Source of the DNA: Armatimonadota bacterium
Lineage (GTDB): Bacteria; Armatimonadota; Fimbriimonadia; Fimbriimonadales; Fimbriimonadaceae
Reading direction: 5' to 3'
DNA length: 64,000 bases
NCBI GenBank assembly: GCA_022563855.1
Contig: JADFMN010000012.1
Location: forward strand, 1-64,000
Part shown: positions 1 through 64,000 of the stretch, piece after piece
How positions within the stretch are numbered: position 1 is the first letter of the stretch
How the letters are laid out: each line of letters opens with the position of its first letter
Notes under the pieces: model-generated
The model's database searches: none
Seen by the model: the letters and a program-made list of their open reading frames with translations, nothing else
Told to the model about the DNA's origin: nothing
Made by a program: the position numbers and the translations under genes

Positions 1-10
1 GGGTCGGCCT

Positions 11-34
11 CCTCTCCCCAAGCCTGGGGAGAGG
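11..34. repeat. Intergenic hairpin repeat (type A)
   Basis: A perfect 9-bp inverted repeat (CCTCTCCCC / GGGGAGAGG) around a 6-base loop. Related pyrimidine-rich hairpins recur at 1957-1998, 11741-11773, 25241-25280, 26314-26353, 39488-39525 and 57612-57650, always between genes or at a gene's 3' end. It behaves like a REP-type dispersed element. Confidence 0.75.
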
Positions 35-113
35 ACTGAGGTGAGGGCAAACATACATTGAGCAATTGCCAATCAATTGCGATACAATAAGGACGTAATC
101 GAGGGTTTGAAAA

Positions 114-2027
114 ATGATCGCGTTATTCGCCGTGCTGCTGCAGCAGAACTTCGCGGAAATCCCGAAATATCCGATCCCGACGGACGCTGAACTTCAGGGC
201 GCACTCGGTGTCTATCGAGAGTACGGGCTACCGTTGCCGCCGCAAGGCTCGCAGTTGGTCAAATACCCAGTTGGCAAGTCGTTCGACCGAGATGGAAACC
301 GGACAGTTCATTGGGATCTTGCAATCAAACTGCCAGGCCGGGTGCCTAGGCTACTACGAGGACTTGACTACCTCCCGGCCTCGAACAAACCGAACGACCG
401 ATTGAAGGCTGCGGGCGCACAGCCGATTTCAGCGGAGGAAGCCAAGGCCTATCATCGCTCATCATTCAATGGCCTCGGGGCGAAGTTTGAGATCGACCGT
501 CACCTGGCGATGGCGATCCAGATGTACAGCATGGGCGATCTCGATCTCGCTCAGCACTTCGCTTCTGGCGAAGAGTACAGATACTACGGCGAGGATCGGA
601 CAGTGGGAAGAAGGACGTACTTGTTGGTTGCCAAGTACTATTTATCGCAGTACGAAGACAAAGATGCGGACGTCGCCAAGATCGCGCACGCGTTGGCGGG
701 AGTTAGAGAACACCTGGACGACGGAATAGACTGGAACTGGATTCAACGACAGGCCGACGCTGTCATCGCCGCACAGCAACCGTTCACCTCCCGCGCGGGG
801 ACCGACGAACGGCTGGTCGATGAGCTGATCTATTACGGTCTAGCGGAATTGGAGCCTGCATACGACAACCGACTCAAAGATCCGTACTTCTTGGCGATAC
901 TTGCAAGAGGGGTCGCGATCGTTCCGACGTTGATCAAGCACCTGGATGACAGTCGTGCGACGCGTCGGCTTAGCCGTGCATCTCATAATGGTATAGATAA
1001 CTTCACGTTTGTTCAATCGCTCTGCGAAGAGATCGTGTCCAGCCTGATGTCACCGAAGCATGTGAACCGAAGAGTTATCATCAGCGACGTCAAGCCGCAA
1101 GACTGGTGGGACAGCGTCAAGCGACTGCCTGAGATCGAAATCCTCAAACGCGCCATTTTCCATGATGACGATGAGCTTAACCCGAATTACGGTATCAGCA
1201 CAATTTCATTGAACGTGCTCCCCGTCGACATTTTCGTACTGCGCTATCCAAACCAGATTCCCGACCTGTACCTGGAAAGCCTTGATCACAAAAAGAACTC
1301 AAACGAATACCTCGCGCGGATAATCGATGAGTCGTCTCTCTCCGTCGAGCGAAAGTCAGAGCTATTCCGTGAAGCGATCGCCAGAGGCACCGCTTCGCAC
1401 AAGTCTACTGCGACTTGGTATATAAGGAAATACGACAAGAAGGCAGCAAGAGAGGCGCTGAGAGACGCTCTTCTAGTGGACGCGCCTTTCGGAGATGCCC
1501 TCAAGGATCACAAGGCGTTGCGACTCGCCGGTCAAGTCATGGAGGTCGGCGACGCTGATCTAGTCGAGCTCTTGGTAAGGCAGTCCCAGAAGGAAGACTC
1601 TGGCGTAAGGATCAACGTGATTTCTGGGATCTATGAGAACGAATGGAAAGACAAGAACAACAGCCTTCGTCTTATGGCACTCAAACTGTTCCTCGAAGAC
1701 GCGACCACTTATATTACGGAAATGCAACGTATGAAGTCGGGAGACGATTCGGACATCTGGCACTTAAGATTGGATCCGTCCTACCTCTGGACATTTGAAA
1801 ATCCCTTCCAAGTTCGGGACTGCGCAGCCTGGTGCATCGGTCGGTTGATCGGCGTGCTGCGCGAGCCGCAGAACGAGTGGCGCCCCGAGGATTGGGACCA
1901 GTACCACGAGATCGTGCTGGACGCACTCCGAAAGCGTGACGGCGGCGGCAAAAAGCCCACTCTCCCCAAGCCTGGGCGGAGGGCAGAGGTGAGGGGACTC
2001 GCAGCACAATGGCAAGCTAGAACATGA
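114..2027 (+). CDS. Exported protein of unknown function, 637 aa
   Basis: I do not recognise a family. The N-terminus (MIALFAVLLQQ) looks like a very short, uncharged export signal of the kind seen in several other genes here. The middle of the protein is helical and charged and could form HEAT-like repeats, but no motif proves this. The last ~20 codons lie inside a copy of the intergenic hairpin repeat seen at position 11 (1957-1998), so the C-terminus appears to have been rewritten by a repeat. The stop overlaps the next start (ATGA at 2024-2027), which suggests translational coupling with the dioxygenase gene. Confidence 0.7.
   Translation: MIALFAVLLQQNFAEIPKYPIPTDAELQGALGVYREYGLPLPPQGSQLVKYPVGKSFDRDGNRTVHWDLAIKLPGRVPRLLRGLDYLPASNKPNDRLKAAGAQPISAEEAKAYHRSSFNGLGAKFEIDRHLAMAIQMYSMGDLDLAQHFASGEEYRYYGEDRTVGRRTYLLVAKYYLSQYEDKDADVAKIAHALAGVREHLDDGIDWNWIQRQADAVIAAQQPFTSRAGTDERLVDELIYYGLAELEPAYDNRLKDPYFLAILARGVAIVPTLIKHLDDSRATRRLSRASHNGIDNFTFVQSLCEEIVSSLMSPKHVNRRVIISDVKPQDWWDSVKRLPEIEILKRAIFHDDDELNPNYGISTISLNVLPVDIFVLRYPNQIPDLYLESLDHKKNSNEYLARIIDESSLSVERKSELFREAIARGTASHKSTATWYIRKYDKKAAREALRDALLVDAPFGDALKDHKALRLAGQVMEVGDADLVELLVRQSQKEDSGVRINVISGIYENEWKDKNNSLRLMALKLFLEDATTYITEMQRMKSGDDSDIWHLRLDPSYLWTFENPFQVRDCAAWCIGRLIGVLREPQNEWRPEDWDQYHEIVLDALRKRDGGGKKPTLPKPGRRAEVRGLAAQWQART
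1957..1998. repeat. Hairpin repeat (type A) inside the end of a CDS
   Basis: The stretch CTCTCCCCAAGCCTGGG followed by a degenerate right arm matches the repeat at 11-34 and its flanking gaggtgaggg. It is translated as the C-terminus of the 637-residue protein. Confidence 0.65.
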
Positions 2028-2812
2028 CATCATCAGAAATGATGACTGCGAGCGAGATCAGGACGCAGTACGACGAGGACGGTTACACGATCGTCCGGGG
2101 ACTGATCGACGAGGACCTGGTCGAAGAAGCACGGGCACATGTGGAGTGGCTGATCGAGAACAACCCGCAGCTTCCGCCCGAGGGATTGGACACCTTCTTG
2201 GTCGGGGACGATCCGTTCTGGCTGCGGCTCGTCAGCGACCCGCGGCTGCTCGACTGCGTCGAGCCGATCCTCGGGCCGAACATCGCGCTGTTCGCCTCGC
2301 ACTACATCGCCAAGCCCCCAAAAACGGGAAAGGCCGTCGGATGGCACCAGGACGGCTCCTATTGGCCGCTCGAACCGATGGACGTCGCCAGCGTATGGCT
2401 CGCGCTGGACAAGGTGGACAGCGACAATGGCTGCATGCACGTCCTCCCCGGCACACAGAACGAGCGACTGAGAACTACCGATGAGATGCACGAGGCGAAA
2501 GAGACGGTGCTCGGAAACGAACTGGATATGTCTATGTTCAACCTCGAAACTAAGACAGACATAGAGCTGGCACCCGGCGATATCAGCATCCACGACCCGC
2601 GTCTGATCCACGGTTCGAGTCCGAACACCTCCGGCCGTTGGCGGCGCGGGCTGACCATCCGCTACATCCCGACGGGTACCAAAGTCACGAATTGGGAGCA
2701 CCCGGGCCCCTGGCTCATGCGCGGTACAGCCGAAGGCGGCGCGAACGAGTACAGCGCGTTTCCGGAGTTCGATCCAACTCGGCACTTTGCATACATGGGC
2801 TCATCGGACTGA
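2024..2812 (+). CDS. Phytanoyl-CoA dioxygenase (PhyH) family protein
   Basis: A 262-residue Fe(II)/2-oxoglutarate oxygenase of the PhyH family. The metal-binding facial triad is visible: HxD in GWHQDG (H108, D110) and the distal His in LIHGSSPN (H196), followed by Arg residues (R207/R208) placed to bind 2-oxoglutarate. The length fits bacterial members. The family hydroxylates small molecules, often lipids or secondary metabolites, and the substrate cannot be told from sequence. The protein is cytoplasmic with no signal peptide. The start ATG at 2024 overlaps the upstream stop, and an alternative in-frame ATG lies a few codons downstream. Confidence 0.9.
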   Translation: MTSSEMMTASEIRTQYDEDGYTIVRGLIDEDLVEEARAHVEWLIENNPQLPPEGLDTFLVGDDPFWLRLVSDPRLLDCVEPILGPNIALFASHYIAKPPKTGKAVGWHQDGSYWPLEPMDVASVWLALDKVDSDNGCMHVLPGTQNERLRTTDEMHEAKETVLGNELDMSMFNLETKTDIELAPGDISIHDPRLIHGSSPNTSGRWRRGLTIRYIPTGTKVTNWEHPGPWLMRGTAEGGANEYSAFPEFDPTRHFAYMGSSD

Positions 2813-2860
2813 GACTCCGCGCGCCGATCGTGGGGCGATCCATCGCCCAGAACGGCCTTG

Positions 2861-3583
2861 CTACGTTTTGGCCAAGCCGAGCTTAAGCCGCACACTTGGT
2901 TCGAGGAACTTTGCGCCCTCTCGCAGAGTCAGACCGCTACACTTTTCCTTGTTGCGTAAAAGAAACTCACCGACAGGCGCTGGATTTCGCTTGCTCGTCT
3001 CGCGCAGCACCCAGCCGATCGACTTGCGGATGAAGAACTCTTTTTCTTCGACCATCGACTCAGCGTAGCGGACGAAGCGCGGCCACTCAGACAAATCACC
3101 CAAGCGCAACGGTTGCAGAAGCGAGAGCATCGCGGCGCGCCTCACCCAGAAGCTCCTGTCCATAGCCCATTCGTCCAATTTGTCGATGCACTCAGGATGA
3201 TCGAGAACGATCGAGCCGGAGACGTTTGCGGCAAGCCAATCGACATGCGCCCATCCTGCTGCGTCGATGATCCGCTTGCGTACCATCGCGAGATCGCTCG
3301 GTCGCAACAACGACGAGAAGTGGTCGAGCAGCGCGACCGCAACGCTTCTCACTTCGTGGATATGGGTCGCCCACATCTCATCGACGAATGCCCGCAGGTC
3401 CTTGCGCGACAGATCCTGATACTCCTTGGCAAACCTCTTAGCGCACTTGCGCACGGCAGGCACCGTCGCGCCGAGAAACTCGAGCTCACTCTTCAGGTAG
3501 CCCTTCTCGAAGACTGCACGCTCCGGTTTCGCGTTGGACATCAGCTCTGACTTGATCAGATCGATAACGGTGGACCAACTCAC
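2861..3583 (-). CDS. DNA alkylation repair protein, AlkD-like
   Basis: A 240-residue all-helical protein of the AlkC/AlkD (DNA_alkylation) HEAT-repeat family, which excises positively charged N-alkylated bases. Family-like features are the N-terminal LGATVPAVRK region, the central WAHVDWLAANVSG segment (an Asp/Trp-rich active-site helix is expected here) and the terminal FFIRKSIGWVLRE helix followed by PAPVGEFL. A longer frame begins at 3676 but would overlap the divergent DinB gene. GTG at 3583 gives the usual family length and clears the neighbour, so I chose it. It lies head to head with a DinB-fold gene. Confidence 0.85.
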   Translation of the reverse strand: MSWSTVIDLIKSELMSNAKPERAVFEKGYLKSELEFLGATVPAVRKCAKRFAKEYQDLSRKDLRAFVDEMWATHIHEVRSVAVALLDHFSSLLRPSDLAMVRKRIIDAAGWAHVDWLAANVSGSIVLDHPECIDKLDEWAMDRSFWVRRAAMLSLLQPLRLGDLSEWPRFVRYAESMVEEKEFFIRKSIGWVLRETSKRNPAPVGEFLLRNKEKCSGLTLREGAKFLEPSVRLKLGLAKT

Positions 3584-3630
3584 GACGACATTATGGACCG
3601 TCAAGGTCGGCGTCGAGATATACTCAGGGT

Positions 3631-4098
3631 ATGGAAACCTTGAAAGAGCACCTGACAGGCAAACTTGAGTTCGCAAAAAAGTCGTACGCCGGCGATCTGC
3701 GAGCGTTGGACGAGAAGCAGCTGACCAGCTCGTCTGGCGGAAGTTCGCGCACCCCGGCGGACTTTACGTACGAGGTCGTCACCATCAACAAGCGGATATC
3801 CAAGAGAATCCGGGGCGAAGATCCCGGTGAGCTCAAGTTCGATGGCTGGGTCGAGGCGCCCGCGGAGTTTCAGAATAAGGACACGATCGTCGCGCAGCTC
3901 GAAGAGTCGATGGCCGAGATCATCGAGGCGTTCGCAAACGTGCCGGAAGACGAGATGTTCCGCAAGATCGAGACTCCGAACGGTGAGACGAGCCCTATGG
4001 ACCTCGCAGGTTTCGCCGTGGATCATATGACATACCACGACGCGCAGCTCAACTACATCCAAACGTTGAACGGCGACGAAGAGATGCACTGGAACTGA
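3631..4098 (+). CDS. DinB-fold protein
   Basis: 155 residues of four-helix-bundle DinB/YfiT type. The family's metal-site pattern appears near the C-terminus as DHMTYHDAQ (two His spaced by three residues). An N-terminal helix with KLEFAKKSY precedes it. Related proteins are metal-dependent thiol or hydrolase-like enzymes of mostly unknown substrate, and some are damage-induced. It is divergent from the AlkD-like gene, with 47 bp between the chosen starts. A second DinB-fold gene lies at 31273-31728. Confidence 0.85.
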   Translation: METLKEHLTGKLEFAKKSYAGDLRALDEKQLTSSSGGSSRTPADFTYEVVTINKRISKRIRGEDPGELKFDGWVEAPAEFQNKDTIVAQLEESMAEIIEAFANVPEDEMFRKIETPNGETSPMDLAGFAVDHMTYHDAQLNYIQTLNGDEEMHWN

Positions 4099-4127
4099 TC
4101 CCTTACCATTACAGACTGGCTGAATCC

Positions 4128-4877
4128 TCACTCATCGGAGAGTAGCGAAAGTCGTCCGGTCGCAGTCGTTTGTGCTGGGAGCAAGCTGCCAATGTGCCCC
4201 TGGCCCCGGACGAGCTTGTCCCGCGCGACGAGGAACTCGCCCTCGCCCATCGGCACGAGCCCTAGCGAGCAGTCGAAGTCCGACCGCACAAGATCGCCGA
4301 ACGAGGAGTCCATCGACAGCAGTTGCGGAGGGTTGCCGTAGCAGCCGAACCACCAGCGCCCTTCAGCAAACGTCGCCGTCTGGATACCGAGAAGCGTCCA
4401 CCCGCTCTCGATCACGTACTTGCGATGGAACTGCAGATAGAAGTCGAACTCATAGAGGTAGTTCTGCTCGACGCCCCCGGGCAGCCCGCCGACGACGATC
4501 AGCTTCTTTCCGTCTGAAGATATGCCGCCCGCGCCGTGGGTCACAATCTGCGCAGGCTTGCGTCCAATTTCGCGCAGATCGTACGTGTCGTAGACGACAA
4601 TCCAGTTGTCGGCCTTGCCCGCCGGATTGTTGAACAACCCCTTGTTGACCGCGCAGTACAATCGGTCGCCGACAATGCACACGTCGCCGTGATGGCTCTC
4701 GACGTCGGTCTTCTGAATCAGATGCCCAGTGCTATCGGTCTTGACGAGAGTCGTTGTGAACGACCAGTAAAGATCGCCGACGCTGTCCCGCGCGACGCCC
4801 TGAAGATGGCCGCTGTATGCGCCCTCGCAGACGATCTCTTCTTGCTGAAGAGCTATCAGAAGAACAACCGCAATCAT
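4128..4877 (-). CDS. Exported beta-propeller-like protein
   Basis: About 249 residues from ATG 4877; a GTG at 4883 is also possible. The N-terminus MIAVVLLIALQQ is another very short uncharged export signal. The rest has repeated aromatic/Gly-rich strands (GVARDSVGDLYW, ISSDGKKLIVVGG, TATFAEGRWWFGCYG), as expected for an NHL or SMP-30-like propeller. No catalytic motif is visible. The function is unknown, and a ligand-binding or carbohydrate-related role is only a guess. Confidence 0.65.
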   Translation of the reverse strand: MIAVVLLIALQQEEIVCEGAYSGHLQGVARDSVGDLYWSFTTTLVKTDSTGHLIQKTDVESHHGDVCIVGDRLYCAVNKGLFNNPAGKADNWIVVYDTYDLREIGRKPAQIVTHGAGGISSDGKKLIVVGGLPGGVEQNYLYEFDFYLQFHRKYVIESGWTLLGIQTATFAEGRWWFGCYGNPPQLLSMDSSFGDLVRSDFDCSLGLVPMGEGEFLVARDKLVRGQGHIGSLLPAQTTATGRLSLLSDE

Positions 4878-4886
4878 TGGCACAGT

Positions 4887-5042
4887 TTACTTCTTGCTCA
4901 GCGTCAAGACCGGTTCGCTTGTCTTCATGTCGACGGCCGTCAGGATAAACCCGCCGCAGCTTGCGAGATCGAGGAAGCAGGTCGCGATCTTCGGCGGCCA
5001 AAAGGCGCAACGTAACAGGAACAGCAACTGTTCAGACAGATG
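4887..5042 (-). pseudogene. Possible gene-tail remnant upstream of the propeller gene
   Basis: An open frame of about 50 codons closed by TAG upstream and TAA at 4887-4889. It translates to protein-like sequence (FLDLASCGGFILTAV ... LTLSKK) but has no ATG; the only candidate start is TTG at 5027. It ends a few bases before the next gene on the same strand. It may be the 3' end of a lost gene or a real 46-aa peptide gene. The rest of the 4884-5203 gap (5060-5203) is repeat sequence. Confidence 0.35.
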
Positions 5043-5072
5043 CTAGCTAGCTCGCGCTTGTTTTTCATCCCT

Positions 5073-5097
5073 CAACCCTCGCAGTGTTGAGGGTAAG
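5073..5097. repeat. Hairpin repeat (type B)
   Basis: Inverted repeat CCCTCAAC / GTTGAGGG around a loop containing cctcgcagt. Its reverse complement carries the core ACTGCGAG that is also found in the hairpins at 5327-5343 and 9656-9676. Confidence 0.6.
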
Positions 5098-5203
5098 AAC
5101 TCGGGGCTCGACGAAGGCCCGACGATAGGAGTGCGGCGGCTCGACGCCACTGGATACGGTCGCTTAGGCGACCAACCCAGCCTGTCGCTCATTGTTGAGC
5201 CGC

Positions 5204-7216
5204 TCAGTATCCAGCGGCACCCAAGCGCCTCACTTCCCACCAAACGACGCGCGAGGTGGCCGCACGTGACGTACGCGGCGCTGCTTCCCTTCTCGTTCTG
5301 ATGTAGATGGATGATCGGAGAACCCTCCACACTGCGAGTGTGGGGGGATCGCTAGCACGGGCTCGTTTTGGCGGATCGATTTTCGGGAAGGGCAGCTCGT
5401 CCGGCACCGTTTTCAGCTGTTCGGCAAGTTCGGCGTCGTACTCTTCGACCAGCGCCATCGCAGCGGAGGCGTTCTTCCCCTCGCCTAGCGCGAGAGAGAC
5501 CGCGCCCACGAGACCGCCGCTCTCCATCAGCGCGGCGCGCTTGCCTTGCGGAACAGTCCGTGAGAGGAAGTCCAGACCTGCCGCTTGCACGTCTTCGTTG
5601 TCGCTGCCGCACAACGCCGTTGCCACGTTCGCCGCGTATTCGATGTACCAGTCCTGTCCGTCGGCGGCGAAGATGTATGCGAACTTTCCGCGATTCCCGT
5701 TCACCCAGTTGGCGAGCGAGCGAGCGTCGCGCTCAGTCATCTCTTGCACGAACCATTCAAGCTGTTCGAGCGGCGCAAAATCGGCGAGAATCAGTCGCGG
5801 ATTCCAACTCTTGTCATACTTCTTTGCGCTCAGATCCACGCCGTACTTGTGCGCCAACTCGTACAAGTTGTTGAGATAGCGCGACTCGCTGACTGGCGGA
5901 AACAGCCGCTCGTTGATCTCCTGCCATGATGCACCGTCCATGTAGGTCCAGAGCAGCGCTTGGTTCCACGGCCCGCGGAACCGCTGGGCGGACATGTCGT
6001 AGCCGATGTCCAGCAGCGTTGTGTCGAGCGTCGAGCCGAGAGTGTACGACGCGACCCCGTTCGGCTCATTCTTGTTCATGTTGAGGCACGCCATGAATCC
6101 CTTGACGTCGATCGGGTCCTGCGACGGCCCGCTCGCCGGCATCACCCACTCGCGAGTGGACCATGAAGGCACCGTGAACTGCAACTGGTCGAGGTTGACC
6201 ATAGACTGAAACTTGCCGTCATCTGGCTCAAACGTCGTTCCCGGCATGAGGGCGAGAGAGATCGGCATCGCCGACATGTTCGTCGCTCGAATGTGAAATT
6301 CGTTCAGTTCGCCAAGGTAGTAGCTCACGGACACGTTGCTGCCGATCTGCTCGTTGTACTGCGCGTACTTTTCGCCTCCCTCAGGATCGATGAAGAGACC
6401 ACCAAGCCGGATATCCGATCCTTCTCCGTCGAACGCTCCTTCGCCATCGAGCGGCATAAATCCGCCGATCCGAATTTCTCGCTGCTTCTCCTTGATGAAC
6501 TGGCACCTGCAGCTCTCAACTGGCTCCTGCTCATAGAACTCCTGGTGCGGAATCTTGACAGTGCCAATGAGTGCTGAGGGACCGAACGAGACACCTCCGC
6601 TTCCGCCTACGCGCGTTCCGTCCTTGTAAATGGTGTAATCAGCGAACAGAGAGTACGTCGTGTACTTGAAATCCCGGTCTTGGGTGGAGCACGGGGCTTC
6701 GTTGAAGTGGCCGCTCTTGTACTTGTAGGTGTACTTGTCATTGCCCTCAATCTGCTTCATCGCTTCCGCCTTGACCTTGTTCGCAAGGTGCCTCGCCTGT
6801 GAGATGTTGCCGCCGTGGTCGTCTATGGTCTTCATCATCCCGACTTGCCAGGACTTTGTGCTGCTGTTGAAGTCGGTACGGAACTCGAATTTCGGCTTGA
6901 TCTCCCACTCATGTAGAGACTTGCAAATCTTGTCGCAACTAGTGTCGCACTGTACATGGGCGAGGTGCTTGCTGCCCTGACAGTTGTTGACGCACGTCGC
7001 GTCGAACGGATACTCACGCTCCGCGATGTATACCCAGTACGACCTGTACGTGATCGTGACGCCACCTCCCGCATATCGCCGTCCGGACCACGTGTCGTGA
7101 GGGATGGACTCGTGCGGCACCTGCTTTGGCTCACCCGACCTCGTGGAGCGGTCATCCTGCTGTACGGTCGGCAATAGCGACGCCGAAAGCGCGAGAGTAA
7201 CTGCGGTCAGCAACAT
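5204..7216 (-). CDS. Large exported protein of unknown function, 670 aa
   Basis: Begins with a signal peptide-like MLLTAVTLALSASLLP and continues as a soluble, Cys-containing protein (CVNNCQGSKH and CDTSCDKIC in the N-terminal third, possibly disulfide-bonded). It is followed by beta-rich and then helical regions. I recognise no family. The conserved-looking protein ends near PFPKIDPPKRA. The last ~55 codons, Arg/Ser/Ala-rich, run through the type B intergenic repeat (5204-5345), so the natural stop has probably been lost to repeat insertion. Confidence 0.7.
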   Translation of the reverse strand: MLLTAVTLALSASLLPTVQQDDRSTRSGEPKQVPHESIPHDTWSGRRYAGGGVTITYRSYWVYIAEREYPFDATCVNNCQGSKHLAHVQCDTSCDKICKSLHEWEIKPKFEFRTDFNSSTKSWQVGMMKTIDDHGGNISQARHLANKVKAEAMKQIEGNDKYTYKYKSGHFNEAPCSTQDRDFKYTTYSLFADYTIYKDGTRVGGSGGVSFGPSALIGTVKIPHQEFYEQEPVESCRCQFIKEKQREIRIGGFMPLDGEGAFDGEGSDIRLGGLFIDPEGGEKYAQYNEQIGSNVSVSYYLGELNEFHIRATNMSAMPISLALMPGTTFEPDDGKFQSMVNLDQLQFTVPSWSTREWVMPASGPSQDPIDVKGFMACLNMNKNEPNGVASYTLGSTLDTTLLDIGYDMSAQRFRGPWNQALLWTYMDGASWQEINERLFPPVSESRYLNNLYELAHKYGVDLSAKKYDKSWNPRLILADFAPLEQLEWFVQEMTERDARSLANWVNGNRGKFAYIFAADGQDWYIEYAANVATALCGSDNEDVQAAGLDFLSRTVPQGKRAALMESGGLVGAVSLALGEGKNASAAMALVEEYDAELAEQLKTVPDELPFPKIDPPKRARASDPPTLAVWRVLRSSIYIRTRREAAPRTSRAATSRVVWWEVRRLGAAGY
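5327..5343. repeat. Hairpin repeat (type B), inside a CDS end
   Basis: Perfect 7-bp stem CCACACT / AGTGTGG with GCG loop. It lies within the 3' end of the 670-residue gene and shares the core actgcgagt with 9656-9676 and the reverse complement of 5073-5097. Confidence 0.65.
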
Positions 7217-7317
7217 ATCGAGAGTATATCTAGCCCGAGGGCAAGGCGGCTTGTTCAGAGACTAGCGCAGTGAACGCTGAGGCATTGTCTGTAACGGGCA
7301 ACTGGTAGCCTGTCCCA

Positions 7318-7923
7318 ATGATCGGGGTTCTGCTACTCATGTCGATGCTTCAACCTACGACCTTCTCCGACGACTTTGAGGAAGGCCTTGTTCGTTGGGA
7401 GGCTACGGACGAAAACGCGTGGCGCACGAAGGAGACTCCTTTCGGAAAGGTATGCAGCCTTTATCTCCAGAGCGAATACGAACCCCCTCACAGGAGCCCG
7501 TACAACATCCTTCTGATCAAAGACGAGGTGTTCGGAGACTTCGAGCTGACAGCGCTCGCACGAAGCACGAAGGCGAAGTACGAGCACCGCGACCTTTGCG
7601 TCTTCTTTGGATGGCAGGGCCCTGAGCAGTTCTACTATGTCCACTTTGGACAGCAGACCGACGACCACGCGAACCAGGTCTTCATCGTGAACAAGGCCGA
7701 CCGGACGAAGATCTCGCACAAGACGAACTCCGGGACACCGTGGGACGACAAGTGGCACAAGATCCGGGTCACCCGCGTCGATGGCGTGATACGCACTTAC
7801 TTCGACGACATGGCGAATCCTGTGATGGAGGCACGTGACTTGACGTTCGGGACGGGCCGCGCCGGTCTCGGATCGTTCGACGACACGGGCCAGTTCGACA
7901 ACGTGGTGATCCGGCGGCTCTAG
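7318..7923 (+). CDS. Exported jelly-roll (DUF1080/LamG-like) protein
   Basis: 201 residues with a short hydrophobic start (MIGVLLLMSMLQP), then a concanavalin-like beta-sandwich of the 3-keto-disaccharide hydrolase (DUF1080) type. Typical elements are SDDFEEGLVRWEA at the start of the fold, a central FFGWQGPEQFYYVHFG strand pair, KWHKIRVTR, and the closing GRAGLGSFDDTGQFDNVVI. Such domains bind or act on carbohydrates outside the cytoplasm. No catalytic residue assignment is attempted. Confidence 0.8.
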   Translation: MIGVLLLMSMLQPTTFSDDFEEGLVRWEATDENAWRTKETPFGKVCSLYLQSEYEPPHRSPYNILLIKDEVFGDFELTALARSTKAKYEHRDLCVFFGWQGPEQFYYVHFGQQTDDHANQVFIVNKADRTKISHKTNSGTPWDDKWHKIRVTRVDGVIRTYFDDMANPVMEARDLTFGTGRAGLGSFDDTGQFDNVVIRRL

Positions 7924-8036
7924 TTAATGCCTGTGATTCATCCTCTTATTTAGGCCAGACCTACGTTGCACACACTCTCTCTCATTGTTCACTGGCTCCT
8001 TCGCCGTGCCGGTCGGCATTCTTGCCTCTGTTCAGG

Positions 8037-9563
8037 TCAACCCTCTTTCCGAACGAACGCAATCCGACTGTTCGCATAGTCGAACACGACTGTGAACGGC
8101 ATGAGCAATGGTATCCCGATCAAGCCTGTCAAATACTCGCTCGCGTATGCGCTGCGGTTCGATACCAACATGATCGCCAACTGGTCTTCAAAGCGATAGC
8201 CGTCAATCTCGAAGTACTCGACGAATCCAAACTTAGCCGGTACTGCGCCACCAAGCCCATGTATCTCTCCGTCCAACGTTTCGCGCCCTTCGAGCAGGTT
8301 TAGCTCCTTTACAACCCGCCAGCTGAACACGAGGCCGTAAGGCGCCCCGGTGTCTATCATGAACACGCCTTCGTGCGCTCCCTCGAACTTCGCCGGCGTG
8401 GTCGGGTGATGCGATAGGAGAAGGAGATCGTTCCAATTACCCTTCTTCAGCTCATAGCTGCGAGGGTCGAAGAAGGCGATCATCGACTCCTCGACATCGA
8501 TCTCCAGGACAGTGCGCCTGAAGAAGTCGTAGCCCACGATACCGCCCAGTTCGATCCCGAGCGCAAGACTTACCGGGCTCAGGTCCAGCACGGCAAACGT
8601 CAGTTCGGCCACCGTCGCCGGCCCGAGACTGAAGTCGTCAAACTTGGTGAAGGTCAAGGGCAACGTGCCACCTTCGGCGATCGCAAACCAGGAACCGAAC
8701 TCCTCGGCCCCAAGGCGCTCTACGAGCTTCTTGCCCACAACCATCCCTCCGCCTCCAGTGTCGAGGATGAACCAGCCGACGTCCTCGCCCATAATAGTTG
8801 GCCTGACGAGAACGTGCCCGGACTCCGCACGCATCGTCTCTACGACTCCTTCATTGGCTTCGTCGTACGTCGTGTCGTCTGTCAAGAGCCAGGCAGGCAT
8901 CTCGAACAAGCTGGTCGCGCCGTCCGGCGTCGGGCGCACATGCTCAACGCTGATCCAGCCCTTTCCGGAGCTAAAGGTGACGTCGATCCTGTGCGGCAGC
9001 TTGAAGCCTCTCGTGGTCTCCCATTGACTCAGCTCGATCAGGTGCATGATATCGCCGTCCATGTAGCTGCTGGCCTTGGGAAGCCAACTCTCCCGATCGA
9101 CTTCGACCTTTACGCTCATGCGTCCGGCCTTTGGTTTCAGGTTGAGAGTGTAGGAGTCGCTGTCCTCCTCTATCATTGTGATGTCGTACGGCCCGTCCGG
9201 GGCCAGCCAGCGGTGCCCGATCACCCACGATGTAGCATGCTGATACTCGACGTCTGAGAAATAGACGGGCATCGGGCTGCCGGTCACGTCGAGCTCCCAG
9301 CCCCTCTCTCCGTCCCACGCCTGGGTCGCCCGGATCGGGCCGTCCATTTCGAAGAGGTACTTCCCGTCAGGCGTAAAGACGAACCGGAAGTTCGCGTCAG
9401 TGCCCATGAACAAGGCCGAACCCGTCATTTCGATGCCACTTTCGAAAGGCTCTATGGCGCTGTAACCGACGGCTGACCGGACGTTGTCCAAAACCTGGTC
9501 GACGGTAGGCCGCTGCAACAAAGCAGGAGACGAAAGTAAAGCAAAGAGGCTAGCGATCATCAT
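8037..9563 (-). CDS. LolA-like domain fused to two aspartyl-protease halves
   Basis: A 508-residue exported protein. Residues 1-17 form a signal peptide. Roughly 18-225 resemble a LolA/outer-membrane-lipoprotein-sorting beta-barrel half (DGERGWELDVTG, AGRMSVKVEVDRESWLPK). Residues 245-505 contain two retropepsin-like aspartyl protease repeats, each with a hydrophobic-hydrophobic-D-T-G motif (FILDTGGGG at D268; FMIDTGAPYG at D404) and each followed by a GIVGYDF or GLIGIPLL psi-loop equivalent. The pair could form an intramolecular two-Asp active site. TAGGAGAG lies ~8 nt upstream of the chosen start. The substrate is unknown. Confidence 0.88.
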   Translation of the reverse strand: MMIASLFALLSSPALLQRPTVDQVLDNVRSAVGYSAIEPFESGIEMTGSALFMGTDANFRFVFTPDGKYLFEMDGPIRATQAWDGERGWELDVTGSPMPVYFSDVEYQHATSWVIGHRWLAPDGPYDITMIEEDSDSYTLNLKPKAGRMSVKVEVDRESWLPKASSYMDGDIMHLIELSQWETTRGFKLPHRIDVTFSSGKGWISVEHVRPTPDGATSLFEMPAWLLTDDTTYDEANEGVVETMRAESGHVLVRPTIMGEDVGWFILDTGGGGMVVGKKLVERLGAEEFGSWFAIAEGGTLPLTFTKFDDFSLGPATVAELTFAVLDLSPVSLALGIELGGIVGYDFFRRTVLEIDVEESMIAFFDPRSYELKKGNWNDLLLLSHHPTTPAKFEGAHEGVFMIDTGAPYGLVFSWRVVKELNLLEGRETLDGEIHGLGGAVPAKFGFVEYFEIDGYRFEDQLAIMLVSNRSAYASEYLTGLIGIPLLMPFTVVFDYANSRIAFVRKEG

Positions 9564-9655
9564 GATTGAACTCTCCTACGGACAGTGCTGAGCGTTATCT
9601 AGTCTATTCTACCGATCCATCTATATTGTTGCACTGTTCTCGCCATAACGACAAG

Positions 9656-9676
9656 CCAGCACGCTGCGAGTGCTGG
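9656..9676. repeat. Hairpin repeat (type B)
   Basis: Inverted repeat CCAGCAC / GTGCTGG with loop GCTGCGA. It lies between the protease-like gene and the amidase gene and shares its core with the copies near 5.1 and 5.3 kb. Confidence 0.6.
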
Positions 9677-9697
9677 ACGTTGGCGCGCACTTTACTC

Positions 9698-11305
9698 TTA
9701 ACTCAAGTCGGCGGTCGGAAGGAACAACGGCGACTTTCGCACCTGCGTCTCTTGCTCGAATGCGTAAGCCAACTTGAGTAGCACCGGCTCGCTCCACGCC
9801 CGCCCGAAGAACGAGACGCCGACCGGCAGACCGCCGACGAAACCGGCGGGAACCGTGATGTTCGGATAGCCGGATACTGCGGCCGGGGTAGAGCTTCCGC
9901 CGGTGAAATGATCGCCGTTCAGGTGGTCGGTCGGCCACGCGGGGCTGCCGGTCGGTGCGATGATCGCATCCAAGTTGTGCTCGTCCATCGTCGCGTCGAT
10001 CCCCTCGTCCCGCGACATGCGATGGTTCTTCGCCAGCGCGTCGATGTATTTCTTGTCGGTGAGCGGCCCTTTCTCCTGCGCCATGTGGAATATCTCCTGG
10101 CCGAAGAACGGCATCGCCTGGTCCTTCATGCGCTCGTTCGCCTCGATCAGGTCGGCGAGCGACTTCGGTCCGATGTCGGTGCTTGTCCCGGCCATGTACC
10201 TGTTGAGGTCGGCCTTGAACTCGTACAGCAGCACCTCGAACTCAGTGTCGTCATACTTCCCTTGCGTGGCCATGTCCGCCGGGTCGACGATCTCTGCGCC
10301 GAGGCCCTTCATCGCGGCGATCGCCTCCTCCATGATCGCATCGACGTGGTCGTTGAACTCAAAGAACTGGCGACCGACGCCGATGCGCGCGCCTTTCAAT
10401 CCGTCCTTCTCAAGGAACATCCTGTAGTCCGTTGCGGCCTCGTAACGGTCGGTGGGATCAGCTGGGTCTTGGCCTGCCATGATCGACAGAAGCGTCGCTG
10501 CATCGCGCACGGTTCGCGCCATCGGGCCAGCGGTGTCCTGGCTGTGCGCGATCGGGATGATGCCGGTGCGCGAAACCATGCCGAGCGTCGGCTTGATCCC
10601 GACGATGCCGCACGTCGTAGCCGGGCACACGACCGATCCGTCGGTCTCTGTTCCGATAGCGACCGCGCAGAGGTTTGCCGACGCCGCCGCGCCGGACCCC
10701 GCGCTGCTGCCGCACGGGTTGCGGTCGAGCGCGTACGGGTTCTTGCACTGGCCGCCGCGCCCGCTCCATCCGCTGGTCGAGTGGGTCGAGCGGAAGTTGG
10801 CCCACTCGCTGAGGTTGGTTTTGCCAAGGATGACCGCGCCGGCCTTGCGGAGTTGCGCTGCGAGGAAGGAATCTTGACTGGCGATGTTGCCGACCATCGC
10901 GAGCGAACCGGCGGTCGTCATCATGGAGTCGCCGGTTTCGATGTTGTCCTTGATGAACACGGGGATTCCGTGCATCGGGCCTCTTGCGCCGCCCTGCTGC
11001 CGCTCTTCGTCGAGCGCCTCCGCGATCTCCATCGCGTCGGGGTTAATCTCGATGACCGACCGCAAAGTTGGTCCGTGGCCGTCGATCTCCTCGATTCGCT
11101 CCAGATACTTCGCTGTGATCGATTCAGCAGTCTCGCTTCCGACCTCCATCGCTTCTTGCAACTCTTCGACTGTGGATTCGTCGAGATCGAACGGCTCCTC
11201 GGCTGCCGTTGTTGGCTCTGTGTCTGTCGGTTTTCGAGATGCACAGCCAACAGCGACGATCAGCCCGCCCGCCAATCCTGCCTTGAGAAAATCACGTCGT
11301 ATCAT
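9698..11305 (-). CDS. Tat-exported amidase-signature lipoprotein
   Basis: 535 residues from ATG 11305; a longer frame starts 7 codons upstream but would put extra residues before the Tat motif. The N-terminus MIRRDFLKAGLAGG carries a twin-arginine signal, followed by a lipobox ending at C21. The amidase signature Ser-cisSer-Lys triad is complete: K119 (VFIKDN), S200 (CGSSAGSG) and S224 (TDGSVVCP). The family hydrolyses amides such as aryl or acyl amides and peptide amides. GatA is the cytoplasmic relative, and the Tat/lipid signal argues against that role. It is probably anchored in the periplasm. Confidence 0.9.
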   Translation of the reverse strand: MIRRDFLKAGLAGGLIVAVGCASRKPTDTEPTTAAEEPFDLDESTVEELQEAMEVGSETAESITAKYLERIEEIDGHGPTLRSVIEINPDAMEIAEALDEERQQGGARGPMHGIPVFIKDNIETGDSMMTTAGSLAMVGNIASQDSFLAAQLRKAGAVILGKTNLSEWANFRSTHSTSGWSGRGGQCKNPYALDRNPCGSSAGSGAAASANLCAVAIGTETDGSVVCPATTCGIVGIKPTLGMVSRTGIIPIAHSQDTAGPMARTVRDAATLLSIMAGQDPADPTDRYEAATDYRMFLEKDGLKGARIGVGRQFFEFNDHVDAIMEEAIAAMKGLGAEIVDPADMATQGKYDDTEFEVLLYEFKADLNRYMAGTSTDIGPKSLADLIEANERMKDQAMPFFGQEIFHMAQEKGPLTDKKYIDALAKNHRMSRDEGIDATMDEHNLDAIIAPTGSPAWPTDHLNGDHFTGGSSTPAAVSGYPNITVPAGFVGGLPVGVSFFGRAWSEPVLLKLAYAFEQETQVRKSPLFLPTADLS

Positions 11306-11389
11306 ATGTGCCTGAGTCTGGCACACTAAGTCGAAGTACGCCGTACCGTTGAACGAAAACGGCTCTTCAACAAGAGCGCAGGTATTGAG

Positions 11390-11701
11390 CTACTTCAGAG
11401 GCGGAAATGGGATTCTTCGCACCCAGATGAAGATGCGGCACATGGCGATAGCAAGTAGCGGCCACAGCCCTATAAGAGCAGCCGTGGTCCAGTTAGTCCA
11501 AAGCAAGAATGCAGCAGTGGCGAGGGATACTAGTGCGGCAACGTTGAAGCTGAACCAGATTATCCAGAATAGACGGGCCCCTTTTGGATTTTCGCTTGAT
11601 CGAACCATCTTCTCCCTACCCCTGATTGCAGCCCAGGCGAAGCAACTTGCAAAGAGACACATAATGCCTAGCAGACAAGACGCTAGGATCTTCAACCACA
11701 T
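11390..11701 (-). CDS. Small integral membrane protein, 103 aa
   Basis: Three hydrophobic segments are clear: residues 3-24 (LASCLLGIMCLFASCFAWAA), 45-67 (WIIWFSFNVAALVSLATAAF) and 70-92. A basic loop separates the first two, and the C-terminus is short and basic/proline-rich. No family is recognised. It sits alone between the amidase gene and a 300-bp repeat-rich gap. Confidence 0.6.
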   Translation of the reverse strand: MWLKILASCLLGIMCLFASCFAWAAIRGREKMVRSSENPKGARLFWIIWFSFNVAALVSLATAAFLLWTNWTTAALIGLWPLLAIAMCRIFIWVRRIPFPPLK

Positions 11702-11740
11702 GCAACAGGTACGTTATTGGCTTGAGTTCGTTGCCGCAAT

Positions 11741-11882
11741 CCCCTCTCCCCTTGAGGGAGAGGGTGAGGGGTCAAACAGTGAAAGTCCTTTCCGAATAGG
11801 AGCCCAGTTTCGCGGGAGCACCACCCGCACTTCGTCTACCAGCGGTGTGCCACGGTCAGGCCCGACAGGGTTTGTCCGTGCG
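11741..11882. repeat. Two dispersed repeats in the gap before the ABC gene
   Basis: 11741-11773 is a C/T-rich hairpin (CCCCTCTCCC ... GGGAGAGGGTGAGGGG). 11845-11882 begins a second repeat family (gtgtgccacggtcaggcc), which recurs at 39385-39470 and 39990-40075. The remainder of 11702-12000 contains another G+C-rich palindromic-looking stretch and no gene. Confidence 0.65.
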
Positions 11883-12000
11883 ACCCATGTACTTGCCCAG
11901 ACTTTCAAGGCCGTTGCTTGCGCGGCTCGCGGGGACGCTCGCCCTCCCGCGGTCCTGTGATCCGCACAGCATGGCGGCTCTTCCTCACGTGGATAACGGA

Positions 12001-13821
12001 TCAGGACCTAGTGCCGCTAGATTCGTCCAGGGACAAGAACTGTTCGTTATAAAGCCTCGCGTAGAGGCCGTCGAGGGCGAGCAGCTCGTCGTGCTTTCCG
12101 CTTTCGACGATGCGGCCTTTGTCCAGTACCAGAATCTGATCGGCTGCGAGGATGGTGGAGAGGCGGTGGGCGATCGCGAACGTAGTGCGGCCTTTCATCA
12201 GCTCGCTCAGCGAGTTCTGGATCAGCCGCTCTGACCGCGTGTCGAGAGCGGAGGTCGCCTCGTCGAGAATCAGGATGCGCGGGTTTTTAAGGATTGCGCG
12301 AGCGATGGCGAGGCGCTGCTTCTCGCCGCCGCTAAGCTTGTAGCCGCGCTCTCCGACGACCGTGCTGTAGCCCTCCGGCAATGAAGCGATGTGGTCGTGG
12401 ATCGCCGCCGACTTGCACGCCTCTATGATCTCGTCATCCGTCGCGTCCGGCTTGGCGACGAGCAAGTTCTCGCGGATGGTCGTGTGCAGGAGATACGTCT
12501 CCTGCGTGACCGCGCCGATGTTCGCGCCGAGGTCTTCGAGCGAGACGTCGCGCACGTCGTGGCCGTCGATCAGCACCTGACCCTGATCCGTGTCGTACAG
12601 ACGCGGAATGAGGTACGTAAGCGTCGTCTTCCCCGCCCCGCTTGGCCCGACGAGCGCGACGAGCTGGCCAGGCTCTGCAACGAACGCTATTCCGCTCAAA
12701 GTAGTACGCTCTGCACCTTCATCATAAGAGAAAGTAACGTCGCGGAACTCCACTCGACCCTCCACGCGATCGAGCGGTTCCGGATTCTCCTTCTCTTCGA
12801 TGTCGCGCGGCATGTCGATGTACTCGAATATCCGCTGGAACAGCGCGAACGAGGCCATGATCTCGACCTGGGCGTTCAGCAGCGAGGTCACTGGGAAGAA
12901 CATGCGCGTCTGCAGCACCGTGAACGCGACGAGCTTCCCGAGGGTCAGAGATGGGTCGCCCTGCGAAATCATCAGCCACCCCGCAAGCAAGTAGACCAGC
13001 GCGGGAGCGAGCTGCGTGATCAGGCGGATCAGCCCAAAGAACATGTACTGCACGACGGTGGACTTGATCTGCCATCCGGCGAGCTTCTCGTTCTCTACGT
13101 CAAACCTCTCGGTGAGCACATCGAGTCTTCCAGAGGTCTTCGTGAGCAAGATGCCGCTGACGCTGAGGGTCTCCTGCATCATCGAGTTCAGCTCTGCGGT
13201 CTGCTCCATAGTGCCGGTCGTGACGCGGCGGGCGAAGTTTCCGAACCACCTTCCGAACACGAGGAAGAACGGCATGATGCCGACGCTGAGGATCGTCAGG
13301 CGCCAGTCGACGATGACCATCGCGACGAATGTGGAAACCGCGATGCCGGCGTTGCTGAGTTGGTCGGTGAGCGTGTTGCTGACGACGGTCTGCACGCCCT
13401 GCACGTCGTTGATGAGCCTGGTCTGGATGTCTCCTGTGCGCGTCGATGTGAAGAACCGGAGCGACATGCTCTGCAAGTGGGTGAATAGCGAGCGACGGAG
13501 GTCGCACATGACGCGCTGGCCGATCACGCAGCCCCAGTAGCCGTAGAGCAGAGTCAGCGACGCGCCGACGAACACCGCGAGCACCGTCAGGAGCGAGAAC
13601 CTTGCGATCACGTCGAGCTGCTTCTGCTGTAGGCCGACGTCGATTATCTGCTGCAGGAAGAACGGTGGGGCCAGACCGATCAGCACAGCGACCGAGATGA
13701 CAAGCCCGGTCCAATTGATGATGACCTTGTGCGGCCTGAACAGCCTGATCACCCGCCGCAGGATCTTGCGGTCGAACTGCTTGTTGTCCTTCTCTGGCAT
13801 CAGGGAGGTGTTGCGCATCAT
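12001..13821 (-). CDS. ABC exporter, fused permease and ATPase (MsbA/MdlB type)
   Basis: 606 residues: an ABC transporter type-1 transmembrane domain with six hydrophobic segments (about 30-330) and a nucleotide-binding domain. The latter has Walker A GPSGAGKTTL, a Q-loop (TQETYLL), signature LSGGEKQRLAIARAIL, Walker B ILILDEATSALD and the H-loop IAHRLSTI. Half-transporters of this kind dimerise and export lipids, drugs or peptides. The substrate cannot be inferred. The start ATG 13821 is uncertain, and MPEKDNKQ at 13800 is equally possible. It is divergent from the relic at 13891. Confidence 0.93.
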   Translation of the reverse strand: MMRNTSLMPEKDNKQFDRKILRRVIRLFRPHKVIINWTGLVISVAVLIGLAPPFFLQQIIDVGLQQKQLDVIARFSLLTVLAVFVGASLTLLYGYWGCVIGQRVMCDLRRSLFTHLQSMSLRFFTSTRTGDIQTRLINDVQGVQTVVSNTLTDQLSNAGIAVSTFVAMVIVDWRLTILSVGIMPFFLVFGRWFGNFARRVTTGTMEQTAELNSMMQETLSVSGILLTKTSGRLDVLTERFDVENEKLAGWQIKSTVVQYMFFGLIRLITQLAPALVYLLAGWLMISQGDPSLTLGKLVAFTVLQTRMFFPVTSLLNAQVEIMASFALFQRIFEYIDMPRDIEEKENPEPLDRVEGRVEFRDVTFSYDEGAERTTLSGIAFVAEPGQLVALVGPSGAGKTTLTYLIPRLYDTDQGQVLIDGHDVRDVSLEDLGANIGAVTQETYLLHTTIRENLLVAKPDATDDEIIEACKSAAIHDHIASLPEGYSTVVGERGYKLSGGEKQRLAIARAILKNPRILILDEATSALDTRSERLIQNSLSELMKGRTTFAIAHRLSTILAADQILVLDKGRIVESGKHDELLALDGLYARLYNEQFLSLDESSGTRS

Positions 13822-13890
13822 GGCCGGAAGCCGTGAGGGTACCTGTGGTCGATACGGGGCAGCGTATTAGTACGGTGATTCAGAGCGGCA

Positions 13891-14028
13891 CCGAACACGG
13901 TCGGCCGGTTCATCGAGGCCGGCACGAAGGAGATGAAAGCCAAGGTCAGCTACAAGGAAGCTGGCATTGTGCTCTCATTCCCCTGGCTGATCAGCTTCGA
14001 CCAGACCGTGTAGATCATCGTCCCGTGA
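13891..14028 (+). pseudogene. Relic: tail of the shared C-terminal domain with an amber stop
   Basis: Forty-odd codons translate as the last part of the domain found at the ends of the genes at 14151, 15657, 17841, 46777 and 51587 (RFIEAGTKEMKAKVSYKEAG, then SFPWLISFDQTV). The conserved Trp codon TGG is TAG at 14011-14013, after which IIVP and the natural stop follow in frame. No upstream coding part survives. It is either a decayed duplicate or the displaced 3' end of a disrupted gene. Confidence 0.85.
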
Positions 14029-14060
14029 TGGAACGGCATTGACTGCTCCAGGTGAAAATA

Positions 14061-14114
14061 CCGGGATTGCGAGGCGCGTTCGAATCTGGGGAGTCGCTCG
14101 TCGTGGTATTTTAG
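14061..14114 (+). promoter_or_regulatory. Conserved upstream element shared with 46684-46733
   Basis: About 50 bases (ccgggatt ... ggcgcgttcga ... tctgg ... gagtcgct) are alike upstream of two genes carrying the shared C-terminal domain, 14151 and 46777, at distances of roughly 40-90 bases from the start. It may hold a promoter or 5' UTR signal, or be the remnant of a duplication that included the upstream region. The bases between 14029 and 14060 show nothing else. Confidence 0.45.
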
Positions 14115-14150
14115 AAGTTCGGTACTGTCGATAGGTACTGGAGAGGGAAT

Positions 14151-15524
14151 ATGGACACTCGTACTATTTCTAAAGGGGCGTTGACGATCGCGCTCGCCGC
14201 GCTGATCGCAGCAAGCGCGCTTGGCCAGTCCGGCTGGGTGCTGTCGCACCAGAAGATCAGCGACACCCAAGGCGGCTTCACCGGCACACTGGTCGATGGC
14301 GATCGCTTCGGCACTTCGGTGGCCTCGCTTGGCGATCTCGACGGCGATGGCGTCGGCGACCTGGCCGTGGGAGCGCGGCATGACGACGACGGGGGCTCTG
14401 ACCGCGGCGCGGTGTGGGTGCTGTTCCTCAACACGGACGGGACGGTCAAGTCGCACCGGAAGATCAGCGACACGCAAGGCGGATTCACCGGCATCCTGTT
14501 CAATGTCGATTACTTCGGCGCTTCGGTGGCCTCGCTGGGCGATTTCGACGGCGACGGCGTGGGCGACCTTGCTGTAGGAGCGCGGCGAGACGACGACGGG
14601 GGCATTGACCGCGGCGCGGTGTGGGTGCTGTTCCTCAACGCCGACGGCACGGTCAAGGCTCACCGGAAGATCAGCGACACGCAAGGCGGCTTCACCGGCA
14701 TCCTGGACGATGACGATCTGTTCGGCACTTCGGTGGCCTCGCTGGGCGATCTCGACGGCGACGGCGTGGGTGACATTGCCGTCGGGGCAATCGAAATCTT
14801 GAGTGGGGGTCCGGGTGCGGTCTGGGTGCTGTTTCTCAACGCCGACGGAACGGTCAAGTCCCACCGGAAGATCAGCTTTGCAGAAGGCGGCTTCACAGGC
14901 ACGCTGAATAATGGCGATGCCTTCGGCAGCACGGCGGCCTCGCTGGGCGACCTCGACGGCGACGGCGTTGGCGACCTGGCCGTGGGAGCAGCCTTCGATG
15001 ACGACGGCGGCGGCCGCAGCTTCGACCGCGGCGCGGTGTGGATCCTGTTCCTCGACGGCGTCCGGGACGTGCTGCCAGACAGCTATTCGTTCTTCCGCGG
15101 TTCTCAAACGGGTGGCGTACTGAGCGACCTGCTCGCCAGCGATGACAGCTGGATGACGGTGCTGCCGGGGATCACGCTCAACCAATCCGAGCGGCAGGTG
15201 CAGCTCATCGTCACTGGCACTTCTCCGACTGAGACGCCGAGCGAGCTTCGGATCAGAGTCGAGGCGCACGCCGAGATCAACAACATCGGGCAATGGATCG
15301 AGCTGTGGAACTACGACACTAACTCGTATGAACAGGTCGACTTCATGATCGCGACGCTGGCGGACTCGATCGTCGAAGTGAGCATCACGACGAATCCAGA
15401 GAGGTTTATACAGGCGGGCACGAAGCAGATGAAAGCCAAGGTCAGCTACAAGGAGGCTGGGATCGTGCTCCAATTCCCGTGGCTGATCAGCTTCGACCAG
15501 ACGGTGTGGATCATCGTTCCTTAA
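14151..15524 (+). CDS. Exported FG-GAP repeat protein with the shared C-terminal domain
   Basis: 457 residues. A signal peptide (TIALAALIAASALGQ) is followed by four FG-GAP/integrin-alpha-type repeats of about 60 residues. Each has FGxSVASLGDLDGDGVGD, the calcium-loop DxDGDG, and VWVLFLNADGTVK, and together they form part of a beta-propeller. Residues ~305-457 are the domain shared with four other genes in the window (starts LPDSYSFFRG, ends WIIVP). GGAGAGG lies 5 nt before the ATG. It is expected on the cell surface or in the periplasm. The propeller has few blades for a full seven-bladed ring. Confidence 0.85.
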   Translation: MDTRTISKGALTIALAALIAASALGQSGWVLSHQKISDTQGGFTGTLVDGDRFGTSVASLGDLDGDGVGDLAVGARHDDDGGSDRGAVWVLFLNTDGTVKSHRKISDTQGGFTGILFNVDYFGASVASLGDFDGDGVGDLAVGARRDDDGGIDRGAVWVLFLNADGTVKAHRKISDTQGGFTGILDDDDLFGTSVASLGDLDGDGVGDIAVGAIEILSGGPGAVWVLFLNADGTVKSHRKISFAEGGFTGTLNNGDAFGSTAASLGDLDGDGVGDLAVGAAFDDDGGGRSFDRGAVWILFLDGVRDVLPDSYSFFRGSQTGGVLSDLLASDDSWMTVLPGITLNQSERQVQLIVTGTSPTETPSELRIRVEAHAEINNIGQWIELWNYDTNSYEQVDFMIATLADSIVEVSITTNPERFIQAGTKQMKAKVSYKEAGIVLQFPWLISFDQTVWIIVP

Positions 15525-15656
15525 AGCTGCTACAGACAGAATAGGCGCGGCAAAATGGAACGTTTCTCTCGCCGTGGCACGTCAACTAGAATGGCGCTAT
15601 GCAAATGGCGTGACCGGTACAGCAAATTTTGAGATTGCTGCGAAGAAGAAAGCGTC

Positions 15657-17555
15657 ATGTGTAATAGTCACGATTCATCTCGAAAAGATTTGTCGGCAAT
15701 AATAGAACTACCCGCAATCCGGGGGGAGATTGCGATCGTAACCTCCGCTTGGAAGGGGCTTTTGAGGATCGCCTGCGTGACAGTCGCAATCGGCGCTGCC
15801 AGCGCCGCGCTGGGTCAAGTGCAGGAGCAGTGGGTCACGCGCTACAACGGCCCGGGCAACGCCGGCGACGGCACTTACGCGATTGCTGTGGACGATGGGG
15901 GCAACGTGTATGTGACCGGCTACTCGTTCGGCCTGGACACGCGCACAGATTACGCGACGATAAAGTACGACTCGAGCGGAAACCAGCTCTGGGAGATGCG
16001 CTACAACGGCCCGATCGACGGTAACGATACCGCCGTCGCGATCGCTTTGGACAGCTCAGGCAACGTGTATGTGACCGGAACATCGGAAGTCGAACAGACG
16101 CCAATGGTGACGGGCAGGGACTACGCGACGATAAAGTACGACACGGACGGCAACCAACTTTGGGTAAGGCACTACGACAACGGCAGCGATTTCGCGACTG
16201 CAATCGCTGTGGACGACGCAGGCAACGTGTATGTGACCGGCAGGTCTTCTGGCACCGGATTTGACTACTTGACGGTGAAGTACGACACGGACGGAAACCA
16301 GCTCTGGGAGGCGCGCTACGACGGTCCGGTCATCGGTAGCAGTAACGATCACGCCACCGCGATTGTTTTGGACAGCGCTGGCAACGTATATGTGACCGGC
16401 AATTCTGAGGGCATCGGCTCAGGCTTTGACTACGCGACGATAAAGTACGACACGAACGGCAACGAACTTTGGGTAAGGCGCTTCAACGGTCCGGCCAACA
16501 TTTTTGACGGCGCCCTTGATCTTGCGCTGGACGACGGAGGCAACGTGTATGTGACTGGCTTCTCGCTCGGACAGGACACGGACGCGGACTACGTGACGTT
16601 GAAGTACGACCCAGATGGACAGCAGCTCTGGGAAATGCGCTACAACGGCCCGGGAAATGGTCGAGATAACGCCAGTGCGCTGGTAGTGGACGGCGCAGGC
16701 AACGTGTACGTGACCGGCTTGTCGGATGGCCCCGGCACGGCCTGGGACTACGCGACGCTGAAGTACGACACGAACGGCAACCTGCTCTGGGAAAGACGCT
16801 ACAACGGCCCGGCCAGCAGCATTGATGGCGCAACCCAGCTTGCGCTGGACAACGCCGGCAACCTATACGTGACCGGCTGGTCGTTCGGAAACTCCACGGG
16901 CCGGGACAATGCGACGGTGAAATACGACTCGAGCGGCAACCAACTTTGGGTGATGCGTTATAACGGTCCGGGCAGCGGCTGGGATACCGCCTTTGCGCTT
17001 GCTGTAGACGACCCTGGCAACGTGTATGTGACCGGCTACTCGCTCGGTCTGGGCACGGGCGTAGACTACGCGACGATCAAGTACGTGCAGGACGTCGAGG
17101 TCCTGCCGGACAGCTTCTCGCTGTTCCGTGGGATGCTGATCGGCGGCGGGCTGAGCGACCTGCTCGCGAGCGACGACAGCTGGATGACGGTGCTTCCGGG
17201 GATCACACTGAACCAAGCCGAGCGGCCGGTGCAGCTCATCATAGAGGGCACCGCTCCGACTGAAACGCCGAGCGAACTTCGGTTCAGAGTGGAGGCCCAC
17301 GCCGAGATCAACAACATAGGACAGTGGATCGAGCTGTGGAACTACGACACGAGCTCTTACGAGGAGGTCGACTTCATGATCGCTACGACTGTGGACTCGA
17401 TAGTCGAGGTCAGCATCACGACGAATCCGGAGCGCTTCATCCAGGCGGGCACGAAGGAGATGAAGGCAAAGGTCAGCTACAAAGAAGCCGGTATTGTGCT
17501 CTTCTTCCCGTGGCTGATCAGCTTCGACCAGACCGCGTGGGTCATCGTCCCGTAG
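15657..17555 (+). CDS. Exported SBBP-repeat beta-propeller with the shared C-terminal domain
   Basis: 632 residues. The N-terminus is unusually long before the hydrophobic signal segment (LLRIACVTVAIGAASAALGQ at ~38-57), so the true start may be downstream of ATG 15657. Residues ~58-480 hold about eight repeats of the SBBP type (GNVYVTGxS ... DYATIKYDxxGNQLW). Residues ~483-632 are the shared C-terminal domain (LPDSFSLFRG ... VIVP). A close paralogue lies at 46777. No enzymatic motif is visible. It is a likely surface or matrix protein. Confidence 0.85.
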   Translation: MCNSHDSSRKDLSAIIELPAIRGEIAIVTSAWKGLLRIACVTVAIGAASAALGQVQEQWVTRYNGPGNAGDGTYAIAVDDGGNVYVTGYSFGLDTRTDYATIKYDSSGNQLWEMRYNGPIDGNDTAVAIALDSSGNVYVTGTSEVEQTPMVTGRDYATIKYDTDGNQLWVRHYDNGSDFATAIAVDDAGNVYVTGRSSGTGFDYLTVKYDTDGNQLWEARYDGPVIGSSNDHATAIVLDSAGNVYVTGNSEGIGSGFDYATIKYDTNGNELWVRRFNGPANIFDGALDLALDDGGNVYVTGFSLGQDTDADYVTLKYDPDGQQLWEMRYNGPGNGRDNASALVVDGAGNVYVTGLSDGPGTAWDYATLKYDTNGNLLWERRYNGPASSIDGATQLALDNAGNLYVTGWSFGNSTGRDNATVKYDSSGNQLWVMRYNGPGSGWDTAFALAVDDPGNVYVTGYSLGLGTGVDYATIKYVQDVEVLPDSFSLFRGMLIGGGLSDLLASDDSWMTVLPGITLNQAERPVQLIIEGTAPTETPSELRFRVEAHAEINNIGQWIELWNYDTSSYEEVDFMIATTVDSIVEVSITTNPERFIQAGTKEMKAKVSYKEAGIVLFFPWLISFDQTAWVIVP

Positions 17556-17570
17556 ACGCATAGCAATCAA

Positions 17571-17611
17571 CGGCCTCTTCGGCAACATGGCGGCTGTTGT
17601 CGAAGAGGCCG
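17571..17611 (+). terminator. Long hairpin after the SBBP gene
   Basis: Stem CGGCCTCTTCG / CGAAGAGGCCG continues inward with CAACA / TGTTG after one mismatch, for about 16-17 bp in all, with loop TGGCGGC. It begins 16 bases after the stop at 17555. No T-tract follows, so it is either a terminator that does not depend on a U-run or an mRNA 3'-stabilising structure. Confidence 0.5.
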
Positions 17612-17840
17612 ATAACCGAACGCCCAGGCCGCGTCGTCGTCGGTTCGGATCGTTCGAGGCCGAGCCTGGCATACCCGTAAAATTGCGGGAAATTGCCTGA
17701 TGTACTTCACATTTTTCTGCAATAAGCAATAGACTCTCGACTGGCCGAGCTGACTACGTGCTGGAAGACGACATTCTGCTGACGTGTCCCTTGCTCCTAG
17801 GAGACTCAGAATACTGCCAGCCGATGCTTGGATACAGATT

Positions 17841-19592
17841 ATGAAAAGATCGCTTGCCACCGTTGGATACTTCGGAGCTGCACTGGCGGTTTCGACTCTG
17901 GTGATAGCTGCCACCACTACGCGCGTCAGCGTGGATTCATCAGCGGCTCAATCGAACAACGACAGCTTTGACCCATCGATATCGGCGGACGGTCGGTACG
18001 TGGCGTTCGGGAGCCATGCCGATAATCTCGTGGCGGGCGACACGAACGGGCGGCAGGATGTATTCGTTCACGACCGCGTGACCGGCGCGACCACGCGAGT
18101 GAGCGTCAGTTCCGGTGGCGCGCAAGCAAGCAACACCTCCGATGTGCCCTCGATATCCGGTGACGGACGATTCGTGGCCTTCGCCAGCGATTCAGACGAC
18201 TTGGTCTCCGGCGACACAAACTTAGTCCGAGACATTTTTGTCCATGACCGCGTCACCGGGGTTACTGAGCGCGTGAGCGTCTCGACAGCGGGCGTCCAAG
18301 GCAATGCCATGTGCGACTTCACCGCTATCTCCGGCGACGGACGGTGGGTGGTCTTCGAGAGCGACGCAAGCAATCTCGTCGCTGGCGACACGAATGGCTT
18401 CACCGACATCTTTGTTCGTGATCGCCTAACGGGGCAGACGTTTCCTGTCAGCAGCGATCCTGGAAATTTTCAGGGTAATGGCCGAAGTTACCGCCCGAGC
18501 AACGTATCCAACTTGCCGTCTGTCGCGTTCACTTCTGATGCAAGCAACCTAGTAGCGGGTGATACAAACGGTTTCGCAGATATCTTTGTTTCCGGAGAGA
18601 ATATCGAGCTGGAACTCGTCAGTGTCAGCTCATCCGGCGTGCAAGGAAATGGAGACTGCGACGAGAGATCCGCTATCTCAACCGACGGCCGCTTCGTCGC
18701 GTTCAGCAGCGCTGCGGACAACCTGGTATCCGGCGACGGCAACGGCGTAAACGACATCTTCGTGCGAGACCTCTTGACCGAGGTGACCACGCGGGTCAGC
18801 GTTGATTCGTCGGGAATCGAGGCAAACGGCCAAAGCCTCGCGCCGTACGTGTCGGCCGACGGGCGGTTCGTGTCCTTTACAAGCTTTGCATCCAACTTGA
18901 TCTCCGGTGACACGAACAACAAAGCAGACGTGTTCGTCCATGATCGAGTGATGCACACGACGATTAGGGTCAGCGAATCCTCGGCAGGAGGGCAAGGCGA
19001 CGGGGATAGTTTTCTGTCCCCAATCTCTGCCGACGGAACGATCGTTGCATTTGATAGCGCAGCGACGAACCTCGTGGCTGGCGATACGAACGGCTTTTTC
19101 GACATCTTCGTGAACGTGCGCACAGTGCCGGAAGTAGTTCTGCCGGACAGCTTCTCGCTGTTCCGCGGGATTCTAACCGGCGGCGGGCTGAGCGACCTGT
19201 TCGCCAGCGACGACAGCTGGATGACGGTGCTGCCGGGGATCACGCTGAACCAGGCTGAGCGGCAAGTGCAGCTCGTCATCGTCGGCACTTCTCCGACTGA
19301 GACGCTGACCGAGCTTCGGTTCAGACTGGAGGCCCACGCCGAGATCAACAACATAGGACAGTGGATCGAGCTGTGGAACTACGACACGAACTCGTATGAA
19401 CAGGTCGACTTCATGATCGCGACGTTGGCGGACTCGATAGTCGAGGTGAGCATCACGACGAATCCGGAGCGCTTCATCGAGGCGGGCACGAAGGAGATGA
19501 GGGCCAAGGTCAGCTACAAAGAAGCTGGCATAGTGCTCTCGTTCCCCTGGCTGATCAGCTTCGACCAGACCGTGTGGGTTATCGTTCGGTAG
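17841..19592 (+). CDS. Exported PD40/TolB-like propeller with the shared C-terminal domain
   Basis: 583 residues from ATG 17841, where a signal peptide begins (MKRSLATVGYFGAALAVSTL). The longer frame from 17784 adds 19 residues that do not fit a signal. The body has about seven WD40-like PD40 repeats (SGDGRFVAFASDSDDLV, SGDTNxxxDIFVHDRVTG, TRVSVSS). Residues ~435-583 are the shared domain (LPDSFSLFRG ... WVIVR). The repeat type is typical of TolB-like or uncharacterised surface proteins. It is third in a row of three genes with the same tail but different heads. Confidence 0.85.
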   Translation: MKRSLATVGYFGAALAVSTLVIAATTTRVSVDSSAAQSNNDSFDPSISADGRYVAFGSHADNLVAGDTNGRQDVFVHDRVTGATTRVSVSSGGAQASNTSDVPSISGDGRFVAFASDSDDLVSGDTNLVRDIFVHDRVTGVTERVSVSTAGVQGNAMCDFTAISGDGRWVVFESDASNLVAGDTNGFTDIFVRDRLTGQTFPVSSDPGNFQGNGRSYRPSNVSNLPSVAFTSDASNLVAGDTNGFADIFVSGENIELELVSVSSSGVQGNGDCDERSAISTDGRFVAFSSAADNLVSGDGNGVNDIFVRDLLTEVTTRVSVDSSGIEANGQSLAPYVSADGRFVSFTSFASNLISGDTNNKADVFVHDRVMHTTIRVSESSAGGQGDGDSFLSPISADGTIVAFDSAATNLVAGDTNGFFDIFVNVRTVPEVVLPDSFSLFRGILTGGGLSDLFASDDSWMTVLPGITLNQAERQVQLVIVGTSPTETLTELRFRLEAHAEINNIGQWIELWNYDTNSYEQVDFMIATLADSIVEVSITTNPERFIEAGTKEMRAKVSYKEAGIVLSFPWLISFDQTVWVIVR

Positions 19593-19698
19593 GATCGAAG
19601 GAGTAAGCCAACCAGCGCAGGACGTTACCCAAACGAAACGGTTGGCCGGACTGCCCGTTTGCTCATTGGCAGTGGTACGCTCATTGCCGAGGGCAGAA

Positions 19699-22044
19699 AT
19701 GGCAACTTCGTGGACTAGGCCGCTCATTGCGGTCATCGTTTCAGTTCTTCTCACATCTCAGTTGGCGGCACAACCCGGCCCCCAGCCGATCGAGAGCATC
19801 GATATTCGGGTGTTGCGTGCGAGCACGATCTTCGTCGGCACGATCGTCGATTACCCCGACGAGCGAGACGACTACTTCTTGCGCGTCGTCACCTTCGAAG
19901 TAAGCGAGACGCTGAAGGGTGGGCACAATGAACGCTTCAAAGCGAAACTTCCCTACTTGAACGAAATGCTCGACCGCTTGAAAAACGAGCAGACCAGACT
20001 CTTACTGTTTGTTAACTCTGCGGATGACCTAAGGGCGAACTTCATCAATTTGGATGAAGTCGACATCGTTGTCTCGAAGCTTGACTTCACTCTCATCTAC
20101 GGCACTGAGCCCCTGTTAAAGTACGTACGCGAAGTTGTCAGGGAGTACCCCTCCGTCAACTATATCCACGGGTTTAGGATGCAGCCGCCAGAGACCGATG
20201 TCGGCGCGATCTGGAAACGACAGTTCGAAAGACCTGGGGTGGCAGGACTGTATGTTCCGGTCGATGAACGCTTACACGAGCGCGCGAAGCAGTGGATTCT
20301 CTCCGAAGACGCGGACGAACGATACCTTGGTGTCCAGGCCTTGTACGAATACGAGAGTGCTGAGACCATCGAGATCATGAAGAGCATGCTCGGAGACCCG
20401 TCCGAGGTTCCCAGAACTGCGGCAGCGAGCAACAGAGGGATCGAAGTGCGCGAGTACAACGTACGCCGCCTCGCTTGGCAAATCCTCAAGAACTGGGGCG
20501 TTGAAGTCGGCGAGCCGCAGTTGTATGTAGAGGAGCCGAAGCACGAGCAGTTGGAGAAACTGCTCTGGCAAGGACCGATCACGAGCGACGACTACCAAAC
20601 CCTTGAGCAATTCTCAAACCTCAAGACCCTCACCTTGTGGGGCACGCCGTTGACAGGTGAGCATCTCGAAGTCATCACTCAGCTGGATACGGTGACCGAA
20701 CTGGGGATCAGTTACGGCGACATCCATGACGGCGACATTTGGTATTTGAGCCAATTACCAAACCTGACAAGGCTCTCGTTCAACATCGTCGGAGTCTCAG
20801 ACCTGGCGATTGGTGGAATCGCAGCAATCAAGAGCCTGCAAACCGTGACGTTCAACGAGACGGAGATCACTGACGGCGGGATCGCTGAACTCCGACGTTT
20901 GCGGCCTGACCTCGCGATCGAACTGACACAGACACCCTCCATCATCAACCACTACGCAAACCGTGGCGACATCGCCGGTATCCGGCGGATACTCGATAAC
21001 AACCCGGCAGCCCGCGATCAAGAGGACAGATTCGGCTACACAGCGATGCAACTCGCAACGCTTAGGCAGAACGTTGACATTCTCAAGCTCTTTCTACGGC
21101 GCGGTGCGTCAATCGACACGGAAAATTCTGAAGGGCAGACACCTTTGCATATAGCACGAACCGTCAGCATCGCCAAGACCCTGATCGGGCTTGGGGCAAA
21201 CGTGAATCACAAGGACAAGAACGGCAACACGCCCCTGCATATCGCTCTCAATAAGAGTCGGGGGAGCGACTTTACTCGCTTCCTTCTGGCAAACGGAGCT
21301 GATCCGTTCGCGATGAACCACGAAGGACAGCTTCCGCTCGGTCGCCTGGCAAACACGTTCCAGCAGCACCGCGATGAGATCGAGCAGTACATGTCGATGG
21401 TGAAAGATGTCGCCCCGTTCGGTCCACCTGCTTTGCAGACGAGTGTCGTTTGTGAGAACAACATCTATTCGTTACAACCCGACGATGACATTGCAAGAAA
21501 TTGGGCGACAGAAGCGCACGGAAAGTTCTTCGGCCGATTGGGCTGGACGAAGACCCCGTCCGGTCGCGATTTCCTCGGCCCGTTTGGTCAGCAGGCAGTG
21601 GTGCTGAAACTAGACGGTTTACGGGAGCACGAGAACGTCCGCATCGAGATCGACCTCTTCATCATGGGCTCCTGGGATGGCAACGGCGACGGAGCGGGGC
21701 CGGACATCATCGACGTGCGAATCCCTGGTGTGGGAATGCTGCTCCACACGAGCTTTTTCAACAACACCGAGGGCGACCGGGCTGGTCTGCCGTTGCAGTC
21801 GTTTCCGGATCGTTACGGGCTCGGTTATCACACCGGGTACCAGGGCGCGGCTGAGGTGAAAACGCTCGGCTATGTCGAGCGGTACCCCCGCAACGCGGTC
21901 TACACGCTGTCGTTCACGATCGCGCACTCAGGCGCTGACCTTGAGATCGAAATCAGCGGCTTCACAGTTCCGCAGTCGTACGTTAAGACGCTGCTGGAAG
22001 ACGAAATCTGGGGCATCGGCGGCTTGCGCGTGTTCACGGACTGA
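19699..22044 (+). CDS. Exported LRR plus ankyrin-repeat protein
   Basis: 781 residues from ATG 19699 (signal peptide MATSWTRPLIAVIVSVLLTS...). A longer frame from 19642 is less signal-like. Order: residues 25-300 of unknown fold (IFVGTIVDYPDE ... HEAT-like QALYEYESAETIEIMKSML); ~290-410 four leucine-rich repeats (FSNLKTLTLWGTPLTGEHL); ~415-565 ankyrin repeats (FGYTAMQLATLRQNVDILK; GQTPLHIART; GNTPLHIALNKS); and ~585-781 a C-terminal beta-rich domain ending WGIGGLRVFTD. A partial copy of this last segment lies at 25313-25381. It is likely a surface or periplasmic scaffold. Bacterial ankyrin/LRR proteins mediate protein binding, and no enzyme motif is seen. Confidence 0.85.
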   Translation: MATSWTRPLIAVIVSVLLTSQLAAQPGPQPIESIDIRVLRASTIFVGTIVDYPDERDDYFLRVVTFEVSETLKGGHNERFKAKLPYLNEMLDRLKNEQTRLLLFVNSADDLRANFINLDEVDIVVSKLDFTLIYGTEPLLKYVREVVREYPSVNYIHGFRMQPPETDVGAIWKRQFERPGVAGLYVPVDERLHERAKQWILSEDADERYLGVQALYEYESAETIEIMKSMLGDPSEVPRTAAASNRGIEVREYNVRRLAWQILKNWGVEVGEPQLYVEEPKHEQLEKLLWQGPITSDDYQTLEQFSNLKTLTLWGTPLTGEHLEVITQLDTVTELGISYGDIHDGDIWYLSQLPNLTRLSFNIVGVSDLAIGGIAAIKSLQTVTFNETEITDGGIAELRRLRPDLAIELTQTPSIINHYANRGDIAGIRRILDNNPAARDQEDRFGYTAMQLATLRQNVDILKLFLRRGASIDTENSEGQTPLHIARTVSIAKTLIGLGANVNHKDKNGNTPLHIALNKSRGSDFTRFLLANGADPFAMNHEGQLPLGRLANTFQQHRDEIEQYMSMVKDVAPFGPPALQTSVVCENNIYSLQPDDDIARNWATEAHGKFFGRLGWTKTPSGRDFLGPFGQQAVVLKLDGLREHENVRIEIDLFIMGSWDGNGDGAGPDIIDVRIPGVGMLLHTSFFNNTEGDRAGLPLQSFPDRYGLGYHTGYQGAAEVKTLGYVERYPRNAVYTLSFTIAHSGADLEIEISGFTVPQSYVKTLLEDEIWGIGGLRVFTD

Positions 22045-22317
22045 ACGAGCACGTGTGCCGCTGTCAGGCCCGCGCTTGGCGGTTCTGCGTCAAGCTCGGG
22101 ACAATGCTCACGGACCAGGATGCGGGCCAAACGCCCGCGCTCCGCATCCCTCCCCCTGTGGTAGGTGCTGGGGAGAAACGATCCGCTTCATTGGAGTCTG
22201 GCTAGATGCCGTGACCGAGGCTTAGACGAACATTCCAGACGGCGTGCAGCGTGAAACACGGCCAGAGCAGTGAGCCAACGTGGACAAGCCGGCCCTATCC
22301 GGTTCGCTAGGAGGATC
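22045..22317. other. Gene-free gap with C/T-rich hairpin remnants
   Basis: Contains a short pyrimidine-rich repeat (around 22146-22175, ccctccccctgtgg ... ggggagaa) related to the type A family. No gene or RNA is recognised here. Confidence 0.5.
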
Positions 22318-22386
22318 ATGATTGAAGCTGATCGTACCGAGAATATGGCCATTCGTGGAATAACGCCACCAAGGAAACCCCAATGA
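22318..22386 (+). CDS. 22-codon leader ORF coupled to the MshEN gene
   Basis: ATG 22318 is preceded by AGGAGG with a 3-base spacing, the strongest Shine-Dalgarno match seen in the window. The ORF encodes MIEADRTENMAIRGI... and stops at TGA 22384-22386, which overlaps the ATG of the next gene (ATGA at 22383-22386). This arrangement suggests translational coupling rather than a functional peptide. The downstream ATG has no ribosome-binding site of its own apart from AGGAAA within the leader. Confidence 0.6.
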   Translation: MIEADRTENMAIRGITPPRKPQ

Positions 22387-22955
22387 ATCGAGAGTACCTG
22401 CGATTAGGTGAAATACTGGTGGACAGAGGTCTACTGACTTCGGAGCAGGTCGCTCAGGCATTGGAGTCGCAGCGACGGAACCGTATGCGCTTAGGCGAGA
22501 TTGTGACGGCCGCGGGTTGGGTGACAGAAGAGGACCTAGCCAGAGCCTTGGCAGACCAATACGACTACGACTACGTCGATGCGAGTACGATAAAGCCTGA
22601 GAGCGATTCGTTGCACGCTGTTTCTGGGCGATTGGCGTTCGCCATGCTCATCTTGCCTTACCGCGAATTCGAATTCCGCCTGCATATCGCGACTGCCGAC
22701 CCGCTAGATATTGCGAGTACCGACAAGATTCGCTCCTTGCAAGACCTCCCCCTCAAGATTTCCGTCGCAGGCCCCACAGCCCTGCGCAGCGCGATCATCC
22801 GCCACTACACGCTGGAATGCGACCCCGAGCAGACTGCCCCTCGCCAGGTTCAGACAGCAAGGCCAACGAGGATCGACTGGCAGACTGATCGAGATGCGCT
22901 CTTGAAGGCCTTGGACGACATCAGGGGGAGCTGCCGCACCGCGGCGTGGAGATAA
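22383..22955 (+). CDS. Stand-alone MshEN (GspE N-terminal) domain protein, predicted c-di-GMP binder
   Basis: 190 residues with no ATPase domain. Residues 6-59 show the tandem MshEN signature: two copies of RLGEIxxxxG followed by LxxAL (R7-L8-G9 ... G16; R36-L37-G38 ... G45). In MshE-type ATPases this motif binds cyclic di-GMP. Residues 60-150 complete the GspE_N fold (LHIATADPLDIASTDKI). The last 40 residues are charged and unassigned. It is followed 15 bases later by a FlhG/MinD-like ATPase gene, so the two probably form one operon. The c-di-GMP binding is inferred from the motif. Confidence 0.82.
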   Translation: MNREYLRLGEILVDRGLLTSEQVAQALESQRRNRMRLGEIVTAAGWVTEEDLARALADQYDYDYVDASTIKPESDSLHAVSGRLAFAMLILPYREFEFRLHIATADPLDIASTDKIRSLQDLPLKISVAGPTALRSAIIRHYTLECDPEQTAPRQVQTARPTRIDWQTDRDALLKALDDIRGSCRTAAWR

Positions 22956-22970
22956 AGTCAGGGAAGACCA

Positions 22971-23729
22971 ATGAGAACAATCGCTTTGACAAGTGGAAAG
23001 GGAGGCGTCGGGAAAACGTCGATCTCCATCAACATCGCGATCGCGCTGACGCGGATGGGCAAGCGCGTTGCGCTCTTCGACGCCGATCTCCAGCTAGCAA
23101 ACATCGACGTCATGGTGGGATGCCACTCTGAATACAACCTCCAGCACGTCCTCAACGGCGAGAAAACCTTGCGAGAGATCATGACCCCCGGCCCAGCGGG
23201 CATTTCACTCGTAACTGGCGGTTCGGGAGTATCCCAGCTTATACACGCCGGACCCAAGCGCATGGCGACCTTCTTCTCGCAGATCGACGAGTTGGAAGAG
23301 GACTTCGAATTCTTGATCTATGACACGGCCGCAGGACTTGATAATCGCGTGTTCGCCTTCCTCAAGCGTGCAGACGAGACGTTGGTCGTCGCAACCCCAG
23401 ACGCGACGAGCATAACCGATGCCTACGCGCTCATCAAGGTGCTGTACCGACGAGAGCCCGACGCAATCGTCCGCGTCATCGTCAACCGAGTCAGGAACGA
23501 GCAAGAAGCGCGCTCCGTCTTCCGGGTGATCAAGAACACGGCGCACGAGTACCTTGACACGGACATCCTATACGGTGGATCCATACGATACGACGCCGCC
23601 TTTGATGATTCGATGCGCGAGCGACGCGCCTTGCTCGAAGCGTTTCCAAATGCAAAGTGTGCCGCCGATTTTGAAACCGTGGCACGCGAGCTCTGCATTC
23701 CAGTGTATCGAAATACAAGCGCGGCGTAG
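22971..23729 (+). CDS. FlhG/MinD-like P-loop ATPase
   Basis: 252 residues. A deviant Walker A (SGKGGVGKTSIS, residues 8-19), the switch-I Asp (FDADLQLANIDVMVG) and a Walker B equivalent (FLIYDTAAGLD) place it in the MinD/FlhG/ParA class. The LANID ... NLQHVLNGE region and VTGGSGVSQL match FlhG better than MinD. No amphipathic C-terminal membrane helix is obvious, the end being IPVYRNTSAA. FlhG-type proteins count or position flagella, pili or secretion machines. It is paired with an MshEN protein and no flagellar gene lies nearby, so type IV pilus or T2S positioning is the best guess. Confidence 0.88.
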   Translation: MRTIALTSGKGGVGKTSISINIAIALTRMGKRVALFDADLQLANIDVMVGCHSEYNLQHVLNGEKTLREIMTPGPAGISLVTGGSGVSQLIHAGPKRMATFFSQIDELEEDFEFLIYDTAAGLDNRVFAFLKRADETLVVATPDATSITDAYALIKVLYRREPDAIVRVIVNRVRNEQEARSVFRVIKNTAHEYLDTDILYGGSIRYDAAFDDSMRERRALLEAFPNAKCAADFETVARELCIPVYRNTSAA

Positions 23730-23749
23730 CGGCGAGTCCTGGCCACATA

Positions 23750-25171
23750 TCACGGCAGCGGATTGGGGTCGTCGTAGGAGACGATCAATCCCCAGTCCTT
23801 GGCGTCCACGCTCCTCCTGGACCGCGCTTCGATCTCGTAGTAGTCGGCGGACAACGGTATGAAACCGTCGTCTACGCGGTTCCTGTACCGTGTGTAGATC
23901 AGGAATCCGTGCGGTGTCTTGCGATAAAGAAGCGGCCCGCCGCCGAACGCGTCAGGAGCAACCAAATCCTCCGGGAGTGTCGCTGGCAGATCTTCGAGAC
24001 TTGGGTAGCGCGAAATGAGCTCCAAGCCGATTTCCCTTGCATCACCAAGCGCCAAGTAGCGATTGCTAAAGTCGGCGGTGCCAATTGGAATGAAGATAGC
24101 AGCAAGTTCGTACGACCTGTCCGCGTACGAGTCGAAAAACGCACCAAGCTCTGCCAAGCGAAGGTGGCCGTCGCTATCGGTGTACGAAAGGTGATCCGAC
24201 AACTCGGCACACTCGACCATTGCTTCCCAGTATCGCGCCTCTAGCGCGGCTGCTGTATGCCGGCCCACTCTTCGGTTGCTAAAGGGCTCGTCGTCTCGGA
24301 GCTTTCGCAAGGAAGACCTGATCCAAGCGCTAAGAACATCACCGTCCGGATACTCGACCATCGAGCCAACCCATTCGTTTAGCCAGTCATCGATTTCGCT
24401 AGGCTTCAGCGATCGTATCTGTTCGATCAGCGGTGCGAAGGTACGCGCCTCACCAAAAACCGCCTCTCGAAACGGCGGCCTTTTCGGCCTGTCGGCCATG
24501 ATGTCTCGCAGGGTTGACATGACCTCGGAATCGTCCCTGTTGCGAACGGCGGCAAGAACGATATTCTCCTCCATTCCTGCGAGACCACCGTCCGAGATCA
24601 TCATTGAGCCAAGGTCGTACTCCTCGATCTGGCGCTCGAAGATCATCCAGGCGATACGGGCCGCCTCTTTGACGGCAGGCACGTCGCCTGCATCGGCGGC
24701 ACCGACCAACAGCAGGGGCAACCTCCTTGCGACCGCACTGCTACTGCGAGTATCTTCGCCAGTCCAATCGTACAGACCTCCGGACATCTTCGGCCGCGTC
24801 AGTCGCAAGGGCTCAACCCTCGGCGCAAGCGAAAGGAGCCATTCGCGCGAAGCGCTGAATACATACTCAATCTTGATCGTGGTCGAGCCGGCTCTCCGCG
24901 AATCGTCGTACTCTTGGAAAACCTGTGGGATCGAGGCTTCGAGCGCAATCCAGTCGTCGAGGTCGTCGCTCGCCTCGACTCCGCGCTCCTTGCGATACTC
25001 CGCCCAAGTCATCGGGCCGATCAGCTCTTCGGCTTGCCGCCTTGCCTCGGGCAGACGCTTGGCCGCGCGCTTGTAGTCCGGGTGTTCGCGCTGCGACATG
25101 AAGACGAAGGTGACCAGCGCGACGATCAGCGCGAAACCCCCGATGAACCACCACGCCCGCTTCCTCTTCAT
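23750..25171 (-). CDS. Membrane-anchored protein, 473 aa, paralogue of the 35899 gene
   Basis: Basic N-terminus (MKRKRAWW) and one transmembrane segment (FIGGFALIVALVTFVFM, ~8-25), then a large extracytoplasmic domain. It shares the layout and several motifs with the 35899-37341 protein: LTWEEFRE/MTWAEYRKE after the TM helix, ALEARYxE, SYELAxxxxxxxxIG and a C-terminal FGGGPLLYRKTPHGF/YGSGRDALYRKTGTGF followed by IYxR. I recognise no named family. The conserved block before the end (LPEDLVAPDAFGGGPL) resembles the type II secretion pseudopilin-like 'DPFTGKPLxY' segment found in many planctomycete-type proteins. Confidence 0.75.
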   Translation of the reverse strand: MKRKRAWWFIGGFALIVALVTFVFMSQREHPDYKRAAKRLPEARRQAEELIGPMTWAEYRKERGVEASDDLDDWIALEASIPQVFQEYDDSRRAGSTTIKIEYVFSASREWLLSLAPRVEPLRLTRPKMSGGLYDWTGEDTRSSSAVARRLPLLLVGAADAGDVPAVKEAARIAWMIFERQIEEYDLGSMMISDGGLAGMEENIVLAAVRNRDDSEVMSTLRDIMADRPKRPPFREAVFGEARTFAPLIEQIRSLKPSEIDDWLNEWVGSMVEYPDGDVLSAWIRSSLRKLRDDEPFSNRRVGRHTAAALEARYWEAMVECAELSDHLSYTDSDGHLRLAELGAFFDSYADRSYELAAIFIPIGTADFSNRYLALGDAREIGLELISRYPSLEDLPATLPEDLVAPDAFGGGPLLYRKTPHGFLIYTRYRNRVDDGFIPLSADYYEIEARSRRSVDAKDWGLIVSYDDPNPLP

Positions 25172-25240
25172 CTCTCAATCAGTTTACGACTTATGGACCG
25201 ATTTGGTCTCAGTTCGACTTGACGGAGTTGGTGCTGGCAG

Positions 25241-25324
25241 CCCCTCCCTTCCCTCCCCCTAGGCATAGGGGGAGGGTGGTGCTAGTTTCCATGGTGCGAC
25301 GAGAACACGTAGTCGTACGTCAAG
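25241..25324 (-). pseudogene. DUF3500-tail relic with C/T-rich repeat
   Basis: 25241-25298 matches 26314-26372 with only about two differences, including the last codons and stop of the DUF3500 gene (HHGN then TAG). On the minus strand the relic reads YDYVFSSHHGN and stop, against HYASSPHHGN in the intact gene at 26356. Identity falls off just beyond the tail. It is a second, displaced 3' end of a DUF3500 gene in the same orientation as the intact one. Confidence 0.7.
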
Positions 25325-25381
25325 GCGCTGCTGTAAGACGAAAGCTGGGGCATCGGCGGCCTGCGGCTGCTCAACGAATAG
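25313..25381 (+). pseudogene. Relic of the LRR/ankyrin gene's 3' end
   Basis: Translates as SYVKALL-stop-DESWGIGGLRLLNE-stop, against SYVKTLLEDEIWGIGGLRVFTD at the end of the 19699-22044 gene. The GAA codon is TAA at 25334-25336. The orientation is the same as the intact gene, 3.3 kb away. It abuts the DUF3500-tail relic head-on. Confidence 0.8.
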
Positions 25382-25418
25382 GCGTGCTAACCTAAACGGA
25401 CCGGCGAACGTCGGCTGC

Positions 25419-26138
25419 GTGCTGAGGTGCGACTTGCCCAACATCGAGGAATTCCAGATCAACTCTTTTGAAGAGTGGGTCGTGCACGTCTTCGACCACG
25501 ACGACCCGGATTGGCATTGGGAAACGGATGCAAAGTGGTGGGACTCAGACAAACATCCAGAAGCTTCCGTCGCCTACATGACGCAGCTGTTTGAAGAACC
25601 GGAAGCACTGCTTGAGCGTTTTACGCTAGACCAAATCGGCGCGGGCATCAATTTCGTCGTGAGTTCCGGCCTCTCTGAATTTGCATTCGACATATGCGAC
25701 CAGCGCGTACCACAAGAGGACACGATACGGTGCATCCATGCAATGCCAACGCTATATCGCAAGCTGTTCGCGCGTCACCTGCCGAATGAAGCGGGATTAG
25801 GAGCGAGAGGCGACGACAAATGTGGGTACATATGTTTCATGTTCTGGGACGTGTTCCCAATGTCCTGGCGGACGACGAACTGGCTTTCTCGCAACCCCGT
25901 CGGGGATAGCCGTGATCCCCAAGTGCAAGCCGAAAATGCGTGCGTTGACGCGATGATCGACACGTTGCAAATTGATCATCTGGCATGCCAGGAGGCGGCA
26001 TTGCACGGTCTTGGTCACTGGCACAACCACGATCCGCAGCGCGTGAAGAGGGCGATCGACGCTTACCTCAGGACCATCGACCGGAAGCACCCTTTGTACG
26101 ATTGCGCCAAGCGCGCCCGGCGCGGCAGCGTGCAGTAG
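25419..26138 (+). CDS. Uncharacterised cytoplasmic protein, 239 aa
   Basis: The start is GTG at 25419; TTG at 25434 is an alternative. The protein is acidic and Trp/His-rich (WVVHVFDHDDPDWHWETD). A conserved-looking C-terminal half contains MFWDVFPMSW and LACQEAALHGLGHWHNHD, which looks like a helical-repeat tail. There is no signal peptide or TM segment. I do not recognise the family. The gene is bracketed by the DUF3500-tail relic (left) and the intact DUF3500 gene (right), so it looks like an insertion at the DUF3500 3' end. Confidence 0.65.
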   Translation: MLRCDLPNIEEFQINSFEEWVVHVFDHDDPDWHWETDAKWWDSDKHPEASVAYMTQLFEEPEALLERFTLDQIGAGINFVVSSGLSEFAFDICDQRVPQEDTIRCIHAMPTLYRKLFARHLPNEAGLGARGDDKCGYICFMFWDVFPMSWRTTNWLSRNPVGDSRDPQVQAENACVDAMIDTLQIDHLACQEAALHGLGHWHNHDPQRVKRAIDAYLRTIDRKHPLYDCAKRARRGSVQ

Positions 26139-26259
26139 TCGATGCCGATGCCGTGTAGCCCGTTCAGGCTCGGCTCTATTCCCTCGCGCCCAGACGAAAG
26201 CCCCGTGTTGCAAGACCGTATGATGCGCACAGGATGACCTGCCACGCTCTGAACGGAGC

Positions 26260-26372
26260 GCGGACTCTTAGTCCGCATCCCGGCCCTCGGACTCTTAGTC
26301 CGGGAATGACGATCCCCCTCCCTTCCCTCCCCCTCGGCATAGGGGGAGCGTGGTGCTAGTTTCCATGGTGCG
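26260..26372. repeat. Hairpin 'GGACTcttAGTCC' repeats and C/T-rich repeat
   Basis: Two copies of a short palindrome (ggactcttagtcc, 26261-26274 and 26288-26301) are followed by the C/T-rich element also at 25241. The same palindrome recurs three times in 31044-31192. The rest of 26139-26259 shows no gene. Confidence 0.7.
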
Positions 26373-27372
26373 GAGACGACGCGTAGTGCTCGCCCAGCAC
26401 GTCGCGACCGAAATCGCCGTCGAAGTCTCGCCAAACCGCATGCACGTGATTCGCGTTGTTCTGGATGTTGTCGTACTCGATGAGGAACGTCGGCCCTTGG
26501 ATACGATAGTAGTGCCCTTCGCCTGCCTTGGCTCCACCCATCCAGGCGAACACGATGCTCTCGAACTCGACGGCCGCAAGCTGACCCATACGGCGATTGG
26601 CCTCGTCCGGACGCTGCGCTTCGGCGTGGACTCTGATCAGATTCTGGAGAGCCTTCTGCTGTTCGCCGGTCATATCGCTGTACTTCAACCCCTCGTTAGC
26701 CTGCCTCTTGGCAGTCCGCGATTCTCCGGTGAAGATGTCGCGAGGCGCCCGCTGAGACAGCACTGCCTTGGAGCGCTGACCGTCAGAGAGGCTCGCCAAA
26801 AACCGCAAGGCGACGTCCTGTTCCTTCGGGAGCATCCTTAAACCCTTCTTCGGACCCGCCATTACCTCTGCGGGGTTGGAGCCGAAGAACTGCGGCGTGC
26901 TTGCGACCAGCTTTGAACCCTTGTACGCGAAGTTCAGCGAGATGTGATGGCCCTCGTACCGCCACGCCCACTCGCTGCTCTTGGACGGCGTGCCGAAGAA
27001 CGTGAAGAAGTACTGTTCGTGATCGCGCCCCCTCGGGTTTCGTTCGATCTCGCCAAGGACTTGCTCCAGCTCTCTTACGACGCCCGCCTTCTTCATCCCT
27101 ACATCGCTCAAGACTGATCGCAAGAGCGCTGTTGCCTTCTCTTCCTGGTCTGCGGTCATGGACTTCCACGAGACGCCTTGCCGGCTGGCTGGCGTGTACC
27201 GCCAACGCGTCCGATAGTCGTCGTCCGTCTGTTTGACGGCGTCGCGGTGCTGCGTCCGATCCAGCGAGGCCAGGAACTCGTTTGCCGCGTCAACCGTGTC
27301 CAGCGTGCGCGTGCTCACGCCGATCGCGGCGACTCCCAAGAGCGCGAGCCCTATGGTCCCAAACTTTCGCAT
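26356..27372 (-). CDS. DUF3500 family exported protein
   Basis: 338 residues with a signal peptide (FGTIGLALLGVAAIGVS). The body matches DUF3500: WKSMTADQEEKATALLRSVL, RDHEQYFFTFFGTPS, WAWRYEGHHISLNFAY, and a second half with LKYSDMTGEQQKALQNL and FAWMGG ... IEYDNIQNNANHVHAVWRDFDGDF, ending HHGN. The function of the family is unknown. The two similar halves (each with MTxxQ ... L and W/F-x-G) suggest internal duplication. A displaced copy of its last codons lies at 25282-25324. Confidence 0.9.
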   Translation of the reverse strand: MRKFGTIGLALLGVAAIGVSTRTLDTVDAANEFLASLDRTQHRDAVKQTDDDYRTRWRYTPASRQGVSWKSMTADQEEKATALLRSVLSDVGMKKAGVVRELEQVLGEIERNPRGRDHEQYFFTFFGTPSKSSEWAWRYEGHHISLNFAYKGSKLVASTPQFFGSNPAEVMAGPKKGLRMLPKEQDVALRFLASLSDGQRSKAVLSQRAPRDIFTGESRTAKRQANEGLKYSDMTGEQQKALQNLIRVHAEAQRPDEANRRMGQLAAVEFESIVFAWMGGAKAGEGHYYRIQGPTFLIEYDNIQNNANHVHAVWRDFDGDFGRDVLGEHYASSPHHGN

Positions 27373-28032
27373 ACTAATACTGTATCACGAACAAGCCGCT
27401 GCGAGGATCACAAATTGCGTTGCTCAATAGGCGAGTCAGGATCGAAAACCAGCGGATTAGAACCGAGCCAGCGACTGCGGCCCGAGGATTCCCTTCATAC
27501 CTCAAAGGCGGCAGGGCAAGGTCGTGAGGCACGCCTGTCTCATGGTTCGGGGGATGAAGAGTGAATCTGTGGTGCACTTCCCCAGAAGTACACGTCCAGC
27601 TTGGGAGACATGCACCGCGCGGCTGGCACAATGTTCAGACTTGGAGCACATCAGAGATGCAGACCACGAAACATGACTCGGACGAGCCGATCCCCGAGCC
27701 GAGACACGAGGTGGGGAGTTGACGTGTTGATGTTGCATAGTCTTGGGCCGCAGGCGCAAACCGAACACGGCCACCCGACAGGCATGACTGGCATCCGGCT
27801 GATCCTTACGCTGATGTAGGAGCTACGGCGCCGGGGCGGCAGACTCGGGGTCACTACACCCGACATCGGAGGCGGAGAGGTGACGGCGGTGATGTTGGAG
27901 GTATAGACCGAAAGCCCCAACAGGTGAACCAGGTTAGGCATCCAGCCGAATGGAGGGGATCTTCTTGAGAAACAGAAGAGGTAGTATCTCAGGAAGTTCC
28001 TACTATGTTGCCACCGCAATGAGCAGGCGCCG
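27373..28032. other. 660-bp gap, no gene recognised
   Basis: All frames are interrupted or lack homology I can recognise, and base composition differs from flanking genes. A 13-base direct repeat (gtcgtgaggcacg) at 27521-27533 recurs at 29771-29783, at the end of the ParA-like gene. A repeat of that length can occur by chance in a window of this size. The stretch may be decayed mobile or coding DNA upstream of the two-gene ATPase module. Confidence 0.4.
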
Positions 28033-28563
28033 GTGAATCTCTTGTGGCCATTCACTAATACCGTAAAAGTGTCTTGCCCCGACGGCCGAGTCGTCTACGT
28101 GTATAAGAACGTGGAAAGTGCATTCAGATCCTATGTCCGAGAGCCCTCTATCAGGTTCGGCGCGAAACTAGATCTCCTGGGCGAGGTTTCTGGGGCGATT
28201 AGTGGCGAGGTGGCCTCCCGAGTAGACCGGCTGGTAAACCTGCATGACAGCCAAGTGGCCCACATCTTCATCGAGTTCCGCATCGCCTATGAGGTTTTCA
28301 AGTCCGATCCATGCAATCAAAACGAGTTCCTGGGCCGAGAAGTTGAGCGGATTCTCCAAGCGTACCGCCGCTTGAGACATTTTAACGCTGGAATACATGG
28401 TCTTATTGGCTTGGTAAGGGCGAACCCGGAAGACACTGACCGAATCGCTAAAACATTCGAAGAACTTGCCAGACACCATGGGGACATCATGGCGCCGGAG
28501 GCAACACAGGACGAAATCAGACAGACAAGAAAAGAAGCCGAAGAGTGGCGAGGGCCAGACTGA
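28033..28563 (+). CDS. Small helical partner of the ParA-TM ATPase
   Basis: 176 residues from GTG 28033. It begins with a beta-rich stretch (TVKVSCPDGRVVYVYKNVES) and continues as amphipathic helices (LLGEVSGAISGEVASRVDRL, EFLGREVERILQAYRRL). There is no signal or TM segment. The stop TGA shares its last base with the ATG of the next gene (TGATG, 28561-28565), so the pair is translationally coupled. The family is unknown. By position it is a candidate adaptor or activator of the neighbouring ATPase. Confidence 0.65.
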   Translation: MNLLWPFTNTVKVSCPDGRVVYVYKNVESAFRSYVREPSIRFGAKLDLLGEVSGAISGEVASRVDRLVNLHDSQVAHIFIEFRIAYEVFKSDPCNQNEFLGREVERILQAYRRLRHFNAGIHGLIGLVRANPEDTDRIAKTFEELARHHGDIMAPEATQDEIRQTRKEAEEWRGPD

Positions 28564-29777
28564 TGATCTGCAAGACATTGTGTTTCGCGAGCGCTAAGGG
28601 CGGTTCAGGGAAAACCGTGGTGGCAGCGTCCCTTGCAAAGCTCCTCGGGGCCCTCGGAAGGAAGGTAGTACTCATCGACGCCGACGCTGCCACCAACGGT
28701 CTTACGCTCTTCAACCTCCAAGAAGTACGGAAATGGGGCGAGATTAGCATCTCACAAGGAAACGAGCCTCTGGGCATTTTCGAGTGGGATCGAGACGGGC
28801 CTCCTCCAGGAATCATGAGACTTGACTCTAATGTATTCTTCTTGCCGGCGACATTCGCCTTCCAAAATACAGAGAACACCTTACCGGATCGCTTCCGGAT
28901 GTCCTTGACGTCGGCTGTTCAAATAATGAGAGAGGAATATGAATTCATCATAATAGATGCCCAAGCTGGATCGGATGTGTTTGCTTGCGTTGCAATGAGC
29001 CGTGAGGTATCGGACGAAGTCGTGATTGTTGCGGAGTACGATCCGGTCTCTGCGGCGGGTGTTGAGCGCCTAAAGGGCCTGCTGCGAAATGACCTGACCT
29101 ATGATCGCACTTGGGTGTTGTTGAACAAAATGCTTCCGGACTTCGCTAAGTCCTACGGAGATTTTCTGGAAGTAGCCAAGTATCTGCCGCCGCTACCTTG
29201 GGACTCTGATGTAATCATGGCTTATGCTCGGCGCAAGCTGGCAATTAACCTAGAAGAAGTAAACGAGTACACGATCGGCTTTCTTCGAATGGCCGAAACG
29301 CTCTTAGGAGATGAAGTCAAGTCATCGTTTGAGAAATGGAAGACGAAGCTTGAGTCCCAACTAAGGCGTCCCCTTCTCATTCGCCAGCATGAATTGGAAG
29401 CGAAACTGGATGCACTCGTTCACCTGCGGGCCGACCTTGAGAACTCGGGACGCGCAAAGCGCCGCCGTGCAGTATTATCGCTTTACGTGTTTGCGACGGC
29501 CATTATGACCTCCCTGATTTGGGCCGTCACTTTCACTTCCCCCGATTACCGAGCCTGGCCTGCGTGGATTCTCTTCGTCATAGGGATCGTCTCGCTTGTC
29601 TTGTTCAGCGTCGCACATACGATGTGGACTCGGGTAAGCCGAACGGCGGACCTAGAAGTCGAGCGGGCGCGGCTGCGGCGTCAGGAGCGCTACCTTGAAG
29701 ATAAGCTGAAGACGGTCCAGTCATTGGTATCAGCAGACTTCGACGAGATCGTCAAGGGCAGCGGGAGAACGTCGTGA
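28563..29777 (+). CDS. ParA/MinD-like ATPase with C-terminal membrane hairpin
   Basis: 404 residues from ATG 28563; the frame opens at GTG 28545, but the ATG gives a standard ATPase N-terminus. Deviant Walker A SAKGGSGKTVVA (~9-20), A' motif LIDADAATNG, and Walker B IIIDAQAGSDV. After the ATPase (to ~255) comes a charged coiled coil, two close TM segments (~303-325 and ~332-354) and a ~50-residue basic coiled-coil tail (ARLRRQERYLEDKLK). A ParA-class ATPase with an integral C-terminal hairpin is unusual. MinD uses a peripheral helix. Its role is unknown and it pairs with the 28033 gene. Confidence 0.85.
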   Translation: MICKTLCFASAKGGSGKTVVAASLAKLLGALGRKVVLIDADAATNGLTLFNLQEVRKWGEISISQGNEPLGIFEWDRDGPPPGIMRLDSNVFFLPATFAFQNTENTLPDRFRMSLTSAVQIMREEYEFIIIDAQAGSDVFACVAMSREVSDEVVIVAEYDPVSAAGVERLKGLLRNDLTYDRTWVLLNKMLPDFAKSYGDFLEVAKYLPPLPWDSDVIMAYARRKLAINLEEVNEYTIGFLRMAETLLGDEVKSSFEKWKTKLESQLRRPLLIRQHELEAKLDALVHLRADLENSGRAKRRRAVLSLYVFATAIMTSLIWAVTFTSPDYRAWPAWILFVIGIVSLVLFSVAHTMWTRVSRTADLEVERARLRRQERYLEDKLKTVQSLVSADFDEIVKGSGRTS

Positions 29778-29904
29778 GGCACGAAACGGACCGAACGGCA
29801 GACGTGTCACGCCGAAATATTCAATAATAAGCGTGTCCTTTTTGGGACGTGCCCGCGGCGTTGAGACCCGGTTGAGCGTCTATACAGATTGTTAGCTCAC
29901 GGTA

Positions 29905-30846
29905 GTGCGAAGCGCCCCAAATAAACCGGCTGGAAACCGACTGAAATTGAGTACTGAACATCCGCAACAGCTTGCAACGGCCAAGGGCATGCCCTATGGC
30001 CGGTTCACTTTAACGACCAGCTTGCAGCTCGGTGCGGTGCTGTTCGTCTTCTGGCTCATCGCGCCAGCGATGTTCGCACACGAGTTTGCGCAAACTTGGC
30101 GCATCCTGCTCTGGACAGCCGCGATCGGAGTGCCGCTGAGCCTGTTCGAGTACCTCTACCACAGGTACATGCTGCACTCGGCCGTGCTGCCGTTCTTGGG
30201 TTCGATGCACAAGGCGCACACACACCATCACGGCCTGACGAGCGTGAAGGCCCCCGTGACCCCGAAGGAGCCGGAGCGCAAGGTGCCGGTTGAGAACGAG
30301 TACCCGATCTTGCACGAGCATCAGGAGGACGACATGATGTTCCCTGTTTACGCCGTGTCGATCTTCTACGGCGTATTCCTCGCGCTGTTCGCGATTCCGC
30401 TCAAGCTGTTCTTCCCCGCCGCTCCGATAGTCGCCAGCACAATTTTCTGCGTGACGCTCTGCGTGGGCGCGTACGAGGTTTGGCACGCGATCACCCACTT
30501 GCCGTATGAGACGTGGTGGAAACCCAAGATGAACAACCGTGTATTCGGAAAAGTCGTGCGCCGCGCATACGGATTCCATCTGATGCACCATTGGCGGCCG
30601 ACTTGCAACCTCGCGGTCGTCGGCCTCTGGGGCTTCGCCGTGTGGGACCACATGTTCGGCACGCACAGGCGTCCGGAGAACCTCCCGCTCGACGGCACCG
30701 AGGTCCGGTACGTCGACTGCGAGCTCAGGAAACCGAGGTTTCCGATCGGGCTCTTCGACAAGATTGGAAAGAAGAGCCACAAGGCAGCCCGGAACTTTGA
30801 GCGTGTTGTCTTTCGGGTCTTTCGGAAGAGCCGTACTGCGGAGTGA
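29905..30846 (+). CDS. Fatty acid hydroxylase / sterol desaturase family membrane protein
   Basis: 313 residues; GTG 29905 is the first start, and ATG 29989 would give a tighter N-terminus. TM segments near the N-terminus and centre flank the di-iron histidine boxes HRYMLH, HKAHTHHHG and HLMHH, with further His in EVWHAITH and WDHMFG. Members insert oxygen or desaturate lipids, sterols or carotenoids. The PF04116-type layout is clear and the substrate is not. The loop between boxes (KAPVTPKEPERKVPVENEY) is longer than usual. Confidence 0.87.
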   Translation: MRSAPNKPAGNRLKLSTEHPQQLATAKGMPYGRFTLTTSLQLGAVLFVFWLIAPAMFAHEFAQTWRILLWTAAIGVPLSLFEYLYHRYMLHSAVLPFLGSMHKAHTHHHGLTSVKAPVTPKEPERKVPVENEYPILHEHQEDDMMFPVYAVSIFYGVFLALFAIPLKLFFPAAPIVASTIFCVTLCVGAYEVWHAITHLPYETWWKPKMNNRVFGKVVRRAYGFHLMHHWRPTCNLAVVGLWGFAVWDHMFGTHRRPENLPLDGTEVRYVDCELRKPRFPIGLFDKIGKKSHKAARNFERVVFRVFRKSRTAE

Positions 30847-30913
30847 CCCATTGTGGTGCAGGTCTCCAGACCTGCCTGCGAAGGACGAAACGGTCTCGCC
30901 GAAGGGTGACACG

Positions 30914-31270
30914 TCATCCTGAGCGGATCGAAAGATCCTGCGACACCGCGCTCTCGACGCGATGACGCTCGGCCCCCTCCTAACCTCCCCCGGCCACGAA
31001 CGACAGCCGCGAATACGAGCCCGCAGGCCTGGGGAGGGATTTGGAGCGCGGACTCTTAGTCCATCGATGTCAAGGCCCCTCCTAACCTCCCCCGGCCACG
31101 AACGTCAGCCACGAACACCAGCTCGCAGGTCTGGGGAGGGATTTGGAGCGCGGACTCTTAGTCCGCATCCCGGCCTGTGGACTCTTAGTCCATCGATGTC
31201 AAGGCCCCTCCTAACCTCCCCCGGCCACGAACGTCAGCCACGAACGTCAGCCAGCAGGCCGGGGTTTGGG
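30914..31270. repeat. Tandem intergenic repeat cluster
   Basis: Three imperfect copies (about 30968-31075, 31076-31197, 31198-31270) of a ~110-120 bp unit. Each holds cccctcctaacctcccccgg, ccacgaac-g(t/a)cagcc repeats, ggggagggatttggagcg and the ggactcttagtcc palindrome. A 'catcctgagcggatcgaaag' element at 30914 belongs to a repeat type also hinted at near 39951 and 60124. No gene lies in 30847-31272. Confidence 0.8.
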
Positions 31271-31272
31271 GC

Positions 31273-31728
31273 TCACTTCTTCGGCCAGTCCCAAAGCCCG
31301 TACAGCAAGATATCCTCGGGCTCGTGGCCGTTAATGCGCAAGGCGATCTCGATTTGCGATCGGTGGTGCGCCTCGTGGGCGATGCAGTACGCAAAGAACT
31401 TCACGGTCGTATCGAACCGGCCCGCGCGATCCGATTCCTCCATCTTCTGAAACAGCTGTTGCATCAGGTCGTTCGTCACGTCGAGAGCCGAGAGGATGTC
31501 CTTGCGCGTCGCGGTCTTCCAATCTAGTTTCTTGAGATGCGCTGATTCCTTTTGCATTCGCTCCTTCAACCAGTGGCCTCGGACTGAGACGATGTGCGTC
31601 CAGTTCGAGCGGATAGTCTTCCCTTTCCCGGGCTTAAACTCGAAGTGCTCGTCCTCGCACATCTCCAGCAGCTCGAGGTTGACGGCGTTGTTCACGCGCC
31701 ACGCGTCGTTCAGTTGTTCGACTGTCAT
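31273..31728 (-). CDS. DinB-fold protein
   Basis: 151 residues. A four-helix DinB bundle is indicated by NDAWRVNNAVNLELLE, a middle His (RGHWLKERM), and the C-terminal AHEAHHRSQIEIAL motif with His spaced for metal binding. It is soluble. The end GLWDWPKK is typical of this subgroup. It is related in fold but not closely in sequence to the protein at 3631-4098. Confidence 0.85.
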   Translation of the reverse strand: MTVEQLNDAWRVNNAVNLELLEMCEDEHFEFKPGKGKTIRSNWTHIVSVRGHWLKERMQKESAHLKKLDWKTATRKDILSALDVTNDLMQQLFQKMEESDRAGRFDTTVKFFAYCIAHEAHHRSQIEIALRINGHEPEDILLYGLWDWPKK

Positions 31729-31797
31729 GCGGCTATTATGACGGTGCTAGCATGGGCCGGTGATCGAGGAGCGCGACACACGTATGACGACACAGCT

Positions 31798-33810
31798 TCA
31801 ATTGTATGACGTCCGCGATCCGCCTCGCGCCTTTTGGATCGCCGCAGCGATCGCCGCCTGCGCCGACGCCGGAAGTTGCTCGACCGGGCCGAGTTCATCG
31901 AAGAATGGAACGCGCCCGTACCGGGCTGTCATAACGACGGACCCGACGTTTGGAACGACCAGTTCGACTGTAAGCGTTTCCGTAGGTCCTACAGCGACGC
32001 GATCTACTTTCTGGTCTGATAGCCCATCGTAATCAGGGTTGACGGAGATATTCGCATACCTCTCCAAGTCCATCTGAAACCCTGTTTTCTCATAGCCGAC
32101 CCAAAGCTCCGTTCCCTCGACAACCTGAACTCGCAGCGTCGTACCCGCTGGCAACCGCTCCCCAAATAGGGACGAAACTCGTCGGCCCTGCTGAGCTTCG
32201 AGGGAGGACATATCAAGGCCTGCGGGAATCATGCGCGCCCGCCCCCAGTCCGAAGTCGCGAGCACTTCCCAAACTCCGCTCGGCCAGAGGGAGAGCGGTA
32301 TCTCGATTCCACCAGACCATGCAGCCCTCTGTTGCGAGGTAGACAATCGGGCATAGACGGCTGTGCCGTTGCCACCTCTTGAGAAAACGCCGGGCCAAGA
32401 CCAATCGTCCTCCCCCAAGAACTCGGCAATGCCAAGCCAGGTTTGCCAGCTCGGCTCAAGCGTCTCAATCTCCGTGCGCCTGATGAATCCGGCCATGTTG
32501 TTCAGCCTGATCCATCCGTCTGCCCTCGCTCTCTTCAGCAGCGTGGCGAACGCCGGTCTGTCCATTCGGTTCTTTCTTGCACCGGCTGGATCGAAGGGCC
32601 GGGCGATCCAACAGGAAAGTTCTGTGTCAAACGTCGCCATAAAGATGTTCCACCCAAATCCGAAGACGCTGCTCAGCGTCATGCCGTCTTCGACAGATTG
32701 ACGAAATGGCCAATGCAGGACGCCGTCGGCGAACAGCGCGACGATGTTGGTCTTCTTGCGTTCGGCGGCTTGCAGAATCGGCCAGGACACCAGGCTCGTC
32801 AGCGGCTCGTTGTTCGGCAGGTCGTCGATGACTTGGGCCAGCAGGCGCGGAAGCTCCTTGCGCGTCATCACACGCGGATTCCGGCGACCAGCGAAAACCC
32901 ACCCTCTTGGCACAAAGTAGTTCCACGCCTCCTTCATGTCCTTGCCGATCTCCAACGGCTCGTCCAAACCTCGATAAAAATCGGGCCACTCGTTTTCGCT
33001 GCTGACGATACCGCTCCCGCCGCTAAAATCCGAGCTCAAGCTCCGAATGCCAGCACGAAAACTGATCGAAATCCCCAGCGAATCGGGCTTTCGGTTGAAC
33101 TCGAGCTCGATCTTGTGGACTAGGGAACCGGGGTAGTTTAAGCCGAAGCTGTTTTCATCCGTCAGCCCCGATACTTGCTGCGCCCGGTACCACACCTCGC
33201 GGTCTTGCCTGAACGCTTTCGCGGCGTCCATCCACGCAGGCGGAAACGGCCGCTCCTCCAATCGCGGATCGTCCGAATAGATTGTCGAACCGAGCGGCAG
33301 GCTCATCAGGTCGTCGACGGTGAGCGTCGCTTCGACCCTGTCTTCAAAGCGCCTCAACGGACTCTCATTATAGGTGTAGCCGCCAAAGGGCTTGGGAGAA
33401 GTCTGGTTTCGCATCTCCTCGATTACCTCTACCAAGACCAATGGTTTCCGGTCTCTATTCCTCTTGATCGCCCCATCGATTCTGAGCTGGAGCGATCTCT
33501 TTAGCTCCTCGTTGATCGCGTTCTCCTCGGCGAGCTCTTGTGCTCTTGTGCGAGTGAGATACAGGACGTCACCCTTTCTCGACCAAGTCGCGTTGAGGGT
33601 CTTGGCGATCGCGGCCTTCGCGTCCTCGATCGGCATTTCGTCGAACCGTACGAGGAAGTAGTCCTTGTTGACGCCGCCGCTAGGCTTGATCGTCTCGCCG
33701 ATCTGCTTTCCGAACGCCTCCAGCACGATAGAAGAGTGCGCGCAGGGGTGGGTGAACGTGACCGTTTGCCATTGAGTGGCGGCTGCGACCAAGGCTATAG
33801 CGGCAATCAT
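31798..33810 (-). CDS. Exported STN-like domain protein (copy 1)
   Basis: 670 residues from ATG 33810, which overlaps the stop of the upstream paralogue (ATGA, 33807-33810). A longer GTG start at 33822 is less likely. The signal is short and uncharged (MIAAIALVAAATQ). Residues ~15-90 resemble the secretin/TonB short N-terminal (STN) fold (SSIVLEAFGKQIGETI ... AKTLNATWSRKGDVLYLTR). The remaining ~570 residues are unrecognised, with a C-terminal beta-rich segment (ERLPAGTTLRVQVVEGTELW). The first ~80 residues are almost identical to copy 2 and the rest is only moderately similar. Confidence 0.75.
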   Translation of the reverse strand: MIAAIALVAAATQWQTVTFTHPCAHSSIVLEAFGKQIGETIKPSGGVNKDYFLVRFDEMPIEDAKAAIAKTLNATWSRKGDVLYLTRTRAQELAEENAINEELKRSLQLRIDGAIKRNRDRKPLVLVEVIEEMRNQTSPKPFGGYTYNESPLRRFEDRVEATLTVDDLMSLPLGSTIYSDDPRLEERPFPPAWMDAAKAFRQDREVWYRAQQVSGLTDENSFGLNYPGSLVHKIELEFNRKPDSLGISISFRAGIRSLSSDFSGGSGIVSSENEWPDFYRGLDEPLEIGKDMKEAWNYFVPRGWVFAGRRNPRVMTRKELPRLLAQVIDDLPNNEPLTSLVSWPILQAAERKKTNIVALFADGVLHWPFRQSVEDGMTLSSVFGFGWNIFMATFDTELSCWIARPFDPAGARKNRMDRPAFATLLKRARADGWIRLNNMAGFIRRTEIETLEPSWQTWLGIAEFLGEDDWSWPGVFSRGGNGTAVYARLSTSQQRAAWSGGIEIPLSLWPSGVWEVLATSDWGRARMIPAGLDMSSLEAQQGRRVSSLFGERLPAGTTLRVQVVEGTELWVGYEKTGFQMDLERYANISVNPDYDGLSDQKVDRVAVGPTETLTVELVVPNVGSVVMTARYGRVPFFDELGPVEQLPASAQAAIAAAIQKARGGSRTSYN

Positions 33811-35801
33811 CGTCCACCCCACGCCTTTTCGATCGCCGCCAAAACCGCAGCCCGCGCCGACGCAGGAAGTTTGTCGACCGAACCGAGTTCGTCGAGGAAC
33901 GGAATGCGCTCAAATTTGGCCTTCATCTCATACGAGCCGACGTTTGGAACGATCAACTCGACCATAAGCGTTTCCGTTGGACCCACGGCGACGCTATTGA
34001 CGTCATATTTAGCTGGTACGCCTAGTTCGGCGCCGACGAACGCGCGCGCGTAGGTTTCTAAGTTCAATTGAACGCCCGTCTTGTCATAGCCCACCCAAAG
34101 CTCTGTGTCCTCCAAGACCTGGACACGCATCGTCGTGCCATTCGGCAGCCTTTGGCGCAGGAGATTCGAAACACGACGCCCGAAACGAGCCTCGACATCA
34201 TACGGCTCTAGCCCTGGCGGAAGCATGCGCTGTCCCTGCCAATCGCCGCGCGCAAGCGCCGGCCAAACTCCCGGCTGCCAGTAAGCAAGCGGAATTTCGA
34301 CTCCGCCGCGGGTAGCCTGTAGCCGCTGCGTAGGCGTCAGACTCGCATAGATTTCTGTAGCCACAAGCCCCTCAGTCTTGTTGCTGAACCACGTTTGCGT
34401 GTTCTGCAGTTGGAAAACGCTGGTAGCGAGGATGGACTCCCAGCCGGGAGTGAGGGTCTCCGCGCCCGCGCGCATGATGAAATTGACGGCGTCATCCAGT
34501 CCAGTCCAGCCATCGGCCCACGTTGACCTAAGGAGCGCACCGAATACATCCCGGTCCATCCGGTTTTTCCGGGCGCCAGCCGGGTCGCGGGGGCGAGCCA
34601 TCCAGCAGGAGAGATCTTCGTCGTACTGGGCAAAGAAACTCGTGTTCCCGTTGACGAAGAAAGCTCGCAACGGCACTCCTTTCTCTATCGAAAGATCGAA
34701 CGGTCTTTGCAACATAACGTCGGCGAACAGCGCGACGATGTTGGTCTCTCTGTACTCGGCTGCTTCCAAGATCGGCCAAGACACGAGGGTCGTCAAGGGC
34801 TCGTTGTTCGGCAGGTCATTGATGACTTGCGCGAGCAGCCGTGGAATGCTCGAGCGGATCCGCACGCGCTGATCCGATTCTCGACTCGAATGCGTCCACC
34901 TTGGCTTAGCGTAATTCCACGCTTCTGAAATCTCCTTGCTGACCTCGACCGGCTGTCGCAAATTGCGATAGAAGTCGCTCCATTCGTTCTGGCTGATCGT
35001 CAAGCCACTCGCTCTGGACAGCAAGGACTCCATATTCAAACCCCGGCCTTCGAGTTTGACCATGATTGTCAGCGTGTTCGAAGTTCGCTCGAACTCTAGT
35101 TCGAATTTGCTTACGACGGATGCGAACCACCTGCCCAAGTTTCTTCTATCTTCACCCGAAATGGCGATCGGAATCGCTTGCTGCCAAACGTCTCGTTCAT
35201 CCCGAAAAGTTTGGACCGCTTTAGCCCAATTCGAAGGGATCGGCCGGTCGCCAGACTGTTTGTCTTCCGAAAAGTACGTCGTGCCAAGTGGCAGGCTCAT
35301 CAAGTCCTCCACGGTGAACGTCGCTGCGATCTTGTCTTGAAGGCGCCTCTGAGGATTCTCTTCATTTAGTTCGCTGCTCCAGCTTCCGTCGGATGGTAGG
35401 TCGCGCAGCAGCTCAAGCACGTCGTTCAAGACCAGCGGCTTTCTGGCCTCGTTCCTTTTGAATGCCTGGTCGATGTTGCGCTGAATGGACAGCCGGAGTT
35501 GTGCGTCGATCGCGTTTTCCTCAGCGAGCTCTTGGGCTCTTGTGCGAGTGAGATACAGGACGTCGCCCTTCGTCGACCAAGTCGCGTTGAGGGTCTTGGC
35601 TATCGCGGCCTTGGCGTCCTCGATCGGCATTTCGTCGAAGCGGATGAGGAAGTAGTCCTTGTTGACGCTGCCGCTAGGCTTGATCGTCTCGCCGATCTGC
35701 TTCCCGAACGCCTCCAGCACAATCGAAGAGTGCGCGCACGGGTGGGTGAACGTGACGGTTTGCGGTTGAGCAGCAACCGCAGCAAAGATCAATGCCAGCA
35801 T
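33807..35801 (-). CDS. Exported STN-like domain protein (copy 2)
   Basis: 664 residues with a minimal signal (MLALIFAAVAAQ). It has the same architecture as copy 1: an STN-like N-terminus (residues ~12-88, GETIKPSGSVNKDYFLIRFD), a Lys/Glu-rich helical linker, and a long unknown middle with the shared LLAQVINDLPNNEPLTTLVSWPILEAAE and CWMARPRDPAGARKNRMDR. The C-terminus is beta-rich, with VGPTETLMVELIVPNVGS and IPFLDELGSVDKLPASARAA near the end. It is the first gene of a two-gene operon with copy 1. There is no transmembrane barrel and no catalytic motif. Confidence 0.75.
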   Translation of the reverse strand: MLALIFAAVAAQPQTVTFTHPCAHSSIVLEAFGKQIGETIKPSGSVNKDYFLIRFDEMPIEDAKAAIAKTLNATWSTKGDVLYLTRTRAQELAEENAIDAQLRLSIQRNIDQAFKRNEARKPLVLNDVLELLRDLPSDGSWSSELNEENPQRRLQDKIAATFTVEDLMSLPLGTTYFSEDKQSGDRPIPSNWAKAVQTFRDERDVWQQAIPIAISGEDRRNLGRWFASVVSKFELEFERTSNTLTIMVKLEGRGLNMESLLSRASGLTISQNEWSDFYRNLRQPVEVSKEISEAWNYAKPRWTHSSRESDQRVRIRSSIPRLLAQVINDLPNNEPLTTLVSWPILEAAEYRETNIVALFADVMLQRPFDLSIEKGVPLRAFFVNGNTSFFAQYDEDLSCWMARPRDPAGARKNRMDRDVFGALLRSTWADGWTGLDDAVNFIMRAGAETLTPGWESILATSVFQLQNTQTWFSNKTEGLVATEIYASLTPTQRLQATRGGVEIPLAYWQPGVWPALARGDWQGQRMLPPGLEPYDVEARFGRRVSNLLRQRLPNGTTMRVQVLEDTELWVGYDKTGVQLNLETYARAFVGAELGVPAKYDVNSVAVGPTETLMVELIVPNVGSYEMKAKFERIPFLDELGSVDKLPASARAAVLAAIEKAWGGR

Positions 35802-35898
35802 TCTCTGACTCCTTGACGCTTATTATAACGGTTTTGGCACCGACCAAAGATTGATGTGCGCCTCCAAGCGCGCGGATCGACCAACAAGAAAACCCATA

Positions 35899-37341
35899 TC
35901 AGGGACTGTAGAAGAATCTGGGATCAGGTTTGGTCAGCCAGTAATTGACGATCGTCCCGCGATCCAATTCGTTACCGCTCCGTGCTTGGAACTGCACGTA
36001 TTCATCGCCATAGAAGATAGATTCTATGAACCCGTCGTCTCTACCGTTTGTCCAGCGAGAATAAATGACGAAACCCGTTCCTGTCTTTCTATACAAGGCA
36101 TCTCTGCCGCTGCCGTACGGGTCGATCAAAGCCAAGTCTTGCGGGAGTTCGTCTGGCAAGTCGGCGTACTTTGGATATCGACCCAACATGTCAATCGCCG
36201 CCTCGCTGCTGCGGCGCTCAAAGCCGAAACTAATCGCCCAGCCAACAATGGTGTCCTGACTCCCCAACAGCACTGTGGCAAGTTCATACGACAGATCGTT
36301 AATCTCATCGAGCTCGATAAAGTGCCGTCGAAGTTCCTCAGTTCCTGATCCATCTACCGGTGAGAGAAGTCGGGCCAAGCGCTCAGCCTCAACGACGGAT
36401 TCGTAATAGCGCGCTTCGAGCGCATCTGCTGTGCGGTTTCCAGTGCGGCGCATTTTGACTTCTTCATCGGAGAATAGACTCGCCCAGAGTTCCTTCATAC
36501 GGTCAAAGCGAGTCGGAAGGTCATCCACGGATGAATATCCGTAAGCGCCCTGCTCAAGCCAGGGTCCGATCTGGTACGGGTTTAACGTGTGCAGTGCTTC
36601 AAGCAGTCGAGCAAGTGTACGGCTGTCGCCCGCGACAACTTCTGCGAGAGACGGAGTTGGCGGCAATTTCTGCACTAGAGCTCGGGCAACGCTCATCACC
36701 CTTGCATTCGATCTATTCTTGATCGATGCTGTCACTAGTGCTTCCCAGACGATGGACCGGTTGATCATGCCAGAAAAGTATGTTGAGGTGTCTTGCTCCT
36801 GCTCGGCAACGGCAATGACATCGAATGCTAGCATCGTATACCGCTCCAGCGACTTTACGTCGCCATCATCGGCTGCGCCAATTATTGCGACAGTCATCGC
36901 CTGGATGACCCGCCTGGCATCTATCGTTGACTCAACTGTCCAGTCGCCCCAGTCCCCTATGAAAATATGGTGCAAAGCAAGCGGTGCAATCCTTTCTTCC
37001 AGAGCGCGGAACCACTCCTCTTCTTCCCGAAAGACCTCGGCGGGGGTCGACGTCGGCGTCGTGTCCCTATCTGAAAACGCGGCGACGCTCGCCGGGATCG
37101 ACTCCTTTAGCTCCCGCCAACCCTCGCGGTCGTCGCGGTACTCGGTGCCGTTCGCTTCGCGGAACTCTTCCCACGTCAGCGTTCCGAACGCGTCTCTCGC
37201 ATCTTCCCTGGCCTGCTCGAGTCCGCGAGCAGCTTTCACATAACGCGGATCCTCGCGCAACCCAAGAAACAGCAGCGCTGCGACCGCCGCAACGAACAGC
37301 CCGACGCCGAGTAGAATCCACCTTCTCCGCCTCTTGACCAT
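35899..37341 (-). CDS. Membrane-anchored protein, ~480 aa, paralogue of the 23750 gene
   Basis: 480 residues from ATG 37341 (a TTG at 37350 lies in frame). Basic start (MVKRRRRW), a single TM segment (ILLGVGLFVAAVAALLFLG) and a large exported domain. Motifs shared with the 23750 protein: LTWEEFREANG, DALEARYYESVVEAERLARLL, SYELATVLLGSQDTIVGW, LPDELPQDLALIDPYGSG and RDALYRKTGTGFVIYSR. The segment near DPYGSGRDALYRK is the part most likely to be conserved in a wider family. The function is unknown. Confidence 0.75.
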   Translation of the reverse strand: MVKRRRRWILLGVGLFVAAVAALLFLGLREDPRYVKAARGLEQAREDARDAFGTLTWEEFREANGTEYRDDREGWRELKESIPASVAAFSDRDTTPTSTPAEVFREEEEWFRALEERIAPLALHHIFIGDWGDWTVESTIDARRVIQAMTVAIIGAADDGDVKSLERYTMLAFDVIAVAEQEQDTSTYFSGMINRSIVWEALVTASIKNRSNARVMSVARALVQKLPPTPSLAEVVAGDSRTLARLLEALHTLNPYQIGPWLEQGAYGYSSVDDLPTRFDRMKELWASLFSDEEVKMRRTGNRTADALEARYYESVVEAERLARLLSPVDGSGTEELRRHFIELDEINDLSYELATVLLGSQDTIVGWAISFGFERRSSEAAIDMLGRYPKYADLPDELPQDLALIDPYGSGRDALYRKTGTGFVIYSRWTNGRDDGFIESIFYGDEYVQFQARSGNELDRGTIVNYWLTKPDPRFFYSP

Positions 37342-37370
37342 TGACGTCAATTATAGCTTGGGCCGAATCC

Positions 37371-38297
37371 TCAACGGCTGTAGATGTCCTTCATCGCCGA
37401 CGCCAAGTCCGGGAACGAGAACTCGAACCCTTCCTTCTTCAATCGCCGCGAGACGCAGTACCGGCCGAACAGCGCAAGTTCTGGATCGGTGCGCATGAGG
37501 AGCGGGGCGGCGAGTCGGATCATCCAGCTTGCGGCAGGCAGACCGAACGGAACGCGCAGGGCTCGTCTGAACTCTCGCATGAACTCCGCGTTCGAGACCG
37601 GGTTTGGCGCGGAGGCTACATACACGCCACTCATGCTTTCGTCAGCGATCGCGCGGGCGAACAGTCGGCTCATGTCGTGCTCATGGATCCAACTCATGCC
37701 CTGTCGTCCGTGCCCAGCTTTTCCGCCGAAACCCCAGCGGACCGGTTTCGCAAGACGCGGAAGAGCGCCGCCGCGCCCGAGAACAAAGCTGGTGCGAAGA
37801 ATCACCTGGCGCATCCCGGGGAGAACGGAACCCGCGTACGCCTCCTCCCACGCCCTGCCGACGATCGGCGCTAGGCCGAAACCGGTCGGCGAGTCCTCGT
37901 CGCAAACCACCGACGGGGGGTCGCCGTAAATGTGCGCCGTCGACATCTGCACCCACACCGGCGGCGGGTTCTGCACTCGCCGCACGGCCTCGCCGAGAAC
38001 GAGAGTCGCCTCGACGCGCGAGCGCAGGATCTCGTCGCAGTGGTCGGGGGTCTTGATGCAATCGACGGTGCGCCCGACGAGATTGACCAACGCGGATGCG
38101 CCGTCAAGATGATCCGCCCAGTCGCCGAGAGTGCGGGCATCCCACGTGACGTGCGACCACGGGCCTTTCTCAGCCGGAGCGTTGCGCGAGATCAGAACAA
38201 CTTCGCAGTCGGCCAGGTGACGCGCAAGGTTCAAGCCAAGAAACCCCGTGCCCCCGGCTATCACAATCCGCCCGCTCGGTTTCGCGCTGTCGGTCAT
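37371..38297 (-). CDS. TIGR01777 family NAD(P)-dependent epimerase-like protein
   Basis: 308 residues of the extended SDR class. It has a Rossmann nucleotide motif [14 protein letters not shown] (residues 15-28), NLVGR after the fourth strand, the SSTAHIYGD-type segment (here MSTAHIYGD, with Tyr) and the family-specific [19 protein letters not shown] ... ASRRLK-like end. The TIGR01777/YfcH group has unknown substrates. The next gene downstream in the genome order (38334) is an SRPBCC protein. SRPBCC domains are often fused to or encoded beside TIGR01777 epimerases, which supports a shared pathway. Confidence 0.9.
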
Positions 38298-38333
38298 GCG
38301 ATCGCGTGATTATCTTTTACCCCTTCCGTTCGA

Positions 38334-38828
38334 TTACCGCTCGGGCGCGTGGCTCTCTGGCAAGAAGCGACGCCACTCGTCCGACTCCGCCATCTGCTTC
38401 AGCTCTTCGTTCCGGCGAACGAGAAACCCCTTCATGTAGTTTGTGAGAAACACCTTCTCGGCGATTCGTCCGAGGAATCCCAGGGGGGCTTGAAACTCAA
38501 ACTCGTCTTTCATCACCGTCGCGTCGCCATCAACTTGGAAGCTGTGCCGGTGCCTCATAGACTTGAACGCCCCTTTGATCAGCCGATCTTCGAAGGAGTG
38601 CGGTCGGTCGAATGCCGTCATCTTCACCGTCAGGAGTTGCTTCACGCCGAAGTGCTTCGCTTCCCAAGTCACGGTCTCATCCAGTTCGAACAGCCCCGAC
38701 GTCCGCCCGGCGACAGCCCGCTCCTTTGTGTTCTTGGTGCTGCTGGCGTGCGCGTCGATGCTCCGGGCCAGGTCGAAGACCCGTTCAACCGGCGCGTTGA
38801 TCCTTGTTTCGACTTCGATGAGTGCCAT
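38334..38828 (-). CDS. SRPBCC (START/polyketide cyclase-like) family protein
   Basis: 164 residues with the helix-grip fold pattern: an N-terminal strand VETRINAPVERVFDLARS, ERAVAGRTSGLFELDETVTW, a central RLIKGAFKSMRHRHSFQVDG and the long C-terminal helix GFLVRRNEELKQMAESDEW. Such proteins bind hydrophobic ligands. It lies just upstream of, and on the same strand as, the TIGR01777 epimerase, with 36 bases between them, so an operon is likely. Confidence 0.88.
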   Translation of the reverse strand: MALIEVETRINAPVERVFDLARSIDAHASSTKNTKERAVAGRTSGLFELDETVTWEAKHFGVKQLLTVKMTAFDRPHSFEDRLIKGAFKSMRHRHSFQVDGDATVMKDEFEFQAPLGFLGRIAEKVFLTNYMKGFLVRRNEELKQMAESDEWRRFLPESHAPER

Positions 38829-38909
38829 CTTCTCTCAGCTTCCCTGCCTTTATACTGGCATAGATCAACGCAAACGAATCACGGCAACGGACAAGCCGGT
38901 CAGATCTAC

Positions 38910-39359
38910 TCATTTTTGACTAGGGGAATCTACCGGAACCTCCTCTGCGCCGACGACCGTGTTGCTTAAGTACTCGATCCTCTTCTTGCCGAAGAGCGGG
39001 AACAGAGTGCCGAACGTTGAGCCGGGTATCCATTTGCCATCTTCCAGTCTGCTTTCGACTACGCTCTTGACCGCGTGCTTTCCACGGTATGTTGTCTGTA
39101 TTCGCATTCGGGGCGAGAGCAGCCAGACCACGTATTTGGCGACGTCGTCCGGCTCGGAGAAATGGTCGTGCCAGTGGCCTGCCTCAATCGTTGCCCCGTG
39201 TCCTTCATCTCGGACGACAATGTCAAACCCGTCCGGTGAACCCTTTACCGACAGTCTGCCGTCTCCTTGTTCATACTCGACGTCCGGAAACTCCCCAAGA
39301 CGCGCAACCGTCGCCGCGATCGCCTGTTTGCCAATCGTGTCGTCGAGTTGGGTCGCCAT
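38910..39359 (-). CDS. Uncharacterised soluble protein, ~149 aa
   Basis: ATG 39359 is preferred; an in-frame ATG at 39383 would add eight residues. The sequence is compact and beta-rich (GRLSVKGSPDGFDIVVRDEG, ATIEAGHWHDHF, RIQTTYRGKHAVKSVVES) with a His/Asp cluster (HWHDHFSEPDD). No signal or TM segment is seen and no family is recognised. It lies on the same strand as the SRPBCC gene but 80 bases apart. Confidence 0.65.
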   Translation of the reverse strand: MATQLDDTIGKQAIAATVARLGEFPDVEYEQGDGRLSVKGSPDGFDIVVRDEGHGATIEAGHWHDHFSEPDDVAKYVVWLLSPRMRIQTTYRGKHAVKSVVESRLEDGKWIPGSTFGTLFPLFGKKRIEYLSNTVVGAEEVPVDSPSQK

Positions 39360-39384
39360 GTGGCTCCCTTTTACCTGTTCCAAA

Positions 39385-39525
39385 GTGTGCCACGGTCAGG
39401 CCGGAGAGGGTTTGTCCGTGCGTGTGCTGCTTGACTTGGAGTTGGGTGGCTTCACCCTTTAGGGTGGTGAGCATTGGGAGAAGTTTACACGCCCCCTCCC
39501 TAACCCTCCCCCAAGGGAGAGGGAT
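39385..39525. repeat. Dispersed repeat (type C) and C/T-rich hairpin
   Basis: 39385-39470 carries the gtgccacggtc ... gggtttgtccgtgcg ... caccctttagggtggtgag unit that is also present at 39990-40075 (full) and 11845-11882 (first half). 39488-39525 is a type A-like hairpin (cccctccctaaccctccccc ... gggagaggg). Confidence 0.75.
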
Positions 39526-39572
39526 TCGCTGTTGCCTCCAGACCACCTACAGGCGATATACTGGCATTCAAG

Positions 39573-39914
39573 ATGGGGTCGGCGTTTGATAGGGCATTAG
39601 AGCGTCTCGAGAAGTACTACGACGTCATTGGCGACTTTGAGTTTGGTCTGCGGTTCGTTGGCAACTTGCAGCCGAACCAGTGCGACATCGAGGCCGTCTC
39701 GGACCTCATCGGAATCCACGGCGCGGCCACTGACGTTTGGGTCGAGGAAGGCGTGACGCGAGTGGTCGTCTTCGCCCATACGAGAGAGGCGATCGTCGAC
39801 GATCTGCGCAGAACGCTAAAGGAGCTTGAACTGCCGTTCGATCTGGAGCTGCATGAAGTCGGGGAGGACGGACACGGGCCAGCGTTTTGCTGGCGTATCC
39901 CCCCGTCTCGCTGA
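39573..39914 (+). CDS. Uncharacterised small soluble protein, 113 aa
   Basis: Acidic, two-layer alpha/beta-looking protein (MGSAFDRALERLEKYYDVIG; VTRVVVFAHTREAIVDDL; LPFDLELHEVGEDGHG). No signal or TM segment. The ATG lies just after the repeat block. No family is recognised. Confidence 0.6.
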   Translation: MGSAFDRALERLEKYYDVIGDFEFGLRFVGNLQPNQCDIEAVSDLIGIHGAATDVWVEEGVTRVVVFAHTREAIVDDLRRTLKELELPFDLELHEVGEDGHGPAFCWRIPPSR

Positions 39915-39949
39915 GCCACTCCATGGGCGATGGGTGACGTGCACAAGCG

Positions 39950-40115
39950 TCATCCTGAGCCAGCCTGTCCTGAGCTTGACGAAGGAAAGCGTGCCACGGT
40001 CCAGCCCGACAGGGTTTGTCCGTACGCGCGCTACTTGGTTTGGAAATGGGTTGCTCCACCCTTTAGGGTGGTGAGAAATGGGAAGTCACACCATGCTAAA
40101 GCATGGAGCCACTCG
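39950..40115. repeat. Dispersed repeats (types C and palindromic CATGCT)
   Basis: 39950-39985 holds a catcctgagc ... tgacgaagga element. 39990-40075 is the second full copy of the type C unit. 40093-40106 is the inverted repeat CATGCT-aa-AGCATG followed by gagcc, which recurs at 40972-40985. Confidence 0.75.
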
Positions 40116-40172
40116 CCGCAGTTCACGGGTTGATTGAACATGGGCGGTGGAGCAGAACACTCATATGCGGGC

Positions 40173-40406
40173 ATGAAGAAGCTACTTGTCTTGTGGTTCG
40201 CAGTAATGGCGGTCAATCTGTTGCTGTACGCGTGGTTCGTTTGGCCGACTCCGTGGGAGTACGGCTACGTGCAGAAGGAGAGCATGCTCATGGGGAAGGA
40301 CGGCAAATACCCGTGGGTGACTTTTCCGGCTCGCACGAACCGGCTGACGGGCGAAAAACAGATCCAGCATTCCGATGGTGAATGGGATCCAGACTTCGTG
40401 TGGTAG
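40173..40406 (+). CDS. Small single-TM protein, 77 aa
   Basis: From ATG 40173 a basic start (MKKLLVL) leads into one hydrophobic segment (WFAVMAVNLLLYAWFVW), followed by an exported ~55-residue polar tail rich in aromatic residues. An in-frame TTG lies upstream at 40134. No family is recognised. Confidence 0.55.
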   Translation: MKKLLVLWFAVMAVNLLLYAWFVWPTPWEYGYVQKESMLMGKDGKYPWVTFPARTNRLTGEKQIQHSDGEWDPDFVW

Positions 40407-40494
40407 CCGGACGCAAGCCGAATTGAAACCGTCTAGAACCTCATCGAAATCCACGCCGCGGTCACTGTGGTCCTTGCCGTCATTTGCGTGCAGT

Positions 40495-40863
40495 CTATTT
40501 GCGGCGAAACCGGAACGAGAACACCTTCAGGCGGTCGGGATCAATGCCTTGCTCTTTTGCCCAAGCCGTAGAACAGAGCAACTCCTTCTGTCTCTTTTGC
40601 TGCCACGGAAAAAGAGCCAAGCTGACGAGGATTACAGCACATGGAACAAGAGCGAACGCAATCGAGCCCCCGTAGTCCGCAATTATCATGTACGCACCAG
40701 CGACCGTGATTCCTATCGGAATAGCAATCCGCTTGGCAATCATGCGGCCGAAGTCTCTCGATCGCTCGACAAACATGTCCAACTCGTCGTCCGTCAGGTG
40801 CGCACAAATCTCGCGCAATTCACGGGACTGGAACGGTGACCAAGTTTTCCAACTCTTGTTCAT
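40495..40863 (-). CDS. Small membrane protein, two TM segments
   Basis: 122 residues from ATG 40863. The N-terminal ~50 residues are soluble (FQSRELREICAHLTDDELDMFVERSRDFGRM), then come two hydrophobic segments (IAIPIGITVAGAYMII; SIAFALVPCAVILVSLALF) and a basic C-terminal tail. No family is recognised. Confidence 0.6.
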   Translation of the reverse strand: MNKSWKTWSPFQSRELREICAHLTDDELDMFVERSRDFGRMIAKRIAIPIGITVAGAYMIIADYGGSIAFALVPCAVILVSLALFPWQQKRQKELLCSTAWAKEQGIDPDRLKVFSFRFRRK

Positions 40864-40899
40864 GATGAAAGTTACGACGTCGTCTCCATTATATCGCGG

Positions 40900-41250
40900 G
40901 CTCGGTGACCCGCTCGCTGACTCTCCCCTCACTCCCCTGGTCTACTCTCCGAGTCAGACCGGGCCACCCGTCATGCTAAAGCATGGAGCCGCCCGCCGCC
41001 CCTCAGGAGCGTTGGGCTACCCCGAGAGAGTTTTTCTGCACCCCTTTCGAACACCGGTGAACCCCGAGCGAGTTGTTCTTCGTCCCCTAGGAGCCCCGGA
41101 GCCCCGGGAGGGTCTATCTGCACCCGAAATGACCGTCTCCAACCTCGCTTTTAGGTTCAAACCGCTCTCCTACCCGGTGTCGTAGGCGCAGCCCACTGCT
41201 GTCCGACACGGGCATCCCAACAACAATGCCACCCGACATCCCGGCCCTTT
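40900..41250. repeat. Repeat-rich stretch upstream of the TIR gene
   Basis: Contains the CATGCT palindrome (40972-40985) and three tandem ~41-bp imperfect units starting near 41020, 41062 and 41102 (ccccgag-a/c-gagtt ... ctgcaccc). A nested hairpin GTGTCG ... GCAG-ccca-CTGC ... CGACAC occupies 41177-41209. At 41213-41232 lies the motif catccNaacaacaRtgccac, which recurs at 42378 and 44669. No gene was found here. Confidence 0.7.
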
Positions 41251-41293
41251 CCCTACGCCCGGCCACTCGTCTGGCCATACTATTACAGCAGGC

Positions 41294-42328
41294 ATGGCCA
41301 AGCTCCCTGAGGATCCGTTACGTGTAGTCGATGCGATTGCTGTCTCTATTCGAAGGGATGGCGATGATCGACTCTTGTCCATACTCGATGTTTGCGAGCC
41401 TGAATACGACTATCTCAATGAAGATTGGGGGATTAGTTACTATAACCTCATCTTGAATCTTCCATTTGAGACCTTCGCTACAGTCGAGTCAGACCAAGTA
41501 TCCATCGAAAAGCGCTTCACTGAGTTGGCATCAAGAGCAACTAGCACGTGTACGGACAGCCGTGTTTCCAACGTCATTCTTGGTGCAAACCTAGATGCTC
41601 CATCGGACTGGAGAAGTGGTGCCAAGCCAACACTCGCATCGGTCAGCGATGCAGATCGAATCTGGAAGCCAGGTTGGTTTCGCCTGTTCGTGAGTCATGA
41701 GTCAGGAATTAAAGCACAGGTCGCCGAATTCAAAACAGTCCTTGCAAAGAGGCACATTGATGCGTTCATAGCGCATGAGGACATCGAACCTACGTTGGAG
41801 TGGCAGGAAGAAATCTCTCTCTCACTCGCAAGCTGCCATGCAGTAGTTGCCGTAATCTCTCCTGCCTTTCACTCGTCGTTTTGGTGTCAGCAAGAAGTTG
41901 GGTGGGGGCTCGGGAGAGGCGTATTAGTCTTACCGATCAAACTTCCAAACGATCCAAAAGGCTTCATCGCATCGGTGCAAGCAATAAACGGGGGGACATC
42001 CGAGCTCTTGGAAACTAGGGAACAATTGGTAGACACGCTCGCGATTAACGAGCGCACTCGTCGGCAAATGCACGAACCTCTAATTCAAACACTTGAAAGA
42101 GCGCAAACTACTCGTGCAGGAAATATCATCGCGGACTCGCTAGAGCGCACACAAAGCTTGTCCGAAGAACACGCAAAGCGCATTGTTGCCGCTTCAAATC
42201 AGAATCGTTTTATCGTCTCAGATTCTGAACTCGTTACTCGCCTTCAGGCCGTTGCGGCACGATACGAAGCCAAAAGCAGCACGCCGACAGTCGAATCTGA
42301 CGAGTACGACCCCTTTGCGGACGACTAG
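41294..42328 (+). CDS. TIR-domain protein, 344 aa
   Basis: Residues ~128-240 form a TIR domain: RLFVSHESG (box 1 type), a central ALAKRHIDAFIAHEDI-like stretch, SCHAVVAVISPAFHSSFW and WCQQEVGWGLGRG, in which E201 is the expected NADase catalytic Glu. The N-terminal ~120 residues are an unrecognised domain. The C-terminal ~100 are helical and charged (NIIADSLERTQSLSEEHAKR). Bacterial TIR proteins often deplete NAD+ in anti-phage defence. The gene is bracketed by the repeat motif at 41213 and 42378 and followed by a PIN gene. Defence is an inference from domain and neighbours. Confidence 0.85.
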   Translation: MAKLPEDPLRVVDAIAVSIRRDGDDRLLSILDVCEPEYDYLNEDWGISYYNLILNLPFETFATVESDQVSIEKRFTELASRATSTCTDSRVSNVILGANLDAPSDWRSGAKPTLASVSDADRIWKPGWFRLFVSHESGIKAQVAEFKTVLAKRHIDAFIAHEDIEPTLEWQEEISLSLASCHAVVAVISPAFHSSFWCQQEVGWGLGRGVLVLPIKLPNDPKGFIASVQAINGGTSELLETREQLVDTLAINERTRRQMHEPLIQTLERAQTTRAGNIIADSLERTQSLSEEHAKRIVAASNQNRFIVSDSELVTRLQAVAARYEAKSSTPTVESDEYDPFADD

Positions 42329-42377
42329 GCGAGTGGCCCATCGTTAGTCAGACCACCCGGCGGCTCGGCGGCACACC

Positions 42378-42397
42378 CATCCAAACAACAGTGCCAC
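42378..42397 (+). repeat. Copy 2 of the CATCC-AACAACA motif
   Basis: catccaaacaacagtgccac, in the same orientation as the copies at 41213-41232 and 44669-44688. The rest of the 150-base gap is G+C-rich and without a gene. Confidence 0.55.
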
Positions 42398-42480
42398 CCG
42401 TTAGCCTGTCCACCCGCCCGGTGCCAGGAATCGTCTGCCCTAGCCAATCCTACTACTCGGGTAACGTCTTGTGCAGACCA

Positions 42481-43692
42481 ATGGCAATGGGTGGGAAAAA
42501 GCGCCGGCAAGCTCCCAGTGGCGCGGTACAGCGTGAGGATCCCGGGACGCACGTGATCGTGCCCGACACGAGCGTGCTATTCGACCATGATAAGAACGTG
42601 CCCGTAGACCAAGTGTTTGACGAGACTTGGGAGGCGTACAAGAGCGACTTTCAACTGGAGCTTGTCGTTCCTAAGACAGTTCGAGGCGAACTTATACACC
42701 AGCACGCGAAAGTCAATTGCGGTCTGCTCATGAAGGCGAACGATAGCTTTGAGAAAATAGAGCGCAACACAGGTAAGAGGTATAGCCATCGCGCGACAGC
42801 GTCGACCCTGGAGACGTTGGCACAGCAGAAGATTGATCGCTGGATAGATCTAAAAGGGGGGCGAATGCAGGAGACGCCGTACGCGAGCATCGACTGGGCG
42901 CACGTGGAACACTCCGCGATTCACCGGATTCCTCCATTTGCTGCAGACGACAAATCTGCCCCAACAGAGAAGGGTTTCCGAGATGCCATGATCCTGGAGA
43001 CTCTACAAGACTACTGCCGCCAAGAAACGCGCGACGTCCAAATCGCTTTCATATGCGCTGACAATTTGCTGCGAACAACGGCAGAGACGCGTCTAAGCGA
43101 CGATCACCGCGTTACGTGCTACGAGTCGGTTGATCAATTCCGCTCCTATTGCGAGCTCAAGAAGCGGGATCTCACCGTCGCGTTTGTGAAGAAGATTGTA
43201 GGGCGGGCATCCAAGAAGTTCTTCTTAAAGAACGATGAGAGCACCCTTTACTACCAAGAACAAGTGCGAGACTTTATTCGTTCGGAGTACAGCGCCCTGT
43301 TAGATTCGCCGAATACGTGGGCCGAGCCGCCGAGCGACCCGGTGACGTCGATAGAAGCAGACACGACCGCGGTTGTCGACGCCGGCCATTTTTACATCGC
43401 GCCTGCACTATTTCAGAGCATCGACGAGGAGGGCTGGTATATCTGGTCCTCACCCGTAGAATTCGTGAAGAAATACAAGAGAAAGCTCAGTCTGCTGTCG
43501 CTTGCGGCGCAGGCCACTCCGTTGATTCATGTCGTCACTTTCGCTGCCGTGTGGCGGTCACGAATCGCAACCAATGGTCGATTTCTAGCGCGTGAAATCC
43601 TAGAGATTCGTCCTCGTAAATCCGACCTACGGACGCCGAGGCCAATTGACCACGACCGGTATCATCGGCACGACCTTACGACCGTGAATTGA
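42481..43692 (+). CDS. PIN-domain (DUF4935-like) putative ribonuclease, 403 aa
   Basis: From ATG 42481 (an earlier frame start at 42391 lies inside the repeat). Residues ~22-215 match a PIN nuclease: VIVPDTSVLFD (first Asp), VPKTVRGEL (Glu), KGFRDAMILETLQ (Asp) and IAFICADNLL (Asp), the order and spacing of a DUF4935-type PIN domain. The C-terminal half has DAGHFYIAPALF and EEGWYIWSSPVEFVKKYKR and is unassigned. It follows the TIR gene on the same strand. A toxin or defence RNase role is inferred. Confidence 0.83.
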   Translation: MAMGGKKRRQAPSGAVQREDPGTHVIVPDTSVLFDHDKNVPVDQVFDETWEAYKSDFQLELVVPKTVRGELIHQHAKVNCGLLMKANDSFEKIERNTGKRYSHRATASTLETLAQQKIDRWIDLKGGRMQETPYASIDWAHVEHSAIHRIPPFAADDKSAPTEKGFRDAMILETLQDYCRQETRDVQIAFICADNLLRTTAETRLSDDHRVTCYESVDQFRSYCELKKRDLTVAFVKKIVGRASKKFFLKNDESTLYYQEQVRDFIRSEYSALLDSPNTWAEPPSDPVTSIEADTTAVVDAGHFYIAPALFQSIDEEGWYIWSSPVEFVKKYKRKLSLLSLAAQATPLIHVVTFAAVWRSRIATNGRFLAREILEIRPRKSDLRTPRPIDHDRYHRHDLTTVN

Positions 43693-43744
43693 CCAAGCGG
43701 GTCAGGAGGGCCTATTCCTTTATGGCTTCAGGGAGAGCAACACG

Positions 43745-43965
43745 CTATATCAACCCATATCGAGTGTTCCGTCGACGCGGTTCATAACCAGCATCCGTGA
43801 TCAGCCGATCGAACTCTTCGGCGTTGAGGATGAACTTGTTGCCGGCGGCGGAGACTACGTTCTCCTCGATCATCGTCGAGCCGAAGTCGTCGGCCCAGTA
43901 ACCCAAACCCAACTGCGCGATCTTGGGACCTGGCGTCAGGATCGAGCACTGTAGGTGAGCGACGC
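43745..43965 (-). pseudogene. Duplicate of the 3' end of mqnC
   Basis: About 70 codons nearly identical to the end of mqnC (ILTPGPKIAQLGLGY, DDFGSTMIEENVVSAAGNKF, ITDAGY ... RNTRY-GLI and TAG). The upstream part is missing: the frame becomes unrelated at ~43965, inside the tail of the 43969 gene. It lies in the same orientation as the intact gene 0.8 kb away. It directly follows the PIN gene tail to tail. Confidence 0.92.
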
Positions 43966-43968
43966 CGA

Positions 43969-44520
43969 TCAGCTCTTTGTCGCCACTCCGTCACGACTCA
44001 TTTTCATGCGACGCAGGCCGGGCACCTTGAGGGAATCCGGCCCGAAACCTCCACCTATCGCGATGCCGCCAGGTACCGGCGTGTATATCTCGATCGCGAT
44101 CTGCGAGATGGCGAGGGACGATCCTGCGATCGTCGGTTCCTGGGACGGAGTGATCGTCGCGACGACGAGCAATGGTGACTCTTCGTCCTTGAACGCGGGG
44201 ATCGCTTCGCTCTTGCCGGGCATGTTCGGGAAAAACTTCTTCATCACGCCCTGGTGCATCGGCGACGTGTACCAGGCGTTGACGGCGGCTTTGTTCTCGA
44301 ACCACGCGAACACGGTCATCTTGCCACCGGGGAGTATGGCCTGTGTGACCTCGATGCATCCGGGCGTCGCCTTCAATCCGGCTACCAGGTCAGGAAAGTC
44401 GGCCAAGGTCTGCTTCTGGCCAGCCTTTTGGTCTTGCGCCGAGGCAGGCCGGCTCGAGACTCCGAACCCTATACCGGCGATGAGGGCGACGGTGGCAATT
44501 ACGGCTGTCTTGGCTTGCAT
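43969..44520 (-). CDS. Exported ABM-like (dimeric alpha/beta barrel) protein
   Basis: 183 residues from ATG 44520 (a signal peptide follows: TAVIATVALIAGIGFGVSS). The frame extends upstream to 44583 but with no signal. Residues ~50-120 fit the antibiotic-biosynthesis-monooxygenase fold: DFPDLVAGLKATPGCIEVTQ, MTVFAWFENKAAVNAWYTSPMH and VMKKFFPN. Exported ABM proteins are known but their role is unclear. The gene sits between mqnC and the duplicated mqnC tail, on the same strand. Confidence 0.75.
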   Translation of the reverse strand: MQAKTAVIATVALIAGIGFGVSSRPASAQDQKAGQKQTLADFPDLVAGLKATPGCIEVTQAILPGGKMTVFAWFENKAAVNAWYTSPMHQGVMKKFFPNMPGKSEAIPAFKDEESPLLVVATITPSQEPTIAGSSLAISQIAIEIYTPVPGGIAIGGGFGPDSLKVPGLRRMKMSRDGVATKS

Positions 44521-44668
44521 GGTCGAGGTACGAGAGTGCCGCTTTAGAGGTTTCAGCCTGTGGGTCCGGCGATGTTCATCCAACCGCTATCACTGTGTGG
44601 AGGGTCCAAACTCTTCAAGAGCTTCTTAGCCCCTTGCTGCGCATCTGCTCACTGATGTTCGGCGCGTA

Positions 44669-44688
44669 CATCCGAACAACAGTGCCAC
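44669..44688 (+). repeat. Copy 3 of the CATCC-AACAACA motif
   Basis: catccgaacaacagtgccac, in the gap between the ABM-like gene and mqnC. The three copies bracket the TIR gene and the PIN/mqnC-tail/ABM block. Confidence 0.55.
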
Positions 44689-44742
44689 GCGTCCACACGG
44701 GCAAATCAGAATCCGTCAACCGCAAGCGGCTGAGGGATAGAG

Positions 44743-45828
44743 TCAGATCAGTTCGTACCGCGTGTTGCGCTGTCGTGCTTTGTAGCCAGCATCGGTGATC
44801 AACCGCTCGAACTCTTCGGCGTTGAGGATGAACTTGTTGCCGGCGGCGGACACCACGTTCTCCTCGATCATGGTGGAGCCGAAGTCGTCGGCCCCGTAGC
44901 CCAGCCCGATCTGCGCGATCTTCGGCCCTTGGGTGAGGATCGATAGCTGCAGGTGGTCGAAGTTGTCGAGGAACACGCGCGAGACGGCGATGGTGCGCAA
45001 ATAATCAAACGACGACGCCTTGCGCTCGATCGGGAGGTTCGTCTCTTCTGGCTGAAAGTTCCAGGTGACGAACGCGCGGAACGGCTGGCACTCGTCTTGC
45101 AGGTCGCGGATGCGGCCGAGGTGCTCGACGCGGTCGGCCATCGTTTCGACGTGGCCGAACATCATCGACGCCGAAGACTTCAGTCCCTGAGAAGCGGCCG
45201 CGCGCATGCATTCCAGCCACTCGTCGGTCGTGTCCTTATAAGGAGCGATGATCTTGCGCACGCGATCGACTAAGATCTCACCGCCGGCGCCCGGCACGGA
45301 GTTCTGCCCGACAGCTTTCAATCGCTCCAAAGTTTCTTGCAAAGTCAGCTTCGAGATGTGCGCAATGTAGATCAATTCAGCCGGCGACAGCGCGTGCAGA
45401 TCGACCATTGGAAACTCCTTCTTCACGGTCGAAAAGATGTCCTCGTACCAGTCGATCTTCAGCTTAGGGTTGCAGCCTCCTTGGAACAGGATCTCCGTCC
45501 CGCCCTGCTCGACCGTGTCGCGCACCTTCTCCAAAATCTCATCGGTAGAAAGCGTGTACCCCTCCTCGTGGTTCGGCACGCGGTAGAACGCGCAGAACTT
45601 GCACCGCACCCAGCAGACGTTGGTGTAGTTGAGGATGCGGCCGATGACGTAAGTCACGACTTTAGGGTCGGTCCTTTGACGTCGCCGGTGGTCTGCCAAA
45701 GCCGCGAGGTCGTTCAAGTTCGGGTGATAGAACAAGAACTCGGCGTCTGCAGGGGAGATCCGCTCGTCGGCGAACACCTTGTCGGCGATCGAGTCGATCG
45801 TCAAATCGGGCACGGCTGTCGCTGCCAT
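44743..45828 (-). CDS. mqnC: Cyclic dehypoxanthinyl futalosine synthase (radical SAM)
   Basis: 361 residues. A radical-SAM CX3CX2C cluster motif is present (NVCWVRCKFC, C72, C76, C79), with the TEILFQGGCNPKL segment and the C-terminal DDFGSTMIEENVVSAAG stretch that is characteristic of MqnC rather than MqnE. MqnC closes dehypoxanthinyl futalosine to its cyclic form in the futalosine route to menaquinone. No other mqn gene lies in the window. Partial copies of both its ends flank the gene (43745-43965 and 46521-46572). Confidence 0.92.
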   Translation of the reverse strand: MAATAVPDLTIDSIADKVFADERISPADAEFLFYHPNLNDLAALADHRRRQRTDPKVVTYVIGRILNYTNVCWVRCKFCAFYRVPNHEEGYTLSTDEILEKVRDTVEQGGTEILFQGGCNPKLKIDWYEDIFSTVKKEFPMVDLHALSPAELIYIAHISKLTLQETLERLKAVGQNSVPGAGGEILVDRVRKIIAPYKDTTDEWLECMRAAASQGLKSSASMMFGHVETMADRVEHLGRIRDLQDECQPFRAFVTWNFQPEETNLPIERKASSFDYLRTIAVSRVFLDNFDHLQLSILTQGPKIAQIGLGYGADDFGSTMIEENVVSAAGNKFILNAEEFERLITDAGYKARQRNTRYELI

Positions 45829-45876
45829 CGCCCCTATTCTACGCCCCCCGAGGATTCTATCTAGGCTGAATGCGGC

Positions 45877-46503
45877 TCAGGAAGTCCGAATATAGAACCA
45901 GTGGTCGTCTATGCGCCGGAGATAGATGATTCTAAAGACGTCGCCCTGATGCGGCGGGTCACCAGAGGCCGTGTAGACGAACCCTTCGATGTTGTCGAAT
46001 CCGCGCCAGAGGAGCGGGAAGCAGAAGATGGTGTCTTCGTCGCGCTGTCGGATCAGCACACGCCCGGATTCCGCGAGCCGATCATCTACGGGAATCGGCT
46101 CTGGCCGCTCGCTCTGATCTTCCGGCACCCATTGCCCGATGACCTTCTCACGCTCCGCTCGGTACCGTTCGAAATCCGCTCGGACGGCAAACGCGTAGCC
46201 CGGTTGTGCGAACGCTAAGTACAAGGCCGAAACAACCATAAGTGTGATGACGATCAGTACTTTCCCGTGCCGATGGATGAAAGATGAGACCAGCGCGTAG
46301 CAGGCCGTGCCGATGGTGAACGCCCATATAGGCAAGTAGAGCAATTCTGCGAAGAAAAACGCTCGCATTATCTGCAAGTGAAAAACGTACATAATTGCGT
46401 TCAAGACTAAAGCTGTCGAGACAAGCACCAATAGACGCACAGTCCTCGCGTCTCGCTTGCTGTGCTCGCTCTCCGTGAAGGCGCTGGCGTCAGAGCTGCT
46501 CAT
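45877..46503 (-). CDS. Membrane protein, ~208 aa, inserted upstream of mqnC
   Basis: From ATG 46503. Three TM segments in the first half (LLVLVSTALVLNAIMYVF, FAELLYLPIWAFTIGTACYALV, VLIVITLMVVSALYLAFA), then a soluble exported or cytoplasmic domain with beta strands (SGRVLIRQRDEDTIFCFPLLW, FRIIYLRRIDDHWFYI). It is unrecognised. It lies between the intact mqnC 5' end and a second copy of that 5' end (~52 bp). Confidence 0.7.
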   Translation of the reverse strand: MSSSDASAFTESEHSKRDARTVRLLVLVSTALVLNAIMYVFHLQIMRAFFFAELLYLPIWAFTIGTACYALVSSFIHRHGKVLIVITLMVVSALYLAFAQPGYAFAVRADFERYRAEREKVIGQWVPEDQSERPEPIPVDDRLAESGRVLIRQRDEDTIFCFPLLWRGFDNIEGFVYTASGDPPHQGDVFRIIYLRRIDDHWFYIRTS

Positions 46504-46520
46504 CTGAACCTGCGATCGTA

Positions 46521-46572
46521 TCAATCGTCAAATCGGGCACGGCTGTCGCGGCCATCGCCCCTATTCTACGCC
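46521..46572 (-). pseudogene. Duplicate of the mqnC 5' end
   Basis: tcgtcaaatcgggcacggct... matches 45796-45847 with one or two differences and encodes MAATAVPDLTID on the minus strand together with the leader. The frame ends shortly after. This is a second head of mqnC about 0.7 kb upstream of the real one, in the same orientation. Confidence 0.85.
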
Positions 46573-46683
46573 CTCACGGCTGTGCGTCCTGCCATCCGGG
46601 CGGAAAGGCTGGATGATACGGTCGCACTGCACGGGGCAACGACTTTCCGGGTTGCAGATCCTCCCTAGGAGCCCAGTGAATGT

Positions 46684-46733
46684 ACGGGGATTCTCGGGCG
46701 CGTTCGAGTCTGGTGAGTCGCTGGCCGGGGTAA
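46684..46733 (+). promoter_or_regulatory. Conserved upstream element (see 14061-14114)
   Basis: Shares ggcgcgttcga-tctgg-gagtcgct with the region upstream of the FG-GAP gene at 14151. It ends just before the first in-frame start of the SBBP gene. Confidence 0.45.
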
Positions 46734-46776
46734 GTTGATGGATCGGTGCTCTCATACGGCGCCAGAGAGGAACGAA

Positions 46777-48591
46777 GTGCGTCATATTTCCAGAATCAAC
46801 ATTCGGCCGTTCTGCATCGCCGCCGTTCTCGGGGTGACCAGCGCGGCCTTCGGCCAAGTGCAGGAGGAGTGGGTCGCGCGCTTCGACGGCGCAGACAACA
46901 GTTTCGATTACGCTGCGGCGATTGCGCTGGACAGCGTGGGCAACGTATATGTTACCGGCGATTCCCGGGGCTCCAGCACAGGTATTGACTACGCAACGAT
47001 CAAGTACGACTCGAATGGAAACCTCCTGTGGGAAAGGCGCTACAACGGCCCAGGGAACGATCGTGATAGAGCAACTGCGCTTGATGTTGACAGCGCGGGC
47101 AACGTATATGTTACCGGCGATTCCTGGGGCACTGACACACAAATTGACTTTGCCACGTTGAAGTACGACACTGATGGCAACTTGCTCTGGGAAAGACGCT
47201 ACAGCGGCCCGGACAACGCCTATGACAGTGCGTCTGCAATTGCAGTAGACGGGACAGGAAACGTGTACGTGACCGGCACGTCGGCCATAGTTTCTGACTT
47301 GGATTACATGACGCTGAAGTACGACACTGACGGCAACCTGCTCTGGGAAAGGCGCTACAGCGGTCCGGGAAACGGCTTTGACGGTGCAGTTGCAGTTGCA
47401 ATTGATGACGCAGGGAACGTGTACGTGACCGGAGAATCGAATGGCTCCGGTTCGAGGGCAGATTATGTGACGATCAAGTACGACACGAACGGAAACATCC
47501 TGTGGGAGAAGCGCTACAACGGCCCGAGCAACAGTTTCGACGAAGCCACGGCACTTGTTGTCGACAGCGCTGGCAACGTCTATGTGACTGGCGACTCGTT
47601 TGGCGGCATCGACACGGGCGAAGACTATGCGACGATCAAGTACGACACGAACGGAAATCTGCTTTGGGAAAGGCGCTACAACGGTCCGGCCAGCGGCTAC
47701 GATTCTGCCGCTGCGCTTGCCGTAGACAGTGGTGGCAACGTGTATATCACCGGCAGCAGCTCGGGCTCCGGCACTGCTAAAGACTACACAACGCTGAAGT
47801 ACGACAGTAACGGAAGCCTACTTTGGGTAAGACGCTACAGCGGGCCCAACAACGGCAACAATGTCGCCACTGCGCTTGCATTGGACACTGCTGGCAACGT
47901 GTACATTACCGGAGGGTCACCAAATCTGGCTGGAGACTACGAGTACGCGACGTTGAAGTACAACCCGAACGGCAACCTGCTTTGGGAAATTCGCTTCCAC
48001 GGCCCGGAAAACATTTCCGATGTAGCCGTTGCGCTTGCTTTGGATAGGGCAGGAAACGTATATGTGACCGGTCATTCGTACAGCTCCGGCACGTTCCAAG
48101 ACTATGCGACAATCAAGTACTCGCAGTCAGTCGAGGTTTTGCCGGACAGCTACGAGCTGTTCCGCGGGTTCCTGACGGGCGGCGGGCTGGCCGAGCTGCT
48201 CGCGAGCGACGACAGCTACTTGACGGTGCAGCCGGGGATCACGCTGAACCAGGCTGAGCGGCAAGTGCAGCTCGTCATCGTCGGCACTTCTCCGACTGAG
48301 ACGCCGACCGAGCTTCAGATCAGAGTGGAGGCGCACGCCGAGATCAACAACATCGGACAGTGGATCGAGCTTTGGAACTACGACACCAGTTCGTGGGAAG
48401 AGGTCGACTTCATGATCGCGACGATGGCGGACTCGATCGTCGAGGTGAGCATCACGACGAATCCGGAGCGCTTCATCGAGGCGGGCACGAAGCAGATGAA
48501 GGCGAAGGTCAGCTACAAAGAAGCTGGCATCGTGCTCTCGTTCCCGTGGCTGATCAGCTTCGATGAGACGGTGTGGGTGATCGTTCCTTGA
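46777..48591 (+). CDS. Exported SBBP-repeat propeller with the shared C-terminal domain (second copy)
   Basis: GTG 46777 is chosen because AGAGG precedes it by six bases and a signal peptide follows (RPFCIAAVLGVTSAAFGQ). ATG/TTG starts at 46735-46738 give a longer, poorer leader. About nine SBBP repeats follow (GNVYVTGDS ... YATIKYDSNGNLLWERRYNGP), then the shared domain from LPDSYELFRG to WVIVP. It is a close paralogue of the 15657 gene. Sequence divergence is mostly in the propeller, and the tail is strongly conserved. Confidence 0.87.
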   Translation: MRHISRINIRPFCIAAVLGVTSAAFGQVQEEWVARFDGADNSFDYAAAIALDSVGNVYVTGDSRGSSTGIDYATIKYDSNGNLLWERRYNGPGNDRDRATALDVDSAGNVYVTGDSWGTDTQIDFATLKYDTDGNLLWERRYSGPDNAYDSASAIAVDGTGNVYVTGTSAIVSDLDYMTLKYDTDGNLLWERRYSGPGNGFDGAVAVAIDDAGNVYVTGESNGSGSRADYVTIKYDTNGNILWEKRYNGPSNSFDEATALVVDSAGNVYVTGDSFGGIDTGEDYATIKYDTNGNLLWERRYNGPASGYDSAAALAVDSGGNVYITGSSSGSGTAKDYTTLKYDSNGSLLWVRRYSGPNNGNNVATALALDTAGNVYITGGSPNLAGDYEYATLKYNPNGNLLWEIRFHGPENISDVAVALALDRAGNVYVTGHSYSSGTFQDYATIKYSQSVEVLPDSYELFRGFLTGGGLAELLASDDSYLTVQPGITLNQAERQVQLVIVGTSPTETPTELQIRVEAHAEINNIGQWIELWNYDTSSWEEVDFMIATMADSIVEVSITTNPERFIEAGTKQMKAKVSYKEAGIVLSFPWLISFDETVWVIVP

Positions 48592-48905
48592 TCGCGATGC
48601 CTTACTCGCAGTAGCCAGCAGCGGTCGAATGGATCGTGACATCGGGTACCGTTGCCGCGCCCTTCTTCGCGTCATTTGTCTGGCGATCGAGCGCGCAAGA
48701 ATCTCCATTTGGGGGGAAAGCAGGGATCGGATGCCACTGTGTTCGCGATGTGCGAATCTGTCCGCAGGCTCAAAAAGGGAGACGCTCTTGGAACGGAACT
48801 ATCGCGGGGCGTGTTACCTACCGTAGACTGGGAAATGGGGTTTGCGTTTCAGCGGCGGTTCTGGCTCGCTCGGTAGCGCTTGGCGATTTCAGTCGGGCGG
48901 ATACT
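48592..48905. other. 314-bp gap, no gene recognised
   Basis: Frames run through but none has a convincing start or homology. The frame of the lipoprotein downstream is open from 48636, which is probably by chance. I see no RNA element that I can name. Confidence 0.4.
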
Positions 48906-49451
48906 ATGCGACGAAACCGATTACTAGCTTTCACAATCGCCCCGCTCCTGCTGCTCGCGGGATGTGGCGGTGGCAGCGGCACTTCAAGTTTCCAATTCGA
49001 CCAATTTACGAGCTTCGAATTCAACGAGTTTCCTCCCTTCTCGACTGACTTCACGCTTGGAACGCCGCCAAAGTCGGTCCGCTTCACCGGTGGAAGGACT
49101 TTAACTGTAGGTGTACCAAATTTATATCGGACTGGAATCGCGGCGTGGGAGATCAGCGGTGTCTCGACCGTGGCGACTGCCGATTTCGACACCCCGGCTA
49201 CCGCGTTTGCGTTGTACGCTGCAAATCAGGGCTCTGGCCAGGGGATCATCAGAGTTTACGACGAATCGGACGTGCTCATAGCGACGATTCCAGTTGTGAC
49301 AGACAACATGATGGATGCTAGCGCACTGATCGTTCGCACGGCGGGAGAGCTTGGCGTGGCTGGTATCGGCAAAGTCACCGTCACGAACACTTCGATCCCC
49401 GGCAACCTCAACAAGACTTGGATCGACGACTTTTCGGCGTCTCAGCCGTAA
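48906..49451 (+). CDS. Lipoprotein paralogous to the head of the 51587 protein
   Basis: 181 residues from ATG 48906. Signal and lipobox (LLAFTIAPLLLLAGC, Cys21) are followed by GGGSGTSS and a beta-sandwich-like domain (STDFTLGTPPKSVRFTGG, TGIAAWEISG, SDVLIATIPVVTDNMM, GIGKVTVTN ... WIDDFSA). The same domain forms the N-terminal half of the 51587 protein, which adds the shared C-terminal domain. This one ends at SASQP without it. It is a likely outer-membrane or surface lipoprotein of unknown function. Confidence 0.75.
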   Translation: MRRNRLLAFTIAPLLLLAGCGGGSGTSSFQFDQFTSFEFNEFPPFSTDFTLGTPPKSVRFTGGRTLTVGVPNLYRTGIAAWEISGVSTVATADFDTPATAFALYAANQGSGQGIIRVYDESDVLIATIPVVTDNMMDASALIVRTAGELGVAGIGKVTVTNTSIPGNLNKTWIDDFSASQP

Positions 49452-49517
49452 CTTTAGCCAGCGGGTGAAGCTGCGAGGGTAAAACAGGATTCTAGTTAGG
49501 AACGATACAGGGAAACA

Positions 49518-51392
49518 ATGAACCGATTACTCAAGACCGCGCTGATTACATCACTCAGCGCCGGCTTGGTCATGCCAGCCGCCGCGCAGAGCAACTTCCC
49601 AGACGTGCCCGACAACCACTGGGCATACGAGGCGCTGGCCAACCTGAAGGGCTCCGTGCTCTTCGGCTACCCCGACGGCCTCTACCGCCCGTCCCGTCCT
49701 ATGAGTCGAGCCGAGTTCGCCGTCGCCATCAACAACCTCTATAGCTTGGCTATGGGCAAGATGGCCGGCCTCAGCGATCAGGTCAACGCTCTGGACGCAT
49801 ATGTGAAGAGTCTGAAGACGGGTGCGACCGAGGAGCAGATGGACGAACTGTTCGGGCAGATCAGGGCAATAAGAAGGATTCCCGATATTAAGAGTTTGCG
49901 GGCCGACACCGCTTCCTTGATGCGACTCGCCAAGGAGTTCGAGAAGGAGATGGCCTCTTTCGGCGTCGACGTGAACGCAATGCAGCAGGAATTGGAAAAC
50001 CTCGCCGGCCGGGTAACGCGTTTGGAAGAGCGAAGCAATTCGGTGAACATCAGCGGAGATCTGATCTTCGTGGGGCTGGCTGGACACTCCACGAACGGAC
50101 TGTGGGGTCTGACCAAAACCGGTCGGATAGCCGGTCGAAAGAACTTCATGTCGGCGGGGATGGATAAGACGTTTCAGATGTACCACAACTTCAATTTCAC
50201 GTTCAGTGGTCAACCGGATGAGACCACATACTGGAAGGCCTCTCTCAACTCGAGCAACGCCTACAGCTATGACACGCTGCTGGACAACTGGAATCGAGCG
50301 ATGTTCGGCATGCCGTACGGCGAACCGGAGATCACGAACTTCTGGTTCGACGAAGCAAACATGGCGTTCGACACGAGCATCGCGAATCAGAACGTTGATG
50401 TCACAGTCGGCAGATTCTATCACTCCAGCGGCGCTTTCTTCTTGGCTCGGCCGCATTACGCAGAGTTTTACGAGAACCCGCGCGTGAACAACGGCCAGCA
50501 CGTGTTCGACGGAGTTCGCACCGAGTTTGCTTTTGGAAACACCGATCTAACGATCTTGCTCGCTCGCGTGGATGACCTGAAGTACACGGACGGCAACGAC
50601 TTCACCAGTCTGACTGGTGAGTCGCTGTTCGGATTAGAACTCGAATTCCAGCTCGGCGCTGACGGTCGGATCAAGGGCGTCCACTACTGGGAGCAGGACA
50701 ACGACACCGACCAATTTGTCGGTGCTGGCGAAGACCGCATGCGGACGTACGGCGCGCAAATAGACTACTTCCTCGACGACTTCAGCGTCGCCGGTTCGTT
50801 TTCGCAAACTGACTATTACTTAGGTGATTCGTCGGTGCTGAGCGACGACAACACCGCTGCCTCTGTCTCTATCAGATACGACGGTGGCGGGACTTGGGGA
50901 GCAACAGGCCTGTACAGCATGGTCGAGGGCAACTTCGGAGCCCAGGGGTCTTGGGGTCGTCTCGGACCTTACTTCAATCCAGCGAATATCGACGTGTACG
51001 GCGCGGAGGTTTGGTTCGACGTCTCGGATAGGGTCGGCCTTCGCGGCAGTTGGAAGAGGTACAGACCGGCCGACGCTGCTAGCATGGGCGCATTTGGAAT
51101 CATGATGGGAGATGACCGAATCACAGCGGTGGACGTTGCACTGGACATCGACCTGAACGACCGGCTGTATATGAGCCTGGGATGGGAGAACGCCGACGGC
51201 TCGCTGCTTGGCGGCGACCCTGTCGGACTCAATTGGTATTCGGTCGACTTCAACTACGCCATCAACGGCAATGCCGAAATCGCGGTTCACTACCTGTTCA
51301 GCGACGGTCGGATGCCGGTTACGTACGGCGGGATCACGAATAAAGAGTGGAGAGGCGGCATTCTAGCGTTTCAAGCGACGCTACGATTCTAG
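49518..51392 (+). CDS. SLH-domain outer-membrane barrel (OmpM-like)
   Basis: 624 residues. A signal peptide (ALITSLSAGLVMPAAAQ) is followed by one SLH domain (~25-75: FPDVPDNHWAYEALANLKGS, GYPDGLYRPSRPMSRAEFAVAI), a coiled-coil segment (~80-175, QEELENLAGRVTRLEER-like) and a long beta-barrel (~180-624) ending LAFQATLRF with the C-terminal Phe expected for outer-membrane insertion. In diderms with SLH-type tethering, such proteins bind peptidoglycan-linked polymers through SLH and attach the outer membrane. This is the best evidence for a diderm host. A porin role is likely. Confidence 0.9.
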   Translation: MNRLLKTALITSLSAGLVMPAAAQSNFPDVPDNHWAYEALANLKGSVLFGYPDGLYRPSRPMSRAEFAVAINNLYSLAMGKMAGLSDQVNALDAYVKSLKTGATEEQMDELFGQIRAIRRIPDIKSLRADTASLMRLAKEFEKEMASFGVDVNAMQQELENLAGRVTRLEERSNSVNISGDLIFVGLAGHSTNGLWGLTKTGRIAGRKNFMSAGMDKTFQMYHNFNFTFSGQPDETTYWKASLNSSNAYSYDTLLDNWNRAMFGMPYGEPEITNFWFDEANMAFDTSIANQNVDVTVGRFYHSSGAFFLARPHYAEFYENPRVNNGQHVFDGVRTEFAFGNTDLTILLARVDDLKYTDGNDFTSLTGESLFGLELEFQLGADGRIKGVHYWEQDNDTDQFVGAGEDRMRTYGAQIDYFLDDFSVAGSFSQTDYYLGDSSVLSDDNTAASVSIRYDGGGTWGATGLYSMVEGNFGAQGSWGRLGPYFNPANIDVYGAEVWFDVSDRVGLRGSWKRYRPADAASMGAFGIMMGDDRITAVDVALDIDLNDRLYMSLGWENADGSLLGGDPVGLNWYSVDFNYAINGNAEIAVHYLFSDGRMPVTYGGITNKEWRGGILAFQATLRF

Positions 51393-51586
51393 GCCGTACC
51401 TGTGTTGAACCCGAAGCGGTGGACGAAGGCTGTTCGCTTGGCCGTGCCCCGCGCCCTGTTACAAATACCGGGTTGGAGCCGATTGGGGCAGCAGTTGGAA
51501 CGTTTACCTTTTCATATGCATTGAACTTGGCGTCGGATTGCGTCCGTCAATTAAACGATCTTTGTTTTGTTTTGGAGAGGATTGAT

Positions 51587-52573
51587 ATGAACCTAAGAAC
51601 CAGAAAAATCGCGTCAATGGTCGGGCTGTTCGTCGCTGCATCGTCTTCCTCGGCTCAGGTGAACCTTTTCACCAGCTTTGAACCGCCTACAATTCCGTTG
51701 GGATCCACGGATTTCACAATAGGCACGCCTCCAGACACGGCGCACTTCACCGGCGGAATTGCCACTTCCATCGGCAACTTTAACGCGTATCGAAGTGGCA
51801 TAGCCGCGTGGGGCGTCACTACGCCGAACCAAGTCGGAACTTGCGATTTCGACAACCCAGCTTCGATCGTTTCGTTCTGGGCAGTCAATCTCGGGGGTAG
51901 CGCGGGCTTCGTGCAGGTGTTCGACAACTCCGACGTACTCATTGCAACCATACCGATCATCGGTACGAACATGATGGTCGACCCGCCGATGACGTTTACG
52001 GCCGCCCAATTCGGTGCGACCGGAATCGGCAAGTTTACCATTACGAACGGTCCCGGTCGATTCGATCAGGTTTGGATTGACAACCTCTCTGCTACCGTAC
52101 AAGCGGAGACGACCTTGGTCTTGCCGGACAGCTTCTCGCTGTTCCGCGGGATTCTGACCGGCGGCGGACTGAGCGATCTGCTTGCCAGCGACGACAGCTG
52201 GATGACGGTTTTGCCGGGGATCACGCTGAACCAAGCTGAGCGCCAGGTGCAGCTCATCGTCGTCGGAACTTCTCCGACTGAGACGCCTTCCGAGCTTCGG
52301 TTCAGAGTGGAGGCCCACGCCGAAATCAACAACATAGGACAGTGGATCGAGCTGTGGAACTACGACAACAACTCGTACGAACAGGTCGACTTCATGATCG
52401 CGACGATGGTGGACTCGATCGTCGAAGTGATCATCACGGTCGATCCAGAGCGGTTCATACAGGCCGGCACGAAGGAGATGAAATCCAAGGTCAGCTACAA
52501 GGAAGCTGGCATAGTGCTCTCGTTCCCGTGGCTGATCAGCTTCGATCAGACTGTGTGGACCATCGTCAATTGA
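51587..52573 (+). CDS. Exported two-domain protein with the shared C-terminal domain
   Basis: 328 residues from ATG 51587, with GGAGAGG six bases upstream. The frame is open from 51347, but that part overlaps the SLH gene's end. A signal (MNLRTRKIASMVGLFVAASS) is followed by a domain paralogous to the 48906 lipoprotein (LGSTDFTIGTPPDTAHFTGG, YRSGIAAWG, DVLIATIPIIGTNMM, GIGKFTITN). Residues ~178-328 are the shared domain (LPDSFSLFRG ... WTIVN). The gene probably arose by fusion of the lipoprotein-type head with the common tail. Confidence 0.85.
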   Translation: MNLRTRKIASMVGLFVAASSSSAQVNLFTSFEPPTIPLGSTDFTIGTPPDTAHFTGGIATSIGNFNAYRSGIAAWGVTTPNQVGTCDFDNPASIVSFWAVNLGGSAGFVQVFDNSDVLIATIPIIGTNMMVDPPMTFTAAQFGATGIGKFTITNGPGRFDQVWIDNLSATVQAETTLVLPDSFSLFRGILTGGGLSDLLASDDSWMTVLPGITLNQAERQVQLIVVGTSPTETPSELRFRVEAHAEINNIGQWIELWNYDNNSYEQVDFMIATMVDSIVEVIITVDPERFIQAGTKEMKSKVSYKEAGIVLSFPWLISFDQTVWTIVN

Positions 52574-52694
52574 TCGTGAGGCGCAACGAACGATAGCCAG
52601 CGGCGATCGCGCCCAAGACCGGGAAGTTGAAATACGGCGCACAAACTTTGCGGTCTCGGAACCGGAGGGGCCCGCCGCGAAGTATCATTGCGGT

Positions 52695-53396
52695 ATGAAG
52701 ACGTTCGTTCCGAATCGATTGACAATCCTCATCTGGCTGGCCGCGTTTGCGGCGACCCTCGTCGGTTGCTCCCAGGAAAAAGCCGAGGTTCCAGGTGTCG
52801 ACCTCGAGACCGGACGCCGCGACAGCCGACCGTCCATGGCAGGCGCAGGAGCAGGTGGCGGGGGCGGAGGTGGAGGCGGAGGTGGCCGCGCGGCCTTCCG
52901 GGGTGGTCCAGGATTGCTCGTGCGCGACGACGTACAGGTAGAGCTGTCTCTCAGCGAAGAGCAGATCTCTGCGATCGAAGAGGCGATGCCCGAGGGCGGC
53001 GGACAGCAAGACCCCGCAGCAGCCCAGGCGTTGAGAGAAGAAACGGACGCCGATATGCAGGTGATTCTTTCCGCCGGCCAATTCCAGCGTTACCAGGAGA
53101 TCAGCTTGCAGCGAGAGGGCGTGCGCGCACTTGCCCGCCCGTCGATAGCGGAAAAGCTTGGGCTTTCCGACGACCAGATCAAAACGATCGAGGACGCTAT
53201 CGAGGCAGCCCGTCCGACTGGTGGACAGGAAGGGTTTGATCGCGAGGCGTTTCTCGCACTTCTAGAGGAGATGAACGAGACGATTCTCGCCACCCTGACT
53301 GACGCGCAGATAGCCGAGTGGGAAGCGATGTTGGGCGAGGAATTCGAACTCGCCCGTGGTCAGAGGCCGGGCATGGCGGCAGCGACCGAAGATTAA
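52695..53396 (+). CDS. Lipoprotein with poly-glycine linker, 233 aa
   Basis: Signal and lipobox end at LAAFAATLVGC (Cys25). Then comes a low-complexity linker with an 11-residue run of glycine (GGGGGGGGGGG, encoded near 52855-52887), followed by two helical repeats: LSLSEEQISAIEEAMPEGG and KLGLSDDQIKTIEDAIEAAR, each followed by a second Glu/Leu-rich helix. The repeats resemble the LTxEQ motif of Spy/CpxP-like or planctomycete helical proteins. It is the first of two adjacent lipoproteins. Confidence 0.75.
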   Translation: MKTFVPNRLTILIWLAAFAATLVGCSQEKAEVPGVDLETGRRDSRPSMAGAGAGGGGGGGGGGGRAAFRGGPGLLVRDDVQVELSLSEEQISAIEEAMPEGGGQQDPAAAQALREETDADMQVILSAGQFQRYQEISLQREGVRALARPSIAEKLGLSDDQIKTIEDAIEAARPTGGQEGFDREAFLALLEEMNETILATLTDAQIAEWEAMLGEEFELARGQRPGMAAATED

Positions 53397-53450
53397 AGCT
53401 AATCGATTCGACGGGGCGTCCCGGCGGTACGAAGCGGCCATGATGATGTT

Positions 53451-54059
53451 ATGAGGATCCACGGCACGATCGGGCTCTTGACCCTCGGATTGGCCGGGGT
53501 CACAGCAATAGTCGGCTGCGGAGAGAAGGCTCCGCCGGAGCCCACCGTTCCGATGGGCGCTGCGGCGCCAGAGTTCGGCAGTACGGAAGCACTGTCATCT
53601 ATATCAGGGTTTATCGATGGGCGATGGTCGCCGGCCTACGAGCTCGACACTGCATTTGCCGAGTTGTTCGGCCTTGACGTTCTGCAAATGGACGAAGTCG
53701 ACACCAGCCAGTATTGGCAGTTCAAATCGGACGGCACGTTTTTCTACGGCAAACCTGGCCTGCCATCAACCGTCGAGGGCACTTGGAAGGTCGTCGCAGA
53801 TGCAGTTCGGTTAACGTATGTGTCGTTTAACGGAAAGCCGCTCGCTGAAGTGCGCGAGGAGCTCCAAAAGGGCGCTGAGAAAGGAACCCAAGCCGGGATC
53901 GCAAGAGAGCTCGCGCTGAATGGGGCGTTCGATTACTTGCTGCCTCTTGACTACCTCATATTGGCAGAAGACAACAAGCGGTTGATGTTCGCAAACGCAA
54001 CTACGGGCGCACCGGGTTTGTTTTCGTTCGTGCTCGAGCGACTAGCCGTGGCGGAGTAG
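53451..54059 (+). CDS. Putative lipoprotein, 202 aa
   Basis: Signal and lipobox at ITGLAGVTAIVGC-type ending (Cys ~23), then a Pro/Ala-rich linker and a soluble domain containing FIDGRWSPAYELDTAFAELFG, YWQFKSDGTFFYGKPGLPS and VEGTWKVVADAVRLTYVSFN, as in lipocalin-like or DUF-type 'FKSDGTF ... GTWKV' proteins. No family is assigned. It lies 54 bases after the preceding lipoprotein and probably shares a transcript with it. Confidence 0.72.
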   Translation: MRIHGTIGLLTLGLAGVTAIVGCGEKAPPEPTVPMGAAAPEFGSTEALSSISGFIDGRWSPAYELDTAFAELFGLDVLQMDEVDTSQYWQFKSDGTFFYGKPGLPSTVEGTWKVVADAVRLTYVSFNGKPLAEVREELQKGAEKGTQAGIARELALNGAFDYLLPLDYLILAEDNKRLMFANATTGAPGLFSFVLERLAVAE

Positions 54060-54068
54060 CCTCACATC

Positions 54069-54541
54069 GTGCAAATCCGACCGGCGATTCCCGACGACTA
54101 CCCGTGCCTCGCTGAAATCCAGCGCGCGTCGGTCGACGCGCTCTTGCGACCTCTGTACGACGGCGATGCAATAGACGTTTGGCTGCAAAGAATCAAACCG
54201 GACAAGTTTGTGCGTGCGGTTGATCAGGGCGAGGTTATCCTGCTTGCCGAAGAAAACCGCCGGCCGATGGGGTTCGTGTCGTACTGCTCACAGGGTGAAC
54301 TACTTGGCATGTGGTACGTCCACGCGCAGCACACGGATAGAGGCGTCGGCCGTGCTCTTCTTGAGGCGGCAGAACAGGCGCTGCGAGAGGCAGGGTGCAA
54401 CGAAGCTTTCACCGAGGCCTCGATCTATGCAAAGCCTGTGTTCCAGGCGCTAGGTTGGACTGCGATCGACGAGTACGAAAAGCCTGCGTTCGGCAGTCAG
54501 TTTCGCGTAACGCGGATGACCAAGTCGCTTACGGAAACCGC

Positions 54542-54545
<4 letters not shown>
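54069..54545 (+). CDS. GNAT family N-acetyltransferase
   Basis: 158 residues from GTG 54069, nine bases after the preceding stop. Motif A for acetyl-CoA binding is LGMWYVHAQHTDRGVGRALLEAAEQAL (R/Q-x-x-G-x-G/A type), followed by EAFTEASIYAKPVFQALGWTAI, typical of the GNAT C-terminus. The acceptor substrate is unknown. Its 3' end overlaps the convergent aldo/keto reductase by four bases. Confidence 0.9.
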
Positions 54546-55546
<1,001 letters not shown>

Positions 55547-55572
55547 ATGCCGAGCGGTTTACCCGATCAGCC

Positions 55573-56055
55573 TCAAGGCTGGGCGATAATGCGAAACCAC
55601 ACGAGCCCCACAATGTTCGCCAGAAAACATACAGACCCCAAAACGATCCCCGCGATAGCGTGCCCTTTCCCGAACACGGCAGGGTTCTCGTCATAAACGC
55701 GCAACCCCTTGAACCCTAGCACGATCGCCACAGGCCCGGTAAGTAGTCCGAGGCACGGAATGAGTGATGCGACACCTGTGTAGTATGCCAAGAGCGCATT
55801 CGGGTTGCCCGAAGGAATCAGCGCGCTACCTTTGCTCCGGGCCGCGACGACCGGTTCTGGCACCTTTGAGAAGTCAGTACCCGAGTAGACCGACCGCAGT
55901 TCGCCCATCTGGCCCGCCACGGTGACGACGCCGGTGACCAGGTCCCGCACCGGCGCGTGCGCGGGCAGCGATCCTGACTGCGCCCACTGCACCAGAGTTT
56001 CCAGTTCGATCGGGCCGCTCTCCCTCCCATCCGGCCCTCTTATCATGTACGCCAT
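55573..56055 (-). CDS. GYF_2 plus DUF4190 membrane protein
   Basis: 160 residues from ATG 56055; a GTG/ATG frame extends to 56106. The N-terminal GYF_2 domain reads YMIRGPDGRESGPIELETLVQWAQSGSLPAHAPVRD. A linker precedes two hydrophobic segments of the DUF4190 type (YYTGVASLIPCLGLLTGPVAIVLG; GHAIAGIVLGSVCFLANIVGLVWF). Such proteins are membrane-bound and presumed to bind peptides through the GYF-like fold. It is divergent from guaB, with ~70 bases between the starts. Confidence 0.85.
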   Translation of the reverse strand: MAYMIRGPDGRESGPIELETLVQWAQSGSLPAHAPVRDLVTGVVTVAGQMGELRSVYSGTDFSKVPEPVVAARSKGSALIPSGNPNALLAYYTGVASLIPCLGLLTGPVAIVLGFKGLRVYDENPAVFGKGHAIAGIVLGSVCFLANIVGLVWFRIIAQP

Positions 56056-56124
56056 AGCTCGCCACTCGTCCCTCTGTAGTTGATACCCGAATCCCGAACC
56101 CGCCATAATATCAAAAGCACCTCG

Positions 56125-57609
56125 ATGGCCGAAGATTTTCGCACCGGACTCAGTTTCGACGACGTTCTGCTTGTGCCGAGAAGGTCAGACGTGATCCCCG
56201 CCGACGTCGATACGTCCACCGAAATCCTGCCCGGACTCCAGCTCAGCATCCCCATAGTCAGCGCGCCGATGGACACTGTGACTGAGATGCGCCTGGCCAT
56301 CGCGATTGCGCGCGAGGGAGGGGTTGGCGTGATCCACAGGAACATGTCGATCGCGCACCAGGCTGACCAGGTGGACCGGGTCAAGCGGTCGGAGCACGGG
56401 ATCATCACCGATCCGATCAAGCTCACGGCGGACAAGAAGATCGGGGACGCGACAGAGCTCATGTCGCGCTTTCACATCTCCGGCGTTCCGATCGTCGACG
56501 ACCACGACAAGCTGGTCGGCATCCTCACGAATCGTGACATTCGTTTTGTGACCGATTACGACAGGCTGATCAGCGAGCGCATGACGAGCAACGGCCTCAT
56601 CACAGCGAAACCCGGCACGACGCTCGACCAAGCGCAGGAGCTTCTCGACGAGCACCGGATCGAAAAGCTGCCGATCATCGACGGGAACGGCATCCTGCAA
56701 GGGCTCATCACGATCAAGGACATCGAGAAGGTCAAGCGGTATCCGCAAGCGACCAAAGACGCCAAGGGGCGTCTCGTAGTCGGCGCGGCGATCGGTCCCC
56801 TGCGCGAGCCTTATCAAAGGGCGAAGGAGCTGTTCGAGGCTGGCGTCGACTTCGTAGTGATCGACGCGGCGCACGGCCAAAGCGAAGGCGTCATCGAATG
56901 CACTAAGATGCTGAAGGAGCGACTGCCTGATCTAAAGGTGATCTCCGGCAACGTAGCGACCAAGCAGGGCGTGCGAGACCTGCACGCGGTAGGCGCGGAC
57001 GGTTTGCGCTTGGGGATCGGCGCGGGGTCGATCTGCACTACGCGCATCGTCGCCGGGATCGGCGTTCCGCAGTTTACGGCGGTGCTCGACTGTTGCGAAG
57101 AGGCGAACAAGCTCGGTATCCCGACGATCGCTGACGGCGGCGTCCGCTCATCGGGAGACATAGTGAAGTCGCTCGCCGCCGGCGCGTCCACGGTGATGAT
57201 GGGCAACATGTTCGCCGGTTGCGACGAGTCGCCCGGCGAGACGGAGATCTACCGCAACCGCGCGTATAAAGTCTATCGGGGCATGGGCTCTGTCGCAGCC
57301 ATCCAGCAAGGCTCAAGCGACCGGTACTTCCAAATGAAGGACAGCAGCACAGCGTCCGTTGCGCCAGAAGGCGTCGAGGGACGAGTCCCGTATAAAGGCC
57401 CGCTCGAAAGCACGATCGAGCAACTGATCGGCGGGCTGCGAAGCGGCATGGGGTACTGCGGCGCGGCCTCGCTTTCGGAGTTGGCCGCCACCGCCGATTT
57501 CATCCAGATCACCAACGCCGGTCTGCGCGAGTCGCACCCGCACGACGTCTGGATCACCAAAGAGCCGCCCAACTACTCCTCGCCGTTCGTTTCTCGCGAC
57601 AGCGAATAG
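56125..57609 (+). CDS. guaB: Inosine-5'-monophosphate dehydrogenase
   Basis: 494 residues from ATG 56125 (the frame is open from 56080, but MAEDFRTGLSFDDVLL is the normal N-terminus). The TIM-barrel halves SAPMDTVTE and GIGAGSICTTR carry the catalytic Cys (C304). The CBS pair (about residues 95-205) is intact. The flap and C-terminus (GYCGAASLSEL, FIQITNAGLRESHPHDV) are present. The enzyme makes XMP in GTP synthesis and uses NAD+. This is a housekeeping anchor for the neighbourhood. Confidence 0.96.
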   Translation: MAEDFRTGLSFDDVLLVPRRSDVIPADVDTSTEILPGLQLSIPIVSAPMDTVTEMRLAIAIAREGGVGVIHRNMSIAHQADQVDRVKRSEHGIITDPIKLTADKKIGDATELMSRFHISGVPIVDDHDKLVGILTNRDIRFVTDYDRLISERMTSNGLITAKPGTTLDQAQELLDEHRIEKLPIIDGNGILQGLITIKDIEKVKRYPQATKDAKGRLVVGAAIGPLREPYQRAKELFEAGVDFVVIDAAHGQSEGVIECTKMLKERLPDLKVISGNVATKQGVRDLHAVGADGLRLGIGAGSICTTRIVAGIGVPQFTAVLDCCEEANKLGIPTIADGGVRSSGDIVKSLAAGASTVMMGNMFAGCDESPGETEIYRNRAYKVYRGMGSVAAIQQGSSDRYFQMKDSSTASVAPEGVEGRVPYKGPLESTIEQLIGGLRSGMGYCGAASLSELAATADFIQITNAGLRESHPHDVWITKEPPNYSSPFVSRDSE

Positions 57610-57611
57610 CA

Positions 57612-57650
57612 AAGTTCCCTCTCCCTTGGGGGAGGGCTAAGGAGGGGGCC
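57612..57650. repeat. Type A-like C/T-rich hairpin
   Basis: ccctctcccttgggggaggg directly after the guaB stop. It may also help end the transcript. Confidence 0.6.
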
Positions 57651-57672
57651 AACAATAGTCGTATTTTCAACT

Positions 57673-57861
57673 TTGCCCGTTATAGGTAGTACTGCGCCCA
57701 GGAGGAGAGGACGTGGCCTTCCACTTATCGTTCTGGCCGCGCTGGCCGTTTCGGGATGCTATGAAACCAAAGCCGATCCGGAAGCCGAGAAACAGGGTCG
57801 AAGCTCCCTGCTCAATGAAGAGGTCGCCGAGATGCCCGACCAAGTCCTTGGCGATCCATAG
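57673..57861 (+). CDS. Small lipoprotein, ~62 aa, starting inside a hydrolase relic
   Basis: The frame starts at TTG 57673. It shows a basic stretch (APRRRGRG) and a lipobox LIVLAALAVSGC (Cys29), then a short charged tail (SSLLNEEVAEMPDQVLGDP). No ATG or GTG precedes the hydrophobic segment. The N-terminal residues 4-17 come from the duplicated tail of the alpha/beta hydrolase gene read on the other strand. So the gene may be a fusion or a truncated real lipoprotein gene. Confidence 0.5.
   Translation: MPVIGSTAPRRRGRGLPLIVLAALAVSGCYETKADPEAEKQGRSSLLNEEVAEMPDQVLGDP
57680..57718 (-). pseudogene. Duplicate of the alpha/beta hydrolase 3' end
   Basis: On the minus strand this reads GHVLSSWAQYYL and TAA, against GHVLSAWAQYYL and TGA at the end of the 60238 gene. 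It lies in the same orientation as the intact gene 2.5 kb away, and guaB sits on the other side. Confidence 0.85.
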
Positions 57862-57888
57862 GGTCAGTCGAGAGTTCCCAGTCGGAAC

Positions 57889-59094
57889 TTACTTTATGAT
57901 AATCTCGTAAATATCCACCATTGCTCCGAAGGATCGGAACGCGATAACCGGGTTTTCTGAAGGCTCCCGTTCAGAAATTGGTTGGGCAATTATTGTCTCC
58001 GAACGATCTGAACCTCGAGACAACCTAATGCGATCATCATACATTTCAATCCAAATCCAGTTATCTTCATCGACCACAAACGGTTCGCGTAGTCGAATTA
58101 CATCTCGATCCCTGTGTCGCTTACTCTTCCGCTGGCCATCCTTCCCCAAGTAGTAGTCGCCTGTCTTAATGCTGAGATCATAGAGGTTGCCATCGCCAAG
58201 CTGAACGGTGATTGCATCTGACATCGCGATCTGAAATCCGCCATGTGGATATTCAAGGTATCGGAACCGTATCCCGACGATTCGAGGATACAGATCTCCA
58301 GGCAGGGGAATGGTCTGAATTGTCGTTCCATTGGCGAGATCCATGGCGTTCGGATCTAAACGTATTGCTCCGATGGCGGAGATGTGAGAGACTGTCCCGG
58401 GCGCATCACCAGGCCTCCTAATGAGGCGCCTTGGATCGTCGAACGTTCCGCTGCCATACTGACCGAAATTAAAGCGCCACTCGACGCTGAATCTCACGGC
58501 TTCGCGGCTTGTTATGATTCCATCCGAGATTGCGAATACAATCTCGTAAGAACCGGGATACCAGTATTCGACTACCGGAAAGAGTCGATAACGTCGTCCA
58601 GTCCTTTTCACTGAGATGCCTTGCTCTGCCGCAGGACTTCCACCTATCAGTACTTCAATGGTCCAATTGTTTCCCTCAGGAATCATCAAATCGCCTTCCA
58701 CCGGTTGGAAGGCGTCCACATATATCTTTTTCTCTTCACCTTCGTACCGCTGAGATCGCCAGTTAAAAGACAAGTGAATTTGATCCGCCGCGTCGTCTTC
58801 GCTTCCAGAGAGAATTGCCTGAGCAGCAAATTCTTGCTCCACAGAATCATGCCCGTTATTGCCCCTCAAAGATCTCGATAAAGGAAGAATGACGGTTAGA
58901 GCAACCAGCAGTCCAAGAAGTAGCCGCCAGATCAAGCTCAAATTCGCCCAGACAGAACGCATCCATTCAGGCAATCTGCTAAAAAGCTTTGCCTCCTTCT
59001 CTTCTACGGCCTGCGTCAACGTGACCGGCCTTAGTGAGTCGTCCTCGCTTGACCCCGAGCGCGTTCTCTTTTCTCTGTTACGTTTGCTCTTCAC
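57889..59094 (-). CDS. Single-TM protein with exported beta-rich domain, 401 aa
   Basis: Cytoplasmic N-terminus of ~55 residues (MKSKRNREKRTRSGSSEDDS), one TM segment (LIWRLLLGLLVALTVILPL) and an exported ~330-residue domain with beta strands (IHLSFNWRSQRYEGEEKKIYVD, SYEIVFAISDGIITSREAVRF, IVGIRFRYLEYPHGGFQIAM). No enzyme motif and no family is recognised. Codon choice and A+T content are higher than in guaB. With the interrupted gene at 59313 it forms an accessory stretch between guaB and the hydrolase. Confidence 0.7.
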   Translation of the reverse strand: MKSKRNREKRTRSGSSEDDSLRPVTLTQAVEEKEAKLFSRLPEWMRSVWANLSLIWRLLLGLLVALTVILPLSRSLRGNNGHDSVEQEFAAQAILSGSEDDAADQIHLSFNWRSQRYEGEEKKIYVDAFQPVEGDLMIPEGNNWTIEVLIGGSPAAEQGISVKRTGRRYRLFPVVEYWYPGSYEIVFAISDGIITSREAVRFSVEWRFNFGQYGSGTFDDPRRLIRRPGDAPGTVSHISAIGAIRLDPNAMDLANGTTIQTIPLPGDLYPRIVGIRFRYLEYPHGGFQIAMSDAITVQLGDGNLYDLSIKTGDYYLGKDGQRKSKRHRDRDVIRLREPFVVDEDNWIWIEMYDDRIRLSRGSDRSETIIAQPISEREPSENPVIAFRSFGAMVDIYEIIIK

Positions 59095-59268
59095 TGCCTA
59101 CTCACTCTACTTTGGGTGTCTTCCTCTCTTGCCAGACACGATCTTTTCTTGGGCACTCACAACTAGCTGCCCCAATTCCGATCACGGCTGAAATCCCCAC
59201 GGATCGGAAAATCGATAATTCCGCCGAGTTTCGCGAACCAGTGGTTTTCAAATCTACCTGATTCAAAG

Positions 59269-59298
59269 GGAGCCGGGGTGGGTAGCGACCACCCGGCT
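59269..59298 (+). terminator. Possible stem-loop terminator
   Basis: agccggggtgg / ccacccggct is an inverted repeat with one bulge and loop gtagcga, followed by tcttctc. It lies downstream of the interrupted gene on the minus strand. The orientation of action is uncertain. Confidence 0.35.
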
Positions 59299-59312
59299 TC
59301 TTCTCAAGTTCC

Positions 59313-59627
59313 TTACGCATTCTCATCCGTGTGCAGCGTCTTCTTGTACGCATACACATACGTCGTTGACGCGTCACCACCACCTGCACCGCCCTCAAAA
59401 CCAAGGTCGATCAGGTGCTGCTCGATGCCCCGCGCAGCAACAGCGCTATCCGTGTTTCGATGAATCCAGAAACCTGTCCCTTTCATGACACGGTGGTCGC
59501 TAAAGAGTCGATTGGCCGGATTTCTGGCGATTCCAGCCTACCAATCACGAAGAGCGCCGCCACGATTGGCAACATGGTCCAGAATTTCCTGGAGGATTGT
59601 CGATTCTGTTGTAGATAACGTGTTCAT
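59313..59627 (-). pseudogene. GIY-YIG-like protein gene interrupted by an amber codon
   Basis: ATG 59627 opens MNTLSTTESTILQEILDHV and runs to RDW, where TAG (59540-59538) interrupts. Downstream in the same frame it continues AGIARNPANRLFSDHRV, GTGFWIHRNTDSAVAARGIE, QHLIDLGFEGGAGGGDAST and TYVYAYKKTLHTDENA to a TAA. The joined sequence looks like a GIY-YIG-type nuclease-fold protein (RDW-Y-xGIxxxPxxRLFxxH). The amber codon falls exactly at the expected Tyr of the 'WYxGI' motif, one base from TAT/TAC. The gene is otherwise intact. Confidence 0.82.
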
Positions 59628-60237
59628 ATGTCTTACTTTTGCGTCTAGCTTCCATCGTTGCCCAACGAGTATCGTCACAACTAGAACGGCGGGGCTTCGC
59701 TCCTGTCGCTCGCGGCTATAGCCGCGTATTCTACTGGTGCCCGTCCCTCTCGCAATAGATGGCGGGCATCCAGTCTTTGAACAGCATCCATGCTGATCGC
59801 CTAGTCCAAGCAAATCACCCTTTCAGCGGGTGATTCCGGCAAATGGCAGCCCGTATTTGGCCTGCCATGTTACAAGACGAAAAGGCACGCGGAGAGGATG
59901 CCTGCGTATTACTGGAAAGCCTCACAAGTTACCCCCAGTTTTTCCACATTCACGAATCTGCGGCTAACATCGAATCAATCGACAAATGGCGACGCTGGCA
60001 CATGTTGGGAAAGAACCTGCGAGCAAAGTGGGCCGGAGCGATGCCTTCCATTTTGGTGCGGGTCTCCCGACCTGTGCGCGGCCATTAGATCGTGCGGCGA
60101 GGGCCGTCGCCTCTACCGTGCTCCTTCGATCCGCTCAGGATGACGGTTGAGGGAACTTGCAGTGAGCCTTCACATTAACCCCTTGACCCTTCTATTGATG
60201 GGTCGCCTGCTGTGGCGTCGCCTAGTAGTTGCTGCAC
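59628..60237. other. 610-bp gap with repeats and weak ORFs
   Basis: Contains a perfect 16-bp palindrome CGCGGCTATAGCCGCG (about 59712-59727) and a REP-like hairpin (gcccgcc ... ggacgggc) near 59740-59770. Another repeat at 60053-60145 (ggtgcgggtctcccgacctg; ccttcgatccgctcaggatgac) is of the kind also seen near 30853-30935. Possible ORFs at 59681-59791 (-) and 59843-60088 (+) lie within or run into these repeats, so I do not call them as genes. Confidence 0.5.
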
Positions 60238-60984
60238 TCAAAGATAGTACTGCGCCCAGGCGGAGAGGACGTGGCCGAGGTAGCGGGCGGTCGGAGCGTC
60301 CGACACGATGTGGTCGGCCCGGTCGAGCGAGACGAACGACTTTGGGTGCCGAGCCGCGCCGAAAATATCCGATGCGTTCTCTATCCCGACAACAGTATCG
60401 GTCGGCGAGTGGAACACGATTAGCGCCCTGTCGAGCGACGCAATCTTCTCGGCCATCTGGTGCTGGTCGAGGTCCTCGTCGAAAGCGCGGTTGATCCGGA
60501 AGCGGCGTCCTGCGACGTCGATCTCTCCGATCCCGGCGTCGTCGAACTCCACGCCGTCGAAGAAGTGCCGCACATGCTTGGAAGAGCACGGCGCAGCAAT
60601 GGTCGCCACAGCGGTCACGCTCGGAATTTCATGCGCAGCCAGAATTGCGGTCGGCCCGCCAAAGCTATGTCCTATGAGCACGCTCGGCAAACCGTAACGA
60701 TCCTCCATCTGCCTGGCGACTGCCACGACGTCGGCGACGTTGCCGCTCAGCGTCGTCTCAGCAAAGTCGCCTTGGCTCTTGCCCAGCCCCGGCAGGTCGA
60801 ACCGAACCAGAGCGATGCCTTCCGCCGCGAGCGCCTTGCCGATGTGAACAGCGATCGGCAGGTCCTTGGTGCAGGTGAAGCAGTGCGAGAAGAGCGCAAA
60901 ACCCTTCGGCTCGCCCTCGGGCAGGTCGATGGCGGCGGCCAATTCTAAGCCCTGATCGCTCTCAAATACGGTTTTTTCCGTCAC
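60238..60984 (-). CDS. Alpha/beta hydrolase family protein
   Basis: 248 residues from GTG 60984, which avoids overlap with the divergent glycosyltransferase region (a longer frame starts at 61047). Catalytic triad: nucleophile S107 in GHSFGGP, Asp in FHSPTDTVVG and His in LDRADHIVSD. The oxyanion region is FSHCFTCTKD. The layout matches the group of serine hydrolases often fused to or next to OsmC. A second copy of its last 13 codons lies at 57680. Confidence 0.9.
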   Translation of the reverse strand: MTEKTVFESDQGLELAAAIDLPEGEPKGFALFSHCFTCTKDLPIAVHIGKALAAEGIALVRFDLPGLGKSQGDFAETTLSGNVADVVAVARQMEDRYGLPSVLIGHSFGGPTAILAAHEIPSVTAVATIAAPCSSKHVRHFFDGVEFDDAGIGEIDVAGRRFRINRAFDEDLDQHQMAEKIASLDRALIVFHSPTDTVVGIENASDIFGAARHPKSFVSLDRADHIVSDAPTARYLGHVLSAWAQYYL

Positions 60985-61190
60985 GTCCGTCCCAATCCAA
61001 TCTGATGCTATCCCGTTCCCGTCTTGACTTGCAACGTTTGTCAGCAAGTTCGATGTACGGTAGACTCGACCGCAATCGGCACGGGCTGCAATGCCAGGGC
61101 ATCAGCTTCAACTGTCCGTTACAGAAGTCTTGCAGCGAGGCATACAGCGATTCCGAGCGCAGCCTAGATCGTTTCCCCATACAAGAACAG

Positions 61191-62174
61191 ATGGACACAG
61201 GTCAACCACCGCTTCGCATTTGTGTCGGAGTCATCACTCGGAATCGGCCCGAGATGTTCGTCATGCTCTTGGATTCTCTACGGGATATGACAGGCATTTC
61301 GAAGTACGAGATCACGTTTGCCCTCGTCGAGAACAACCCCCGCTCCACGCTCTCTAAAGTCGTCGAAGATTTCAAACGCGAGACGCAACATTCGACGACG
61401 GTCTATGAAGTAGAGGAGCGCATCGGAATCCCGATCGCCCGCAACCGCATTCTCAGAATTGCGAAGAGGTTCGATACTGACTTGGTTGCATTCATCGACG
61501 ACGACGAGACGGTTGATCGTCATTGGCTGCAGAACTTTGTGACCGAAATGCTCGACCGCGACCTCGACCTTGTCGGTGGACCCGTGCGTCTGCACCCTGT
61601 CGAGCCCGGTGCGAGCGCAACGCAGAGGGCGATATGGCGCGGTCTGGTGCGCAGGAATCAGAGGATCGAGCGCAAGGCGAGCGCCCTTCAAAGGGCAGGG
61701 CGCGATGACGTCGTAACCATCATCACCAGCAACTGGCTGTGCAAGCGCGAGTTTCTTGACGACAGTGGAGTCCGTTTTGATGAGGGACTCGGGTTTTCGG
61801 GCGGCTCGGATACATCTTTCTATAGGTCGGCTCGTGCCAGAGGAGCAAGGACTGGCTGGGTAAGCGGAGCGGTCGTCCATGAGTTCATGCCGCTGAGCCG
61901 TCTCAACGCGCGATACCAATTCTGCCGAACGCGGGATCAAGCGATGGCTTCCTTCCACAGAAAGTACAAGAGAATCACGCCGACCGTGGTAGCCCGATCA
62001 GTCGGATTCTTCGTCGTGAAGGCTGTCGCCGGAGTTGGCCTGCTCCTCGTCGCTCCGCTGAACGGCGGCCGAACGTTAACAGCGGCGATCCGATCGTTCG
62101 GGTTTGCGGTCGGCAGAGTTCGCGCCGTATTCGGCCAGCGATCAGAACATTACAAGTCGACGCACGGACACTAG
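61191..62174 (+). CDS. Family 2 glycosyltransferase
   Basis: 327 residues from ATG 61191 (the frame is open from 61005, but the GT-A fold starts at ICVGVITRNRPEMF). It shows the nucleotide-sugar DxD-type site AFIDDDETV, the acceptor-loop GGPVRLHPVE, FSGGSDTSFYRSARA near the catalytic base region and a C-terminal hydrophobic segment (SVGFFVVKAVAGVGLLLVAPL). It is membrane-associated and builds a polysaccharide or glycolipid. It is convergent with another GT2-like gene. Confidence 0.88.
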   Translation: MDTGQPPLRICVGVITRNRPEMFVMLLDSLRDMTGISKYEITFALVENNPRSTLSKVVEDFKRETQHSTTVYEVEERIGIPIARNRILRIAKRFDTDLVAFIDDDETVDRHWLQNFVTEMLDRDLDLVGGPVRLHPVEPGASATQRAIWRGLVRRNQRIERKASALQRAGRDDVVTIITSNWLCKREFLDDSGVRFDEGLGFSGGSDTSFYRSARARGARTGWVSGAVVHEFMPLSRLNARYQFCRTRDQAMASFHRKYKRITPTVVARSVGFFVVKAVAGVGLLLVAPLNGGRTLTAAIRSFGFAVGRVRAVFGQRSEHYKSTHGH

Positions 62175-62194
62175 CGCATTCGCTCTGAACCCCT

Positions 62195-63205
62195 TTACTC
62201 GCTGTACGCCCTGGCCAGCCCGATCAGGTCGGTGTAATCCCTCGACGGCTCTGCGCTTCGGCGACGGAGCGAGGCTAGCAGCTGCGACGTGTTGGCTGTA
62301 AGCTGAAATACGACCCCCAGAATGAAGGCCGGAAGAACTTCTAGAAATGGTATTCGCCGCAAGCCGACCGATACAAACCTGCCGATGAACTTGCCGTTCA
62401 GTTCAAAAACAGCGGCGAACGATCGCCTCAATCGATAGAATCGGCTTGCCGACAGCACGCTGTTGCCCGCGTCCTTATCCTTGCCCAAAAGCCACGCACG
62501 TCCTAGAAACTCTGCTATCGTGCCGTACTGTTTGTGGGTCGCAACGGCGTCAGCCTCTTTCAAGATCACCTTCTTGCTCCGACTCAATTCGGAAAGCCAG
62601 AGTCGACCTTGGCTTCTGGATGCGTCGAACCGGGGAATTGGCACATCTAGAATCGTCTGTCGCCGCACAGCGAAGTTGTTCGCGAAGAACCGATTATCTG
62701 ACTTCGATTTTAGGGGATCGGAGGGGTCGTCGGTTGGGAAGAACCACGCCAACTCGCAAGCCCGCTCTACGAGGTTATCGCCCGCGCGCACCTGCGTATT
62801 CCCGAAGACCATATCTGCCCTTCCCTCGTGGATCGGCAAGGTCATCTTTGATAACCAACCTTCGGAATAAGTACAGTCGGAGTCCGCGTAGGCGATGATC
62901 TCGGAGTCCAGAAAGTACGGCGCCAGCCCTTTCTTTTCGTAGTAGCCGGTGCCAGGCGCAAACAGAAAGGAGACGTGTACGCCCTGGCTCAAACGGTCGT
63001 GGATTTTTGCGACATCGCCCCGCAAGTCCGACTCGTTCACGTCTTCGTCGTACACAATCATCAGTTCCACCGGCCTTTGCAGCGGAAGATCGACTTCATC
63101 GATCCGCTGGGCCAAGTCGACGAGGAACTCTATCGCCAACTGCCGATCCATGCTCTTTGCGTTCTCCCACTCCAGAACTATCGAAAGGCTAACGGCGTTT
63201 GGCAT
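62195..63205 (-). CDS. Glycosyltransferase-like protein (GT2, divergent)
   Basis: 336 residues. A GT-A core is indicated by SLSIVLEWEN (start), LMIVYDEDVNESDL, EIIAYADSDCTYSEGWL (DxD-type) and MVFGNTQVRAGDN. The C-terminus carries a hydrophobic region (VLPAFILGVVFQLTANTSQLLASL). It resembles glycosyltransferases that read sugar-nucleotide donors near the membrane. The acceptor is unknown. Confidence 0.82.
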   Translation of the reverse strand: MPNAVSLSIVLEWENAKSMDRQLAIEFLVDLAQRIDEVDLPLQRPVELMIVYDEDVNESDLRGDVAKIHDRLSQGVHVSFLFAPGTGYYEKKGLAPYFLDSEIIAYADSDCTYSEGWLSKMTLPIHEGRADMVFGNTQVRAGDNLVERACELAWFFPTDDPSDPLKSKSDNRFFANNFAVRRQTILDVPIPRFDASRSQGRLWLSELSRSKKVILKEADAVATHKQYGTIAEFLGRAWLLGKDKDAGNSVLSASRFYRLRRSFAAVFELNGKFIGRFVSVGLRRIPFLEVLPAFILGVVFQLTANTSQLLASLRRRSAEPSRDYTDLIGLARAYSE

Positions 63206-63367
63206 CGGATTCCGATCCTGCTCTTGATTCTATCTCGCATACAAGCTCGGTGCTCTGAAGATCTCGAGCGGTACGCGTGATTTTAGAGAATTTGTCAAGG
63301 CTGTGAGAGAGTTCATGGGGCAGATGACAGAGTGAACGCTCACGCCTTTCAACAACACTAAGCAAGT

Positions 63368-63841
63368 ATGAAGGCCCCGATCTTTCCAATTTCACGATTC
63401 GTGACAGGATTCTCCGTAGTTCTTGCACTGCTAGCATGGCTCGGATTCGCCGCCGGCTGTGTGCCCCCACTCGATGATGATGAGCCACTGCCGGGATATG
63501 TTGTTGGAGGTAAGGGAACGGGTTGGCCCGGCTTTCCAGACTTACCGAGCGAACTAAGGTTTATCGGCGCCTACGACTCACACCCGCGCCGGACGTCAGC
63601 ATTTGTGATGTTCGAATTCGGCCCTTGTCGCGACGTCGAATGGCTGAACTTCGATGTGAGCGACCGTGCCGATCAGGCTGCACTCGACCTCGAAGATCGC
63701 CTGACCGAGGAAGCAGGATGGACGAAGACAGATGGCGATAGGAGCACCTCTTACGACAAGAACTTTTTGTCAGTCACCCTCTACACAAGCGCAGACCTTT
63801 CGCGATCTTCGATCACATTCACGGATTACTCCTGCCAATAA
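63368..63841 (+). CDS. Lipoprotein, 157 aa
   Basis: Signal with lipobox ALLAWLGFAAGC (Cys31), a Pro/Asp-rich linker (VPPLDDDEPLPG) and a small soluble domain (LRFIGAYDSHPRRTSAFVMFE, ALDLEDRLTEEAGWTKTDGD, FLSVTLYTSADLS). No family is recognised. Confidence 0.7.
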   Translation: MKAPIFPISRFVTGFSVVLALLAWLGFAAGCVPPLDDDEPLPGYVVGGKGTGWPGFPDLPSELRFIGAYDSHPRRTSAFVMFEFGPCRDVEWLNFDVSDRADQAALDLEDRLTEEAGWTKTDGDRSTSYDKNFLSVTLYTSADLSRSSITFTDYSCQ

Positions 63842-63913
63842 GCTCGACCCACTATTCTCTGAACTGGCAGAACTGTAGATGCTTCAGTGCGTTACACTAA
63901 ATGGTAGGCGCGA

Positions 63914-64000
63914 TGAGAAGCTGGGGTTACAGAAAGTCGCAGGAGGGAAAACGCAGACGTTGGGCGCGCTCGATCGCGTCGCGCTGGGTCGATCCCGATT
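63914..64000 (+). other. Open frame running off the window
   Basis: ATG 63914 opens MRSWGYRKSQEGKRRRWARS... to the edge. The opposite strand also has an open tail ending near 63930. Neither can be chosen without more sequence. Confidence 0.25.

Follow-up and report, generated by a model that had tools for sequence, protein, structure and literature searches.

A stand-alone MshEN protein paired with an FlhG-like ATPase in Fimbriimonadales: a candidate c-di-GMP input to a positioning ATPase

The MshEN domains of MshE, PilB/PilF and NfrB carry tandem c-di-GMP motifs with a 5-residue spacer and usually stand N-terminal to a secretion ATPase or within a glycosyltransferase. In a Fimbriimonadaceae genome (3.18 Mb, 22 contigs, 96% complete), an MshEN protein with the same motifs, spacer and fold stands free, ends in a tail motif, and is followed by the gene of an FlhG-like ATPase, its prospective partner in trans. 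Do the two proteins form one unit, and does c-di-GMP act through it on a surface machine? We addressed this question within the window, the whole 64,000-nucleotide stretch of contig JADFMN010000012.1, and across related genomes. The features of the locus are as follows.

22318 to 22386, forward strand: leader ORF of 22 codons, MIEADRTENMAIRGITPPRKPQ, whose TGA overlaps the ATG of the MshEN gene (ATGA)
22383 to 22955, forward strand: stand-alone MshEN adaptor, 190 aa (Pfam PF05157, NCBIfam NF053729, AF2 model)
22401 to 22472, forward strand: c-di-GMP motif I, adaptor residues 7-30, RLGEILVDRGLLTSEQVAQALESQ, differing from the consensus in PMC5013675 solely at L25 (V)
22488 to 22559, forward strand: c-di-GMP motif II, adaptor residues 36-59, RLGEIVTAAGWVTEEDLARALADQ, with every listed key residue kept
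22560 to 22808, forward strand: MshEN_C subdomain, adaptor residues 60-142 (Pfam PF05157 match)
22881 to 22913, forward strand: tail motif QTDRDALLKAL, adaptor residues 167-177, a proposed ATPase-binding peptide (conservation, AF2 helix)
22971 to 23729, forward strand: FlhG/FleN-type MinD-like ATPase, 252 aa (phmmer, model compared with 5j1j_B)
22995 to 23018, forward strand: deviant Walker A, GKGGVGKT, ATPase residues 9-16 (sequence motif)
23073 to 23090, forward strand: Walker A', LFDADL, ATPase residues 35-40 (sequence motif)
23313 to 23330, forward strand: Walker B, LIYDTA, ATPase residues 115-120 (sequence motif)

Re-reading the ORFs of the window placed the leader, MshEN and ATPase genes where the original prediction had put them, with the same 15-nt gap between the end of the MshEN ORF (22955) and the start of the ATPase (22971). 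That prediction had also described a coupled leader with an optimal AGGAGG. Both the AGGAGG (22309-22314) and the ATGA overlap are present, but 'optimal' is too strong a word, because only 3 nt separate the AGGAGG from the leader ATG. An upstream ORF led by a Shine-Dalgarno sequence and abutting or overlapping the next gene occurs at 2 of 29 loci, the window included, against a rate of 4.9% in shuffled sequence. This is chance level; the leader was therefore rejected as a conserved regulatory part and is probably incidental. The MshEN gene has its own AAGGA 7 nt 5' of its ATG, by eye a plausible Shine-Dalgarno sequence. The surroundings of the leader ORF showed neither a sigma-70-like promoter nor a terminator, and an Rfam scan of the window gave zero matches.

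The identification of 22383-22955 as MshEN is well beyond chance. Residues 7-59 match the NCBIfam c-di-GMP_motif family NF053729 at 70.1 bits (cut-off 38), and residues 60-142 match Pfam MshEN at 38.1 bits (cut-off 23.1). MshEN is the only Pfam match in the 190-aa protein, and the T2SSE ATPase domain that follows MshEN in PilB and GspE is absent from it; the domain thus lacks an ATPase in cis, as predicted. Compared with the site given in the accessible part of PMC5013675, 13 of 14 key residues are kept, V replacing L25. The spacer between the two motifs is exactly 5 residues here and in every aligned homologue. The RLG...G residues had been singled out beforehand as those whose fate in homologues would be telling, and across an alignment of 30 sequences the Arg and Gly of the motifs are kept: G11, R38, G40, L58 and Q61 occur in 30/30, R9 in 26/30 and Q32 in 16/30. 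Among small adaptors Q32 is kept in 11/24 and L25 is replaced by R in 6/24; these per-column counts are rough, since a regular expression misanchored some motif columns and left single odd residues, whereas the 30-sequence count is aligned. The site of the window adaptor is better preserved than in many small relatives, and adaptors fused to a kinase-like domain keep it well. With Q32 or L25 gone from many small relatives, some members of the adaptor family may be free of c-di-GMP control. The AF2 model of the adaptor (mean pLDDT 86.9) shows the MshEN_N plus MshEN_C fold and superimposes on MshE with c-di-GMP (5htl_B) with Z 18.2 and an rmsd of 2.1 over 138 aligned residues; against c-di-GMP-bound PilF, Z is about 17. 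Sequence and model together make it likely that the window adaptor binds c-di-GMP. The host genome has seven GGDEF domain matches.

The downstream gene was predicted to encode an FlhG/MinD-like ATPase, and its FlhG-type identity is likewise well beyond chance. In phmmer searches the protein matches FleN (5j1j) at 190.3 bits (E 3.1e-55, query 2-241 to chain 16-255), against 141 bits for FlhG (4rz2) and 98 bits for MinD (1hyq). Residues 195-442 of the AF2 model of the read-through chain superimpose on 5j1j_B with Z 34.9 and an rmsd of 1.9 over 248 aligned residues, against Z 29.8 in the comparison of FleN/FlhG with MinD. By sequence and model, then, the ATPase core is nearer FleN/FlhG than MinD. 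With FlhG/FleN (YlxH, MinD2), ATPases that count and place flagella, it has in common the core sequence and fold and the Walker A (deviant), A' and B motifs. The hallmarks of FlhG, as far as the accessible part of the review PMC12826062 goes, are an N-terminal DQAxxLR helix, which activates FlhF, and a C-terminal membrane helix. The window ATPase differs in both: it starts MRTIALTSGKGG, residue 2 aligning with FleN 16, with no N-terminal DQAxxLR enhancer helix, and after the core it ends in CIPVYRNTSAA, in which no membrane-targeting helix is seen by eye. It also differs in that no flhF gene adjoins it and no FlhF was found in the genome, and in having an MshEN protein as its proposed partner. 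Other Armatimonadota ATPases do carry a DQAxGLR-type motif, some in the order flhA-flhF-flhG-fliA (gene names assigned by eye). Several of the genes for DQAxGLR-type FlhG proteins of other Armatimonadota (L170-L176) are not part of a flagellar operon; by eye, their neighbours are glgA-like genes or encode small proteins with VADLLG close to the end.

Co-occurrence of the two genes in other genomes was the check proposed at the outset, and the pair is conserved across Fimbriimonadales while its surroundings are shuffled. When 101 relatives were searched with the MshEN protein, 28 of the best 29 foreign loci had a MinD-type ATPase directly downstream in the same order, the remaining one lying at a contig end. 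Fimbriimonadales genomes with the ATPase at E 1e-50 number 42, and in 38 the gene immediately upstream encodes an MshEN adaptor. For 34 of these the adaptor sequence itself was read; in G008 and G036 a contig edge leaves just a fragment of its tail, and for G018 and G042 the assignment is by coordinates. G001, whose match is a second ATPase of the type described below for contig C6, is not counted among the 42, nor are two phylum-level genomes, G095 and G099. Four genomes depart from the pattern: G020 and G028 have the ATPase without an adaptor, and in G029 and G047 the upstream protein has no Pfam match. G037 has a more distant related pair, whose adaptor is without the tail motif. In a separate collection of 80 named loci the pair is found in 11 and not in 69, the latter mostly PilB/GspE proteins; all 11 carry the tail motif or a close variant. 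Ten of the 11 are labelled Armatimonadota or subgroups of it, several of them Fimbriimonadales or Fimbriimonadaceae. The eleventh, L068, is labelled a Methanoregulaceae archaeon; it has a kinase-type pair with a tail nearly identical to that of Fimbriimonadaceae L103, and its contig is probably mis-binned. Clustering of 18 neighbourhoods, in which L044 and L067 share one contig and L068 and L103 are nearly identical, left only adaptor and ATPase widely shared, every other cluster covering at most four loci. ORF picking overlooked the adaptor or the ATPase in L042 and L043; both genes are present there (as L010 and L015).

We then considered the C-terminal tail of the adaptor. All but a few adaptors end in the consensus Q-x-D-R-x-A-L-L-x-A-[LI]; of 36 non-redundant adaptors, 32 contain DRxxL[LI], where shuffled tails would give 0.21. 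The motif is common to the 190-aa adaptors and to those fused to a kinase-like domain. Near variants are EDTFALLAAL in L015, DKFVLL in L011 and EREHLL in L058, and the RDFDALHEML of L149 is degenerate. In alignment A4, which combines adaptors and ATPases, most truncated adaptors have their last 10-13 residues misplaced in ATPase columns. On contig C5 the host genome has a solitary MshEN protein that has no ATPase next to it and is without the motif, and the G029 and G047 upstream proteins, with no Pfam MshEN match, keep tails reading DRKMLIDSY or DRSALIDSY; the tail motif thus tracks the ATPase, not MshEN. The adaptor linker has low pLDDT in AF2 and a net charge of -1 in the window adaptor, the charge being positive in 21/24 small adaptors. 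The C5 protein (146 aa; L039 9390-9830, minus strand) has as neighbours, by eye, an aldo/keto-reductase-like gene and a pair of small heat-shock-like and Lon-like genes.

Natural fusions also join the two families. Single ORFs combining MshEN_C with an FlhG-like ATPase were found in L179 (33.1 bits), L181 (50.9 bits) and L178 (45.6 bits; Pfam cut-off 23.1), all three retaining MshEN_C only. The L179 and L181 fusions have tryptophan-containing tails resembling membrane helices. Other adaptors of about 445 aa, such as L012, L019 and L033, carry a kinase-like domain between MshEN and the tail motif; by eye it is without the HRD and DFG motifs and so looks like a pseudokinase. At their C-termini, these adaptors of greater length and the ATPases paired with them have short basic-aromatic segments, for example FWRRLFGKRAA, which resemble the membrane helices of MinD-type proteins and which the window proteins do not have. 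The host genome itself holds a second pair:

L038 8970-10415 and 10420-11319, equal to contig C6 152969-154414 and 154419-155318: a 481-aa acidic protein followed 4 nt on by a 299-aa FlhG-like ATPase

The 481-aa protein matches MshEN_C at 32.1 bits (residues 369-444) and contains two M(S/T)(E/D)DEIQALLA motifs.

These observations bear on whether the pair is a unit at all. A pilus-type regulator and a MinD-type ATPase might share a promoter and no function, and AF2 would fit such an arrangement: comparison of the read-through monomer chain with the adaptor alone gave no signal of the tail docking on the ATPase, the pLDDT of the tail helix being 69 in the chain and 82 in the adaptor alone. This is weak counter-evidence, because a monomer was modelled, whereas FlhG partners may require the dimeric form. 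Also speaking against the unit are the adaptor-less ATPases of G020 and G028, the G037 pair without the tail motif and the linker of the window adaptor, which is not basic. The order and close spacing of the pair, constant amid scrambled neighbourhoods, the tail motif that goes with the ATPase and not with the MshEN domain, and the existence of natural fusions make a mere operon of convenience very improbable. We put the probability that the pair is one functional unit, with a cytoplasmic c-di-GMP receptor as dedicated partner of an FlhG-like ATPase, at roughly 60%.

The unit might instead have moved past c-di-GMP signalling, with the adaptor a structural scaffold whose tail recruits the ATPase and whose MshEN fold is kept for protein contacts. 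The relaxed half-site I of the small adaptors, in which fold residues are retained, the restriction of the three fusions to MshEN_C, and the G029 and G047 proteins, whose tail persists next to no MshEN match, all lean this way. The near-complete site of the window adaptor and the well-kept site of the kinase-fused forms do not, and R38, G40, L58 and Q61 are invariant (n=30), seemingly more than the fold needs; we regard a pure scaffold as rather unlikely. Since the pair is conserved and the Arg and Gly of the motifs are kept, the c-di-GMP-controlled positioning switch that was originally proposed is a good working hypothesis.

In such a receptor-partner unit, the MshEN module would bind c-di-GMP through its two tandem 24-residue motifs, as sequence and fold suggest. 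The flexible C-terminal tail, ending in the short helix QxDRxALLxAL, would dock on the ATPase, a role that its conservation argues for, and the ATPase, to judge by its intact Walker motifs, would cycle between ATP dimer and monomer like FlhG. With the DQAxxLR helix that drives FlhF gone from the ATPase, and a search of the host genome yielding no FlhF, the adaptor may supply the regulatory input in place of FlhF, so that the c-di-GMP level would set the place or copy number of a surface machine. The best FlhF match in the host genome reaches 82 bits, under the cut-off of 174, and no flhF gene neighbours the pair; FlhF above cut-off was found in 4 of 21 genomes.

Which machine this would be is less clear-cut, though as probable cargo the flagellum ranks ahead of the type IV pilus. 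The usual flagellar, pilus or T2S partners were said to be absent from the window. This holds within the ORFs scanned with Pfam (29 larger ORFs, the pair included, among 51 ORFs of at least 140 aa), but another contig of the host genome carries FliF, a fli cluster, FliM/FliN and pilB-HDOD-pilT. FliF is present in 41/42 genomes with the ATPase against 35/47 without (p 0.002), in 36/36 against 28/32 at 90% completeness (p 0.044) and in 32/32 against 22/25 at 95% completeness (p 0.079), all uncorrected for relatedness. Assignment to the flagellum by co-occurrence was dropped, the FliF link being weak once incomplete genomes are removed. FliM/FliN occur in 21 of 21 genomes, pair or no pair, including G004 with no FliF match; co-occurrence therefore does not single out the flagellum.

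More specific hints come from the ATPase and the tail. The relationship to FlhG and a FliM-like peptide favour flagella. FlhG contacts the N-terminus of FliM, according to the part consulted of PMC12826062. In 8 of the 30 FliM/FliN loci scanned in these genomes the motif could be located, FliM there starting near SQAEIEALLxSL, so that both the tail motif and the C6 motifs recall the FliM peptide; the adaptor consensus Q-x-D-R-x-A-L-L-x-A-L compares with Q-A-E-I-E-A-L-L-x-S-L in FliM of Fimbriimonadales. With a BLOSUM profile of the 8 FliM peptides the tail ranked first in 20/35 adaptors and among the top three in 29/35, a ranking that is partly built in because windows were preselected for D/E..LL; 6/35 adaptors, the window's included, scored above the 95% level of shuffled proteins. 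A speculative scheme, to which we give a low probability, is flagellar counting free of FlhF, in which the C-terminus of the adaptor would mimic the N-terminal peptide of FliM and compete for the ATPase, and c-di-GMP would decide whether a C-ring is started.

For the pilus, the ATPase would place or license pilus machines, and the adaptor, as a free PilB N-terminal domain, would report c-di-GMP or titrate a pilus component. Pilus and T2S ATPases have MshEN as their N-terminal domain, and 99/101 relatives have MshEN matches, mostly in PilB/GspE-sized frames. The gene order in G028 also favours pili: pilB-HDOD-pilT follows 147 nt after the ATPase gene there, and no adaptor is present. Set against this, no pilus gene recurs beside the pair in the 18 neighbourhoods, and the nearest relatives of the ATPase are FlhG/FleN and not pilus ATPases of the TadZ/CpaE kind. 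Altogether, we give the flagellum about an even chance, hold the pilus to be a possible but clearly less probable cargo, and leave a still smaller share to some other structure.

Among known systems, FleQ-FleN of Pseudomonas (PDB 8pb9, 8p53) likewise joins a c-di-GMP-binding partner to an FlhG-type ATPase. FleQ is an AAA+ transcription factor with a different c-di-GMP site, and in FleQ-FleN c-di-GMP acts on the FlhG-type ATPase through the partner. The candidate partner in the window differs in being a small MshEN protein with neither a DNA-binding nor an AAA+ part. To our knowledge, the route from c-di-GMP to the machinery that counts and places flagella or pili runs mainly through FleQ-type regulators. 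Like the ParA/MinD ATPases with ParB, MinE or McdB-type partners, the window ATPase has a neighbouring candidate partner gene (38/42 genomes), whose product has a probably flexible terminal peptide. A flexible charged terminal peptide is described as the rule for such partners in the accessible part of PMC10241942, the charged peptide of published partners being N-terminal; the conserved peptide of the window adaptor is C-terminal, and its owner would be a second-messenger receptor. The EpsG profile TIGR03029, of a tyrosine kinase with an MshEN-like N-terminus, matches both proteins (adaptor 7-69 to profile positions 4-66, ATPase 2-158 to 104-260), but at 39 and 37.7 bits against a cut-off of 313.8. 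EpsG belongs to a different ATPase branch and joins the two parts in one protein, whereas the window has two separate genes.

Both protein families were known before; what appears to be new is the MshEN-FlhG pairing, the tail motif and the natural fusions. In the open-access literature no description of any of these was found (subscription papers lay outside the scope), the co-mentions having MshEN solely in a reference title. The MshEN fusions given in the part consulted of PMC5013675 are with REC, HD-GYP, CheA, CheX, cyclase and Ser/Thr kinase, MinD/FlhG not being among them. Many ParA/MinD ATPases are orphans whose partner is not known, according to the part consulted of PMC10241942. Fimbriimonadales are an order from which FlhF is mostly absent, and there a dedicated c-di-GMP receptor would be encoded as the constant companion of an FlhG-like ATPase, with the short tail motif and the natural fusions pointing to the contact site. 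The pair would make a small testable system, and MshEN together with a DRxALLxAL tail offers a search handle for others.

Two further gene pairs were seen in the window. Positions 28033-28563 and 28545-29777 form an unrelated unit of two overlapping genes, the second encoding a 410-aa ParA-type ATPase (KGGSGKT) whose C-terminal part weakly matches a membrane-protein family, and the first a 176-aa protein with no Pfam match. At 41294-43692 the genes for a TIR-domain and then a PIN-domain protein, both identified with Pfam, may form a defence-type pair.

Follow-up and report, generated by a model that had tools for sequence, protein, structure and literature searches.

In the draft genome of an Armatimonadota bacterium (G000; 3.18 Mb in 22 contigs, estimated contamination 3.3%), the gene mqnC is flanked by partial copies of both of its own ends, and the same kind of scar recurs elsewhere: a locus-specific copy of the gene's own 3′ end was detected downstream of 18 of 910 genes (~2%). 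We favour, with moderate confidence, the reading that these scars mark the entry of foreign DNA through homologous recombination, with the end of a resident gene as the anchor, a mechanism that we infer from the repeats. The mqnC locus occupies positions 43745–46572 of the window, the 64,000-nt stretch of DNA analysed here, and by mqnC the named relatives of this bacterium are chiefly Fimbriimonadaceae and other Armatimonadota. About 1.2 Mb of G000 was covered, with genes called by our own simple hexamer model.

The resident mqnC (44743..45828, minus strand), encoding cyclic dehypoxanthinyl futalosine synthase, is intact: its 361-aa product matches PF19288 (CofH_C) and PF04055 (Radical_SAM), and orthologues with 72–84% identity are present in nearly all genomes of the family. 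Its 3′ part (44747..44960, minus strand) is repeated in direct orientation at 43749..43962 on the same strand (repeat D3; 82% over 214 nt, BLAST E ~5e-51), where 71 open codons are followed by TAG. The initial annotation had described a near-identical downstream copy of ~70 codons; the position and orientation were borne out, but the near-identity was not, given 82% DNA identity and 10 of 71 residues differing from the mqnC product. The 5′ end of mqnC (45785..45846, minus strand), comprising 18 nt of upstream sequence, the start codon and the first 14 codons, likewise recurs upstream in direct orientation at 46512..46573 (minus strand; repeat D4, 94%, E ~9e-16), over 62 nt rather than the ~52 bp first reported. 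This repeat contains a −10-like box, TAGAAT, ending at 45836 in the mqnC copy.

Each pair encloses a single gene, as the initial annotation had stated. Inside the 3′ pair lies a gene (43969..44520, minus strand) with a marginal match to the ABM domain (PF03992, 24.0 bits, just above the cut-off); its frame extends beyond the residue at which the homologue in the sister species G001 ends, and its stop codon lies 6 nt short of the mqnC tail copy. Inside the 5′ pair lies a membrane-protein gene (45877..46503, minus strand) without a Pfam match, credited with three transmembrane segments at first reading (a count not recomputed here), for which no homologue was found among 60 relatives. The upstream 5′ copy forms a 21-codon mini-ORF from 46555, MAATAVPDLTIDTIAGSDEQL*, with its stop codon within the start of the membrane-protein gene, and our guess is that the two overlapping frames might be translationally coupled. 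Directly past the mqnC tail copy, at 41294–43692, a TIR-domain gene is followed by a PIN_12-domain gene, a possible defence pair.

These copies far exceed chance, because in a control with 764 genes no reverse-complement tail match scored 20 or more (≥20), whereas 28 direct downstream matches did, tandem paralogues included. For the tail scan, the terminal 60 nt of every called gene were sought within the next 4 kb, and tandem paralogues and dispersed repeats were left out of the counts. Besides the 18 genes with a 3′ copy, six genes in the same scan of G000 have an upstream copy of their own 5′ end; the locus-specific repeats are direct in 22 cases and inverted in 2, and each mqnC repeat is confined to its own locus within 1.2 Mb. 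The same scan of two complete relatives, G007 and G010, yielded 0/324 and 0/352 genes (0/676 against 18/910; Fisher test, 5e-5), and the loci of ~22 other genomes gave 1/308, so that ~0.1% of the sampled genes in related genera carry the scar compared with ~2% in G000. In G001 the count was 1/114, with G001 mqnC itself missed by the last-60-nt rule.

Tail copies were found for a TauE exporter (133 nt; differences of 3/2/16 at codon positions 1/2/3), a CBM9/DUF5916 protein (174 nt; 3/0/8), a ZIP transporter (61 nt), and an HPPD-like dioxygenase (38 nt) and an M55-like peptidase (47 nt; 0/0/3), the last two identities being assigned from sequence rather than by profile search. The TauE pair encloses ~265 nt with no called gene, and the passenger is thus not always one gene. 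For mqnC, TauE, DUF5916, ZIP, the HPPD-like gene, the M55 peptidase and a few others, the homology starts at variable positions (−38 to −218 nt), whereas its end always falls between −8 and +6 nt relative to the stop codon, which fits diverged coding sequence with intergenic flanks from different species. A minority of the 18 copies are short or extend past the stop codon (for example, C9:62214 and C12:26356), and these may have another origin.

Several further repeats were noted. Within the window, the 3′ end of an ankyrin-type gene (19699–22044) is repeated 3.3 kb downstream (21971–22036 and 25308–25373; 66 nt, 86%), with three genes, including a MinD/FlhG-like ATPase gene, intervening before the second copy, and an alpha/beta-hydrolase-like gene (60238–61047, minus strand) has a 35-nt copy (94%) of its 3′ end ~2.5 kb downstream. 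At least five paralogous beta-propeller-type genes, at 13906–19592 and 46777–52573, share C-terminal stretches of ~450–490 nt (82–89% alike), and here too it is the 3′ ends that are conserved. Two unlinked single genes (L136, 5306–6119, and L143, 9772–10893) each lie between direct copies of GAACGGCGCGACAGCCCGTGAGCATCCG, which has opposite orientations at the two loci and is a possible shared insertion signal.

The divergence between the mqnC tails resembles that between species. mqnC and its 3′ copy differ at 8/5/26 sites by codon position (27 at the third when the last codon is counted), so that the third-position share is 0.67, compared with 0.65 when functional mqnC tails are compared across species. 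Within one genome, the two tails lie at a third-position distance of 0.38 in G000 and 0.37 in G001, against 0.32 between G000 and G001 mqnC; the leftover tail of G000 is 0.35 from G001 mqnC. From this ortholog-like codon pattern and these distances, the two mqnC tails look like the sequences of two species brought together. Over the last 24 codons, the four tails (two each from G000 and G001) are all about equally distant with no close pair, so neither tail of a genome stands out as the native one. The G000–G001 distance is uneven along mqnC; codon 337, considered as a recombination breakpoint, was dropped because other windows of the gene are equally uneven, and no single breakpoint is therefore proven.

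An old local duplication within one genome, caused by a staggered break, template switching or unequal exchange around an insertion, with the detached copy decaying while mqnC stayed under selection, would make a donor unnecessary and would account for the direct orientation and variable length of the repeats. A locus on contig C9 (L139, 3350–3971) resembles a long target duplication of this kind: two convergent genes that apparently once overlapped by ~33 nt are now parted by one ankyrin-repeat gene, the 69-nt overlap region stands on both sides of it, and both convergent genes stay intact. The few copies that continue past the stop codon (C9:62214 and C12:26356) also suit a local origin. Against it, neutral decay of one copy predicts a third-position share of ~0.43–0.48, whereas ten copies pooled differ at 34/13/82 sites, a share of 0.64 (P = 2e-6 for a modelled 0.43 and 3e-4 for 0.48, with sites pooled within events and both null values being our own approximations). 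Nor does duplication give a reason for homology to end at the stop codon, and 71 codons are still open despite interspecies-level divergence. The codon pattern and stop-limited homology thus set back a simple tandem duplication, and we regard local duplication as rather unlikely.

Comparison with the sister species suggests that insertion happened more than once. G001 carries its own mqnC tail copy of 46 codons, ~0.6 kb downstream of mqnC, and the pair encloses a different, unrelated ORF of 200 aa that ends ~9 nt short of the copy; a second mqnC tail occurs in only these 2 of 85 family genomes. Upstream, the G001 homologue of the window gene 52695–53396 sits ~0.7 kb from mqnC, and in G000 the membrane-protein gene and several more genes, including beta-propeller-type ones, separate the two. 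The initial annotation had read the locus as a repeated target. Repeated insertion was supported by the separate G001 copy and by the 5′ insert without a homologue in 60 relatives; mqnC is not a special target, being one case of many. The suggestion that the enclosed genes travel with mqnC ends failed for the ABM-domain gene, homologues of which in G001, G017, G084 and G120 were found next to neither mqnC nor an mqnC tail. Within the genus, this comparison spans two species, G000 and G001, with one genome 68% complete. Outside it, none of the family genomes searched has an mqnC tail copy, but the flanking genes there are not conserved; the comparison with empty sites proposed initially was informative at a different locus.

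That locus is the junction at which the DUF5916 gene meets a convergent proteasomal ATPase gene, and it measures only 20–59 bp in three other genera (G010, G064 and G015). At this junction, G001 and G074 carry ~0.8–1.2 kb of inserted sequence without a tail copy, and G000 (L146, contig C16, 7380–11600) has a 4.7-kb insert with several small genes and ~5 copies of the DUF5916 3′ end, 21–174 nt long. The comparison indicates that this site has probably changed by gaining DNA, that such gain is repeatable and that some insertions leave no scar. In the L146 array another gene end, ...SETVSATIPG*, is likewise repeated. Between the genes at 26255–31293 of the window, palindromic REP-like units (GGACTCTTAGTCC) flanked by CCTCCC-rich sequence occur repeatedly, and a similar unit occurs among the L146 inserts.

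Such insertions could in principle be site-specific integrative elements, small or decayed, whose attachment site carries a form of the 3′ end of the target gene and whose recombinase acts in trans or has been lost. The classical picture is that of prophage e14 and phage 21 in icd, where an integrase-made insertion replaces the 3′ end of the gene with a synonymously diverged one terminating at the stop codon, the old end being stranded on the far side. The scars share this picture, in that incoming DNA would swap the 3′ end of the gene and the old end would remain past the insert, and within one array a short core at the stop codon, CTGACGATYGGYGGBTRR, is shared. The e14/icd element, unlike these inserts, has its own integrase and one fixed site. 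In G000 the target genes are many and unrelated and no common motif was seen among them, tyrosine recombinases are few (five PF00589 matches, on contigs C2, C3 and C5 only, with none on the contig of the window), and the mqnC inserts contain no integrase, the enclosed genes being the ABM-domain and membrane-protein genes. The 5′ insertion and a repeat length ranging over 35–214 nt also misfit, and we consider integrative elements quite improbable.

We give still less credence to an ancestral tandem mqnC array, in which a second full-length mqnC diverged under selection and was later reduced to fragments, a history that the initial annotation had named as one that would refute its reading. It would predict coding-type divergence and a downstream tail fragment in both members of the genus, as found. 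However, no second full-length mqnC occurs in 41 genomes (only ~35% paralogues), a tail search of 85 family genomes found no such array, the two tail fragments are no closer to each other (31/138) than to mqnC (23–29/138), and it would not account for scars of the same kind at numerous unrelated genes. An assembly artefact, in which a metagenome bin joins the gene ends of co-occurring strains in one contig, is very improbable: a 22-contig draft with an estimated contamination of 3.3% and the interspecies-level tail difference would suit it, but the scar is present in two separate genomes, repeats are direct in 22 cases against 2 inverted, passenger genes lie between the copies, and such scars are almost absent from relatives whose assemblies come from similar data.

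Under the favoured reading, recombination anchored in a resident gene end, incoming DNA would carry the mqnC end of another lineage together with an adjacent gene and would pair with the mqnC already in the chromosome. That gene would take over the donor end and the passenger gene would be added. Closure of the other side would come either from an illegitimate join within the end of the resident gene (homology-facilitated illegitimate recombination, HFIR) or from integration of a circle through a single crossover. Either way, the outcome would be one complete mqnC and a leftover second end past the passenger; the observations favour neither route over the other, because the four tails are about equally distant over the last 24 codons and mqnC distances are uneven. 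One such event would have occurred on the 3′ side, bringing the ABM-domain gene, and one on the 5′ side, bringing the membrane-protein gene, with an apparently independent event in the sister species and similar ones at many other genes of G000. The foreign donor, the uptake route and the order of events are inferred; a donor with mqnC followed by the ABM-domain gene was found in none of 61 relatives and none of 251 genomes of the phylum. ComEC and DprA, which are parts of natural DNA uptake, were found in 7/7 genomes checked, and Ku was not found in these 7. DNA uptake by itself does not account for the surplus of scars, because the relatives have the same ComEC/DprA set.

A bolder extension, which we consider a long shot, is that the genus collects single genes without a recombinase, a gene and a borrowed housekeeping-gene end serving as a cassette that, through homology alone, would recombine with the corresponding gene end of another cell, restoring that gene and leaving the process repeatable, with gene ends acting as attachment sites genome-wide. 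Gain of single genes without a mobile element normally leaves no mark and is hence hard to see. Leftover gene ends are marks that can be counted, that bear on the age of the events and that point to the donor lineage; if this lineage truly has ~20x the scars of its relatives, it would hold a countable natural record of homology-anchored gene gain. The signature, a gene end repeated downstream with homology stopping at the stop codon and synonymous differences, lends itself to a simple scan of any genome.

Among known systems, integron cassette arrays also hold single genes between direct repeats, but share attC sites, whereas the repeats here are locus-specific gene ends; an integron was rejected for mqnC since its repeats are not shared between loci in the 1.2 Mb searched, although the five tyrosine recombinase matches noted above might include an intI integrase. 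It was also rejected for an integron-like array on contig C1 (383–392 kb; L169, 383300–392350), where ~10 direct intergenic repeats of ~100 nt (CCCCTTGAGCCGGGAGGGACAGGGGGATCC...AACCGTCAGCCGCG) alternate with single small genes in mixed orientation and look like dispersed intergenic elements. A diversity-generating retroelement was discarded because differences at A account for only 4/39 (copy as template) or 10/39 (mqnC as template) at mqnC, and for 2/13 and 1/13 in the DUF5916 tail pair on C16, where the changes are not adenine-directed. A transposon with target duplication was discarded because the repeat length (35–214 nt) is not fixed and the genes enclosed at mqnC have no transposase match. 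In Streptococcus pneumoniae, uptake of a partly homologous fragment during transformation produces merodiploids with direct duplications (PMC3784515), but those span 100–900 kb and arise through repeats already present. HFIR of transforming DNA has been described in Acinetobacter, Streptococcus and Pseudomonas stutzeri (cited in PMC5361080; also PMC3240628) and resembles the proposed process in its one homologous anchor, one non-homologous join and gain of foreign sequence; those have mostly been examined as rare laboratory events, whereas here the process is deduced from many scars at housekeeping-gene ends in one natural genome. The closest known process is that proposed for the Vibrio cholerae T6SS immunity arrays, where new modules are proposed to enter by HFIR and push the old 3′ end back (PMC5361080). 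There, too, successive insertions displace the resident 3′ end and build arrays of single (orphan immunity) genes, and no integrase is known to be required. The V. cholerae insertions target an effector gene, those described here a menaquinone gene as well as transporter and enzyme genes, and none of the passengers here was recognised as an immunity gene. A literature search combining partial duplication with insertion found no matching paper. In the present case, the targets are everyday housekeeping genes and transporter genes at sites across the genome.
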